A stretch of DNA of 64,000 nt from NCBI GenBank assembly GCA_949152475.1, contig OX424555.1:11116868-11180867 (forward strand). Reading direction: 5' to 3'. Of this stretch, positions 1-64,000 are shown in pieces. Within the stretch, counting starts at the first letter, position 1. The number at the start of each line of letters is the position of its first letter. Origin of the DNA: Terebella lapidaria. Lineage: Eukaryota; Annelida; Polychaeta; Terebellida; Terebellidae. The notes under the pieces are model-generated. The model did no database searches and was not told the origin of the DNA. It saw only the letters and a list, made by a program, of their open reading frames with translations. Made by a program: the position numbers and the translations under genes.

Positions 1-384
1 TATTTCAGTCACAAGTTATGTCAGTGACATGTTTTGTTGGCTTTTTGTTTGCTGAAAAGGCTCATGTACATACTAGATTGATTGCAATTGGGCTATCCAG
101 TAGAGCAGCAATAACAACTAAAAACATAATGTTTAACATGCAGTGCAATGAGCTCACTGCATAGAAAAATTCAGAAAGTAAAATCTTCAATACGCTTGTG
201 CTATGTAAAGAAAAACAAGGGTGTATCAATTGAAATTTATCTATGTACTAGTATAATGACATAAATCATGGGTCTGTGTGCAAACCATTTAATATTATAA
301 TGGTAATGAAATTATCATTGATTCCCTGATTATTTATAGGATTTTATTTCATATAGGACTGTACTGACCATGTTTTTTTTTCAG
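1..384. other. Intronic/flanking AT-rich DNA upstream of the MON2-like exon
   Basis: No coding signal or recognisable repeat is seen. It most likely is the intron preceding the exon at 385, since it ends in a polypyrimidine run and CAG (371-384). The remainder of the MON2-like gene should lie to the left of the window. Confidence 0.5.
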
Positions 385-781
385 ACCGCGTATGGCCGAG
401 ATGTCATTTGTCTTGAAAGCAGTCAGCACGCTTCTTCAGACACTCAAGAAAACTGCCACTAACGGTAATATCCTCGACATTCTAAATGTGTTGAGATTAA
501 TTGACATTGATAACAAAACTACTTTGAAATGTTCAAACAACTTAATAACTAGCTTTTTAACATGGTTGTATCAGAGATTTGACCTCCCAAACTGAACGTT
601 ATCATTGACAGTTGATGGCGCCATCTGGAGACAGGTGATAGAGTTATACCCAGCACTGGTGGAGTGTACGATGTCGACGTCGCCACAAGTCTGTAAGGCA
701 TTACGAGACGCTCTACAGGAGTACAGCGACCTCTTGGCGCCTCCCTCCGGGGTCGTACTCACACAGAATGGTGCCTTGTGA
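385..781 (+). CDS. MON2: C-terminal two exons of a MON2-like protein (partial gene)
   Basis: MON2 homologues are large DCB/HUS-domain proteins related to the BIG/Sec7 ARF-GEFs. They act at the trans-Golgi and endosomes, regulating retrograde trafficking. Two coding exons are visible: 385-464, after a strong polypyrimidine tract and CAG, and 612-781, after TTGACAG. They are separated by an intron starting GTAATA. Splicing joins AACG to TTGATGGC and keeps one frame, giving a tail that reads RMAEMSFVLKAVSTL, then NVDGAIWRQVIELYPALVEC, and ends LLAPPSGVVLTQNGAL before TGA at 779-781. The LYPxLVEC core, the later APP motif and the QNG near the end match the C-terminus of metazoan MON2 as remembered, not searched. 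The single-exon reading that continues into the intron (392-595) is an artefact. The N-terminal bulk lies outside the window. Confidence 0.75.
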
Positions 782-1774
782 TACTCCCCTCGCCCACGCG
801 TCTTTCTCAGACTATTCATGTCTTCTGCTACAAGCACAGGATCTTCTATGTACAGTTTTATGTTTATAGACCTCAGTGTATAATGTATAAGTGAACGAGT
901 GATCATATTGTGTAACATAGAGAAGAACACGGCATAATATACAGTGCAGTATGTAGTGTTCTTAATTTAAACGATAATGTGGAGTAAACAGAAAATAGCT
1001 TACTAGTACTGTATGGATACATATTATGATTCATAGTATAATTCATACTGCATAATTATGTCTTGTATATAAATGTATTATGTGTACATGTACATTAACA
1101 GCACATTCATCATTAATTTTGTTGTGCTTGAACGTTGGAAAGTTGAGAAGTGTGCAATTATATTGTTTATCTTCGACTTTAACGTGTAATTTATTGAATT
1201 GTTTACTTGAGCATGTTCTTATCTTATTCTATAGCATTGATGCACGATTACAAGCAGTGAACAAACTTTTCAGTACATAAAATGATTTCAACTGAAAGAA
1301 GTTCTGAAACACACACAATTTCCACACACTCACCATATATATTATATTGTCGTATTTGGGCAACATCCATTCCAAATATCTTATTCGGTAAAAGTAAGTG
1401 ACCCAGCTGATATACATGTAAGCGTGCTCCCTGGGTGATCAGATTTGATTGGACATCCCTTACTGACATGCTTTGTACAAGACCACCCCATTGGATGATG
1501 TCTGGACCTTGACAATCTTCACTGAAATTATCCACGGTTGATTTGTAAAATATTAACATCAACGAAAACATTTTGTTGAGCACAGATTTGTATTTTTTGT
1601 AGCGATTCACATATATGCAGGTATGATTGTCAAATAATAAATAATCTTTTGCAAAGTGTGTTCAGATGCTCATGAAACTATAAGTACAAGTTGAATTTAT
1701 TTAAAATATATGAAAGTATGCCCAAGCAAGCTGATCATATATTAATCATACATGTATGTCATCTACAAGAAGGT
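782..1774 (+). other. Probable 3'UTR and downstream region of the MON2-like gene
   Basis: AT-rich and non-coding. A polyadenylation signal AATAAA sits at 1636-1641, about 850 nt after the stop codon, which would make 782 to about 1660 the 3'UTR. Several short open frames occur on both strands but none has coding character. Confidence 0.4.
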
Positions 1775-2692
1775 AAGGCCAAAAAAAAAAAATTCTATGT
1801 TTCTGGTTACAATGGTCTTCCAAAAGTGATGCGGTGATGCGAATTTTTTTTTTTCTTTTTTTTTCCTAAATCGGCACGAGTCGTGTTAACCGAAGCAATG
1901 AAAGCTACATTTGCCTCAGTAAAACACCTATCTATGTTAAATATATTATGTGCATAGAACATCTTACTGTTTTTTTTTTATATTCTAAACAAAACATTTG
2001 TATTCTTTGATAAACTTCATATTACCTAAGCTTTATGTTGCCCTGATGCTTTGTAGCATTACGCATGTGTTGTACATAAGGTTGTCCAAGTTGCTTCCGT
2101 GTTTTATTAATTCCTTTCGTCCATATTCATACCAATTTGCATCTGTATTTCATTCATCCCATGGGTGTGATAACAGGTAAGTATTGCCGGCCGCGCACGT
2201 ATAAAACAGTTAGTTTGTTACCCGTTCGTAGCCGCGATTTGCAAACTATTGACGATTCGACGCACAGTTACTCACTCGACATTATTATTGCTTTCAAATT
2301 GCCGCACCGACTAACTCTCATTGTTATTAATTTCATCGTTTGTGATATTTGAGCTGACACACAACACAACACGAATACGGCTACATTTATGTATTGATGA
2401 ACTTTTAGTAAGCCTATGCTCTTCAACACAAACACAACTCACAAATTTGCATAGCTTAATAACTGCTACTGATTGTAAAACATGTAGAATATGACATTGT
2501 ATGTGCTCTTTTATCATTCAATAACCAAATGTCGAGGGCGGCGGTAAAAAAAAAATATAAAAACGAAGTGACGCGCGGTATTTTAAGTGATGCGCGCGAT
2601 TTTTTTTTTTAAAAAAGGAAATGATGCGCGGGGTTTGGAGTGACGCGCGCGATAACCAGAAACATAGAATTTATTTTTTTTGGCCTAATATT
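1775..2692. mobile_element. Non-autonomous DNA transposon with about 35-bp TIRs (PIF/Harbinger-like)
   Basis: The left end (from about 1775) reads TAA GGCC, then an A-run, then TTCTATGTTTCTGGTTAC. The right end (to about 2690) is its inverse: GATAACCAGAAACATAGAAT, a T-run, then GGCC TAA. The ends are therefore terminal inverted repeats of roughly 35 bp flanked by TAA on both sides, as expected for the 3-bp TWA duplications of PIF/Harbinger elements. The interior has no transposase. Close to the right end, TGACGCGCG/TGATGCGCG motifs recur four times (about 2567-2655), forming GC-rich subterminal repeats, and a weaker pair lies near the left end (about 1830-1845). Superfamily assignment is inference from the duplication length. 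Confidence 0.65.
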
Positions 2693-2925
2693 GGTTGATA
2701 TACAGAATGAGAATGTTTTTGAGGACGGGGAAATGATCAGTCTCCTGGTGACTGTCAGTGTTTCGTTAGCTGGTCAGACTCGGTGTACAGCCGCTAATAC
2801 AATGTCAAGTCCATCTTCACTGTGTGTGTGTGCATATGTCGATACGACTGAAATGATTTATTCACAGTAGCAAATGATATTATGTATCAATAAAAGGTGA
2901 AAATTGTATGTGCGTTATGATTTTT

Positions 2926-4110
2926 AGGTTACCGGACCTATGGTCCGATAACCTATTGGCATGGCGTTGCATCCGTCATCGTCGTCGTCGTCCACATTTT
3001 TATCTTTTTTGTTTACGGGCGAATTTTTCTGAAATTTTGAACAAAAATACTTAAAAATAATTCAAGAAGGAGGTATTTTATAGTTTTTTTATTTTCGCAT
3101 TTTTTCCAAAATGGCGGCCGTTTTCGACGAGAAATGCCTGATTTTGCACTTTGGCGGCCATTTTCTCAAAATCTTTTCAGTAACTTTTTTTCTTTTTGAT
3201 ACATAACACTCCTCATATTTCGTTGCGCTCGAATCGCTCGAAGTGGGCCATTTTGGCCCGAATTGGCCCAAATGGGACTTTCCCATGTTAAATTCTCCTA
3301 TGCTTTATAATGGAACACATTATGCCTAGTATCTCACTTAAAATTGAGATTAGAGACTAGGAATCAATTGTGGACATATAGGAAATGATATATGCTGAAT
3401 ATTCTCGTGACCTTGAATTTGACCTCTGACGTCAGTTTCAAGGTCAGAGCACAAAATGGCTTATATCTCGCTTATTATTGACTCTACAGCTTAGGAATCA
3501 ATTGTGGACATATAGGAAATGATATATGCTGAATATTCCGATGGCCTTGAATTTGACCTTTGACCCCATTTTCAAGGTCATAGTACAAAATGGCTTATAT
3601 CTCGCTTATTATCGACTCTACAGCTTAGGAATCAATTGTGGACATATAGGAAATTATATATACTGAATATTCTGATGACCTAAAATTTGACCTTTGACCC
3701 CATTTTCAAGGTCATAGGACAAAATGGCTTATATCTCGCTTATTATCGACTTTACAGCTTAGGAATCAGTTATGAACATATAGGATATGATATGTGCAAA
3801 TTATTGTCATGACCTTGAATTTTACCTTTGACCTCATTTTCAAGGTCACAGGAGAAAATGGCTAATATCTCACTTATTATTGATTTTACAGCTTAGGAAT
3901 CAATTGGACATATAGGAAATGATATATGCTGAATATTCTCGTAACCTAGAATTTGACCTCTGACCTCATTTTTTCAAGGTCACAGGACAAACTGGCTCAT
4001 ATCTTGCTCCTCTATTGTCTGTATGGCTTGGGAATCAATTGTGGACATATAGAAAATGATATACAATGTACACTGAATATTTTGATGACTTTGAATTTGA
4101 ATTCAATGTT
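2926..4110 (+). repeat. HER copy 1: hairpin-ended repeat with AGGTCA array, 3' end lost
   Basis: It starts with an imperfect 29-nt palindrome (2926-2954): AGGTTACCGGACC, loop TAT, GGTCCGATAACCT. A GTC-rich microsatellite follows at about 2970-2995, then an 'AAAATGGCGGCC' block. From 3410 to about 4090 there are about five degenerate tandem units of roughly 120 bp with the pattern TGACCTTGAATTTGACCT, TTTTCAAGGTCA and 'ATATCTCGCTTATTAT'. No protein is encoded. The canonical tail hairpin is missing, so the copy is truncated, probably by the retroelement remains that follow. Confidence 0.75.
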
Positions 4111-5479
4111 GATTTTGAGACGTGGTTTCTGGACGCATAAATTATTCAGGCAATGGCTGTAGAGCCACTAGGGAAAAACCCTATTGATTTTGGCTTGTTC
4201 GTAGGAGATTGATCCACTGCCCTGTTGCTTGCTGTACACATGCAGGGTCGGTAAGGGTGACTTCCATCTGCTTGGAATGTCGCACCAAAGTGTCGATGAA
4301 TGTCTTCTTCTTGTCGTGGTTGGACTTGGCTACCTTGATGTCCTGGTTGTCTCGTCCAGAAACAGTATTGTTAGAGCAGAAGTTTGCAATTTACAGTGGT
4401 AATCAGAATCAATGTAATCAGAAACTGACGTGGCACACGTGTGTGGCCAATATGCCCTTATACAGGGAGAGGCATTTTCGCCTGAATTCTTCTCCATACT
4501 TTGTCAGCTTGACATTCAAAGCAAACGTTTCCTTTGAGATAATTCTCTATTTATCAATCGGTATCACTGCAAACATTGTTGTGATATTCCCCTAGTTTTT
4601 GTTGGGACAGCTCACTAGCTGACCTCAGAATCAAGTCCGTCCTGTCTGGCCAGGTTGAGAATGGAGACATATCCTGTCTCCGTTTTCCTGTTCTGGCTAA
4701 AGGGCAAATGGCCCCCGAAGACTCATAAATAAGAACTCAGGGAGACTATAGCCCTGGCAATGCTTGCCTTGGATGTGTCAATGTTTGCATTGACTGAACA
4801 GTCTTTCCTGAGGTGGTTTGAACAGGCTCTGGCAGTCGGTTCTACTTCCCAGGTTTTTCCATCGTAGACTGTCAGCGAGGCTCTGTATATGTATGTCGGC
4901 CAGTCCGATATAACTCCTGGCCAAGGTGCCGACGAGAACCGTGCTGCAGGGTGGGAACTTTTGCGCCCTGGAGAAGCGAATGTTTACAGCTGAACGTTAC
5001 ACTGGTGTCGTGTATTAGGATTAGTACAACGACGAATGCATTGCAGCCCACCTTGTGACTGTCGCAGTCCCTTGTTCCTTCCTTGGCTGTAAACCAAAAC
5101 AATGTCAGCGGACAGTGTAGCAAGCCATGTTCCTCGCACGAGCCCGTCAGTTCCCGAGCCGGTATAATTCCGTCAGGAGTGGTCCCTGCAGAACCACTGA
5201 ACCACTCCCACTCCCCATGGTCCCCGCTGAAGCAGAATTCGACCATGGAACTGTGTACAACAGCCGAGTCTTCAGACGCTGAGCTCATCTGCACGCGAGT
5301 CTGGGAGTTTTGTTGGTATCTGGCCCAAAAGGGTGCCCCTTTTGGGGATGTTCCGGTGTGATTCCTGGTGGATTGCAGATTAAAAGTCATGTCAAGCAGT
5401 ACTTCCATGCAGGAACCCACATTCCACCACATCATATTTTGTCAACTCCGTGGAATTTGTAACGACTATGTTCTTATCT
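4111..5479. other. Region between HER copy 1 and the fossil Gypsy pol
   Basis: Composition becomes GC-richer than the repeat to the left, suggesting decayed coding DNA of mobile origin, possibly the gag side of the fossil element that follows. A minus-strand reading near 4230-4360 shows a lysine/glutamine-rich stretch, and open frames exist at 4872-5435 (-) and 5083-5361 (+). No domain is recognised in any of them. I see no host gene. Confidence 0.35.
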
Positions 5480-7310
5480 GAGAATTTATCAATATGCCAA
5501 TTACACTCGAAGGCCACTTGTAGGTGTAAATTATAGAAGCGTTAGTCGCCACAGCCGGGATTAGAGGAATAAGCATCCTTCAGAAACAGTGAGTGACCAC
5601 GAATTTTAGTGTGGGGGAATTCAATGTTGAGGGGGTGGTTCACTTCCTATTCCGGAAGGGCTCAGCCCATATTTTTCAACTCGGTTGAAAACTGCTGTGG
5701 TCGTGCCACCCTATAGCGAGACCATTGTGGAGGCACTTCCCAGACACATGCGCATGCCTTTCAATGGTCAGGTTGGCTCAGTACAACCCGCGAGCATGTT
5801 CACCCCAGATATGGAAGTTGCTGTAATTAGATTGCTGTAATCTATTTTGGCTACGTGAGGTCATTCTCGGGCTTCATTAGCTATTACCGCTGCTTCATCT
5901 GGGGCTTTTCGGACATCGCGCATCTCTCAACTGTCCTCATGGAAAAGTGAGCTGATTACGTTTGGGAAGATCCGAAGGAGGTTGCATTCATGAATCTCCG
6001 GCAGGCTCTGACATACACTCCACTGCTCCGGCACCCCTCCCCGAGTGTGAGTTGGACAATCTTTGACACTGACACAAGCAAGTTTGCTGTTGGCGCTCTC
6101 CTCTCGGAAGTCGTTGATTGACAAAAACGTCTAGTACGCCAGTGTTTGCTAGTACGCCAGTGTGGCTCTGATCCGCTCGCAGGTGAACTATACTGCACTA
6201 CCCATTGCGAGCTCCTCGTAGTGGTGACCATGACCAAGCAACACTGGCATTACTACAGGTGACGTGCCTATTCCCGAGCGGGGACTTAAACCCGAGCACC
6301 CCCTAGTACTATCGTCTACGTCGTTTATTCTGTTGTTGTGGTAGCATGCATTAAACTTTGCACTGAATGCAATCGTTTTGTCATGTCTTGCATCTTGTAC
6401 AATCAACGACGAAGATTACCTCGGGGGTGCTCGGGTTTAAGTCCCCGCTCGGGAATAGGCACGTCACCTGTAGTAATGCCAGTGTTGCTTGGTCATGGTC
6501 ACCACTACGAGGAGCTCGCAATGGGTAGTGCAGTATAGTTCACCTGCGAGCGGATCAGAGCCACACTGGCGTACTAGCAAACACTGGCGTACTAGACGTT
6601 TTTGTCAATCAACGACAGCACTCCCTGTTGCGGACCGATCACAGTTCGCTCTGGTGGCTGACGAATAACAGCGAAACACTTTGTGTCAAGCTTTAGGAGC
6701 ATTACATGCAAATAGAATAGAGTACCGAGAAGCACCATGGCAAAGCTGACGGCTTGTTGTGCTGCTATAAGTACAAGAATCCAACTGCGTCAAGGCTTTC
6801 CAGCCAGTTTACGGATATGCTGGATTCTTCATCAGATTCTGATTCTGCTCCAGCTACTTGCCTACCTGATGTCCACCCCTGTAACTGCCCTTCCTTCGAA
6901 CTTGGAATGCCGGAGTGATCCTACCATCCACCCCCCCCCCCCCCCAGATGAGCCACTCTTCGTGGGGGACTAGTCTATCCAGCTCAGACTCAGAGAGCGA
7001 GTTGCTGCCACCTGCTAGGTGATGGCTACATTGTTGCAATAGGAAGCGCAGCAGGAAGGTTTGTCCTACTTGTGTGACTATGCACGCACCTGGCTGCGAA
7101 GCAACAGGCGGATGCTACTCTGTCACCAGCCTCGGAGGAAGACGGGGTGGAACCCGGATGACAGTTGACCGGTTCGCCTTGGACATAGTGGACAACCACA
7201 CATCGTTGGTACTAGTGTACCGACACTTCAATGGTCATGCAGGATTGAAGCCAGAAATAGACTTGGGGGAGGCTCACTCGCTAAGGATTCCGTTTTGAGT
7301 GACGTCATTT
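5480..7310 (+). pseudogene. Fossil Ty3/Gypsy pol (protease tail, RNase H, integrase fragments)
   Basis: A heavily broken plus-strand pol. At 5490-5660 the readings PITLEGHL, NFSVGEF and HFLFRKG parallel the end of the protease in the intact element at 62.4-64.0 kb (PITLGDKV, NFSAGEF, HFLFRSG). At 5693-5790 TAVVVPP, SETIVE and RMPF parallel TVVVPP, SEMIIE and RMPL there, so both belong to one clade. Most of RT is absent. At 5870-6110 an RNase H-type region follows (ISYYRCF, then a DTDTSKFAVGALLS catalytic-type segment); the RTDHSSLWWLTN part resumes at 6630-6665. At 7150-7200 VDRFALDIV resembles an integrase core start. Several stops and frameshifts are present. The RNase H part is interrupted by the inverted duplication listed separately. 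Confidence 0.7.
6110..6616. repeat. 194-bp inverted duplication with 119-nt spacer
   Basis: Arm 6110-6303 and arm 6423-6616 have equal length and appear identical in reverse complement, including the outer GTCGTTGATTG/CAATCAACGAC ends and the inner GAGCACCCCC/GGGGGTGCTC ends. The spacer is 6304-6422. The left arm carries the fossil RNase H coding sequence; the right arm is its mirror, after which the RNase H frame resumes. It would transcribe into a long hairpin. Confidence 0.9.
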
Positions 7311-7975
7311 CGCCAGATGTATGGTTGCCTAGAAAGACAGCGTGAAACAACATTGATCCACGTGCAGGTTTATTTTGCGTGTGTGGAAGTCTGATTTTGG
7401 GAAAAGCAAAAATCCTGATGGTATTTCCCGGGATTTGGAGTAGAGAAAGGTTTTGCTGTATGTATGCTAGTTCATCAATTGCGATCTGAAATCGCTAAGC
7501 CCCAATTTTTTTTGGGAAAGATGAAACGCACATCCAAAGTTGCCCAATTAGTGATTTGATGAAGAGCGATGTACCCTCTTGATGTAAATTCAACTTAAAT
7601 TCAAGATCCTAAACTTGAAGATGAAAAAATTCCCATTTTGAGTAAATGGCCTTTTAAAATTTTTTAATTTCTGGCAAATAGTTAAAATGATTTGCCAGAA
7701 GAAAAAATGGAAAAATTCAAAATTCTAAAAATATCAGTTTGTGGGGAATATCCCACAGTATCAACGTACGAAGTTTCAACGATTCCATCAAGTGGTCTCC
7801 GAGGATAATACGTTTGAATATTGCTATGTCCAAATTGTGTTTTTTTGATGAAAAGTACAAAAAATGGCTGCCAATTTGAAAATAATGTGAAAGACTAAAA
7901 ATATCTCCCTCTTGAAATAGTTGTTAGTTTTTTTGTGCAAGTTTTCGGGGAAAAAATTGACCGTACATTTTAAAG
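7311..7975. other. AT-rich repeat-derived DNA without recognisable gene
   Basis: Phrases such as AAAATGGCTGCCAATTTGAA near 7860 suggest further decay products of the HER-type repeats. No open frame with coding character, no LTR and no clear terminal repeat is seen. Confidence 0.35.
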
Positions 7976-8345
7976 ATAAAATTAGCCCAATGGCTAAGAA
8001 AGGTTACCGGATAATATATATTTCAGATACTAGTCTTTTGTCCCATAACCTCAAAAAAGGTCACTGGTCATTTCAAGGTCACAGGAATATACAGGATATA
8101 TTTATAGTATGTCCAGAACCGATTCCTAAGCTGTAAAGTCGATAATAAGCGAGATATTAGCCATTTTGTTCTCTGACCTGGAAAAAAAGTTCAAATGTCA
8201 AATTCAACATCATCAGAATATTCAGCATATATCATTCCCTATATGTTCACTATGGATGACTAAGCTTTAAAGTCGATAATAAGCCAGATTCTCTGACCTT
8301 GAAAATGAGGTCAAAGGTCAAATTCAAGGTCACCAGACTACTCAG
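7976..8345 (-). repeat. HER copy 2 (minus), tail side, left part
   Basis: It begins with the inverted tail signature: hairpin TTAGCC-CAAT-GGCTAA (7982-7997 on +), then AGGTTACCGG (8001-8010). AGGTCA-array units in reverse orientation follow to 8345, where an LTR retrotransposon interrupts them. The array resumes at 12571 with the expected continuation CATATATCATTTCC, so 7976-8345 and 12571-13080 are one copy split by the insertion. Confidence 0.7.
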
Positions 8346-8495
8346 TGTAAAGTGTCTGTCCAGTATGTATGGATAATCCGAATAATTGTACTTCGATCAA
8401 CACAATGACAACAATGGGAGGAGCGTGCAACAACCAACTATTTTTAATCCAGTTAAGGGACCACATCAAAACATACAAAGTGACAACACATTACA
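8346..8495 (-). repeat. 3' LTR of the minus-strand Gypsy element (150 bp)
   Basis: Starts TGTAAAGTGTCTGTCCAG and ends GACAACACATTACA. It shares nearly all sequence with the 112-bp LTR at 12459-12570 but carries about 40 extra bases (about 8440-8476) in its middle. One LTR has therefore suffered an indel after insertion. Confidence 0.92.
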
Positions 8496-8512
8496 TCTCC
8501 CTTGTTTCAAAG
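8496..8512 (-). other. Polypurine tract of the minus-strand Gypsy element
   Basis: On the minus strand the bases directly preceding the 3' LTR read AACAAGGGAGA, a purine-rich primer site for plus-strand DNA synthesis. Confidence 0.7.
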
Positions 8513-8607
8513 AAAAAGACTATACACGGATTACACTTTCTAAACATCTGTTATGCATGCAATATGTGAATCAAGTTATGAAACATAGTGTCAACTTCAC
8601 ATCGTCT

Positions 8608-9768
8608 CTATGAGCCTTTTTGAAGCTTTCCTGGAACGAGAGGGTCCTCAGAGTCTACATCTTGAAACCTGACGCGCTTGGTGCCATTCTTGTCAGGTGA
8701 TTTCTGTGTCAGCGTCGATCCAGACACATTGTCATCACTGGCTGTATTGGTCACCACAGGTGGTGGAGTGTCATCGCTGCATGGTGGTGTTACTGGACGT
8801 GCTGACAGTTCTTTCAGGATTTGCTGATTCCTTCTCAGCCGAGAGCCGTCTGCAGTCTCCACAACGAATGACCGTGGTTCGCTACATCTCTCCACAACCC
8901 TGCCTGTTGTCCACCTGAGTGTTTTGGGATGCTGTAACCCAACTGTTTGTCCAACCTGCATCTGGGGACGATCTCTCGCGTTGGCATCATAGTAGGATTT
9001 CTGTTTGTCTTGTCTCTCCTGCAGTAAGTGCAGTGTGTCTTCCTTCCCTCGCGTATGCACCGGAAGATTTGCCTTGATGGATCTGCCGTAGAGTAGTTCT
9101 GCTAGGCTCCCTATTCTCGAATCAGTTGGGGTTGTTCTAACACAGAGAAGTGCCAGATTCGGGTCAGTCCTGGTGTGATGTACCCTTTTGACCGTCTGAA
9201 TCATCCTCTCTATGAATCCGTTTGACTGTGCGTAATGGGGAGGAGACATTCTGTGGGCAAAGTCCCATGTTTTGGAGAACACTGCGAACTGACGGCTAGA
9301 GAAACACGATCCACTATCACTGTACAAAATGTCAGGGATTTCATTCTTTCGCCATGGACCACTTGGCAGCTCATGAGGTATCATGCTCTGTTTCTGTTGC
9401 CTGCCACTGAATTCTAGGCACGTGTCACATTCACCAACGAGATGCTCGATATCTCTATCGATTCCTCTCCAGTAGACGCATGTACGTGCTCTGTTCCTTG
9501 TTTTCTCCACACCAAGATGACTTAGATGGAGTCTGTTCAAGACTTCTGGTTGCATACACTTGGGGATCATTATCCTCTGACCCTTCATCAGCAGACCATT
9601 TTCCACACTGATGAAGTCCTTCACAGACCAGTACTCTCTGAGGCACTTAGGCAAGTCTTGTGCTCTCTCTGGCCATCCGTTTGTCACCACTTCACGTAAA
9701 GGCCTCAACTCAGGGTCTTCTTCTGTGTGGTGACATAGTTCCTGTAGTTTCTCTACTGACCATCTCAC
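8608..9768 (-). pseudogene. Gypsy integrase with internal core deletion
   Basis: Open frame of 386 codons. Near the start is the N-terminal zinc-binding region (HLSHLGVEKT, then CDTC), preceded by LLMKGQRIMIP. The catalytic core follows, but the reading jumps from LPSGPW directly to NEIPDILYSDSGSCFSS. The usual segment with the first catalytic Asp and the central beta-strands is missing; only the second Asp region (SDSG) and the Glu helix (SNGFIERMIQT) remain. A C-terminal region with a GQTVGLQ-type motif and a proline/threonine-rich tail follows. A functional integrase needs all three acidic residues, so this one is predicted dead although the frame is open. Confidence 0.88.
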
Positions 9769-9797
9769 TGAGTGGATAGTTTTGTCAAGTGGAAGTG

Positions 9798-10301
9798 TTA
9801 TCCCTGCTCGTGGATGCAGCCTCGAGAGTGCGTCCGCCAGTAGCGATTCTTTGCCTGGACGGTACTTGATCCCTGATCATACGGCTGTATCCACAACAAC
9901 ATCCGCTGGAGTCGAGATGATGCCTGGCTGATGTTCTTCAGCTGAATCTGTTCAAGAGGTTTGTGGTCAGACTCAACTGTGAAGCAAGATCCATACACGA
10001 ATGTATGAAAATGCTCTGCTCCAAAAACGACGGCTAACATTTCTCTTTCTATGTTGGCAAATCATTCATCCACAGGTGTGAGTGCTTTGGAAGTGAAGGC
10101 AATGATCTTCTCACGTCCATGGTCAAGCTGAATGAGTGCAGCTCCAAGATATCTCTTGCTGGCATCCACCTGAACCTTCGTGTCCAGCTGTGGATCGAAG
10201 TAACTCAGGGTAACGGCATTGCATATGTCCTCTTTCAAGGATGTGAATGCTTTCTCGTGTGTGAGTGTCCACATCCATGCTCCCTCAGCTCCCTCAGACA
10301 T
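9798..10301 (-). pseudogene. Gypsy RNase H fragment
   Basis: Two overlapping minus-strand readings. One (10062-10301) gives the catalytic-type start TKVQVDASKRYLGAALIQ and IIAFTSKALTP. The other (9798-10040) gives LAVVFGAEHFHTFVYG and ESDHKPLEQI. They lie in one frame (both near 0 mod 3) but a stop codon separates them around 10041-10061. The domain order RT-RNase H-integrase supports Ty3/Gypsy. Confidence 0.85.
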
Positions 10302-11641
10302 GTCGTCTTGTCCGATAGATTGGCATTGAACGGTGTTATGTGTTGCACCATGCCAAGGAACTGCTGGAGTTCAATGATGCCTGTCAGGCTCGGCAAGTTG
10401 GCGATGTCCTCAGCTTTCTTCGTATCAGGACGGACTCTGCTGACAGTGTATACCATGCCGAAAAAGCTGACTTCCGTGGTCCGGATGACACATTTTTGTG
10501 GGTTGAACACCAGTCCACACCTGCTGCGTGCGTGCCTCATCAGTTGGTGTAGATTCTTGTCATGTTCCTCCACGTCCTTGCCGTAGATGAGTATGTCATC
10601 TGCAATGTGGATTGCTCCAGTGCAGTCTGCAAGAATAGCGTCCATCCGCTCCTGGAAGGCATCTTGCGCAACCAGTATGCCGAAGGGCAATCGTTTGAAC
10701 TGGTACCTGCCACTGGGAGCACAGAAGGAGGTTGGGGCAGATGATTCTTGGTCAAGTTCTATTGACCAATAGCCATGCTTGGCATCCAACTTGCTAAAGA
10801 CTGAGGAACCTTTCAGTTGGTGTGTGATCTCCTCAGCTGTGTGCGTTCTGTGATAAGTTGCATTGTTCAAGTCCTTGGGATCCAGGCAGATCCGCAATTT
10901 TCCTGACTCCTTCCTACTAAACGCAAGTGCGTTGAGCCAGTCAGTGCTCTCATTCTCCAGTATTGGCTCGATCTCGTCCAGATCCTCATCCTTCAGGTGT
11001 ATCGGATATTTCCTGGGAGGGTGTACAACTGGCCTCACATCTGCTTTTGTCTCGATGTGGAATTGCCACGAAACTTGCTGATCCCTGTGAATCTGTCAGG
11101 ATACAGACTTGTGAGCGTTTCTCTTCTCAGCTGTGTGCGTTCTGTGATAAGTTGCGGTGTTCAAGTCCTTGGGATCCAGGCAGATCCACAATTTTCCTGA
11201 CTCCTTCCTACTAAACGCAAGTGCATTGAGCCAGTCAGTGCTCTCATTCTCCAGTATTGGCTCGATCTCGTCCAGATCTACCATGCTGTCCAGTTCTCGC
11301 TGGATCTCCTCCTTCAGGTGTATCAGATATTTCCTGGGAGGGCGTACGACTGGCCTCACATCTGCTTTTGTCTCGATGTGGAATTTGCCACGAAACTTGC
11401 CGATCCCTGTGAATCTGTCAGGATACAGACTTGTGAGCGTTTCTGCGTCAGGGATTGGTTGCACTGTAGCTGCACTTCTTGCGTCGGTTATCTCACATGT
11501 CATTTGATCGATAAAGTTGACAGTGATGATTCCTAGTTGTATACTCGCGTCCTTGCCGAGTATGATTGGACCTGGGGTCTCAGCTACGTAGAACTCAGCT
11601 TCTGTCCACTTCTGGGTCATGTGCTCATGTTGCAGTCTCAT
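10235..11641 (-). pseudogene. Gypsy reverse transcriptase, frameshifted, with internal duplication
   Basis: Minus-strand readings 10235-11038 and 11096-11641 encode RT. Recognisable blocks are RICLDPKDLN, SSVFSKLDAKHGYWSIELD, FKRLPFGI, the active-site box IADDILIYGK (variant of YxDD), and FFGMVYT. The stretch from the RT N-terminus (VRPVVRPPRKY) to FSRKESGKL is present twice: copy A about 10832-11122 and copy B about 11127-11442, in tandem. Copy A lacks about 33 bases present in B. The duplication plus a frame change break the protein. Confidence 0.88.
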
Positions 11642-11776
11642 CTGGATGACTCCATGTTGTGGAATTTATGTTCCATTGTATGCATTCAACGAGACATATG
11701 GTCTTTTCTTGATGAAGGAACAAGACTTCGATAACCCCGTAGAGTCAGCATATCCAGGGTACATCTTCTGGAATGT

Positions 11777-12384
11777 TCATAGTGGTAGTACATTTCCCTG
11801 TGCGCCTGTATCTAATTTGCACGTCATTTCTGCTGGTGCGGTGATTTCAGGCAGTTGGACATCGATAGTCACCAAGATGTCATTCTTCCCACCATTGTCA
11901 GTGTGGATAGCATCAAAGGACAGTTTATCGAAGCCTTCCTCCACACAGTCAGTTTGCACATTGTTTCTGCAGCCTCGTCGTCCACTGTTGTGTCTATTGC
12001 GTGATCTGGATCTGGAACATCTCCTGGGGTGCAATTTTTCCTTGGTATCTTGGCCTCATTTGTCTTTGTCAGACACTTTATGCAGCGCACTTGCCAGTGG
12101 CCTGTCTCACCAAAACTTGAACAATTGTCGTTGTATGCGGGGCATCTTCCATACTTGTGATCCTTTGCACAGTATTTGCAGTTCGTGCTTTGGGACCTTC
12201 TTTTCACTTTCCGGGACACAAAATCAACTTCGGCAGTTTCTGATATCGAACCTGCTTGTTCAAATGCTTTCAGGTGAGCTTCAGACGCCTCGTGTGTTCT
12301 GCATTTAATCAAAGCTTGATTTCTTTGACCTTGACGGGAAAAGTTCTGGGGAAACAAACAACTTCCCAGGCGTATTCTACTCAC
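11777..12384 (-). pseudogene. Gypsy Gag zinc knuckle and aspartic protease region
   Basis: Two overlapping minus-strand frames. 11869-12384 contains a cysteine cluster (CKYC, later CIKC, with H and C between) typical of Gag nucleocapsid knuckles. 11777-12034 contains MTCKLDTGAQGNVLPL, the DTG aspartic protease active site. The two readings are in different frames, from a natural Gag/Pol shift or decay. No clear capsid domain remains between this region and the PBS, so Gag seems short or truncated. Confidence 0.8.
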
Positions 12385-12444
12385 AGTTTATCGTTTGACA
12401 AATTCCAGAATAGTCCAATAGATTCCCGAATGTCTCAACTTTTT

Positions 12445-12458
12445 ACCCACTGCCACCA
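12445..12458 (-). other. Primer binding site of the minus-strand Gypsy element
   Basis: On the minus strand the sequence directly after the 5' LTR is TGGTGGCAGTGGGT, complementary to a tRNA 3' end terminating in CCA. The tRNA species is not assigned. Confidence 0.75.
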
Positions 12459-12570
12459 TGTAAAGTGTCTGTCCAGTATGTATGGATAATCCGAGTAACT
12501 GTACCTCGATCAACACAATCAACAACACAACAACGGGAAGAGCGTGCAACAAAAGTGACAACACATTACA
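12459..12570 (-). repeat. 5' LTR of the minus-strand Gypsy element (112 bp)
   Basis: Starts TGTAAAGTGTCTGTCCAG, ends AGTGACAACACATTACA, and is followed by the target duplication CTCAG. It is unusually short for an LTR; see the 150-bp partner at 8346. Confidence 0.92.
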
Positions 12571-13080
12571 CTCAGCATATATCATTTCCTATATGTTCTT
12601 TGATTCCTCTAGGCTGTAAAGTCTATAATAAGCGAGAGAGTAACCATTTTGTTCTCTGACCTTGAAAATGAGGTCAAAGTTCAAATTCAAGGTCACCAGA
12701 ATATTCCGCATATATCATTTCCTGCATGTTCACTTTGGATTCCTAGGCTGTAAAGTTAATAATAAGAGAGATATTAACCATTCTGTCATGTGACCTTGAA
12801 AATTAGGTCATATTAACCATTTTGAGAGATATTAACCATTTTGTTCTCTGACCTTGAAATTGAGGTCAAAGGTCAAATTCAAAGTCACCAGTATATTCAG
12901 CATATATCTTGTCCTATATGTTCACTATTGATTCCTAGGCTGTAAAGTCGTTAGTAAGTGAGATATTAACCATTTTGTTTAACCATTAGGCTGTAAAGTT
13001 AATAATAAGAGAGATATTAGCCATTCTGTCATGTGACCTTGAAAATTAGCTCATATTAACCATTTTGAGAGATATTAACC
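12571..13080 (-). repeat. HER copy 2 (minus), AGGTCA array, right part
   Basis: Continuation of the interrupted array: units with GACCTTGAAAATGAGGTCA, AGGTCAAATTCAAGGTCACC and 'GAGATATTAACCATTTTGTT'. A roughly 250-bp block (about 12740-12860 and 12985-13100) is duplicated. No coding content. Confidence 0.7.
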
Positions 13081-13302
13081 ATTTTGTTCTCTGACCTTGA
13101 TAATGAGGTCAAATTTTCTCAAAAACTGTCTGATCAGTTTTGATATTTTCAGTTCAAAAGTTTCCCCTCATGTACCTTTATTATGTGTATCAGTTTCACT
13201 GCCCTTGAATTGCCGGCCTTTGCGTGGCGGCCATTTTGATTTTTGACGGGTCAGCCAAAAAAAGCTGAAGATAGAGCTTAGATATTGGCATTTTCAAATG
13301 AT

Positions 13303-13985
13303 AGACGTGGAATCAATACCCAGTATTAAGTATTCCGAGCAAACAAAACAGGGTTCGTTATCCAATCTCATAGTCCGGGGACAGAAAGTCATATCAGGCA
13401 TACGAAGTGAGAGAAAACAAAAATGACAGGGAAACTCATGAACCCCCAAAAATGGCCATTAGGAGGTGAAATCAGGTGTTCCGGAAAGGATGAGCATTTC
13501 CTGCCCCACTAGTGGCACCCGTCATGAATTCCCCAAAATTAACATGAAAATAGATCTAGTTGCATGGCAGACATGGATTTGCTGTATTTATCAACCAGAT
13601 CATGATGACGTCCATAGAATTTCTTAAACGCAGCTATAAGTCTTGGTAAAACATATCCTTGTCGCAGCAGTTTAGAGACTAGCTGGGCACTTCGATAGAC
13701 AAAGTCCTCATATTTGCAACTAGCTCTGGAATAGCGTATAAGTTGAGAAACAAACACACCATATGCCGGTGACATAGGAATGTTGCTGCTTAGAAAAGGG
13801 AAATTGACTATGGAAAAATTGAAATCATCACGTTTGTCATAAATCTAGTTGACAGGTTAGAATCCTTATCAATCTCCAACCTCAGGTCTAGATAGTTGGA
13901 AAAATTAGCGGAGTCTGTAGTATCTTTAATTTCAAGTTCCTTAGGATATATGACATCCAAATAATCACCATAATCATACTAATAA
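13303..13985 (-). pseudogene. 3' fragment of a reverse-transcriptase retroelement
   Basis: On the minus strand, YLDVIYPKELEIKDTTDS, SNYLDLRLEIDKDSNLSTRF and (13539-13775) YGVFVSQLIRYSRASCKYED, KFYGRHHDLVDKY form the well-known C-terminal part of an RT protein found in many cnidarian, mollusc and amphioxus repeats. A frameshift near 13790-13830 breaks it. Downstream non-coding sequence (13320-13538) resembles the 3' end of the same element. I cannot assign non-LTR versus Penelope-like class from this piece. Confidence 0.6.
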
Positions 13986-14578
13986 GTCATATGTGGCGAT
14001 TTGTGTGGTGCCCGAATTTTTTTACCCGAGTTCAAAATCATCCCAAATACCCCTAAGACATGTTTGGTTTGGGCTATGAGTCCGAAAACATAGCGTCCGT
14101 TGCGTTGTGCGACGCACCGTTTCTGAGAAATGCAGGAAGCCTCAAGGATGAAACAACACATTCTTTCGAGTTCTAGGTCAAAGGACGTTTGACGGATTGA
14201 TCCCAAAGTTGTAGATAGAGCTTATGTTTGCATTGTGAGCATATAAGAAGTCATGTAGTATTGTATTTTGTCCTATAGTACAACTAATGATGGCCATGCA
14301 CTTGATTTCGGATGACCTTGAATGCTAAATGTCTGTTGTGAAATGTGTAAATTGGCTTTGCACCTAGATCCTACAGGTTAGGATCCTACAGGCTTATATG
14401 AAGTCATATACATATGGCATATCTTTTGATGACTTCGAACTTGACCTTAGACCTTGAAGGCTAAATGTCAAAATCTTGCCTGAGCTGAAATGCAGTGTGT
14501 AAATTGGCATCTACAAAATCCCTACTTGTTGATATCTAGAGCTTGAATGTTTGTATTATAAAAAAATATACATGTAAA

Positions 14579-15118
14579 TGTGAAGTTTGACGTCGTCTGC
14601 TATCCCAGATCCTCGCGGATAAGCCGCTCACCGTGGGTCACGGCGGACACACACCCGCTATCCTCAGATCCTCGCGGATAGTCCGCTCACCGAGGGTCAC
14701 TGCTGGTGCAGTATTTACTACAGAACGTTAATCAGGAGCAGCCCAGACATGCGAACACCACTCAGATACACGATCATCACCGTGGTGTTAACTGTCGCAC
14801 CATCGGGAGACCGGTGATTTAGAGGGCGTAGGGCCTACACCCCCGAGTCATCAAGGTCTTCCCCACCTGGGCCCCCTATGGAAATTGTCCCCAGGGACCT
14901 CGCGGGCCTTAGCCGAGTGAGGATGTAGAGCTTATGGTCGAGCCCTCCTTCGTTCTCTCGCCTTGCTCAGCTCTGAGACAACTCCACTGAACAATGCGGC
15001 TCCAGAGTACTTATAGTCCCTGAAGCACGAGATACGAGGGAAGTGACGTAAGACCATTAACAGCATACTGGGCGAAAGAGTTAAAGGGCGTTGCCAAGCA
15101 GCGCACGTGATTCGTACA
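14579..15118 (-). repeat. Solo LTR related to the Gypsy element at 59.8 kb
   Basis: On the minus strand it runs from TGTACGAATCACGTGCG to GACGTCAAACTTCACA. Blocks match the 5' LTR at 59801-60457: CCTGGGGACAATTTCC versus CCTGGGGACGATTTCC, GTTAACACCACGGTGATGA versus GTTAACACCGTGGTGATGA, and the terminal GGTGAGCGG, CCGCGAGGATC, ATAGCGG series. No internal element follows, so it is a solo LTR of a sister family, about 540 bp. No clear target duplication is visible (GTAAA left, GAAGC right). Confidence 0.75.
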
Positions 15119-15345
15119 GAAGCGTCCAAAACAAGGCCAGAAAACAAGCGTATTTAGAAAGAATCACCTGCCGCGATATTTGGGCAAAATCGCCACAATT
15201 ATGCAGCACACCTTATATTATGGTGATATTGAAGTTCACAAAGACGACCTTGATTGGTAAAGCTCAAGGTCATATGTCACATGTGTTTTTTAAACACGTT
15301 AAACCAAAATTGTCCGGTAACCTATCTTGACCCTTGGGCTAATTT

Positions 15346-16587
15346 TTTCTAATATTTTTTTTTCTTTGGCGGTGTGCTCACTTTATTGGCCTATAACATA
15401 TAAGTCTACAATCTTCAATATCATTCAAGGTCTCATATAGATAACCTAGGCCTAAATATCTGGGCCTGAACCGTTAACTGGAAAACACACATTCACACAT
15501 GAGTGCAGCTTACTCCTACAAGAATGAGATCATGGAGTCAGTTTTTTTTGTCAAAGCTGATACTTGTTCGTTGTATTCTATTTTTAGAAACTACGGGCCG
15601 AGTATAAAAGCAGCGGCTCCGCGGCCCACATGTCATTGTTTACATTTTCTTGGCCGGATATCAGCCTGCGAATAAAAACATTTTCTGTAGTATTCTCTGC
15701 CCAGAAAGCGATAAAGATATCGTTTGGTGATTTATGTGAGTATTGCTTACTGTATTGTCGTAGCTTTATCAGAATATTAGGCCTTGGGCGACAAAACATC
15801 TTGGTTTTGTCTGAGGACCGGGAGGGAATTCTGTGGGATCCATGGCGCATTGCATCCTGGTCGTGACGAACTTGTGCAGCGCCACCTACATCTAGGCAAT
15901 GACAAATTGAGGTGGGGCCTCATTCTTTCGCCCATTATTGATAAATTTATGAGTTAATACCAGCGAAATCTGTGCCTTTACAGACGGTATGTATATCTCT
16001 ATGTATAAACTAATGTCTATAGATTCTGGTTGTTAGCAACTTTGCCGATTTTCTGAAGATTTTGTTGGTGTTCTTCTTCCCTGAAAAGTGCTTCCGCACT
16101 CGACGTTGAAATTGAAAAACAAGTTTTCATTGTATTTTTTCTCCGGCATTTGTTTTGAAATAACGGATATGGTGTTGCGTTCTGATATATTCTTCTCGTA
16201 GCAATTGACTTGATACAATATTACCAGTCGAAATACACAAGTCATATGTGAGCTGTGTATTTAATGTAGCTGAAAAATGCGATTGAACTGAACCATTTCT
16301 GCAAATTAGTTGATTGACTGAGGTGGTCGGCCATATTGAATTCTATGATCAGCCTCCACAAACTAGTCTAGACTCTAGTCGCTCTACTAGATCTAGCCTA
16401 CACACTAACACCTGAACACAGTCATCACATGGCGTTTCTGTTTTTCAAAGAATTTCTAATTCCTAGAATCTGAGTCTAGGTTAAATAATATTCTAGTTGA
16501 TTCTATCTAGATATCTACTAACTTGAGCTTTATCACTGTGACTGTTCAATACTAAAGTGCCCCTCCATAGTCCATATCTATACAAGT
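15346..16587. other. Intergenic, no recognised feature
   Basis: AT-rich DNA with short uninformative open frames on both strands (for example 15584-15850 and 16033-16245). No splice-supported exon, repeat border or RNA gene is seen. Confidence 0.4.
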
Positions 16588-16903
16588 CTAGGGGTCTGTT
16601 CGTTTTGGCCATTGTATTTATTCCGTTCATTCTGGAATAGCTATTCTCTGTTCGATTCGGGACTAGATTTTGCATTCTCTCTTCTGAGAATTGATTCTGC
16701 CTCTTCGTTTCAAATTGTGGAAGAGGTTGAATAGATTCTGTTTTCAAAGACAACACTGGAGGGTGCCATTTTGGATCTTGAATGAAGTCAAATTCTGTTC
16801 TATTTGACTATTCCAGAAGACTCTTCTGTGCTATACTAAGCTATTCCACCATGTGATCAGGTGATCAGAAGAGATTAGAATAGCCAAATCGAACACACCC
16901 TAG
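16588..16903. mobile_element. Small TIR element (about 315 bp)
   Basis: The left end CTAGGGGTCTGTTCGTTTTGG and the right end CCAAATCGAACACACCCTAG are imperfect inverted repeats of about 21 bp. The interior is non-coding. Flanking duplications are not clear. The right end abuts the next TIR element. Confidence 0.55.
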
Positions 16904-17290
16904 GGCTTCAACGAGTTCTCGGGTAACCGGTTACGGTTCGGTTACAGGCGTAACCGGTTAATCGTGAACATATTTTGCAACGTTGTATTTCAGCCTCGCG
17001 TAGTCAAATTTCTGTCTAAATACGCAGTATTGAAGTGATTTATCACTCTCCAATCCAAAAGACTGTTTATTCATCTTAAAGATGCATATTTTCATGTGAA
17101 AATGACTTTTAATGTCGAGTTTTAGGCGCGATTTTGATCCGTTTTTGACACTGAGATTTCATAAAATGCGAATTGCGAAATAAATTGATGTTACTTTGGA
17201 AAAAATTTAACTCTATATTTTCGGACGAATGACCGGATACGGTTCAGTTACAAGCTAACGAGTAACTGGTCACACAATTTTGAACCCTAC
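16900..17290. mobile_element. hAT-like MITE with TAACCGGTTAC motifs
   Basis: It runs from TAGGGCTTCAACGAG to TTTTGAACCCTA; the ends are imperfect inverses. Internal GTAACCGGTTACGGTTCGG-type motifs repeat near both ends (16922-16960 and 17230-17265), as in many hAT MITEs. Non-coding; no target duplication was confirmed. Confidence 0.5.
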
Positions 17291-17298
17291 TCCATACA

Positions 17299-17571
17299 TA
17301 CCGTATTGGTCCTAATAGTGGCACGCGCCCTAATAGTAGAGCGCCCCCCTCTTTTCACCAAAAATGTTCGATTTTTGAAACCTTGTAATTGGTAATTCAC
17401 TTCATATCTTTCTACTAAAATCTTGGAGTCTTCCAATCCACATATATGTTATTTGAATCATAAGAAAGGGGATTAAAGACTATAAGTATAAGAGTGATTT
17501 TCTTAAATTTGACACAAATTTTTACCTCATTTTTTTTTGCTCGCCGTGCTACTATTAGGACCAATACGGTA
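17299..17571. mobile_element. Tc1/mariner-like MITE with TA duplication
   Basis: Inverted ends CCGTATTGGTCCTAATAGTG (from 17301) and CTACTATTAGGACCAATACGG (to 17569) are flanked by TA on both sides, the insertion signature of Tc1/mariner elements. About 269 bp, non-coding. Confidence 0.75.
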
Positions 17572-18079
17572 CTAATATGCTATAGCTCTATCCATTCACC
17601 ATTGTGACTTTTTGAACAAGGGTGAACTCGGAACAAGTAGAAATTAAGACTGATTGAAATATTTCGTCACAAAATCATACCTAAACTAAACATTCGGCTG
17701 CCGTGCAATGAGTACACATCTGGGTACAGCTCTTAGCTTCTATTATCGTATGCATTGCACGGAAGACTACGGGTGGAAATCAAAAGATGTATTATCATGA
17801 TTATTGATCTGTGGAATGCACAGTCACTTGTTACAAAACTGCCTAATCACATATGAATATAAAAGTTACAAAACTCTGTGCGGCCACTACATTTCATTCT
17901 TTTATTCCCTATGCTTTATCCAACATTGCTGAGAGAATACTAAAGGGATAGATGCACCAGTTGGCGTATTTTCATAACCTATTTCTAACAAGTGACTGTG
18001 CTGGAATGATGAAATATTTTTTTAAAGACAAGGTACCCTTTTATTGATCAGTGATCACCGATATATGTTTTGTTCACAG
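17572..18079 (+). other. Upstream region / 5' intron of the Rho gene
   Basis: Non-coding. It ends in TTTTGTTCACAG, an acceptor for the first coding exon, so a 5'UTR exon must lie farther upstream; I could not place it. Confidence 0.4.
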
Positions 18080-20394
<2,315 letters not shown>

Positions 20395-21930
20395 ACAGCT
20401 TAGGGGCAAAAGGAGTAGTAATCAATAACCGTTCTAATATGTATACTAGCATTCTTGGACATGAATTATAGACTTCGCCAATATAATCTTGGAACTCCTA
20501 AAAGTCGGTATCAATACAAAATTGTTAATTCTGGCTGACAGTACCCACTGGTCCAGTAAAGCTGTTTCATAATTTTTGCGATATTTCAGTGCCGTGTTAC
20601 AGTTCTCTGTTGTCTAGCTTTAAGAAGTGCGAGTCGTGGTGTACATGCTGTGTGTTTGGTTTTCTGACAAAGCCTCGCTTCCTGTCTGTGCCAGTGTTTA
20701 GTTAAGTCCTTGTTTTGTTAGGATTGATGAAATCAAGTACATTCTCGTGCGGATATTATGACGCTCGTGTACATTCCCATGTTTACTGTACTGTATCATA
20801 TGTGTACATGTAATACGGGTGTTGATATGCTAAAGGTTGCAATGATGGTGCTACACCAAGCAATGATTGCATTTGGCACTTGTAAATTTTCGTGGAACTA
20901 GTTTTAAAACTTCCTGAGATGAACAATTTGTTTTTCAAGGAGTTATCAAACTCGGCATGTGGCGTCCTTAGCGATTAGGCGAACCCAAATAAGTTTTATC
21001 TATTTTTGTGGAAGGGACACGAAGAGTGCCATTGAACAAATATATTGGAAATGATCAGAACTTGGATTAGAAATGACCCCGATTCTTGTGAATGTAAGTT
21101 TTCAGAATTTCATATTAGACAACATGCCTTGTACTTTATACTGTATGCATTAAGTAATGATAGGATCTAATACAGACTTTCGTGAATTTAAAAGGTATTT
21201 TAATGAAAATCCAGTGATTTATGTGCACAACTGAACTTGTATTTGGAGTGCAGTTGACGGCCTACATTTTTGACTTCAGTCTAACATAGCTCTTGGTGCG
21301 CCTTTACAAATGTGTCTGATTCTATCGTTGTCAAATGGATATATTCTTGGCAAAGTGTCTGGAACAGATAATTAGACAGACTCGTGAAAAGAACTTACTG
21401 TATATACTCGGTTACACCAGACGGTAACCATGGTTACTCCATGTACATGAGCCAGGCTGTTTTCTTGTCCCGTCTCTTGTGTGTATCAAATCCAATAAAA
21501 TGGTTACTCGCTTTTATCAAAGATATTCTTTGCTGTAAAGTGCCATTACTTAGAAGAAAAGATATAAAGTTGAATGAGATAGTGTGTTTGTGTTCTGTAA
21601 TGAGGACTTTATAATTAGATCCTTGACCTTTTATAGTGTCTGAAATACAGCTGAGAAATGATAAAATAATGTATTTGTAAGTCTGAGGTAAGAAACAATT
21701 GCATTCCCATACAACTTATCGATAGTTAAACAGTCAAGTCCGATTGGTACAGTTTAGAACAAAATGTGAATGAAATGTGTTGTATCAATGGATAGAGTTG
21801 GATTGTATCGGTCATTTGTAAATTTGTACCACTTAGTTATAAACACTGATTATTATTGTTCTTTTATATATGTTCAAGATGATGAATGTGGATTATAGGT
21901 GTTCTATACTCTGCATGTGTATAATAAAAC
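20395..21930 (+). other. 3'UTR of Rho isoform a
   Basis: Non-coding, AT-rich sequence after the isoform a stop, ending at the polyadenylation signal AATAAA (21923-21928) in an ATAATAAAACC context. About 1.5 kb long. Boundaries are inferred from the signal only. Confidence 0.55.
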
Positions 21931-22904
21931 CAGAAAATGTATGTGCGTTTTCGTATTTTCTAACCTGTTTGTGTGGCCAAGCTAGACCGTGGTGCTCTGA
22001 TGGGATTGCTACGTACCAGAGTGTGTATATGGTAGGATTTCTCTAACCTGTACACTCAGTTTTTGTCTATAATTCTGCAACAGTAGAAAAATTATCATGA
22101 TGTAACTTAAAAGACGCACTTTACCATGCAATTTTCTAGTATCGGATTCTGTCTGAAATTTGAAAACTTAGCAATCTACTTTGTTGCAATTATCGTTGTC
22201 AACTTGTGTTGAATAAATTTCGGAGCATTTCCTTGCTTCTGATTCTTGATATCCATGATGTGTAGCTGACAAGATCTGCAGATGTCTTCTGATTCAAAAT
22301 TGCAACAATACTTCCTCCTGGATTGTGAACAAAATCCTTGAGTTTGCTCAGATTTGCAAGACCCATATTGGGCCGAAATTCAAAACTGGTGCAGACAGAT
22401 TTTTTTCAATTTCCATGGAACTTTCACACAGGCTAAGGGTGTGAATTCAGATGAAATTTCTGTAACTTGTGCTGTTCGTCGCTGAACTACGGTAAAAAAA
22501 CGTACATGTATGTAAATGGGTTAAGAAAATAGGAATATATACATCATATACATGTTCCTTTTTCGTAGGTTAGACGTTACAATTGGAAATCAAGATATCA
22601 CATTTCCACATTCCAAAAGGCTTCCCAGACTACGACAGTGTACTGGTACACCAAATTGTTACTGTCAGACTTGTGACAGTGTGTCTAGTATCTGTTGCAT
22701 ATTGAGAAAATCACATCATCGAGTTGAACTATTGTGATGTGTTGCTACCTTAGTACCTTGAATGTATATGTACCGGTGATGTCAATGACCATGAAGATTA
22801 TTCGTGAAATGTGACATTTCACAGGGATAGCGGATTGTAACTAATCCTCTTATCATGGAAATGAATGGAAAAAAGTGGTATCTGGGAACAGTAATTATCC
22901 CTAG

Positions 22905-23012
22905 ATAGATCTTATGAACGACAGTTCGCAGTTCATTTTGATAGATCTTATGAACGACAGTTCGCAGTTCATTTTGATAGATCTCATGAACGACAGTTCG
23001 CAGTTCATTTTG
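22905..23012. repeat. 36-bp tandem repeat, three copies
   Basis: Three near-identical units starting ATAGATCTTATGAACG and ending GTTCATTTTG (22905-22940, 22941-22976, 22977-23012, the last with one change). The period is a multiple of three, so an open frame reads through on the minus strand, but no coding role is indicated. Confidence 0.9.
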
Positions 23013-23289
23013 TAGTTCATGTTTAGTGATAAATCTGGTTGGCACAAAATGAATATACAACCAATCACTGTATAATGTTGTGCCCAGAAAAGTGCCTGTA
23101 AGTTAACCAAATGTACAAGAAGAACAGATCATTCAGTAAAAGGTACTAATAACATAATCCAGCATGTTATACACACGTTCATGTTCCCTCCTATGCCTAA
23201 TAGTATCAGTTCTTGGCCGTCTCCAAGTACATGTATGTATGTAATAAGTGTTGCCATGATATTTTTGAAGACGTATAAAAAAATGTTTA

Positions 23290-23543
23290 AAGGGCCACTG
23301 TATGGGATTCGGCTTTTAGGGGATTTCCAAGATTTTTCTCCCGACGCTTCTATTTATAGAACAAAATGTCAGATGACGTTTTTGGCGTAGGATCTCTGCC
23401 GAGCCGACCTGGGCTGATCTGAGGATTGGCTCGGTAGAGATCCTGGGTCAAAAACGTAATCTGACCTTTTGTTCTATAAATAGAAGCGTCGGGAGAAAAA
23501 TCTTGGAAATCCCCCAAAAGCCGAATCCCATACAGTGGCCTTT
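23290..23543. mobile_element. Palindromic MITE with long inverted repeats (254 bp)
   Basis: Outer ends GGCCACTGTATGGGATTCGG and CCGAATCCCATACAGTGGCC are perfect inverses. The arms continue for about 110 bp through TTCTATTTATAGAACAAAA and GATCTCTGCCGAGCC around a short centre near 23412. Non-coding, no confirmed target duplication. Confidence 0.8.
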
Positions 23544-23774
23544 GATGGAAATCACACACATCACAAAGGGGACATAACTACAGATGCATCACAATATACA
23601 TATTTTATTGAAAAGCCAAAATGCAGATCACTTCAGAATTCCTCTCGATACAGTTTTGGTAAACCACTGTAGGATCACTTCCAAATCCACATTTTACAAG
23701 TGACCTATTCCTGTATCATTTCCAAGCCTATGCAATTTTGTTTCTAAAAGAAAGCCCTTGTCTTTGTATGACAG

Positions 23775-24197
23775 GTGGAGTTGGCGTTGTGGGACACAGC
23801 TGGACAGGAGGATTATGACCGACTACGGCCGCTCTCTTACCCAGACACAGACGTCATCCTGATGTGCTTCTCCATCGACAGCCCCGACAGCTTGGAGAAC
23901 ATCCCCGAGAAGTGGACTCCTGAAGTCAAACACTTCTGTCCCAACGTTCCCATCATCTTGGTCGGCAACAAGAAGGATCTGCGTAATGACGACAACACAA
24001 AGCGTGAGCTGATGAAGATGAAGCAGGAGCCAGTTCGTCCAGAGGAGGGACGAGCGATGGCCGACAAAATCAGCGCCTACTCCTACCTAGAGTGCTCCGC
24101 CAAAACCAAGGAAGGTGTGCGACAAGTCTTTGAAAATGCCACCAGGGCCGCGCTTCAAGTCAAAAAGAAGAAAAAAGGCAAATGTGTCGTCTTGTAA
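23775..24197 (+). CDS. RHOA: Alternative terminal exon of the Rho gene (isoform b)
   Basis: A second complete version of the Rho C-terminal exon, preceded by the acceptor TATGACAG and beginning [19 protein letters not shown] in phase 0. Spliced to the shared exon 18096-18251 it gives a 192-aa Rho ending in the polybasic stretch and CAAX box CVVL. Switch II, GNKKDL and ECSAK motifs are intact and no stop or frameshift is present. Compared with exon a, the first about 216 nt differ at only three positions, all synonymous. The remainder differs at several dozen positions, many synonymous, with substitutions clustered in the Rho insert/C-lobe (for example [10 protein letters not shown] versus [10 protein letters not shown]). 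There is no second copy of the first exon in the window, so an alternative last exon is the best model; a partially duplicated pseudogene is possible. Confidence 0.85.
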
Positions 24198-26145
24198 ATT
24201 CCTGCTGTTAGGATTCGTGAGCCGCTGCATAGAATTTTATAGCGTTTTAATGGTAATATGTGTATTTGTGTAGTGAGCTGTACTAAATTTGGAAGCCTTT
24301 TGTTCATGTGAAATGAGCTTAAGTGTAGTTTATGTCAACTTAACTAATTCTGGCTCAAAAAATATTATTTGTGAATTTGAAAATTGCCGAAGAAGTATCA
24401 ATATTATTTATGTCAAAGTACAGAATAATGAAGTTAGAAGTAAGAATTCAGGTTACGTTCTTTGGAGTTGTACACCGGTGTAGGGTGTTGGCAGTCAGTT
24501 ATTATAAATACATTGGGAATAGATCCTGTAAATAGTCTTGTATCTTCATAGAGATTTATTATGTGTCTTTTTTTCAAGCGTGTGTGCTTGTGTGTGTGTG
24601 TGTGAATCTATTCGTATGGATGATATTATGATATATTACATACATGTATTTTGTACCCTCATCCCCCCACCCCCACCCCAGCCAGTCTGTTCAGAGAATC
24701 TTGTGTCTTCTGTCTGTCAGTATTCATTGTCCTTAGGGTGTCCGCTCAGCGTTTAACTCCTGTCTCTGTTGCTGTTATTTATACAAAGTTTACCAAATCA
24801 TGTCGGTGTGTTCCAACCGCTGTCAAAGACCTGTACAATTCATTATTGATGTAAATGCTGTGTCCATGAAATGTAACTTGCATTGCGTAATATATGTGGA
24901 GGTGCTTGTGTTGAAAGCTGATATTTCTGTTTTATCTTTTGCACAATTTATTTCCTGGTATTCAAAATTTTAGGGGGAGATCGGGAACTTATGATGTGGA
25001 ATAGAAAATATTGCCGCAGTAGCCATGATGTGGGAGTGGGTAGGTGACAATGTTGTTTGGATAAAGAGCTAAATATATTTTGGTCCTGTGTTCCCTGGTA
25101 GTATGTATCTGACCCATAAGTAAGTGCTACTGCACATTAGTAGTGTTACTGAGTGGTGCTGTGATGTCCACTACAACCTCGAAGCTTGACTCTTGTGTTT
25201 GCCCCTTTGACTGAGGCTGGAAGGTCTTACATAGTCCTATGTGCTTTGCATGTAATAACTCAATGTCTCGGAGCTTTGTCAGCCTGTTTGGTGCATTTCT
25301 ACGTTTGTCTACAAGTATCATGTTTGCGATCATGATGATCAACCCACGATGCTCTTTCACTTGGCTACTGTTATTGAATGTTATTAAATGTTTTGTCAGT
25401 GTGAGCATAAAACTTCCAGAGTAACAATTCCAGAAATTGATGCCGATTTGTTTCTTTTCGTAAATTATGTACTGGTTGCAGTGAAGTATATTTGATGGTT
25501 CAGCAGCAGTTTGTTTATTGATGATAGGTTTTGACAAATCTCTCTTCCGCTGTTTTACCATACAACATGGCCTTGGGTAGGGAAAAAGTCATAACGCTCA
25601 CAAAAGTGAGAGCACTTCGTGAAGACTACTACCAACATTTTCTATAACTGATTGACAAGAAATGTATCCCAGGGGAATAAAGGGTTGTACGAGTGATCTG
25701 TGCATCTGTAATAAATATTTGCCAAGTATTTTGTTGTAATGCTGCGCATGTAACAAATTTGGTGTAGAAGACACCGGCTTTACTTTCTGCTGGAACAATA
25801 ATCAAGCGCACGAGTACATGAACATACATTGTAAACTTCCCAAATTCAATTTTTGCGGTGGATTTATTTCGCAGATTTTCCATTTAGAACAGAACTGCAA
25901 ACAAATTCAAATACTGTGTGTAGTTTATACATGTATGAGAAGTACCTAAAAACTGGAGATATTATTCCTTGCAAAACAATCAAGGTATGAAACTGCATAC
26001 CTTGAGTAGATGTCAAAATAGCTTCAAACGATCCCTGACCACCTCCCGAGTAAACTAGACGTCAAGGCCTAAAGATGGCTTGGAGGAATTTCAGTGTTAA
26101 GACTAATTCATAATTTTTATGACGTGTTTACAATGGGCTCTACAA
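24198..26145 (+). other. 3'UTR of Rho isoform b and intergenic DNA
   Basis: Non-coding. A TG-rich microsatellite lies near 24580-24602 and a C-rich stretch at 24662-24678. A candidate AATAAA is at about 25676-25681. The open frame 25127-25561 (-) shows no domain. Confidence 0.4.
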
Positions 26146-27300
26146 CACACTGTTTCCAAGATATCGAGGAAAATGAAAAATGTCGACTTAGACATGTTTG
26201 TCTAGTGGGACGAATCTGAAAATAGCGTCCGTTTCATTCAAAGAAGCACCGTTTCTGAGATATCGCCGGAAACGAAAAATGCCGACTCAGCAAAAAAATT
26301 TCAGGTCAAGGTCAAAGTTCATCCCTAATTCACCTTAGACATGATTGTCTAGGGCGACGAGTCTGTTTCGCTATACGACTCACCGTTCCAGAGATATCGC
26401 CAAAAACGAAAAATGGTGACTTGAATTCAAGGTCAATGTTTGTCCATAATACCCCTTAGACATGTTTGTCTAGGGCGACTAGTCAGAAAATAACGTCCGT
26501 TTCGCTCTACGACGCACCGCTCCCGAGATATCGCTGAAAACGAAAAATTCCGACTCGGCAAAAAAATTCAAGGTCCAGGTCAAAGTTCATCCATAATACC
26601 CCTTAGACATGTTTGTCTGGGGCGACGAGTCCGAAAATAACGTCTATTTCGCTGTATGTCGCACCGTTCCGTAGATATCGCCGGAAACGAAAAATGCCGA
26701 CTCAGCAAAAAAATTTCAGGTCAAGGTCAAACTTCATCCATAATACCCCTTAGACATATTTGTTTGGGGCGACGAGTCTGAAAATAACGTCCGTTTTGCT
26801 GTACGACACACCGTTTCCGAGATATCGACGAAAATGAAAAATGCTGACTCGGCAGAAAAATTCAAGGTCAAGGTCATAGTTCATCCAAAGCAATCCTTAG
26901 ACATGTTTGTCTAGGGCGACGAGTCCGAAAATAACGTCCGTTTTGCTCTACGACGTATACCGTTTCCGAGATCCTTGAGGAAGCCTCAAGGATGAGTCAG
27001 CAAAAATTACTTTGACCTCTAGGTCAAAGATCGTTTGACAGATCGATCCCAAAATCCCTGGTGGCACATATAAACCTCCATACAAAGTTCTGCAACTATT
27101 GCCTGAATATTTTCCGAGATTTCGTCCAGAAACCATGTCTCAAATTCATCCTTGATTTCATCATCCTCACAGACCTCACGGACCTCGGAGCCAGATCAAA
27201 AAGAAAAAATACCCTTAGGGTGACAAGTCCGAAAATAACGTCTGTTCGCTCTACGACGCACCGTTTCTGAGATATGGAGGAAGCCTCAAGGATGAATAAG
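26146..27300. repeat. Tandem repeat of about 145 bp (6-8 degenerate units)
   Basis: Units are recognised by GAGATATCGCCGGAAACGAA, GACTCAGCAAAAAAATT, AGGTCAAGGTCAAAGTTCAT, CCTTAGACATGTTTGTCTAG, GACGAGTCCGAAAATAACGT and CTACGACGCACCGTTTC. Phase marks (GATATCG) fall near 26159, 26260, 26393, 26528, 26674 and 26821; a last unit near 27268 is altered. A single related unit lies at 14030-14150 in HER copy 3, so the array probably grew from a HER internal segment. Confidence 0.75.
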
Positions 27301-27758
27301 CAAAAAATTATTTTGACCTCTTATCTAGGTCAAAGGTGGTTTGACGGATCAATCCCAAAATCAATAGGGTTCCCTGGTGGTATATGAACCTCGTGCAGAG
27401 TTCTGCAACTATTGCCTGAATATTTTTCGAGTTATCGTCCGAAAACCGAGTCTCAAAATCAGCCTGGATTTCATCTTCACGGACCTCGGACCTCACGGAC
27501 CTCCACATATCATTTCTGACTAGTGAATATTTGGCAAGGATCCATTAAGGCAATCTGAAGTTTCTGGAAACCAAAACGGCGGAAGAAGAAGAAAAATAAA
27601 TTCTGCTAAAACTATAAAGGCATTTCTACCGAAATTCCTTAATAACCTCCCTCCAGATCACCAACATCATCTCCATTTCGAACAATTGCTGCCTTCCGAT
27701 ATTTCCTAAATCATTTATTCCACCTCATCTATCATGTTGCATCTGTGTTTATGTTTTT
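27301..27758. other. Continuation of repeat-derived DNA
   Basis: Contains GAGGTCC/GGACCTC and AGGTCAAAGG phrases duplicated from about 27000-27200 (for example TTTGACCTCTAGGTCAAAG near 27010 and its relative at 27312). No gene. Confidence 0.4.
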
Positions 27759-27924
27759 AGGTTAACGAAACCTATGGTCCGATAACCTATTACCGTGGCG
27801 TCCTATTACCGAGTCCGTCCGTCCGTCGTCGTCGTCCGTCCAAAATTTACGTTCCAATCTTTCTGAAAATTTGGAGAAAGATACCTTAAAATGATTCGAG
27901 AAGGAAGTATTTTTTTTATTATTT

Positions 27925-27962
<38 letters not shown>

Positions 27963-28748
27963 CAAAATGGCGGCTGTTTTGCCGAAAAACGGTCAATTTT
28001 GGCGGCCATTTTCTAAAAATCGGTCTGATCAGATTTGAGATTTTTGTTTCAAAGATTCCCCTTATGTACCTCTGTGATGTGTACAAGTTTAGTTGCCCTT
28101 GAATCGCCGGTCTGCCAATGGCGGCCATTCTGAATTTTCCCAAAAAAAATTTCACCCTACGAAAAAAATTTTCGCCACTTTTTTTGTTCATAATGGGAGC
28201 TGACAGAACTGTACTCAAAGAATGCCTGAAGATAAAGCCTAGATATTGACATTTCCAAATGGGAAGTCATATATGGCGATTTGTGTGGTGACCTTGAATT
28301 TGACCTTCGAAGACCTTGAAAGGTCAAAACAGCCATTTTTGGGGGTAAAAAAATGCCCAGATTTGCCTCTATAGATGAAATGCTTGCAGAGAGAGCTTAT
28401 GTTTGCATTATGAACATATAGGGAGACATATATGGCGCAACTAGTGATGACCTTGAACTTGGACTGAGATGACCTTGAATGCCAAATGTCTGATTCGGAA
28501 TGTGTAAATTGGCCTAAGCAACCTAAACGCTTCCACCCAGATATATCTTTATATTACGAACATATAGACTCAAATGCCGCAAACGTACATATAGTGGTGA
28601 CATTGAAGTTCACACAGATGACCTTGATTGGTAAATATCAATGTCATATGTTCGCATTGATAACTTTGAATGGTAAATCTCAAGGTCTGTTACCTGCCAT
28701 GGTCAAACCGAATGTGTCCGGTAACCTATCTTAGACTTTGGCCTAATT
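27759..28748 (+). repeat. HER copy 4 (plus), complete ends
   Basis: Head palindrome at 27759-27788 (AGGTTAACGAAACC, TAT, GGTCCGATAACCT), then a CCGT/CGTC microsatellite (27806-27842), an ATT microsatellite (about 27917-27962), AAAATGGCGGC blocks, and the AAGGTCATATGT-type end. The tail is TGTCCGGTAACCT, then TTAGACTTTGGCCTAA and a T-run to about 28751. The next copy starts within one base. Confidence 0.8.
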
Positions 28749-28751
28749 TTT

Positions 28752-29855
28752 AGGTTACCAGACCTATGGTCCGATAACCTATTGGCATGGCGTTGGGTCC
28801 GTTGTCTGTCTGCGTCGTCGTCGTTCATCCACATTTTTATCTTTAAAGGATACGGGTGAATCTTTCTGAAATTTTGCACAAAAATGTCTAAAAATATTTT
28901 GAAAAGGGGTTATTTTTTGTTTTTTGATTTCCGCTTTTTTTTCAAAATGGCGGCCATTTCTGACTTTGGCAGCCATTTTCTCAAAAACTGTTTAGAAAGT
29001 TTTGAGATTTTTATATCAAAAGATTGGCCTCACATATCTCTGTGATATGTATAAGTTTTGTTGCTCCTGAATCGCTGGTCTGTGCGTGGCAGCCATTTTC
29101 ATTTTTCTCGGGACTTTCTAATGTTAAATTCTCCTATATTTTATAATGGGACACGTTGTGCCTGACATGTCACTTAATATTGAGATCAGAGAATCATTTG
29201 TGGACACATGATATGACTGATTAGTCATTACCTTGCATTTGATCTTTGACCTCATTTTCAAGGTCAGACCACAAAATGGCTAATATCTCGCTTATTATCG
29301 ACTTTACAGCTTAGGAATCGATTGTGCACATATAGGAAATGATATAGCCGAATATTCTGATGACCTTGAATTTGACGTCATTCTCAAGGTCAAAGAACAA
29401 AATGGCTAATATCTCGCTTATTATCCACTTCACAGCTGGGGACTAAATTGTGGACGTATGATGTATGCCGAATATTTTGATGACCTTGAATTTGACCTTT
29501 GGCCTTACCTCATTCTCGAGGTCAGGCACAAAATGGCTATTATCTCGCTTATTATCTACTTCACAGCTTAGGAATCAATTGTGGACATATCGGTAATGAC
29601 ATATGGTGAATATTTTCATGACCTTGAACTTAACCTTCGACCTTATTTTCTAGGTCAGCAAAAATGGCAGATATTTCGCTTATTATCGACTTTAGAACTT
29701 GAGAATCAATTGTTGACATATAGGAAATGATATATGCTGAATATTGTCATGACCTTGAATTTGACTGACCTTTGACCTAATTTTCAAGGCCACGGGACAA
29801 AATAGCTATTATATATTGTCCAGTAACCTATCTTAGCCTTTGGGCTAATTTTCAT
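28752..29855 (+). repeat. HER copy 5 (plus), complete ends, AGGTCA array
   Basis: Head palindrome 28752-28780 (AGGTTACCAGACC, TAT, GGTCCGATAACCT), CGTCGTCGTC run, AAAATGGCGGCC block. Five AGGTCA-array units of about 120 bp follow (29210-29815), then the tail GTCCAGTAACCT, TTAGCCTTTGGGCTAA, T-run ending at about 29853. Confidence 0.8.
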
Positions 29856-30756
29856 GTCTATTGTGCAAAATGAATAGGTATCATGTTTACTTATGTATCC
29901 TATTTGTCTTCAAATGTGAAGCAACGTTGGAAATCTCACTAGATTAGCCTTTGGCTATTTGAGAAATCCAACTAAAAAAAAAATATGTTTGATAATATTG
30001 AGATGGATTACATTCCACATCAAATTGTTCAAACCAGTAGCTCATCTATAGGCAGTTTGTTGAGATTGTAGGTTTTTCTGCAAGCTGGTCTCAAACGGAT
30101 CCTGGTCCCTGCTTCAGGTAGATATGACGTTCTGATTTAACACTCGAAGTTACCACGAGTCCTGTTCAGATTACATGATGTGCTATATGCTCACAGTTCC
30201 AAACTGATCTCCACACAGAAGAAGGTTATTCCCGATCTGAGGAGAGCTATTTACTGTGTACGGTAATCTGAAGTCAAGGACACAATAATTACGATCACCA
30301 GTAGATCAACCATTGACTTCCTTCAGACTTTAATACATTCTTTTAACAAAAGATCTATCAACAAGAGCTTCGTCTGGCTTCGACAAAAACCAATTCGAAT
30401 ATTTCCTGTCGAACGTGACGTTGATATTTTTTGTACTCAAGCTCATATGAGGTTAAGTTCAAGGTCACGGAAAGATGCACCATATATGACCTAATATATG
30501 CTCATCATGCCTGAGCTCATTGCTCAAACGTAACCATTAAGGCCCCAGTTAGTCTTTCATTCATTTGATCCTATTACAGGGATAATGAAATCTATATTGA
30601 GGTACAGTTATAGAATATTTCATCAGGTTAAAAACGTTTTTTATTGACTATAGCTCATCAAAAATTGACAGTTGATACAAAAACGTTTTGACTACAACGT
30701 TGTATGTAAGGGGAATATTTTATTCATTGCACGATTTCAAGCAGCAGTTATGGAGG
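29856..30756. other. Downstream region of the FN3K-like gene
   Basis: Non-coding. Two minus-strand polyadenylation signals (TTTATT on +) occur at 30639-30644 and 30718-30723; the latter is 34 nt beyond the stop codon of the kinase gene. Confidence 0.45.
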
Positions 30757-33700
30757 TTATTGCAGCATTTTCAAGATTTCTTTGCCATTTTGGATGGCAT
30801 CATTGGTGAGGTCTGCCTCTCCCTGAATGTTGGATATCAGAAGTTGTGCAAACAGAATCCTGGCCTTCGAGCGCTTTGCATAACCATCCGTGACTTTCGG
30901 CAAGATTGACTGATAACTTCTGTAAAAGTCCTCATGGAAATTGTTCTCCATTTCCAAGATGGTAAAATCCTGCTCGTATGGCCCATACACACCACAAGGG
31001 TCAAATGTCACTGGTGAAGAAGCAATCAGCGATATACATTTCAGACACATCCAACACATACTTCCGTAAATGTCTAAATTAGGATTTGTCTTATCAATAT
31101 TGGGGTATTCATTCAACCTTCATGTAAATCACTCTGGTATCACCTACCGACCGAATCTGGCACCTGGCCAACATTGATGAAGCAGAAATCGCCATGGAGC
31201 AAAGAGGGTTTCAATGATACCTCCTGGAATATCTTGTCCAGCTTTAGGCTGAGTTGTGACCAGATTTCCCCCAGTTGTCGATTACCTGTCTGAAAAAAGC
31301 ATGATATGATTTCTTAAAACACATGCATAAAATTATATCATTTAGATATCACAGCTGAATGCTTGGGTGTTTGAGAGGGATTCTGCGGAAATTACCTTTC
31401 GTTCAATGTCGTCAAATTGTGACTTCAACAACATCCTTCCAAAGTACTCCTGGAACACGTGTGCTAAATATGCTGAAGTATTACGTGAATTGGAATACAT
31501 GTACACTTAAACAAATATGACTCCAGGCTATTTCTTGTATGTTGAGTGTGATGTACAGCATAGTTTCACACGATGATCTCCATTCATCATATTATGGTAG
31601 ATCGTATACCTCCCAAGTATCGAGCCAGCAGGCTGGAGTGCAAAACGATGGGCCATAATATGTCGTGGTGTGGTATCCGAACTTGTCTACAGGTTTCGGT
31701 TTCTGATTCTGGTGAACAGAAGCAGAAGACTTCGTCACTTTGGACTTGGCCAGTGCCTCTGGGTTGTGAGCATGCAATCTAAATGGTATAGGTGAAATAT
31801 GATATACTAGTAGATGTTTTGGAGTATTTCTAAACAAGTGAGCATATATATATATACAGTTCCCATACCTTGCCATGCCGGCACCAAGTTCGCTCCATTT
31901 ATCTGTAATTTGTTGGAGGTCTATTAGATAGTCCATTATTAGAACTGCTCCTCCTCCAGCCATGCGTAATACCTGCTCAACCATTGAATAAAAACATATC
32001 GGTATGCGTATTCGGTAATTGGAAGTATCAGATTGTACCTTACTACTATACAATTCTCCAGTAATGACAGGTACAAGTGGTTTAGTGGTGTGTGTATATA
32101 TATACCCGGAGTGGTGTTGGAACTTTGATGGCTCCTGTTTCTTGTATCAACCTCAGACTGTCAACTTCAGAGGAAAACATATCGTAAGCCTGTAAACATA
32201 GCACCAAGGGTGCTGTAGCTTACCGGCAATCATGAGAAACGCAGAGTATTGATTTTCCAACATATACATTGTTACACTGATCTTGAACTCTAATCGTCAA
32301 AAAATGTTCGTAAATGTTGCTGGAAACACATTTTCTGTATGGACTATAGTACGAAATCAAATTACACATCACAAAGGTACATAAAGAGAATCTTATACAT
32401 GATTTTGAGAAAAACTGTCTGAATAGATTTAGACAAAATGGCCACCAAAGACAAATTTCATCGTTTTTGACCTTCCAAGGTCATTATAATAATGAGCATT
32501 TTATAGTCTAGGATCACCAACTCAAGTCGGTCTCTCTGACTGCACAATTATTATCCCCGGCAGACCTGTTCACTCCGACACATACTCAACCTCCTGGGAG
32601 GCATACAGCTCCATGTGCAGCCATTATTTGGCGCAGGAAACTGTGCATACACAATTGCCATCTCTGTCTATTGCCAGGTGCCCAATTATACTGTTTGGGT
32701 GAACAGCATACAGCAGCGCAGGTGAATGCACAAACAGGGTCACCCATCCATGTATTACCCACGCCTAGCGTTGCTTAACTTCGGTGATCTTGCGGGTACC
32801 GGTGTGTCATGCGCTACAAGGCCGTCATTGAAGGTCAAATTCAAGGTCATCACTCAAACCGCATTATATGATTTCCCATTTGAATGTGCCAATACTTAGG
32901 CTCTATTTTGAAGTCTTCTATGAGTTTACTCCGCACAGCTCCCATTATGAAGGAAAAATTGGGTGAAATTTTCTAAGTCCAAAAAATTTCTCAATGGCCA
33001 AAAAAATTTTTTTTTTGCTGGAAATGGCTCAAAACGAATAGTGACTTGATTTTGGACAAAAAAAATTTTTTTTGCTGACCCGTCAAAAATTTAAAATGGC
33101 CGCCACACGCAGACAGGCGATTCAAGTGTAACTAAACTTATATACGTCATAGATGTACATGAGGGGAATGTTTTAAAACACAAATCTCGAAACTGATCAC
33201 ACATTTTTTGAGAAAATGGCCATCAAGTCCAGAATTGGTCATTTTTCGACAAAAAAAGGTCGTTTTGACCTTCCAAGGTCATTGAAGGTCAAATTCAAGG
33301 TCATCACTCAAACCGCAATATATGGTTTCCCATTTGAATGTGCCATTACTTAGGCTCTATCTTCAAGTGTTCTATGAGTTTACTCTGCACAGCTCCCATT
33401 ATGAAGGAAAATTGGGTGAAATTTTGTAAGTCCAAAAAATTTTTCAATGGCCAAAAAAAAATTTTTTTTTTTTTGCTGGAAATGGCTCAAAACGAATAGT
33501 GACTTGATTTGGGACAAAAAATTTTTTTTTCGCCGACCCGTCAAAAAATCAAAATGGCCGCCACACGCAGACCGGCAATTCAAGGGCAACGAAACTTATA
33601 CACATCATAGAGGTACATGAGGGGAATGTTTTAAAACAAAAATCTCAAAACTGATCAGACAGTTTTTGAGAAAATGGCCATCAAGTCCAAAATTGGTCAT

Positions 33701-36700
33701 TTTTCGACAAAAAAAGGTCGTTTTGACCTTCCAAGGTCATTGAAGGTCAAATTCAAGGTCATCACTCAAACCGCAATATATGGTTTCCCATTTGAATGTG
33801 CCATTACTTAGGCTCTATCTTCAAGTGTTCTATGAGTTTACTCTGCACAGCTCCCATTATGAAGGAAAATTGGGTGAAATTTTGTAAGTCCAAAAAATTT
33901 TTCAATGGGCAAAAAAATTTTTTTTTTTTTTTTGCTGGAAATGGCTCAAAACGAATAGTGACTTGATTTGGGACAAAAAATTTTTTTTTCGCCGACCCGT
34001 CAAAAAATCAAAATGGCCGCCACACGCAGACCGGCGATTCAAGGGCAACGAAACTTATACACATCATAAAGGTACATAAGAGGAATGTTTTGAAACAAAA
34101 ATCTCAAAACTGATCAGACAGTTTTTGAGAAAATGGCCTCCAAAGTCCAAAATTGGCAATTTTTCGTCAAAAATGGCCGCCAAATCGGCAAAAACGATTC
34201 AATCAAAAAAATTAAAAAAACGTCTTTAGATACTGGCCCAAGGTATGTTCTGACAAATTTATGGGGAAATTCATCACGTCAAAAAAAAGTTACAGACCCG
34301 GACGGACGACGGACGGACGACGGACGACGGACGGACGACGGACGAAATACCACGACAATAGCTTATCGGCCCAAAGGGCCGGTAAGCTAAAAATGGAAGT
34401 ATGGTGAATTTCAAGCTCCCCAGTCTGTAGGCCTACAGTCCGTAAAATTGATAAACTTATGTCGTGCGCCCAGCGTTCGTTCAACGCCCGTCTCTCAGGC
34501 TATACTGTTTACTTGAATATCAATATAAATGTTTTTCATATATTAGGTTACCGAACCTTTGGTCCGATAACCTATTGGCATGGCGTTGCGTCCGTCGTCC
34601 GTCCGTACGTCCGTCCGACGTTAAATTTTTTATCTTTAAAGTTAACGATCGAATCTTTCTGAAATTTTGCACAAAAATGCCTAAAAATATTTTGAGAAGG
34701 AGGTATTTTCGTGTTTTTTGATTTTCGCAATTTTTTCAAAATGGCGGCCGTTTTTGTCGAAAAACGCTCAATTTTGGAATTTGACGGCCATTTTCTCAAA
34801 AACTGTCTGATCAGTTTTGAGTTTTTGGTTTCAAAAGATTCCCCTCATATACCTCTGTGATATGTATAAGTTTGGTTGCCCTAAATTCGCCGGTCTCCGT
34901 GTGGCGGCCATTTTGAATTTTTGGCAGGTCGGCGAAAAAATATTTTTTCGCCCCAAATCGCATTACTATCCATTTTGGGCCATTTCTAGGGCAAAAAAAA
35001 CTTTTCACCCTTTGAAAAAAATTTTGGACTTATTTTGGACTGTATAAATTTTCGGCACTTTTTCCTTCATAATGAGAGCTGTCCGGACTGTACTCATAGA
35101 ACGCTTGAAGATAGAGCTTAGAAATTGGCACTTTCAAAGGTGAAGTCATATATGGCGACTTGTGTGGTGACCTTGAATTTGACCTTGGATGACCTTGAAA
35201 GGTCAAAACAGCCATTTTAGGTCGAAAAATGCTTTTTTCCTTCATAATGGGAGCTGTCAGGACTGTACTCATAGAACGCTTGAAGATAGAGCTTAGAAAT
35301 TGGCACTTTCAAATGTGAAGTCATATATGGCGACTTGTGTGGTGACCTTGAATTTGACCTTGGATGACCTTAAAAGGTCAAAACAGCCATTTTGGGGTCA
35401 AAAAAGAGCTCATGTTTGCATTATGAACATATAGGAAGACATATATGGCACAACTAATGATGACCTTGAACTTGACGTCAGATGACCTTGAGTGCCAAAT
35501 GTCTGACTTGGAATGTGTAAATTGACCTGAGCGGCCTAAACGATTCCACCCAGATATATCTTTGTATTATGAACATATAGAATATCAAATGCCGCACACA
35601 TACATGTAATGGTGACATCGAAGTTCATACGGATGACCTTGATTGGTAAATCTCAAGGTCATATGTTTACACTGCGAACCTTGATTGGTAAATCTCAAGG
35701 TCTGTTGCCTGCCAATGCTGCCATGGCCAAACCAAAATTGTCCGGTAATCTATCTTAGCCTTTGGGCTAATTTTTTACAGTGCATTTCCTCATATATTCA
35801 GCCGATTGGGACATTTTGGGGGACTTCTGGGTAATCTCTCCCGAAATGGATGATTTTTTATGCATATGGAAGGTGAATTATGAAACTGAGCCAGGCGATA
35901 GAGAGTAGGTTGATATTACAGTGTGAGTCAAAAGATTGTGGAATAATGTATTGATGATGTATTATGAAATATCCATGGATGTACCACACATATAATGGCG
36001 TCCCTGAGAAGCCATTAATATGGGGCATCTGTCGGTGACCTTAAAGAATTATTAGGTAGATTTTTTTCGAACATCCAATGTTTCAGTTCCGGTGACCAAT
36101 TAGTTAAGGCACGCACGGTTGATAAATTGATTGGATCCCCGGATCATAACGTTGGCCCAAAATGTCAAGTTTCAAAGAAAATTAAATTGAGGTAGGTCTG
36201 CCTTTAGTCTGGTAGTAATGCTTTACGATTAAGCCATGAGATTCGTATAACTATTTGGAGACCTATGCATGGATCAGTCTGAGCGACGCAGAGCTCCGCG
36301 TCGCTCAGACTGTGAAAGGTTAGAATGATATAGCGATACATATACATGTAGTTTTGACTATTTCCCCATTCTGGTGTATCTGATTCATGTTGCAGATTTA
36401 TAATGGTGGTGATTAACCTGCGTAGGTTGGAAAATTGGGATGTTCATTTGATCAACGCCACTTTGGATCTCCGTACTGTTCTATAAATATATCTAAAACA
36501 TTATGATCTCACATAGCCGGATTGAAATAATATCACAAAAGCAACCCACGTCATTATGTGACCACGAAGGTTTTTTTTCTATTATATTGGCAAATGAACG
36601 GGGTAGGCCTAGATGGTTCATTCATATTCTACCAAGTCTGAGAGAGCAACGATCTCCAAGATCTACTTGTACGATACATTACATTACTAGTATGTTTCCG

Positions 36701-36970
36701 CGCAGTCGTCATAATGTATGCGATCGTCATAACGGCCTACAGTCGTAGTCGGACACCTCTCGCGCTGATAAAAAGAATGGAGTCCACAATGATACTCACA
36801 TTGTCCCTCTCTGAATACTTCACGAATTTTCGCCCTTTGTTCGTGTCAACAATGACAGCTTTATTGACAATGCCTCCGGTTGCTTTGTGGACGATGTTCA
36901 CATAGTTGTAGTCCATTGATTCTTTCACCAAATCTGGAATCGTTTGTAAAATTTGATCATCCATGGCCAT
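30757..36970 (-). CDS. FN3K: Fructosamine-3-kinase-like protein, seven exons
   Basis: FN3K/FN3KRP phosphorylate ketosamines on glycated proteins, causing deglycation. The minus-strand exons are 36970-36800, 32189-32106, 31972-31869, 31778-31610, 31449-31396, 31289-31148 and 31010-30757. All have GT-AG borders, frames join at phases 0,0,2,0,0,1, and the product is 325 aa (human about 309). Visible: the ATP-binding region with RKFVKYSE (Lys about 51); AYDMFSSEVDSL; GGGAVLIMDYL then WSELGAGMARLHAHN (matching GGG-VLVME and KLGAQLADLH); KFGYHTTTYYG; WSQLSLKLDKIF; the catalytic loop LLHGDFCFINVG; metal-binding VTFDPCGVYGPYE; and SKARILFAQLL. The catalytic loop keeps HGD and N but has FCFI where relatives have LWGG. 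The start ATG at 36970 is the first in the exon; a second Met lies two codons later. The 4.6-kb first intron is filled with repeats. Confidence 0.9.
32200..34391 (-). repeat. HER copy 6 (minus), diverged subfamily, in FN3K intron 1
   Basis: Head palindrome at 34360-34388 (AGCTTATCGGCCC, AAA, GGGCCGGTAAGCT on +), next to a (CGGA)n/(CGTC)n microsatellite at about 34300-34346. Tail at 32200-32227: hairpin AGCACC-AAG-GGTGCT, then AGCTTACCGGC. The interior is three tandem copies of a roughly 455-bp unit (starts at about 32824, 33278 and 33736) with AAGGTCATTGAAGGTCAA and CGCCACACGCAGACCGG phrases. A 5S-derived SINE interrupts it at 32486-32823. The tail lies just 10 nt from the 3' splice site of FN3K exon 2. 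Confidence 0.8.
32480..32829 (-). mobile_element. 5S rRNA-derived SINE (SINE3 type), 338 bp
   Basis: The insertion 32486-32823 is flanked by GTCATT on both sides (32480-32485, 32824-32829). On the minus strand the head contains CGCAAGATCACCGAAGTTAAGC, split here as the 5S-like segments AGATCACCGAAGTTAAGC, then GTGGGTAATACATGGATGG and GTGACC. These correspond to box A, the intermediate element and box C of the 5S internal promoter. The body continues with TTGGGCACCTGGC and the tail is ATTATTATAAT. It is therefore a Pol III SINE with a 5S head rather than a functional 5S gene. Confidence 0.75.
34545..35776 (+). repeat. HER copy 7 (plus), complete ends, in FN3K intron 1
   Basis: Head palindrome 34545-34573 (AGGTTACCGAACC, TTT, GGTCCGATAACCT), CCGTCCGTACGTCCGTCC run, AAAATGGCGGCC block. 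An internal tandem duplication of about 175 bp (about 35060-35232 and 35235-35400) is present. The tail is TGTCCGGTAATCT, then TTAGCCTTTGGGCTAA and a T-run. No coding content. Confidence 0.82.
36275..36312. repeat. Perfect hairpin, 15-bp stem with 8-nt loop
   Basis: CAGTCTGAGCGACGC (36275-36289) and GCGTCGCTCAGACTG (36298-36312) are exact inverses around AGAGCTCC, in FN3K intron 1. Confidence 0.9.
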
Positions 36971-37957
36971 GCTTGTGCAAAGTCAGAGGCGACATGGGGT
37001 CAGTTGGTTTATCATACACTAGACTCATCGGTCGCTGATGGCTAAGTATGTATCCCTCTCTATACCAACCATGACCAATGGGAGTAACTTACACAGTAGC
37101 ATCCATAGGGTGCTTTTAGTTACACGGTTTTACATGGTTTTACTTGGGAAAACATTCGAAATTATATAGTTCTATTGCGACTTGGGTGGTAAAGTACAAG
37201 ATGCCCTTGAAAAAGCCATAAATTCAAGTGAACTTTAGGCCTATTTGGGTTGGTCCTGACTCCGAGAGACACCTATGAGGATTGAGGAACATAGCCTACC
37301 ATAGAACATAACACACCATAGTCTCCCCGAACATAGGCTTTTCATACTGAACACATGAATAGGCATGAGGTATGTTATGACTTGTACGTTACCTTATTTG
37401 GTAAACCATAGGACACTTACTGGAAGAATTCCCAGGTGGAGTTGTGGTTGTAGGCTCGTAGTACCAGTCCGGCCCTACATGTAAAGTAGGCCTATACGTA
37501 TACATGGTATACTTTACATGTATTATGCATGTACACCATACAAGAGTTTGGAATCCAGGGCCTATCAGTTACTTGAAGTACATGTCCTTTATTTATTGGT
37601 GAATATATTGGATTTGTTGTGTAAATAATATAAATTACACAAATCATCATTTGGGCATACGTTGACCGCCCATTGATACTGTTTCCAGGTCTATTCGTCG
37701 AAACCTCGTGCGCCAGATCTTCATTGTGTCTGTGGGAATACAGTCTTAGGCGGGTATTTGGAGGGCTAGCTGTTCACGTCTGGGTATTGTCGATTGTATG
37801 ACTCTATGATTTCTAATCACGTGGCTGTTTGCTATGCTCTTGGGTTTATATGGATATGAGACAAAACATACTTGATGCAGGCCCTAAAAACGGTGCTTTG
37901 ACTACGGAATTTCTGTAGGCCTATCTGATATCGGTCATAGATCTGATGGGAAGGTTG
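36971..37957. other. Upstream of the FN3K-like gene, no recognised feature
   Basis: Presumed promoter side of the minus-strand kinase gene. No TATA box or CpG-rich block stands out and no coding exon is seen. Confidence 0.35.
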
Positions 37958-38118
37958 TACAGTGGTCCCCCTCAGATAAGACCTTATCTCAGGGGAAGCT
38001 ATAGTCTTATCAGAGGGATTCATTTACATATTACATTAATCCTAACGCCACGAAAAAATGTCTTTATAGAGGGAGAAGTCTTTATGAGGTGGGGTCTTAT
38101 TCGAGGGGGACCACTGTA
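37958..38118. mobile_element. Tc1/mariner-like MITE (157 bp) with TA duplication
   Basis: Inverted ends CAGTGGTCCCCCTCAGATAAG and GGTCTTATTCGAGGGGGACCACTG (given here as CTTATTCGAGG and GGGACCACTG) are flanked by TA at 37958-37959 and 38117-38118. Non-coding. Confidence 0.75.
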
Positions 38119-39227
38119 TGAACATTGATTGTTGAAAAATAAATCGAGGAATGACACTGCCACGTTATGCATACTTCAATGAACATTTGCCTGGTATATT
38201 CAGTATGTATGTGTATGTATCGGTCGATCGGACAGTTCTCGTTGGATATCGCGTTGGATAATGGCATGAATAAACTTTTTGTTGGAAAACCTTGACTCGT
38301 ATTAAGTTAATCAGGATCATAAATACTAAATTATGTCATGCTCAGTTTGTACGGAATTTACCAACGCTCAATTATATCTCTAGATGTAGTGCAAGCGTAC
38401 CACTTGCCAGGAATGACTCTGTCTCAGAGCCATGTATGAGCTGTCAATCATATGTAGGGAAATCTCTCTGTTCTAGATATGTTAATTACAAATCATGACA
38501 ATGGAAAGATGACAGAAGTTTAATTTAGAGCGTGATAACGCTCTAAATTAGAGCATTATAACGCTCTCAATTAGAGCGTTATAACGCTGTACTACAGCGT
38601 TTTAACGCTGTAAAATAAATTTTGTATGCCTCAATCTGGCGAATATGAGCCACCGTATCATGAACTAGAATAACTGGGGTCATTTGAATGACAAATTGGC
38701 GGTAGATGATAAATCTTTTTATTATACAACGAAGTATGTGGTAGAAACAAAAGCTGACGATCGATATGCTGCAAAATGTGACCAGATATTTTAGGGTCAT
38801 GGCACTTAGTGGCTGTGAAACGTGTTGTGTGCAACATGACATCATCCTGCCACACGACAACAGCTCGGCTTTCTTCTGTTATAAAATCATTATTGGATAA
38901 AATAGAACTGTAGCGATGAAGACTAAACGTGAAGTCAAGGCCATGCATCTACTAGTATGTGCGGCCATGACTGTGCTGAGGCCAATGTAATGACATTGAT
39001 GCTAATATCGAAATTACAAAGACGATAAAAAAACTAACGTCCACGATAATACAATGCAATAAAGTAATGAAAATTAATAAAAGTGAAATGGTAATCAAAT
39101 ATTGCAACCAGACAGCATTTGGCAAGCGAATGATCAATAAATAAGAGTCATTGCAATAAAACGTGCGAATAAAATTGTTTGAATATCACATTGGCCACAC
39201 AAAGTTGTCTGTGTTGATGTTGTAATC
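38119..39227. other. Intergenic between FN3K and receptor 1, with a palindromic tandem repeat
   Basis: At 38523-38615, four tandem self-complementary units of 22-26 bp of the type AGAGCGTTATAACGCTCT are present, the last drifting to ACAGCGTTTTAACGCTGT. Otherwise only short uninformative frames are seen. Confidence 0.6.
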
Positions 39228-40451
39228 TCAGTTGTCGTATTCGTCCGATTTGTTGGAGAGCACGTAAATGAGGATCTCCTTGAGCTTGTCCGAGTTGGTC
39301 CTGGGCCAGCAGATCCAGGTGGCCACGATCTTGCGGAACTCGAAGGCGGCCACATAGCAGAGCGGGAACTTCGCGAACGAATAGAAGACCATGAAGAACG
39401 TGTAGAGGAACTCCGTGCGTTTAGGCATGACGTCGAAGCGCCTACTGCTGGGGGTCAGATGGCAGCCCGCTAGGAACTGGTCGAACTCCATGTGCTCCAC
39501 AGCCAAGCCGTACATGGCATTGCTGACGGCGTTACAAATGACGAAGATGACGATGTTGATGATGGTGATGCGGCTAGAGCGACCACTCTTGAAGACTCGC
39601 ACCAGCTTGAGATCGGGTATGCGGTTGATGATGGTTACGCGGTGGCGGAATCCACCTATGATGATCTTGGGTAGGATGAAGAAGGTGGCGACCCAGGGAA
39701 TCACTCGAAAGAAGATGTAATAGAGGAACTTCTCGTAGATCTGGAAGTCCTGGCTGCGGTAGATGTCGGAGAGACATACCTGTTTGTGGTAGTGTTTGAC
39801 GGTGGGGAAGTAGACGTCATGTCGGACGAACTTGAAGAAGTGGACCATGTGCACGAGGATGGTGGGGATGAAGATGGTGGTGATGATTTGGAGGCCCTTG
39901 TCGCGAGTTGAGTACTTCCAGAGGCGGTCAGGATGGTAGAAAACGAAGTACTGCTCGATAGCGAGGGCCAAAGTGTACCAGACCACCAGGCACTGCGCCA
40001 TCTCCGTGATCGGGTACATGCCAATGAAGAGTTTCTGCGACACGTCCAGGTAGTTCCAGAAGCGGTGGTCGTCAGGATGGTAGTGCGTGTACGAGAGCCA
40101 AGCTCGCGGCGACATCACAATCGATATACCGATCAGGAAAATGGTGTCCGATACCAAGATGGCACTGAAGAACATCGTGGAAAGGCAGCGCATCTCGGGA
40201 TGGTGGAAGACAAAGAAACCCAGGATGTTGCCGACACTGCCAACGAGCGTCATGAGCGGCAGGATGACGCCGTAGAAGGAGAAGAAGCCCAGCTTGTTCT
40301 GGAGCATGTCCTGGTCCAGCCCGGCCACGTCATGAAGGAAGTGGTTGGAGTTGCGCCATCGAGCGGCCAGGTCGTTCTCGACCACCTCGGCGGGCGCTGT
40401 GTCGTTGTCAGCCCGAGGGTATCGGTACACGAGCTCCACCAGCAAGTCCAT
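39228..40451 (-). CDS. Divergent seven-transmembrane receptor 1 (orphan GPCR)
   Basis: 407-aa membrane protein with seven hydrophobic segments (roughly residues 55-82, 88-112, 145-170, 185-206, 245-268, 298-320, 352-375) and a short cytoplasmic tail. Rhodopsin-class landmarks: GN in TM1 (VGSVGNILGF), Asp in TM2 (ILVSDTIFL), and a loop-2 Cys (QVCLSD). The DRY box is replaced by EQY (AIEQYFVFYHP) and TM7 has FAKFPLCY instead of NPxxY. A GRSSR motif precedes TM6. The chosen start at 40451 is in GCCATGG context; the open frame extends upstream to 40547, but a polypyrimidine-CAG acceptor at about 40505 suggests a spliced 5' leader. One sequon, NDT, is in the N-terminus. It is the paralogue of the receptors at 42.7-44.3 and 48.8-50.5 kb. 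The ligand is unknown; peptide or chemosensory roles are both possible. Confidence 0.85.
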   Translation of the reverse strand: MDLLVELVYRYPRADNDTAPAEVVENDLAARWRNSNHFLHDVAGLDQDMLQNKLGFFSFYGVILPLMTLVGSVGNILGFFVFHHPEMRCLSTMFFSAILVSDTIFLIGISIVMSPRAWLSYTHYHPDDHRFWNYLDVSQKLFIGMYPITEMAQCLVVWYTLALAIEQYFVFYHPDRLWKYSTRDKGLQIITTIFIPTILVHMVHFFKFVRHDVYFPTVKHYHKQVCLSDIYRSQDFQIYEKFLYYIFFRVIPWVATFFILPKIIIGGFRHRVTIINRIPDLKLVRVFKSGRSSRITIINIVIFVICNAVSNAMYGLAVEHMEFDQFLAGCHLTPSSRRFDVMPKRTEFLYTFFMVFYSFAKFPLCYVAAFEFRKIVATWICWPRTNSDKLKEILIYVLSNKSDEYDN

Positions 40452-42749
40452 GGCGCCAGCCGACTCACACCGCCTACAGTACTCAGAAACCGTCGCCCCG
40501 TCACCTGCTACGGTAAAAAGGCGGGGGATTGAAGGTGTGGTCAACATGCCTTTGAGAAATCCATAGGATCATTCGTGAATATATTCCATTATTTATTGTG
40601 GCACAATCTCATTTCCGATATTTTTGAAATCGTTGTTTCTGTTGTTTTACCTCGGAATTTTGGTCACGTTTTCATCCCTCCATAATCGTACTAAATAACT
40701 CACAATATGCTGCCCAGTGCGATTACATCTCTCTTTTGTGAACATCAATAAATCCATGGAATCAGCTGCCTTTTGGATCATTCACTTCTACTGCACACTG
40801 TTGCATGTACATGTACAGTGGCAAGTTTATTCTCAGCTACATGTACAATAGTAAAGACCCATGGTGTTTTATTTAAAGAAATATCACGTCAACACGTGGC
40901 GCTTGTGCTATTATAATTCTGATCGGAACCAGAAACACTATATGTCATCTACCGCCTGTGTTTGATACCTACCACACCTGTGAGCTACACAGACGGAGTC
41001 GCGGTCATTCCCCCGATGTATATTACAGTATAAATGCTAGATATATATATAGAGAGAGATATTTTTTTGTAGAATTATGTTAATGTTAAGAAATAAATCG
41101 ATTTTGGAGTATCTTACCTTAAATTCCACTGCACCAGGCAGTACACCGCAAGCAGTTTGCCACACACAGCGGTCCTCTCACCCGTTGTAAGTCAACAGCT
41201 TTCGAGATAGAAACTAAACGAGTTTACGGGGTTTTTTTTTTGCATTCACTTCAGTAAATGGTGATTGGCTCTATGTACATGTTTGTAGCTCTAGGCCTAT
41301 TATCGCATTGATTTTCAACTTTTCAAAACCAATGTTTAACGATTTCGTGTTTAGGTCAGTGAGTCAGTTATAAGTGACGGATCAAATACTCACAAGTGAC
41401 CCTCCTTGAGTGCAGTGTGTTTATTCCTCTGCTGAATTACCGGTACGTGATGAAGTTACAAACTTACTAATATAAATCACAACATGGGGTGAAAAGACAC
41501 ACAGCTGTTGAGTCTGACGCAAACATATATGACCTTTCAAATCCATCGATTTCACACTATAATTAATGGTTCCAAAACTTTAGGTGATCACACTGAGTCA
41601 TACAGTGTGGCTGTTTATTTGATATCGATTTATAGGCATCAATGTTGCAGATTCATTTGAGGAAAAATCCATGGTTGTATCAATATGGCATTTATCAAAC
41701 AGGCACACGAAGCCAGACGTACACGCACACACGTGCACAAAACGATAACGGACATCCCCAGGAACACAACTACTAGTATATATACTGCTCTTCGTCAGTT
41801 TTAAATAGTCACTTGCAATAAATTTCAAATTTCAAATCCCTCAAGTTTAAATTTCAAATCCCTCAATTTAGTCATCATGCATTTTATGCAAATAAACGCA
41901 ATCACAACAACATGATTCCAGATTATGAGTGTATTCCAAGATGCCACACGTTAGTTCGTTATTGAGTTCCTGTTCAATTGATATCCACCTTGAAATAATG
42001 TATCATTTTTTATGCAGGTTCACACACTCTACTCTTTGAACCACATTTGTACCAACATAACCCAGACTGGTATTGTCGTGTGAATGAAATGTATACCATA
42101 ATCATAATTGTTTTCTCCTTTTTCATGCAAAATTAATAACGAACGGGACGATTGGCGATAACCATGTCGAATTGAAATATGTCCCCGTTAGGATATAGCA
42201 TTTAATAGTAATATGTTTATTTCGGGCTAATCCATTACATACGTGATGAGCACTCTATTCAAACGTTATCAAATGGCGAAATAAATATTGTCACAGTTCC
42301 ATGCAAAACTGAAGAATCTATACTGAGACTCAAGTTTGTTTTCAAATGGTTAAAACTTGTGGGAAATAAATGTATCAACGAATTTCCCACCCGCAAGGCA
42401 AACACACACAAAAATGAACTGTACATGTTTCTCGCACACTAATGTGCCTCGTATTATGAGTACAATGCCGGGGAAACCCTGAATTCGAAACGTTCAGATA
42501 CTCAGTGCTGAGTCCAGATGCTGACTAGTGCTGAGATAAACCCATCTCCCACTCAAAACAATGCCATATGTCCATATCGTATCAATTTGTTGGTTTTGTA
42601 ATCACATTCCAACCAATAAATGTCGTGTAAAAGTATTATCGATCGGCTCATACATTGTTTCGATGTAGCCTCACCAACTATTCATCCCTCAAGTAGCTAC
42701 CCTGATCATGATGTAGTCGATCTAGCTGGATATTTCCGGGCATGTATGT
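40452..42749. other. Intergenic between receptors 1 and 2
   Basis: AT-rich. A TA/GA microsatellite is at about 41041-41060. A short duplication, TTTCAAATCCCTCAA, lies near 41827-41868. No exon is supported. Confidence 0.4.
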
Positions 42750-44305
42750 CTATATTTCTATGCCTGGTTCATCTTCCAGGTTGATAGCGGAATTGTAGAA
42801 ACTGTTGGTTTGTTTGGGCGGCGTGATGACAGCGGGCCTCACGATTACAGGATGCACTATGACGCTTGCAGACTGGTCATCTGGTAGAGTTTCTGCAGGC
42901 ACACGGTGTCTGTTGCTCATATCCCGGGGCGGAAGAGTCGATACGACGGTTATATTGCACTGAGAGTCGTGAGGTTTCTCATCTACAGTCTGTATCTTAG
43001 TTGAGTTAGTGCATGATTTACCAAATGTATGTATGGTACGACACACCCGGTGTGAGGCCGCCGAAGTTCTCGAGAGTATGGACACCAGAGACTCGCGGAA
43101 AGCCTTCGAAGAACATATACACATTGGGAATCGCAAAACAGACTGCACCATACAGCAACATATGTAAGCCAGTTCAAAGACGGGGTCCACATGCATGAAC
43201 CGTCTGTCTTGTGGCAAAACGCGACAGGCCTTGGGGTTCTCGGCGAAGTCAATAGTTTCTACAATGACAAGGTACACGAGGATGGACACACCCTCCAGGA
43301 CAACAAACATGGTTCCCATCGTAATCAGTAGGCCTCGCGAGCGGCCTCCGTTCAGGACCACGGCAACGTCTGCCGGGCTGAGATTTGCCTCGGTCTGGTC
43401 TAGGACGTTAGCAGGCTCCGCCCTGTGCTTGACCTTATAATAAATCAGCGACAAGCACCCGAGAGCGATCAGCCAGGGGAACACGAAGGACACGAAGACG
43501 TAGAGGTACTTGTCGTAGTTCTGCACGCTGTGGCGGCCGAAGGCGTCCGACAGACAGATCCGCTTGGCGATCAGTGCCTCGTAGTACATCTCATGCGTCG
43601 TCAGGCAGAAGTAGCACATCAGGTGGACGATTACTGTCAGGTTGAAGACTGTCATCAGGACCTTCGCCACGTTACCTCGCTTGGAGAACTCGAGCAGATA
43701 GCGGGGACTGGTCACGGAGAAGTAGTACTCTCCTATGTAGACCACAGTGTACCACGCTATCATCGAGTGACTGAGGCCGGCCAGCGGATACAGGAACACG
43801 TACCTGCAGGGCAGGAACAAGTATCACTGAAACAATTTTGAAATCATGCAATTATCTTAGGTCCATGCAATTATCTTATTAGTGTTCACAGGCTTACCGG
43901 TCAGTGGGCAAACATGCATTTTAAATAATTTCTGGTGCTACGTGCGCCTACTTACCTTTGTTGGATGCTGTTTACTTCGTTCAGAAACTCAGTAGAGAGG
44001 AGGTCGTGGAAGCGATGGTGTAGCCACATCGGTGGGAAATACATGGCGAAAATAGAGGCCATGCTTACGACGTCTGCGAGAGCGATCATCTGCATGATGA
44101 CTCCACTGAATCCCTTGAGTTTGGGGTGATGATAGACGAGCCAGGTGAGGAAGCCACCAGCCAGCCCCACTAGAGCCGTGATGGGTATGACAAGACCAAA
44201 CAAGGCGAAGCTGTACCGTCTGTAGTACCGGGCCATGTCGTCCAAGTCCCGCTTGTACTCCCGGACATCGTGCAGGGTACTGTTGTCCACCAACCACCCG
44301 TCCAT
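42750..44305 (-). CDS. Divergent seven-transmembrane receptor 2 (two exons)
   Basis: The exons are 44305-43956 and 43803-42750 on the minus strand. The donor is AACAAAG|GTAAGT and the acceptor CCCTGCAG|G; they join in phase 2 so that SIQQR runs into YVFLYPLAGL, giving 467 aa. Landmarks follow receptors 1 and 3: ALADVV in TM2, EYY for DRY (YIGEYYFSVTSP), RICLSD in loop 2, GGRSRG before TM6, and RFPMC for NPxxY. TM1 has AGG where the others have GN. The 110-residue tail is polar and ends DEPGIEI. The N-terminus MDGWLVDNSTLHDV has one NST sequon. The intron sits in the loop before TM3; the coding parts of the other two receptors lack it. Confidence 0.87.
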
Positions 44306-46704
44306 GTCCTAGAGCTAAGTGTGACTCCTGGTGTAGTCCTTACTCCTTAGTTTGGTCACCTACGGAGTCTCTAGAAACGTCAGGCAGGTTGGTTCAGGTA
44401 GGATGAGCAAGTGGCATGGATTGCCATGGATCCCTTGTAGCCTGTCCAAGACACCCATGTACTGAATGTAGTGTCATCCTCTCAAGGAATTGCTTGATTT
44501 CCAGATATTGCTGATTGCCTCATGTATCGATAGGATGCGGCTTTCAAGAGATTTCGATGCTTTCATGCAGAAAGTGACTTTCAAGCTCCAAAGGAGAAGA
44601 AACACTTCCTCTGTTGTTGTTTTTGGTACATCTCAAACCAAATATTTCCGATATCTATAAGCATACCGAAATGTACTGCTACGATGTTCTGAAAATATTT
44701 TATTGGCTTGGAGATGGGGTTCAGTCTGCGATTATGACTAGATAATACTATATTGCTATTTAAACTAGTAAGGGCAGAGAACAATTACATTTATCGCTAT
44801 CCCGTGAATGTGCCGCCATGTGAACTCTGTCTGACTGACCATTGTGACCCACTCCGGTGGCACCAGTAAACATGTGGGAGCAGTCTAACAATTGTCTGTT
44901 ATTTAGAAGATAATGGACGGAACTATGTATACGCTCGGTGTCAGTCGTGGTCACGTATTGTATAATTATTTTGACGACAACAATGCCATTTGCACATGTT
45001 TATTCTGGTAAAATTTTGCTGAAAACGGGCATCAACATACATTTTACATGTATCATATAAAGGTTTCTGGTGAAGTGTAAATAAAATATAGTTACACAAA
45101 CGCGTTATCCATTGACCTATACATTATATTATTGTGATACTACATGTATTACTTCCATGGCATACATGTATTTTGAAGTTTTAAACGGTTTAACGTAGTC
45201 CGCTACAAACATTGATGTAACGAAGAGTCACAATTTAAAAGTCATTTCTTGAATATTATCTCTTCAAAATGACCTATGTTATAGAGTAACGGACCAGCAT
45301 CTTAATACTGAAAAGAAAATAGGGGGTCACCGTGCTCGTTTCTTGTACATATTCGATCAAAATCACAAACATTTACCTAAAATTACATAAATTATGATGT
45401 TTTTGCCCATTTTTTGGTCCATATTCACATCTTGCATCGTGTTGCCATGTGAACGGATACGATGACCCCCTATTTCAGTTTCAGGATGCTGATCAGGTAC
45501 TCTATAAAATATGTCATTTTGAAGCTCTAGAATATGTTGGTACAGTTATTTATTTCAAAAAACTCCTTGACCCCCTCCCCTCACTGTTTCGAGCGGGCTA
45601 CCTTAACATTATCGCGAATGCCGTTCGACACATTATGTACGTACAGACATTCATACATATGGTCGTACAGACCATATCCGACTCTTGAATGATCTCAAAT
45701 GTTAGTTCTGTGAGATTAGCTTACACCTACACTCACATGAGATAGTAGGCCTATGTTCAATACCAAAAATACAAATGTATTATGCCAATACTAATTACAT
45801 AAGCCAACCTGGTCAATAGTTCATAATAATAACAGCTTAATAATTCATTTGCAGCATATTGTCTAGCTCTTTCTGTCAAAACCTAATTCCGTTACTTTTT
45901 AGATTACCGGCCTCTGGTCCGATATTGCCGTGGCGTTGCGCTGTTCGTCCGTCCGTCCGTTCGTCGTCTTCGTCGTTTTCAGAACTTTTGTACGAAGGAA
46001 CTAAAAACTATCCAACGGGGTGGTATATATGCAAATGAACTCATGTAGACAAAACAGTTATAGATACAGCTTTGTGTTCTGAGCATAAGCATATATGCGA
46101 AGGCATATACGGCACATCTTTTGGTAACCTTTGGTGACCTCGCTCACGTGTGATCTTGAGTGGTAAGTTTCAAGGTCGCGTCCTAACTGAAATGTGTAAA
46201 TTGACCTCTGCAAACGAAAATACTGCAAATAGAGCTTTAGAGTTTTATTCATGAAGTCACATATTGGTGAATCTTTTGATAGTCTTGAAGTTGACATCAA
46301 ATGATGCTGAGTGGTAAATCCGAACGTGATATCGGACATAAAATGTGTAAATTGGACTTTGCATACAAAACGGCTGTAGTTCAGGTTTGTATTACGTGCA
46401 TATGATGTCACATCCGGTGGATCTTTCGGTGACCTTGAAGTTGAACTAAAACTTTGAGTAGAAAGGTCACATCTTAACTGAATGTATAAATCCAACGGAC
46501 AGTAGAGCTTAGGAATCACCATGAGCATATGCACCGTAGAGACCTTGGGTTTGCCCTTCAATGAGCTTGATAGGTCAGCGTGACAATTGTAGGGAAAAAT
46601 TAGATTCAATTTTCATTCTTCAAATTTCAAAATTCATTCAATTTTCCATTACTGAACCCAAATGATATTGGTCGCACAAACAACGGGAGAGAGTGTGACT
46701 GAAA
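44306..46704. other. Intergenic, with a decayed HER copy at about 45900-46600
   Basis: At 45900-45970 a degenerate HER head is seen (AGATTACCGGCCTCTGG, GTCCGATATTGCCGTGGCG, then CCGTCCGTCCGTTCGTCG). CAAGGTCGCGTCC-type and GACCTTGAAGTTGA phrases run to about 46580 without a clean tail. The rest (44306-45895) has no recognised feature. Confidence 0.5.
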
Positions 46705-46780
46705 TTGTGTCGACTTTCCATTGATGCACAGTTTTTTTATTGTCTTGTGGCTTGTAAGCTGTCTGATAAACCATGGAAAC

Positions 46781-48117
46781 TACTTTTACATTATGAAAAC
46801 TGCAACACGTTCATTGTGTCTGACGCTGATGACTTTCTGAATGAGCGTTCGAACTGCTGGTCGGGTTTGTCTGAAAACTACAACACGTTCCTTGTGTATG
46901 ACTGTGACGACTTCCTGACTAAGCGTTCAAACTGCTGGTCGGATTTGTCTAAAAACTACAACACATTCATTGTGTCTGACTCTGGCGACTTTCTGACTGA
47001 GCGTTCGAACTGCTGGTCGGGTTTGCCTGAAAACGTTCATTGTGTCTGACTGTGACGACTTTCTGACCATAGACATAGAACACTGCCAACTCGTACTCTG
47101 TGACCTTGAGCTTGCGTCCAGAGGAAGAGGGGTACTTTATTTCCGGTTTGGCGTTTTCATGGAAAATTGAATTGTCAAAATGCGTCAAATATCGTACGTG
47201 ACATCATCACTCAGAAGATCGTCAAGATTGAACAATGGCAATACGACGTTATAGGTTAACAACGGAAGTGTAACTACCCTCTTCCTCTGACCCTTTGTGA
47301 CCTCAAGTTCAATAACTACAAACAGAGAGATTGATATCAGAGTTGGCAGTCCATCTCTGTTCTATGTCTCTCTGTTCTATGTCTATGTTTCTGACTGAGC
47401 GTTCGAACTGCTGGTCGGGTTTGTCTGAAAACTGCAACACGTTCCTTGTATCTGACTGTGACGACTGTCTGACGGAGCGTTCGAACTGCTGGTCGGGTTT
47501 GTCTGAGAACTACAACACGTTCCTTGTGTATGACTGTGACGACTTCCTGACTGAGTGTTCGAACTGCTGGTCGGGTTTGTCTGAAAACTGCAACACGTTC
47601 ATTGTATCTGACTCTGGCGACTTTCCGACTAAGCGTTCGAACTGCTGGTCGGGTTTGTCTGAGAACTACAGCACGTTCCTTGTGTATGACTGTGACGACT
47701 TCCTGACTGAGTGTTCGAACTGCTGGTCGGGTTTGTCTGAAAACTACAACATATTCATTGTGTCTGACTCTGGCGACTTTTTGACTGAGCGTTCGAACTG
47801 CTAGTCGGGTTTGTCTGAAAGCGTTCATTGTGTCTGACTGTGACGACTTCCTGACTGAGTGTTCGAACTGCTGGTCGGGTTTGTCTGAAAACTACAACAC
47901 ATTCATTGTGTCTGACTCTGGCGACTTTCTAACTGAGCGTTCGAACTGCTGGTCGGGTTTGTCTGAAAACTACATTACGTTCCTTGTGTATGACTGTGAC
48001 GACTTCCTGACGGAGCGTTCGAACTGCTGGTCGGGTTTGTCTGAAAACTGCAACACGTTCATTGTATCTAACTCTGGCGACTTTCCGACTAAGCGTTCGA
48101 ACTGCTGGTCAGGTTTG
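46781..48117. repeat. 78-bp minisatellite, about 13 units, interrupted by a TIR insertion
   Basis: The marker TCGAACTGCTGGTCGGG recurs at 46849, 46927, 47005, then 47403, 47481, 47559, 47637, 47715, 47793, 47863, 47941, 48019 and 48097. Spacing is 78 bp except for two units shortened to 70 bp. Since 78 is 26 codons, plus-strand frames (46705-47049, 47331-47804, 47830-48120) read SNCWSGLSEN, NTFLVYDCDDF or NTFIVSDSGDF, LTER repeats. The minus strand is open too (47337-47828). Units with YDCDDF and SDSGDF alternate, suggesting a 156-bp higher-order unit. No start context, splice sites or signal peptide support a gene. Confidence 0.9.
47060..47395. mobile_element. 320-bp TIR element with 8-bp target duplication (hAT-like) inside the minisatellite
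   Basis: The insertion 47068-47387 has ends CATAGACATAGAAC and GTTCTATGTCTATG (14 bp, perfect), with longer imperfect arms (CTGCCAACTC, TGACCTTGAG, CAGAGGAAGAGGG and inverses). TTTCTGAC flanks it on both sides (47060-47067 and 47388-47395). The array unit normally has a single TTTCTGACTGAG, so this is a true duplication. Removing the insert plus one copy restores a 70-bp unit identical in length to the one at 47793. Non-coding. Confidence 0.8.
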
Positions 48118-48120
48118 TGA

Positions 48121-48797
48121 AAGGTCGCGGCAGTTATCATGACAATCATAATGTGATGGCATCTGCGGATAATCCTAGTTTTGTGTTACATGGTAATGTG
48201 TATCTGGTACTATGTAGCTATATATATATATATACACATATATACACGAGTTTCTGAGTACCAGCATCTAAATAACATTATTTATGTAAGATCTGAAACA
48301 TGTGTTTCCGCCGTTTGTATGCGTTTACTGGAGATATTGCACACCAGCATATGATAGTATCATCTCCGATAAAGCTACATTTGCATCCCATCCTGCGTGA
48401 ACATCGCAGGGGAATAAGTTTAGTGTTTACGCTAGTGGCACAGCGGTATTTGTTTATAGTGCGGTGTGTGTCAAAGCAAGCGCTTGACAGAACACGTTAT
48501 GCGGGATATTGATGTGTTCCCGATCTCTCGGCGCTATACATGTAGGTTAGTTTGGAGCGTGGGCTGTGCAAGACGCTTCGACAGTTGGTGCAAAAATACC
48601 GACTTCTTCTCTGACGCTTATCATACATACGAGAATAATTCCTAGGGACTAGTTTTTGCTCTCTCCAGGTGCAGCGTTTACATGTACACAAACACAATGT
48701 CTCGCAGCTAACTCGAGGGACTTCAATACCGTGATCGAAGTGTCGAGCTGCTGTGGTGGCTTCGTCGCAAGCCCCAGATGTGCCACCGGTGTGCATC
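48121..48797 (+). other. 5' region of receptor 3
   Basis: A TA microsatellite lies at 48218-48232. A possible 3' splice site (TTGCTCTCTCCAG) at about 48668 may mark the start of the exon bearing the receptor start codon; otherwise non-coding. Confidence 0.4.
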
Positions 48798-50504
48798 ATG
48801 TCCACGGAACCTGACTACCAGGCGATATGCCGGGCGGACATCGGCGAGATGGCTTACAACAACATCTTCGTGCGTCCTCTGTTCGTACATTTCATGGCCG
48901 TGGGCGTGCCTGTCGTGTCTGGCCTCGGTATCATCGGTAACGCCCTGGTCGTGTGGGTCAACCATCACCGCAAGCTGACCGGTCTATCCATTCTACTCCT
49001 TAACGCTCTCGTGCTCGCGGACTTGATGCTGATGAGTAGCCTGATCCTGATGTACCTGCCCCGGGGGCACCTTGCCGCTCACTTCACCCCCGAGGACTGT
49101 GCCAAGGGCAACAAGGAGTTTTGGCGCTCTCTGGACTACGCCCAGCGTATGTACGTCGTAGTTCACCCGTACATGGACGCCTCGGGATGTCTCGTCATCT
49201 GGTCTGCCTTCATCCTGGTACTCGAGCTGTACGGTGTTTTCTTCCACCCTGAACGCATGGCCAGGATGACCAAGTCCAGGAGCACGGGACTCAAGATTCT
49301 AGTAACTGTATTTAATCTGATCATGGTCTTGTCGCTGATCCACTTCTTCAAATTCGTCAGGCGGGAAGCCTTGTACCACCATATGGAACACAAAAAGATC
49401 TGCCTCTCGGATGTGTACTTGGATGACGCCTACCAGCGGTACGACGTCTACATGTACTTCGGCGGACTATCCATCTTCCCCTGGGTGGCCATGGTGCCGT
49501 TGCTGATCCGGATCACTGTTGAAGTGTGCGAGCGTCGCCGGGACCCCAGTCTGCTGGCCTTCTCGCCCCGGGTCCAGGTGATTATGCTGCTCAAGGAGGG
49601 CCGCTCTAGGCGCACGGTCTTCACCATTTCCATCCTCTTCCTCTCGTGCTACGCCGTAATCAACTCCATCGATATCTACGCCCTGTACATGGCCAAACAC
49701 CACGAGCAAACTGGCCCCTGTTACCTGGTCCCAATGGACAGGCGCTACGCTCTCATACACCACGGCAACTACATGGAGCTCGTGAGGGTTGTTTTTATAC
49801 TTATTTATTCCGCTACAAAATTCCCAGTTTGCTACTGTTCGGGGAAGGTGTTTCGTGAGATTTTCAACACTTCGATAATTCGTGGTTCCAGGGGAGTGAA
49901 ACTATACTGGAGAGGTGTATGGGAGAGAAGGTTGAAGAGCAAATCTTCGTCGGATTTATCATTGATGCTAGAAAACATAAATCAAAACACTCAAAACAAT
50001 CCACCGCCCGGTGTCGCCAATCTCAAAACAGCCATCGACCACTACAGCCAAATCTATCCGCTACCTCAGAGTCGCACGCTACCTGGTGAAGACCAATCTC
50101 ATCCCACCCAGGGGCCCAACAACTCCCGAGATGTGCTCTCTCTTTATCCCAGTCAGTTTTCTACATACCGTCCTCGGTCTTCTGCGACCCATTACACCTA
50201 TCAGCCCTCGAGTCTCCCTAGACGGAGGGATGACCATGAAGAAGTGCCCCCACCACCTACGGGACAGCCGTCAACCATCCCCAGGACACGGCGCCCGTGG
50301 GTGCCAGTCTACGGGGCGTGGACAGCCCCGGGGGCCGAGGGCGAGTGGCTGGGTCCCTGGCCGTCACCGAGTCTCCTTCTGTCCCCGAGCTCCACCATCG
50401 ACCACAAGCCACCGAGGCGACCAAAGGACGCTGCCACCAAACCCGTCGTCTTGAGGCCGTACGTCTACGCCAAACCTAATGCCATATTCGAGACCTCGAT
50501 ATAG
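48798..50504 (+). CDS. Divergent seven-transmembrane receptor 3 with long proline-rich tail
   Basis: 568 aa in a single coding exon; the first in-frame ATG is at 48798 (the frame is open upstream but lacks ATG). Landmarks: TM1 GLGIIGNALVVWV, TM2 LVLADLMLM, TM3 end ELYGVFFHP in place of DRY, loop-2 KKICLSD, GRSRR before TM6, and TM7 TKFPVCYCSGKVFR in place of NPxxY. Identity to receptors 1 and 2 is strongest at HFFKFVRRE, CLSDVY and FP-C. The roughly 190-residue tail after TM7 is rich in Pro, Ser and Arg (PPPPTGQPS) and is unlike the tails of the other two. It is transcribed towards the CARD-LRR gene; an AATAAA is at 51074-51079. Ligand unknown. Confidence 0.87.
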   Translation: MSTEPDYQAICRADIGEMAYNNIFVRPLFVHFMAVGVPVVSGLGIIGNALVVWVNHHRKLTGLSILLLNALVLADLMLMSSLILMYLPRGHLAAHFTPEDCAKGNKEFWRSLDYAQRMYVVVHPYMDASGCLVIWSAFILVLELYGVFFHPERMARMTKSRSTGLKILVTVFNLIMVLSLIHFFKFVRREALYHHMEHKKICLSDVYLDDAYQRYDVYMYFGGLSIFPWVAMVPLLIRITVEVCERRRDPSLLAFSPRVQVIMLLKEGRSRRTVFTISILFLSCYAVINSIDIYALYMAKHHEQTGPCYLVPMDRRYALIHHGNYMELVRVVFILIYSATKFPVCYCSGKVFREIFNTSIIRGSRGVKLYWRGVWERRLKSKSSSDLSLMLENINQNTQNNPPPGVANLKTAIDHYSQIYPLPQSRTLPGEDQSHPTQGPNNSRDVLSLYPSQFSTYRPRSSATHYTYQPSSLPRRRDDHEEVPPPPTGQPSTIPRTRRPWVPVYGAWTAPGAEGEWLGPWPSPSLLLSPSSTIDHKPPRRPKDAATKPVVLRPYVYAKPNAIFETSI

Positions 50505-51624
50505 AAATATTCGGATTATCGGAATTTTTTGTGGTGCTTCATAACGTGACTACTACGATTAGGTAACCTTTGGGCGACACCCAACGTGTTGATTTATCAT
50601 GTAGGCCTAATGTGCAAAATATGTCCCTGTACAGTTCAGTATATTGTGCTTGGGTCGCAATGGCCTAAATAGCTTTTGTAAAATGGTTTTTTAGATGTCA
50701 CATTTTACAGCAAATGCTCTAGTTGATCAAATGAATATTGTTCTGTCTCCCTCATACATGTACATGACACACACATTCAAACTGACGTGTAGGCCGATTC
50801 GTATGAATGTAGATGCGGGTTTATTGTGCCGCGATTATCTTTTGGACATCAAATTTGTTATGACGTGCACCTGTCATTTGTAATCTTCAAACATTCCAAT
50901 GGTTCGTGTATCTTTATGTATCGCTGAACATTTTAACGACTTACTGTGGTGTTCGTATGTTATATGTCAAGTAGTCTGCCAATGTTTAATACCAACAAGT
51001 AATAATAATAATAATACATTGCTTGTAGACATAATCGTCGTTTATTAAGGATATGTTTTATGAACTCTCGTCAAATAAATATATGTTCCTTACATGAACA
51101 GTATCTTCCTTGATCTTTGTGTGAAACTAAGATCACAACTTTAATCACGGTTGGATTTAGTACACATACATGTAGAAGGGATTCCTTGTGTTTGTAGATG
51201 TTGTATGTCTGTTAATCTGTTGTTCACATTCAATTGGAGCAAATTCAATTGAAGAGCACATATTTTATTGACCATCACATTGTAACGCATTCATAATGCT
51301 CACAGAATAGAGCACCAATTCAACTACAATTTCTTAATCTCGTTCAGCGATAGCGCAGATCTTACCTAATGTAACTAACCATAAACCGAAAATATATAAA
51401 ATACATGACTGTGAACACCTCTATCATCTGTCACATTTGTATACATTCACCTCCTTTCATTGTTTGCAAACCATTCGCGATAACGTCTTTCGCAACAACA
51501 TAGCATTTAACAGAAAGTTGACTCGTGTATCTCAGACTATTGCGTGACGACTCGGCCCCATTCCTCTACAACAGTCCCGTTCAGAATGCCATTGAATGAG
51601 GCTACTGATTGGTGACGACAAATG
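50505..51624. other. Convergent 3' region of receptor 3 and the CARD-LRR gene
   Basis: Non-coding. Plus-strand AATAAA at 51074-51079 suits receptor 3. Minus-strand signals (TTTATT on +) near 51044 and 51262 suit the CARD-LRR gene, so the two 3'UTRs may overlap. An (AAT)n run lies at 51000-51014. Confidence 0.5.
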
Positions 51625-54600
51625 TCAGACAAAGGAGTGCTTAGTCCCGGAGAATTCTCCTGTCATGGAGCCGACGTCGCTATCCGTTTGTGAGTCCTGC
51701 GCGTCATCAAAGTTATTGCCCCAGAGCAGCACCTTGAGGTCCTTGTTCTGCTGGAGAACCTCGCACAGGATCTCGTACATGAGCTGGATGGGGTCTGAGG
51801 CCGGAGAGTGGGACATGCTCCGTCTGAGGGTAGACGTCAGAGGAGACAGCGGGGCCGTGGGGGTGACGGGAGAGCGGGGACTGACGGGGGAGAAGGACGG
51901 GAGCGGTGGCGAGTGGGGGGATGGGATGGTCAGGGTCAGGGGCGTCATGGAGCAGGAACTCATCGAGGACTCCGTTGGGGAGGAAGGCACGGACGGGAAT
52001 TCCGAGTGTGAGAGGCACACCTCGGGCATGCTCCTCAGGGTCTGCCATGTGTCTGAATAGCGCGGGTGCTTGCCGATCTTATTGTAGCACAGCTTTAGGG
52101 TCGTCATGGTCGTGTTGAAACGGAGAGCGTCTAGCAGGCGGAGGAAACCCTTGTTAGCGATATTGCACATGTTCATGCAGAGAGTTTGCAAGGCTTGGTT
52201 GTACTTGAGCCCCTCACTGATCGCTTGGGCACCCGAGTCACCAATGCCGTTCATGCTCAGATCCAGGGTTCTCAGGGACATGTTGGTTTTCAGGGCTCGT
52301 GCTAGAGCACCGCAGCTCTCTCCTGTTATCCCACAGTTCTCCAAGTTGATACCCTTCAGGGTTCTGTTCAACAACAGTACCTCAGCCAGAACGAAAATGC
52401 TCTCATCCTTGATCTTATTCCTACTGATATCCACGAAATTAACTCTAGCGTTTCTCTTGAGTCCCTTGAATATGCACCTTGCTCCATACGGAGTGATATT
52501 GTTGCAGCGCATCCGCAGTTTACACAAGGAAGTGTTGAGAGTCAGACACCGAGAGAGACTCTCACATGATTCCTCACTCATCTCGTTGAAACCCAGATCC
52601 AGCTCAACTACAGAGAGACTCTTGGCTAATCCGAACACAAGCTGACTACATCCCACTCCACAGAGACCTGTGCTAGTCACGTTAAGTCTCCGTAACGTCG
52701 GGTTTTTAGCTATGGCCTGGGCGAGGTGATACGAACCCTCGTCACCTAGGCGATTCAGACGAATATCCAGGTGAATGAGACTCCTGTTCTTCTCCAAGGC
52801 CTCGGCTAGGAGGGCCACGTGTTCAGCAGTATCGATGTGGTTTTTGACTAGAGAGAGTTCGCGGACACATGGGTAGTGCTGCAGGATGTTGGCTATGGTA
52901 TGGAGGCCTTCCTGTATGAGGCACTGGTTATACAGGCTCACGGATATCATGGGAACGTATCGGTCAGTCTCTTCTAGAATCTCAAAATCCTCACTCGTCA
53001 TCGACAGAGGTCGCTTACGTCTCTTCATTCCAGCAATGTCACGGACACTCCGCTTTTGCCCGGTATCCCTGTTGATGTATGATATCTCGATCTCGAAGCT
53101 GCCCGAGTCTGTCATGATATCCATGTCCTCCAGATTGTTATTACACGTGCATGTCAAACATGACTGTCCACTGTGTGACTTCCCACCAGATGTGCGTTTC
53201 TTGGATGTGGCGACCTGTACCAAGGCGTCTAAGACTTGCAGGAAGTCTGCCAAGTAACTCTGAGATCCTACAGCTCTAAGCGCCGTACAGAACACCATGA
53301 ACTCATCCTGTCCTTTGGCTGTGACCACGTCTATCAGATAGTCACAGCGAACTTGTCTGTTCCTCATGCGTAGGATCTGAGCCTCTGTGTTTCTGTTTAT
53401 GACGCCCTTGTTACAGAGGTAGGCCAGCACTGGCTCCGGCTCCAACTCGAAGGCCAGGATCTCCTTGGTCTGAGCCAGGATGTTGTAGACCTTCGACTCA
53501 TCCTCTCCCGATGGATTATAACGCTTGATCATGGGCGAGGCAGTCCTACTCTCATATCGATCGAAAGATTGTGACAACGTCATGTCCAGTGCGTTCGTGA
53601 CGTCGACGATGGAGGACTTGAGCGTGAGGACATCGTCAGACCGTAGTGACGGCGTCGGCGTCCTCAGTAAGGTGTCTGTACTTGGTGTCAGGCGGTTGTC
53701 AACGTTGACGCTGCGCATGCGTGGCGGTTTGGGCGGCGGTTTGCGCCTGAGCACGCATTGCGGAGAGGACGGTGTGCTGTATGAATGGTTGTCCAGGTTG
53801 GAGGAGGTGTTGGACGAAAACCCGGACTCGGGGCCAAGCGTGCTGGTGCTGTAGCCGCCCCGCCGGGGGTTGGGAACCCGCATGGACATCGAGCGAGGTG
53901 CCGTGCCGTACGGGGACGACATCAGAAAGTCGTCGCTAGGCGTGCCCTGGTAACCATTGTAGTAGCCGTGTCTCTCGATAGGGGGCGCCAGTGGCATCAT
54001 GCCATTGAACCTCGGCGAGGACAACAACTGGTCGTGTGAGGCCGCCTTGCCTGCAACAAACCAAATACATGTATGTAAAGAGGCTGGGAGCATTTCATAT
54101 TTTATATACTAAACTTTTTACTGTCATCATAATGGTATTCCTACATGCACATGTATACGGTAATAGTCATTTTCAAACATGTAACGATTGACAACAACTC
54201 ATATATTATATTAATCTAAACCAGCATATTCCCAGTTATAAATAATCAAAGCTGTCTGGAATATAAGCATAAGAAGCGAATTCTCCCGGTGTGCCTTGTG
54301 TTAATTACACGGTGTGGAGGATTATAATAGACCCTGATGATTGGATGCAGGAGAGATACATGTACAGAGTACGAGAGATATGACTACAGCCCTCCAACAA
54401 CAACTGAACTCCACAGATCGTGATTTATCCTTGCACGAACTTTTTGTTGATGGTAGGGTTATTGTTTATGTATGATATCAACCGAGAATGTACACATGAG
54501 CAGGTCGTCCTTGAATAGCGCACACAAAGTGAAGGCAGTGCAAACAATGCCATGTGTTCTGTATCGTCCCGGAATATCCAGATGTCAAAACTAGTCATTC

Positions 54601-54932
54601 ACTCAGGGAAGGTTTGAATGACTTGCGATACAAACGACGAATACAAATATTATTGCGGTTAGTTCAACAGTACATACAACCCATGTCACAATACCGCTAA
54701 GGTGTACATGTATATCGAATATACTCTCTACTTCATTAACGTTATTATGAATTTCGAAATCGCAATTGTAATGTAATGTAAGATATTTCCATGTGCATGA
54801 TAGTGTGAAAACCAAATATATCACACCATTACCAGATATGATTTAATATTTCCATTAGCCTGTATTTCGACTACCTGACCTACCTATGCGAGGCGATCGG
54901 CCCGTAGACCGCCGGGATTGCGATAGCCCCAT
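51625..54932 (-). CDS. CARD and leucine-rich-repeat protein without NACHT domain
   Basis: Minus-strand exons 54932-54884 and 54050-51625 join GCATAG|GTAGGT to TTTGTTGCAG|GC in phase 1, giving 824 aa. The N-terminus MGLSQSRRS fits the N-myristoylation consensus (Gly2, Ser6) with AACATGG start context. Residues about 17-195 are low-complexity and Ser/Pro/Gly-rich with an SH3-type KPPPKPPR. Residues about 200-290 form a helical CARD-like domain (YNILAQTKEIL, VLAYLCNKGVI, TEAQILRM, FMVFCTALRAVG). Residues about 385-680 hold RNI-type LRRs (LDIRLNRLGDEG, LDLGFNEMSEES, VDISRNKIKDES, LDLSMNGIGDSG). A Ser/Thr/Pro-rich stretch follows, then LKVLLWGNNFDD. No Walker A/NACHT lies between CARD and LRR, unlike NOD1/NOD2. 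It is likely a membrane-tethered adaptor or regulator in innate signalling, by inference. Confidence 0.8.
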
Positions 54933-57900
54933 GTTACCTATCCAAGGCCATATCCATGTGTCTATACGTGTACGTGAAGGACAGGTGTGTCCAGACTGAC
55001 CATATCCCTGCCTGGTACGCCATTCTACCCCTACAGCCACCAGTGTATCAGCCTCCTTATAGCAAAACACTGACCGCACGTCATAGACGTCCCTTGGTGA
55101 TCAATGTTTATGATATTTGCGCCGGGCCTCCGTTTGGGAGGATGTAATAGGGATTAGGACGGGCCAGAAAGCTTATCTCCCTCGAGGGAGCTGACACTTT
55201 TTTGCAGGCAAGATCTGGATCAAGTAAAACAAAGTTTGCGTAGGAATGGGCGGCGTGTCTTTGGCTCGATCACTGAAGTTCAACGATCGAGCAGGCCAAT
55301 CTGTGGATGAGTAATGTTACTCTACAAGAGCTGGGATTAATGTGAATCTTTTCACAGAACCCCCCCCCCCCCTCCCTGTCCGGATCCAAACATGCTCCTC
55401 CAGCCAAGGGCACCTGTCTGCGGACACGCCTGCTCTAGAGAACAAACTGGAAAATTTCATAGTTGATATTGAGATTTTCTCGGTCCGCTGACACTTTTAT
55501 TATGATCTAATATCCTATTCTAGCATTTCATATCGACTGGCAATATCCTGTTCCTTTCATTATTTCGAGTGCACCATCGTCAAGATCGCTTAAGAACGAA
55601 AATATAACAGGAACAAACTAACATGTACTCATTATAAAAATACTAATTTCGTGGTCCTGAGAATCGCTGTCTCCTAGAAAAACATGTACATTATACACCA
55701 TATATTAACCAACGATATACATCACAAATTGACCTGATAATGTATATTGCAGACAAAGGGCGTCAGAACACATGCCCTTTGAAAACGGTTCAAAATAGGA
55801 TAATTCATGAAGTCAATATGTGGAATTGCGAGGATAAACCACACTAAATCCCACGCCGTGTAAGTGTACATGTAGTATTTACAGGGTGATATTTTTGCGG
55901 TAGACCACCAATTAGATGCTCGTTTGTCGAAAATGAACTTTTTGACATCGACAGATAATTCACTAGTACTACATGTACATGTACTGTGAATTATATTTTG
56001 GATGTGCAAACCACTAGTGAAAGCATATATCTTCTTCCGCTACATTTATATCGTGGAACCACAATTATTTCTGTACATTGGGTCTCCTTATTTCAAATAA
56101 ACTGGCTTAGTTCACGATAATTTCTTGCAATTTTCACAGAAAGTTCGAGTGTCATCTGTAGAGTAAATATAGGTTTCATTATATGTACATGTGCAAAAAA
56201 AATTCAGTGTCCATATACGAATAGGCCACGCTATATAGTGTATTATAACTCATTAACTCTTAATGAGCCTCTACTGATGAGGATATATGATATAATTTAA
56301 AATAGATGCAGCATGTGTTGTAGCATTGTGACAATCGAATAACGAAGAATTTTGTTATATCACACATGTTATTGATCGCTTGCTATTCTTGGGTCGGTGT
56401 ACGAAGAGCAGATCACACCTGGCCTTCGCCAGCTCACCGCGGCGGTCCGAGTGTCAACCAGCCTCTGTCTACTACATTCGATCCTATCACGTACTCGCAT
56501 TATCTGATTGGCATTTTAATTGCACCGCATTTATTATTCAACTCATTGTTTTTGTGAACTTCATACAGTAGGCCCTATTGATTACAGCGATGTAAGGTGC
56601 TGTGATTTTCACGCCTCCAGCAGAGGCGCTGTATGATGATTGGTCTATCTATTGGTTTTGTCTGGCAAATTTAGACCTGGTTTCTAGACATTGTCAATAC
56701 GTGCATGTTTGATACTGGAATCGTGCGGTTTAAACGATAACATCACTATCCTGACCAATATTGCAATATTGTTCGTGGGCAGTAGTTGCACTGAAATATG
56801 TGCCAGATGTTAATAATAGAGGTGTACGTATTGTAATGAAAATTACCGATATATGTACTCGTGCAGTGAACCGGAGCTTTGTTTTCTATAACGGGTTACG
56901 GTGGCTTCAATTAAAACTATGTCAGTGCCAATGTGCTCAAATGTAAATGTGCCCATCAGGAAAATTATAATACCGGTCGATATTACCTGCACCTTGATGA
57001 CCAACCGAAATAATCCCGATTTGCATTGTTCCATTTACTCGTACATGTAGCACTGTGTTTTACTGTTTTCAATCACGCCCCATGACAAAGCCGTGATATT
57101 TATATCAGAGTGCTGACAGGAAGCACCCAATTAAATCAACTCAATTGAAAGACTACTGTATATACATTATCGGGCGTCATGACATTATACGGAATATGAT
57201 CTTGAATTCTTCTATAGGATATGAGGCAATTGTCGGAGCTCCATGTATGTAGAACTTATACGCACAATTTGGACCATAATTATATTACATGTAGATAATA
57301 AATGACAAATCGCCAAGGAGCAATGTATCGCCCAAATGATTAATATGTTCGGTATGCATACACGTGGTAAGGAATATAGAGCCTCGGCCTACAACTCGAA
57401 TTTCTGAACTTCTGAGAATGTGTCCATGCACATTTCTTTGGAACAAAAATGTTAATTTACATCAGAAATTAGACGTACCGGTATACTTGCCATGATTCTC
57501 ACTTTTACTTACAAATCTTGATTTACAGTAAATCTGCTACATTGTTTATAACTTGTTCCTAATTGCAGGTTTAGAGGTCCATCATTAGCACCTCATCTCT
57601 CTCATCATGGGTCAGACTTCTACAAGCAGTTTTGCTCCGCGTATGTCGTTAATCAGACTAAACAGACAATGTTTAGTAAACAAATCAGGACCACCACATA
57701 CATCACCATGCAGCCCCTCTTCCGGAAGGTTGAGATACGAGAGCATTCAATTATACATTATAGTTCTACCCTTTGATGTTTTCGTCATGGCATGAAAGAT
57801 GACTAAACAGTTCGCTACACAATTTATCCATCAATTTCTGCGATAACAATACGGTAGACTGATGATTGTATCAGCTGGAAATGAGCAAAAAGTTAGAATT

Positions 57901-59410
57901 TTATGAAGCTTCACACATACCTTCATGATGGGAACAAATATATCCGTTATGTGTGCAACAAGGCGTGGTGTGGAAATGTCTTGTTATTTCGTATCCACGA
58001 ATGTTTTGGTGAATTTCAACGAATAATTGCGAATCCACATACAAAATGTCCACACACAAAACTTAATAGTATTCGAAGTGACGGTACGATCCGAAACAAT
58101 TGCATTCACAGTTGTACTCTTGTGTAGGCTACTTGTAAAACCAACATCTACAAATTGAAATTTCTCACGGTGTCGTCTGTGGTTTGTGATTCTATGTGTA
58201 TGATGTCACCGTTACAAAATGTGATATGAATGCGCTGAGAACTAAATCACAACTCTGTACAATAGAAACCTTCACTATAGTATACATGTACATGCTATGA
58301 CAGTTGTGTGTCCCAGTAGCTCTGAAAACCTATAAAAACGCCCCATACACGTAGCTCTGTGTGTCAGACTCACAGAGCATGTGTGTAGCGGTGACAGTGT
58401 GATAAATGGTGCTGCGCCAGGAATCCCAGCCAAAAACATGCTTTTAAAGCCAACCCTTACAATTTGGACTGGCTCGTGCTAGGTTTTATGCCTGGAAGTT
58501 TTGTCTTTCGCCAGAAGCTGTGTACGACAAAAATTCGACGAGTCTTTAGTTATGTACATTGCACGTTTTGAAAGGTGTGATTGAGAAGAAACACTCGGAC
58601 ATAAAATGGGCCTGTTCCTTGTGTAGGAGCATTTCCTGTATGACAGATGTTACCATAAAGTGTCATTATCTTCATATTCACACACAGACGTCCGCCCATA
58701 GCATAAGCAAACCCACACTCACACCGTGCATGCACATGTATCACTCATAAATCTAAGTGGTGGGAATTTTAGATGGTTCACGTTTGACCAGTATCACTTT
58801 GAATAAATACAGTAGTTTATGTCATCAAGGAATCACGAATGTAAATGTACAGAACATGTATAAAATTTAGCTTAATATATAGACTGAATTATGTACATGT
58901 TTTAATTATTGTTGAACTTGAACGAGCAATGTTATCTTCCCTAGAGTACATGCACAATTTCGCAAGACTCATGCAACTCAAGTCGATAACCTTTCATTGT
59001 TTATTGGCTTTGGGATACATGTAGGTGGCAAATTGTCACATTTTATGCATTGTTCTGTTTTGTAAGATCTGATATTTTGGCAAACTCGAAAGTTTAGAGG
59101 TGTCGAGTAGTCCTCAATACACATCCCACAGGCTCATTTCAACTACCTGCTGTTCATTGATATCCATGGCGATATTGTGAGTGAAATTGTCCAAATTCCA
59201 TCGAAGTATGGAAGGTTTTTTTTCTACCTAAAACCAGCTGCATTGAATAGATTTTCTAGACATGCAAGAAATTCATAAAAATGTATCCCATTCACGTGAA
59301 TACATGTAGCATTCTTGTGTTACTTCTGTCGTTGGAAATTAATTTTATGAAGTGGTGATAATGCTTTGATAAGAAGCCAACATCCAGCGGGCAAGTGTAC
59401 AATATCTACA
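54933..59410. other. Intergenic between the CARD-LRR gene and the Gypsy element
   Basis: Long AT-rich stretch with no supported exon. Noted: a C-run at 55361-55371; a TATA-like CTATAAAAACGCCCC at 58329-58343, followed by GCTCTGTG and CACAGAGC (8-bp inverted repeat, about 58354-58378) without an identifiable gene; and an open frame at 57607-57795 preceded by an acceptor-like TAATTGCAG, not recognised. Confidence 0.4.
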
Positions 59411-59575
59411 TACATGTACATTAGCCCTAAATATGACCTTCTAATTGGTTGTCTGTATTTTCTTTAGATGTTTTTATATTGACAATCAAATATGGTTGTC
59501 AATATAAAAACATCGAAAAAACAGACAACCAATTAGAAGGTAATACATTGTGTACTTAGGGCTAATGTACATGTA
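59411..59575. repeat. Long inverted repeat (foldback), about 75-bp arms
   Basis: TACATGTACATTAGCCCTAA (59411 on) mirrors TTAGGGCTAATGTACATGTA (to 59575). The arms continue through GACCTTCTAATTGGTTGTCTG and its inverse to a perfect 18-bp core, ATGTTTTTATATTGACAA / TTGTCAATATAAAAACAT (59468-59485 / 59496-59513), around a 10-nt loop. The right arm has about a dozen extra bases near 59541-59553. Confidence 0.9.
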
Positions 59576-59800
59576 TAGTGGCAGAAATACATAACATCTC
59601 TCGTAATGTATTTCTAATAGTGATGATCGTGTAAGCTTCACTGGATGTATGTGCAATACTAGTATATTGTTCATCAGTTCATGTACATCTTCATGTATGA
59701 CCAATGCATGGTGAAAGGCACATGTGGCGATTTTGCCCTAAGCACGCGGCAGGTGATTGTAAACATAAAAGCCATTTATGTGGCCTTTCTGTACTTGGCC
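59576..59800. other. Left flank of the Gypsy element
   Basis: No gene. The LTR start at 59801 is preceded by GGCCT; the matching duplication cannot be tested because the right end lies outside the window. Confidence 0.4.
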
Positions 59801-60457
59801 TTGTTTTGACACGCTCCGTTCGAGCGTGCGTTGCCACGGCGACGCATTGTAATTTACGCTCCAGTAAACTATAACAATGGATCGATTTAACCTCGCGTGC
59901 GCCCTGCAGTTTCTGGTGTATTATATATACACTGGAAGCGACTCGTTCGAGGAGATTGTCCAAGATCGAGACTAGGACGCACACGAGGCTCGCCATGAGC
60001 TTTGTGTTCCCTGGGTCTGAGTAGTGGGCTCCTAGAGCCCTGGGGACGATTTCCGTGGGGAGGCCCGGGCTGGGAGAGACGAGTTGCTGACTCGGGGGCC
60101 TTCGGCCCTGTGGATCGCCAGCTCTCTCCCTTCCCGGGACATGTGACAGAGGCTCTGGCCAGCATGTCGGACTGTACGGGGTTCCGTCCCCGAGGCAGAC
60201 CGCGGCTCGCCAGGCCCCGCCAGTTAACACCGTGGTGATGAACCAGTTTCTGAACGGTGTCCGTAGGCCTGGGAGTGTCGGGTGGGCTGTTACCTGGTTA
60301 CCGTTAATGATGAAGTAGTTACCGTGTCCGCCGCGACCTCCGGTGAGCGGCCCTGCCGCGAGGATCCGGAATAGCGGATGCGCGTCCGCAAGGACTCGGA
60401 TGAGAGAGGACTATCCTCGAGGATCCCGAAGAGCGGACGGTAGTCAATAACTTTACA
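59801..60457 (+). repeat. 5' LTR of a GC-rich Gypsy element (about 657 bp)
   Basis: It starts TGTTTTGACACGCTCC and ends AATAACTTTACA directly before the PBS. A TATA-like TATTATATATAC lies at 59919-59931. Near the 3' end, GAGCGG/GGATCC motifs recur (60352-60440), shared with the solo LTR at 14579. The start is placed by TG...CA and by homology with that solo LTR, so it may shift by a few bases. Confidence 0.8.
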
Positions 60458-60458
60458 T

Positions 60459-60476
60459 TGGTGCCGTGACCAGGAT
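60459..60476 (+). other. Primer binding site of the Gypsy element
   Basis: TGGTGCCGTGACC begins one base after the LTR end, complementary to a CCA-ending tRNA 3' terminus. The same type of PBS is common in metazoan Gypsy elements. Confidence 0.8.
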
Positions 60477-60569
60477 CAGTCCGACAGTGTTCCATCGCAG
60501 CCTACCGTCACAGTGTTGTCGCCTCCTTAGTCCCTGGGGATCGCCCGCTCCTCAAGGACGTCTCGAAAA

Positions 60570-62786
60570 ATGACAAGAGCGAAAGAGAAGGCCAAAGATA
60601 AGGCCGATGAATCCAAGGGGAGGGATAAGGGTGGAAATGTCGCGGACCACACCCGGTCGCGCGACAGCCCCCGTGAGACGTCTCCGGACGACTCCGGCGG
60701 CCGGAAGGAACGCGCGGAAACCTCCGTGGACAAGACCCCGTCCGCGGAGACGACTCCGGCGTCCCTGGCTCCGTCTTCGGACGTAGAGTCGGGCCCCGCG
60801 GGGCCGCAGCAGGAGTTGCCGTCAAGGCCGGACCTTGACGTGTTAGGCGCGGTGGGTGGAGCTGGCAACGGCTCTACGCCGCGCCCGCCCGCGCCCAGAA
60901 CAGATCCGTGGCAATCGGCACCCTTCCATAAGACGCCTTCGAGCGTCCGGAATCGAGCGCCGATGCATGCGGGTCCTTCTGGACGAGCGGACCAGTCTTA
61001 CCAGATGCCGCACCCGGCCGGGTGGGCTCCCTCGCGGGCCTCTGGCATGGGTTCTGGTCGGTCCGCACCGGGCAGTGTGGTGGATCAGCTCACCGACGCA
61101 CTTGGCGAGCTGGCTCCCCTCGGGCGCTATGACCGCGCCCGGTCGCCCCATCAGGGACGATCAGACCGGCGGAACCGCTCCCCTTCTCCGCTGTCACAAG
61201 GCAACTCGGGGCCTTTGACGGAGAGGGAGAGGTGGCTGATATCCGAGGCGCTTGTACTGTTCAAGCGGAATCAGCTGCATTCGAGCGTTGACCCGTCGGT
61301 CACCCTAAGTCCGGGGATGTCTGGGCCAGTAGCCCCTCCCCAAGTCCTGCCGAGTCCGCAGGCGCCAGTGGCCCCCGCAATGGGACCCGCGCCTGCCCCG
61401 CGGCTCGGAGGCACCACGTTGGCGACCGCGTCGACCGTTCCGACGGTTGGAGCGCAAGCCGCGTGGTCGACTTACCCTGGCACGTACAGTGTGTCGGACG
61501 GGCAGTGGCAACAGGCGGCTCCGGCCCCAAGCTTTGCCGCCCCTTCTGGAGCCTACCCAGTAGGTTCGATGGGAGTCCCGCCCGCACCTAGCCAGAGTGG
61601 GTTTTCAGCGGGAATGATCCCGGCGGCAAACGTGAGCTTCCCTGCTCCTATGTCCGCGGCGTCGATGTTTGCTCCGGCAGACTCCGCCGCAGGCGCGGGA
61701 AGCGCGCGGAACTTGCCGCAGTACACGGACGACCCCGGAGCCGGGACCGCACGTCGGGCGCGTAACAAACGCGATGACGGGCCCGACCACTCTTCGTGGC
61801 GGAAACGGTTCAACGGGGATAACGCCGACTTGGAGGACTACTTGCTCCAGGTATGGCGTACCGCCGTGTACGAAGGATGGTCCCAGCCTGAGGCTGGACA
61901 CGTCCTCGCGGGGAGCCTGGAAGGGAAAGCTCTCCGCGTGATGCCGTGTCTGCCGGTAGGAACAGTGACGTTCGGCGAGGTTGCTCGTCAACTTCGCCTG
62001 CTGTTCCCGCCGACGACCAATCGGCGGCAGTCTGAACGAGAGTTCAAGGCGCGTATCCGCCAGCCGACTGAGTCCGTGACAGACTATGCGTACAGCTTAC
62101 GCATACTCGGCCGGAGAGCTTTTCCGGACATGGACTCCAGACGGTTTGAGACGATGCTGATCGATCAGTTCATCGATGGCCAGCCTTACCACCTAGCGTA
62201 CGGGCTGGCCACCCATGAAAAGCGATCGATGGAGGAGGCGATAGATTCCGCGCTTGCGCTTGAGATGGCTGTCCGTCCTAGACAGTTGCCTCCAGCCTCG
62301 GCTCCGGCCCCGGCTGTACCCGCGCAGGTGGCGACTCCTCCTCTGGTCAAGGCATCGCAGGTAACCCCGTGGCAGGACCCGGTCGTCCGGGAACCCGCCA
62401 GGGAACCTACCCAGCAGTGGGTTAGTGCGCCGGCACCCTCTACAGGGGCGCCCGCACATGCGGCACCGGTCGCCGCGCCGCGCTCGCCTTCGGACGAGTG
62501 CGACATAGAGGAATACGACCTCGGCGCCGCGCAGATGATTGCGCACTGCGCCGGGCTCGAAGCTCCGGGAGCCGCAGAGTGTTGCGCGTTCACCTCCGGA
62601 CCAGCTCAGAACCGTCCCTGCTACTTCTGCGGAAAGCAGGGACACTTTTGGCTGAAGTGTCCGGAGTTGTTGGAACGCCTGCGGTCGCGCGGATACCAGG
62701 GAGCTCTCCCTGGCCCGCAACGGAGGAATTCCTTCCGGTCTGGTCCTCCGGGACAGCAGAATCGGAACCCGCGGCAGGGAAACTAG
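60570..62786 (+). CDS. Gag polyprotein of the Gypsy element (738 aa, intact)
   Basis: Gag forms the retrotransposon particle and binds its RNA. The frame is unbroken. Residues 1-30 are Lys/Asp-rich (REKAKDKADESKGRDK). Residues 30-400 are Pro/Ala/Ser/Gly-rich and probably disordered. About 405-575 is a helical capsid-like domain (WRKRFNGDN, LAGSLEGKALRVM, FPPTTNRRQSEREF, ESVTDYAYSLRILGRRAFP, FIDGQPYHLAYGL). A single CCHC knuckle, CYFCGKQGHFWLKC, is at 684-697, followed by a basic Arg/Gly tail. The long N-terminal low-complexity part makes it larger than typical Gypsy Gag. GC content is clearly above the flanking DNA. The minus-strand open frames here are composition shadows. Confidence 0.92.
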   Translation: MTRAKEKAKDKADESKGRDKGGNVADHTRSRDSPRETSPDDSGGRKERAETSVDKTPSAETTPASLAPSSDVESGPAGPQQELPSRPDLDVLGAVGGAGNGSTPRPPAPRTDPWQSAPFHKTPSSVRNRAPMHAGPSGRADQSYQMPHPAGWAPSRASGMGSGRSAPGSVVDQLTDALGELAPLGRYDRARSPHQGRSDRRNRSPSPLSQGNSGPLTERERWLISEALVLFKRNQLHSSVDPSVTLSPGMSGPVAPPQVLPSPQAPVAPAMGPAPAPRLGGTTLATASTVPTVGAQAAWSTYPGTYSVSDGQWQQAAPAPSFAAPSGAYPVGSMGVPPAPSQSGFSAGMIPAANVSFPAPMSAASMFAPADSAAGAGSARNLPQYTDDPGAGTARRARNKRDDGPDHSSWRKRFNGDNADLEDYLLQVWRTAVYEGWSQPEAGHVLAGSLEGKALRVMPCLPVGTVTFGEVARQLRLLFPPTTNRRQSEREFKARIRQPTESVTDYAYSLRILGRRAFPDMDSRRFETMLIDQFIDGQPYHLAYGLATHEKRSMEEAIDSALALEMAVRPRQLPPASAPAPAVPAQVATPPLVKASQVTPWQDPVVREPAREPTQQWVSAPAPSTGAPAHAAPVAAPRSPSDECDIEEYDLGAAQMIAHCAGLEAPGAAECCAFTSGPAQNRPCYFCGKQGHFWLKCPELLERLRSRGYQGALPGPQRRNSFRSGPPGQQNRNPRQGN

Positions 62787-64000
62787 ATCCGGACGTGGTG
62801 GCGACCAACACTGCGTCCGGGGATAGTTGTTCGGTGGCAAACGATGCCGCCCCACCCGCTGATGAGCAGGACGGACCCCAAGTGGATATGACTTCTCCGG
62901 AAGTAGTCCTTGGAGACCAGTCTAGCTCCTCCGCGGCTGAGGCGGATGGCGAGGACTCCGTAGATGAGCCCAGCGCGTGCGAAAGGTATCGCCCGACCTG
63001 CGCGCTGGTGAGGGACCCCTGCTGGTACCTGCCCCTGTCCTTCGGACGGGAGCCGGTCCGGTTCCTCATAGACTCAGGCTCGGAGGTGACCCTCGTGGCC
63101 GCCGGAACGTTTAGGAAGGAGCCCGCACTCCGCAACCTTGAGTTGCGAGATCCCGGACCGTACAAGCTCTACGGAGCGGGAGATAACCGCATCCGTATCC
63201 ATGGCATCATCGATCTGCCTATTACCCTTGGGGACAAGGTGTATCTGACAGAGGCGATCGTGGCGGATATCGGAGCGGCCGGGATAATTGGGATGAATTT
63301 CCTACGGGTCCACCGGGTGATTGCCAACTTTAGTGCTGGCGAGTTCCGGATGGGAGAGGACACACACTTCCTCTTCCGCTCGGGCCCGATGCATTCATTC
63401 CAGATGCGGACATCGCGCACTGTAGTAGTGCCGCCGATGAGTGAGATGATCATCGAGACGAGGCCGCGGCGTCCCCGCATGCCCCTCGATGGTCGTCCGT
63501 GTATAGTGCAACCCGTGAGCAGTTTCGCCGCAGGAACTGGGCTCGTGCTGGGTGGGGCCCTGGTCATGTCCAACCCCCGCGCGATGCCCATCCTTGTGGT
63601 GAATCCTACGGATGCTCCGATTGTACTGAAGCGCGGATGCATAGCAGCTACTGCTATTCCCGCGGCTTCGAGTCGTGTCATCCCCGACGATCCGGTCTGC
63701 CGCGCTGCGTGCGCGGCGGCGGCCGCCGGAGATGATCCGTTCACCCTGCCGGACCATTTGGAATCTCGGGTTCCGAAGGACCGGCTGGATGAAGAGCAGC
63801 GCCAAGCGCTCCGCAGACTGCTGCGGCAGTATGCGGATGTGTTCATGGGTCCTGATGGTGCGGTTGGCAAGACTGACGTCGCCAAGCACCGCATCGACCT
63901 CGTAGACGAGCGTCCTCTCAAGCAGCGTCTTCGTCGGGCAGCAATAGTGCACCAAGAGGTCATAGACCAGGAGGTGCAAAAGATGCTCGACTTGGACATC
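62426..64000 (+). CDS. Pol of the Gypsy element: protease and RT start (runs off the window)
   Basis: This frame is -1 relative to Gag and open from after the TAG at 62423-62425 to the window end, overlapping Gag by about 361 nt. It is presumably made by -1 frameshifting; the slip site was not identified. The protease active site is LIDSGSEVTLV (DSG at 63071-63079), with the second-lobe motif GIIGMNFL. A linker with TVVVPPMSEMIIE and GTGLVLGGALV follows. The region leading into RT is RRLLRQYADVFMGPDG, then KHRIDL and the RP-K-Q-R-RR motif. The RT core, RNase H, integrase and 3' LTR should lie to the right. No stop or frameshift is seen, suggesting a young, possibly active copy. Confidence 0.9.

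What the first reader, a model, noticed from the sequence alone, without database searches (positions are those of the whole stretch)
39228..50504. Cluster of three paralogous orphan 7TM receptors with a shared non-canonical motif set
All three replace DRY with E-x-Y (EQY, EYY, ELY) and NPxxY with (K/R)FPxC. All keep a loop-2 'CLSD' cysteine and a GRS(S/R)(R/G) motif before TM6. Co-variation of these micro-switches across three diverged paralogues (different tails, one with an intron) argues for a functional, lineage-specific subfamily with altered G-protein activation. Seen: motifs and gene order. Known: DRY/NPxxY are the canonical switches of class A receptors. Inferred: subfamily status and function.
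Basis: partly seen in the sequence, partly recalled or inferred. Interest (0 to 1): 0.75.

Follow-up and report, generated by a model that had tools for sequence, protein, structure and literature searches.

The report
Three receptor genes with rewired switches
Three neighbouring animal genes encode old, intact cell-surface receptors of the rhodopsin class in which several of the standard 'on-switch' residues have been replaced in the same way, so they probably pass on signals by a modified route; it is an unusual branch of a well-known protein class rather than a new kind of protein.

Summary

Two corrections. E-x-Y keeps E3.49 and Y3.51; only R3.50 is lost. (K/R)FPxC is [KR]7.48-F7.49-P7.50-x-C7.52, and Tyr7.53 survives in genes 1 and 3.

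Beyond the finding: C3.25, S3.39, W4.50, W6.48 and P6.50 are also gone; W3.41, F4.50, F7.49, the GRS triplet and an ECL3 cysteine are invariant in five sequences. The only extracellular cysteines common to all are in ECL2 and ECL3, which suggests an ECL2-ECL3 disulfide in place of the canonical bridge.

Best reading: an undescribed, divergent class A subfamily with rebuilt activation machinery. Altered G-protein coupling is inferred. Lineage restriction was not testable. Verdict: new variant of a known kind, interest 0.42.

The parts
39228..40547 (-). Gene 1, 439 aa intronless 7TM receptor (E198-Q-Y, K393-F-P-L-C-Y, GRSSR, CLSD); short tail of about 20 aa after helix 8
43956..44305 (-). Gene 2 exon 1 (N-terminus, TM1, TM2, ECL1)
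   Evidence: donor AAAG|GTAAGT; tblastn similarity to genes 1 and 3
43804..43955 (-). Gene 2 intron, 152 bp, GT-AG, phase 2, at the ECL1/TM3 junction
   Evidence: the alternative upstream acceptor gives a broken frame
42750..43803 (-). Gene 2 exon 2 (TM3 to C-terminus; E142-Y-Y, R341-F-P-M-C-I, GRSRG, CLSD); spliced protein 467 aa
48798..50504 (+). Gene 3, 568 aa intronless 7TM receptor from ATG 48798 (E143-L-Y, K341-F-P-V-C-Y, GRSRR, CLSD); about 200-aa Ser/Thr/Pro-rich tail ending -ETSI

Best explanation
The locus holds three intact, anciently duplicated members of an undescribed, divergent class A (rhodopsin-like) GPCR subfamily. Shown: paralogy, synonymous sites at or near saturation with retained protein similarity, class A fold by prediction, a weak sequence link to peptide-type class A receptors, and a shared rebuilt core. 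Kept: D2.50, E3.49, Y3.51, P5.50, F6.44, F8.50-R8.51. Lost: C3.25, S3.39, R3.50, W4.50, W6.48, P6.50, N7.49. New and invariant in five sequences: W3.41, F4.50, R6.32 within GRS, S7.45, F7.49, C7.52, an ECL3 Cys; 7.48 is always K or R. Inferred: they are plasma-membrane receptors for extracellular, perhaps peptide, ligands. The ligand pocket is braced by an ECL2-ECL3 disulfide. Activation does not use the R3.50 arginine cage/ionic lock or the CWxP toggle, so classical G-protein activation is weakened or replaced by contacts from E3.49/Y3.51 and the basic GRS end of TM6. Gene 3 and its close relative P0001 also anchor to a PDZ scaffold through a conserved -E-T-x-I C-terminus.
Against: P0002 passes Pfam Srw, so the group may not be a separate family. 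TM6 and TM7 register rests on weak alignments (beta1AR stretch i-Evalue 0.093; TM7 stretch score -2.4 and -2.2 where listed), although F6.44 and the P7.50-to-F8.50 spacing agree. P0002 has A7.50, and Y7.53 is lost in 2 of 5. Disulfide: gene 1 has two N-terminal Cys without an ECL1 Cys; gene 2 has two more Cys (C180, C183) at the extracellular end of TM4, just inside the border I set by hand, so its ECL2 Cys could have another partner; ECL2 is modelled with pLDDT under 50 in part (residues 188-199); no coordinates were available. P0001 may be a paralogue rather than an orthologue, since its species is unknown. The g1-g3 fourfold identity (0.44) lies somewhat above saturation (0.34). No expression, ligand or coupling data. 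Five sequences only.
Confidence: 0.72

Rival explanations
1. Rapidly evolving chemosensory receptors: a divergent offshoot of the Srw/peptide-type class A group, as in the mollusc and nematode chemoreceptor expansions, that still couples to G proteins. The switch changes are tolerated drift rather than a rebuilt mechanism.
For: Clustered and mostly intronless genes; P0002 passes Pfam Srw. PMC3963977 (abstract and passages) reports srw-like genes in molluscs, insects and Schistosoma, closest to the peptide/SOG subfamilies. PMC2700072 (passages) gives clustered, largely intronless Aplysia receptors.
Against: The copies are old and few in this window (3; no further copy by profile search of its six-frame translation); the rest of the genome was not searchable, so a large family elsewhere is not excluded. 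F4.50, F7.49 and W3.41 are invariant in 5 of 5, which looks like constraint and not drift. The Aplysia receptors keep the arginine (ERC), and those authors cite work in which loss of the arginine side chain abolishes G-protein signalling.
Confidence: 0.35
2. Atypical, G-protein-uncoupled scavenger or arrestin/PDZ-scaffold receptors, analogous to human C5L2 (C5aR2), which has DLC in place of DRY and NPLMF in place of NPxxY.
For: Same kind of double lesion; gene 3 and P0001 even share Leu at 3.50 with C5L2. PMC2697321 (abstract start and passages): C5L2 lacks productive G-protein coupling, and mutation of Leu132 to Arg is cited there as raising coupling to G-alpha-16. Gene 3 and P0001 end -ETSI / -ETHI, and 10 of their last 21 residues are identical although the mid-tail aligns poorly, fitting a class I PDZ ligand (consensus recalled).
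Against: Gene 1 has only about 20 residues after helix 8 with 2 Ser/Thr and no PDZ-like end, poor for arrestin or PDZ partners. A whole family is changed here, not one member beside a coupled sister. E3.49, Y3.51 and F6.44 stay invariant.
Confidence: 0.3
3. Degenerating genes: the motif loss reflects pseudogenisation.
For: Several of the most conserved class A residues are lost.
Against: Long intact frames, clean splice sites, synonymous sites at or near saturation with retained protein identity, and outside relatives with most of the same substitutions.
Confidence: 0.03

Closest known systems
Class A (rhodopsin-like) GPCRs of peptide type (neuromedin U receptor 2, AT1R, CCR2, KISS1R, GHSR)
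   Same: 7TM fold; D2.50, E3.49, Y3.51, P5.50, F6.44, P7.50 (4 of 5), F8.50-R8.51; ERY aligned with ExY
   Different: No C3.25, R3.50, W4.50, W6.48, P6.50 or N7.49; genes 1-3 match no Pfam model
7TM_GPCR_Srw (PF10324) and srw-like receptors of protostomes (PMC3963977; abstract and passages seen)
   Same: P0002 matches the Pfam model above its gathering score (27.5 against 22.2 bits)
   Different: Genes 1-3 and P0001 do not match it
[quoted passage not shown] passages seen)
   Same: Divergent, intronless, mostly no BLAST relatives, remnant class A motifs
   Different: PROF1 groups I-III have D[RK][CM], DR[LV] or D[RS]C at TM3 and [NS][FG]..[YF], [ND]F..[YF] or N[FI]..[ML] at TM7 (its Table 3): mostly Arg3.50 and Asn7.49 are kept there, where this group keeps E3.49, Y3.51 and (4 of 5) P7.50
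Aplysia candidate chemoreceptors AcCRa-c (PMC2700072; passages seen)
   Same: Clustered, mostly intronless rhodopsin-like genes
   Different: AcCRs have ERC, with the arginine kept
C5L2 / C5aR2 (PMC2697321; abstract start and passages seen)
   Same: Natural loss of R3.50 (Leu) and altered TM7 motif; reported not to couple to G proteins
   Different: Single vertebrate complement receptor; N7.49 and P7.50 kept; no sequence relationship tested

Membership tests
Class A (rhodopsin-like) GPCR | Class A 7TM fold | tested here: met
Class A (rhodopsin-like) GPCR | Significant sequence relationship to class A members | tested here: met
   Five-sequence profile finds NMUR2 at 5.4e-4 and 22 distinct PDB sequences, all class A receptors, below 0.01. 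Weak and mostly in TM1-TM2; gene 3 alone gets only E 4.9 and none of genes 1-3 a Pfam hit
Class A (rhodopsin-like) GPCR | Canonical [DE]R[YFH], CWxP and NPxxY | tested here: not met
   E-[LQY]-Y; no W6.48 or P6.50; F7.49. Not strictly obligatory for the class (recalled)
Class A (rhodopsin-like) GPCR | C3.25-C45.50 disulfide | tested here: not met
   3.25 is Tyr/Phe in 5 of 5. Some accepted class A members also lack it (recalled)
7TM_GPCR_Srw (PF10324) | Match above Pfam gathering score | tested here: not met
   0 families for genes 1-3 at E<=10; met only by the outside relative P0002
PROF1 | TM3 D[RKS]x and TM7 [NSD][FGI]..x as in Table 3 of PMC3261222 | tested here: not met
   Genes 1-3 have E[QYL]Y and FPxC; motifs; no PROF1 sequence was aligned
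Aplysia AcCR chemoreceptors | ERC at TM3 | tested here: not met
   E[QYL]Y; no AcCR sequence was aligned
Atypical uncoupled receptors (C5L2-like) | Ligand binding without G-protein activation | not testable with these tools
   Needs a cell assay; only the loss of R3.50 was seen
   Organism unnamed; the genome search unanswered ten times; only two relatives, no taxa

The most novel reading that the evidence does not exclude
A class A GPCR subfamily with a wholly re-engineered activation core that is under constraint. It lacks the arginine cage, the tryptophan toggle, the proline kink of TM6, the sodium-site Asn/Ser and the near-universal TM3-ECL2 disulfide. It is instead built on W3.41/F4.50/F7.49, an acid at 3.49 facing a basic GRS cap of TM6 (a lock of reversed polarity), and an ECL2-ECL3 disulfide, yet it signals.
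Probability: 0.18. Interest if true: 0.72.

Novelty: new variant of a known kind. Interest (0 to 1): 0.42.

Why it matters
R3.50, W6.48, P6.50, N7.49 and the TM3-ECL2 disulfide are taught as the shared machinery of class A receptors. An old, intact subfamily without all of them, with its own invariant replacements, is a natural experiment on which parts of the switch are needed. It can be tested by simple swaps in a laboratory cell line. It also shows a practical gap: genes 1-3 hit no Pfam model, so annotation that relies on such models would miss them.

Tried and rejected
Pseudogenes: rejected. More copies in the window: none; a profile search of all stop-free frames of 25 or more codons finds only the four known exons, next hit E 3.5. 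Membership in Srw, PROF1 or AcCR: see Membership tests. A buried D2.50-K7.48 salt bridge was considered as a replacement for the sodium site. I did not adopt it because 7.48 does not normally face 2.50 (recalled) and no coordinates could be measured.

Searches that led nowhere: the profile search of the protein library returned only P0001 (it did not even recover P0002), and the P0002 search only itself. Viral contigs (141 pattern hits, 0 relatives) and prokaryote genomes (65 pattern hits, 0 relatives), as expected for an animal gene. In the ten paper searches I saw titles and abstract starts of capped listings and passages of five papers; none described a receptor family with ExY plus FPxC. 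Two of the ten asked about C5aR2 and about disulfides (the latter found no paper). The library is open-access only, so this does not show that the family is absent from print. P0002's place among genes 1 and 2 is unresolved: two of the three topologies tested are not rejected. A fold match to any particular receptor family is not claimed: rows within 1 Z are tied.

They weaken the ECL2-ECL3 disulfide argument, and I lowered the novel reading from 0.20 to 0.18 for that reason.

Full report
What is there. The window looks like animal DNA (inference): a spliced gene with GT-AG intron, a Rac-like GTPase ORF and a CARD-LRR protein, and retroelement remnants. The finding's interval holds three receptor genes. 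Gene 1 is 39228-40547(-), 439 aa. Gene 2 is 44305-43956 plus 43803-42750(-), 467 aa after removal of a 152-bp GT-AG intron at the start of TM3. Gene 3 is 48798-50504(+), 568 aa. The gaps between them are 2.2 and 4.5 kb, and gene 3 faces the other way. A profile search of the six-frame translation of the window finds no further copy.

Real and old. Pairwise BLASTP gives E 4e-55, 1e-28 and 4e-29. In the 324 gap-free core columns the three share 84, 97 and 93 identical residues per pair (g1-g2, g1-g3, g2-g3). Identity at fourfold-degenerate third positions is 10/37, 20/45 and 12/38 (0.27, 0.44, 0.32) against 0.30, 0.34 and 0.27 expected at saturation: at or near saturation for two pairs and somewhat above it for g1-g3. 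GC3 is 0.67-0.81. Together with intact frames far longer than in shuffled sequence, this points to functional genes kept by purifying selection. A formal dN/dS against an orthologue was not possible, because only protein was available for the relatives.

Relatives. In a library of 5.8 billion predicted proteins, gene 3 found two: P0001 (547 aa, 53% identity over the searched region) and P0002 (460 aa, 38%). P0001 pairs with gene 3 (ultrafast bootstrap 99) and shares its very C-terminus: 10 of the last 21 residues, ending -FETSI / -FETHI. If P0001 comes from another species, gene 3 was already separate from genes 1 and 2 before that split; its species is not given, so orthology is likely but not shown. 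The position of P0002 is not resolved: the best tree groups gene 1 with gene 2 (65), and the tree joining P0002 to gene 1 is not rejected. Two further searches added nothing.

Switches in register. ExY aligns gap-free with ERY of NMUR2 (that stretch alone scores 6.4 bits) and DRY of beta1AR. With beta1AR as ruler (weak, i-Evalue 0.093 for the stretch; TM7 lies in a separate stretch of negative score) and generic numbering recalled, the five sequences read as follows (order g3, P0001, P0002, g1, g2). 1.50 N, N, D, N, G; 2.50 D in 5 of 5; 3.25 Y/F, never Cys; 3.39 V/T/V/V/I; 3.41 W in 5 of 5; 3.49 E in 5 of 5; 3.50 L, L, Q, Q, Y; 3.51 Y in 5 of 5; 4.50 F in 5 of 5; 5.50 P in 5 of 5; 6.30 E, E, G, S, G; 6.31-6.33 GRS in 5 of 5; 6.44 F in 5 of 5; 6.48 Y, H, H, N, E; 6.50 V, V, M, V, V; 7.45 S in 5 of 5; 7.48 K in 4 and R in 1; 7.49 F in 5 of 5; 7.50 P in 4 of 5; 7.52 C in 5 of 5; 7.53 Y in 3 of 5; 8.50-8.51 FR in 5 of 5. 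So three kinds of position can be told apart: canonical and kept; canonical but replaced by a new constant (F4.50, F7.49); and released (3.50, 6.48, and in part 6.50). Seven of 14 switch columns are invariant against 36 of 324 overall (P 2.3e-4; the 14 were chosen by me as the usual list, and the five sequences are not independent).

Cysteines. Three are invariant in all five: one in ECL2, one in ECL3, and C7.52. Gene 3, P0001 and P0002 each add one N-terminal and one ECL1 cysteine, and gene 2 lacks both; gene 1 lacks the ECL1 one but has two N-terminal ones, which fits less well. By the borders I set, gene 2 has no other extracellular cysteine than those of ECL2 and ECL3, but C180 and C183 sit at the outer end of its TM4 and could be reachable. 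With no Cys at 3.25, the simplest pairing is ECL2-ECL3 in all, plus N-terminus-ECL1 in three. This is inferred; no distances were available and part of ECL2 is modelled with low confidence.

How it probably works. Inferred steps: an extracellular ligand, perhaps a peptide given the relatives, is bound by a pocket braced from ECL2 to ECL3. The signal passes through P5.50/F6.44. At the cytoplasmic end there is no R3.50 to leave E3.49 and enter the G protein, so coupling should be weak, absent, or carried by E3.49/Y3.51, the ICL2 proline and the basic GRS cap of TM6. Tails differ strongly (about 20, 100 and 201 residues after helix 8 in genes 1, 2 and 3). Only gene 3 and P0001 end in a class I PDZ-like sequence, gene 2 ends -IEI, P0002 -TYC, and gene 1 has nothing of the kind. 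Downstream partners have probably diverged between the paralogues.

Comparison with the literature (seen as passages unless stated). C5L2 lacks DRY (DLC) and NPxxY (NPLMF) and does not couple productively (PMC2697321). PROF1 of flatworms mostly keeps the residues this group has lost (PMC3261222). fwRhods are another flatworm orphan set, five of 18 in Fasciola without any identifiable domain (PMC6114109). Aplysia chemoreceptors keep the arginine (PMC2700072). Srw-like genes are reported from molluscs and insects and placed closest to peptide/SOG-type receptors (PMC3963977, abstract and passages). Divergent, sometimes domain-less class A families in invertebrates are thus a known phenomenon, which limits the surprise. 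The particular combination here was not seen in the listings of ten paper searches of an open-access library.

Verdict. Observation confirmed with corrections to the register. Interpretation partly supported: subfamily likely, function and lineage open. A new variant of a known kind.

Noticed in passing
46794-48118: Two arrays (46794-47067 and 47388-48118) of a 78-bp minisatellite, the second with 156- and 304-bp higher-order periods, between genes 2 and 3; 78 is a multiple of 3, and long stop-free frames occur on both strands.
   Followed up: no
51625-54093 (-): ORF of 822 codons next to gene 3 with CARD (E 4.2e-8) and leucine-rich repeats (E 2.6e-23) and no other kind of Pfam domain: a CARD-LRR protein without a NACHT match.
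   Followed up: no
32708-32829 (-): Full-length Rfam 5S rRNA match (42.8 bits, gathering 38) that ends beside a 458-bp, 3-copy tandem repeat at 32824-34173; its single-strand fold is no better than shuffles (z 0.11), so it may be a pseudogene or a 5S-derived repeat.
   Followed up: partly
8608-12384 (-): Decayed retroelement: integrase zinc-binding, partial integrase core and reverse transcriptase matches in two of several ORFs.
   Followed up: no
60001-64000: Block of 64% G+C in a window otherwise at 35-49%; it holds an intact 738-aa ORF with a CCHC-like zinc-knuckle motif near its end but without a Pfam match, gag-like by eye.
   Followed up: no
50439-50504 and 42750-42854: C-terminal block shared in part by gene 3, P0001 and gene 2 (R-P-x-V ... 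N-x-F in gene 2) within otherwise poorly alignable tails; gene 2 continues ten residues further to -IEI.
   Followed up: partly
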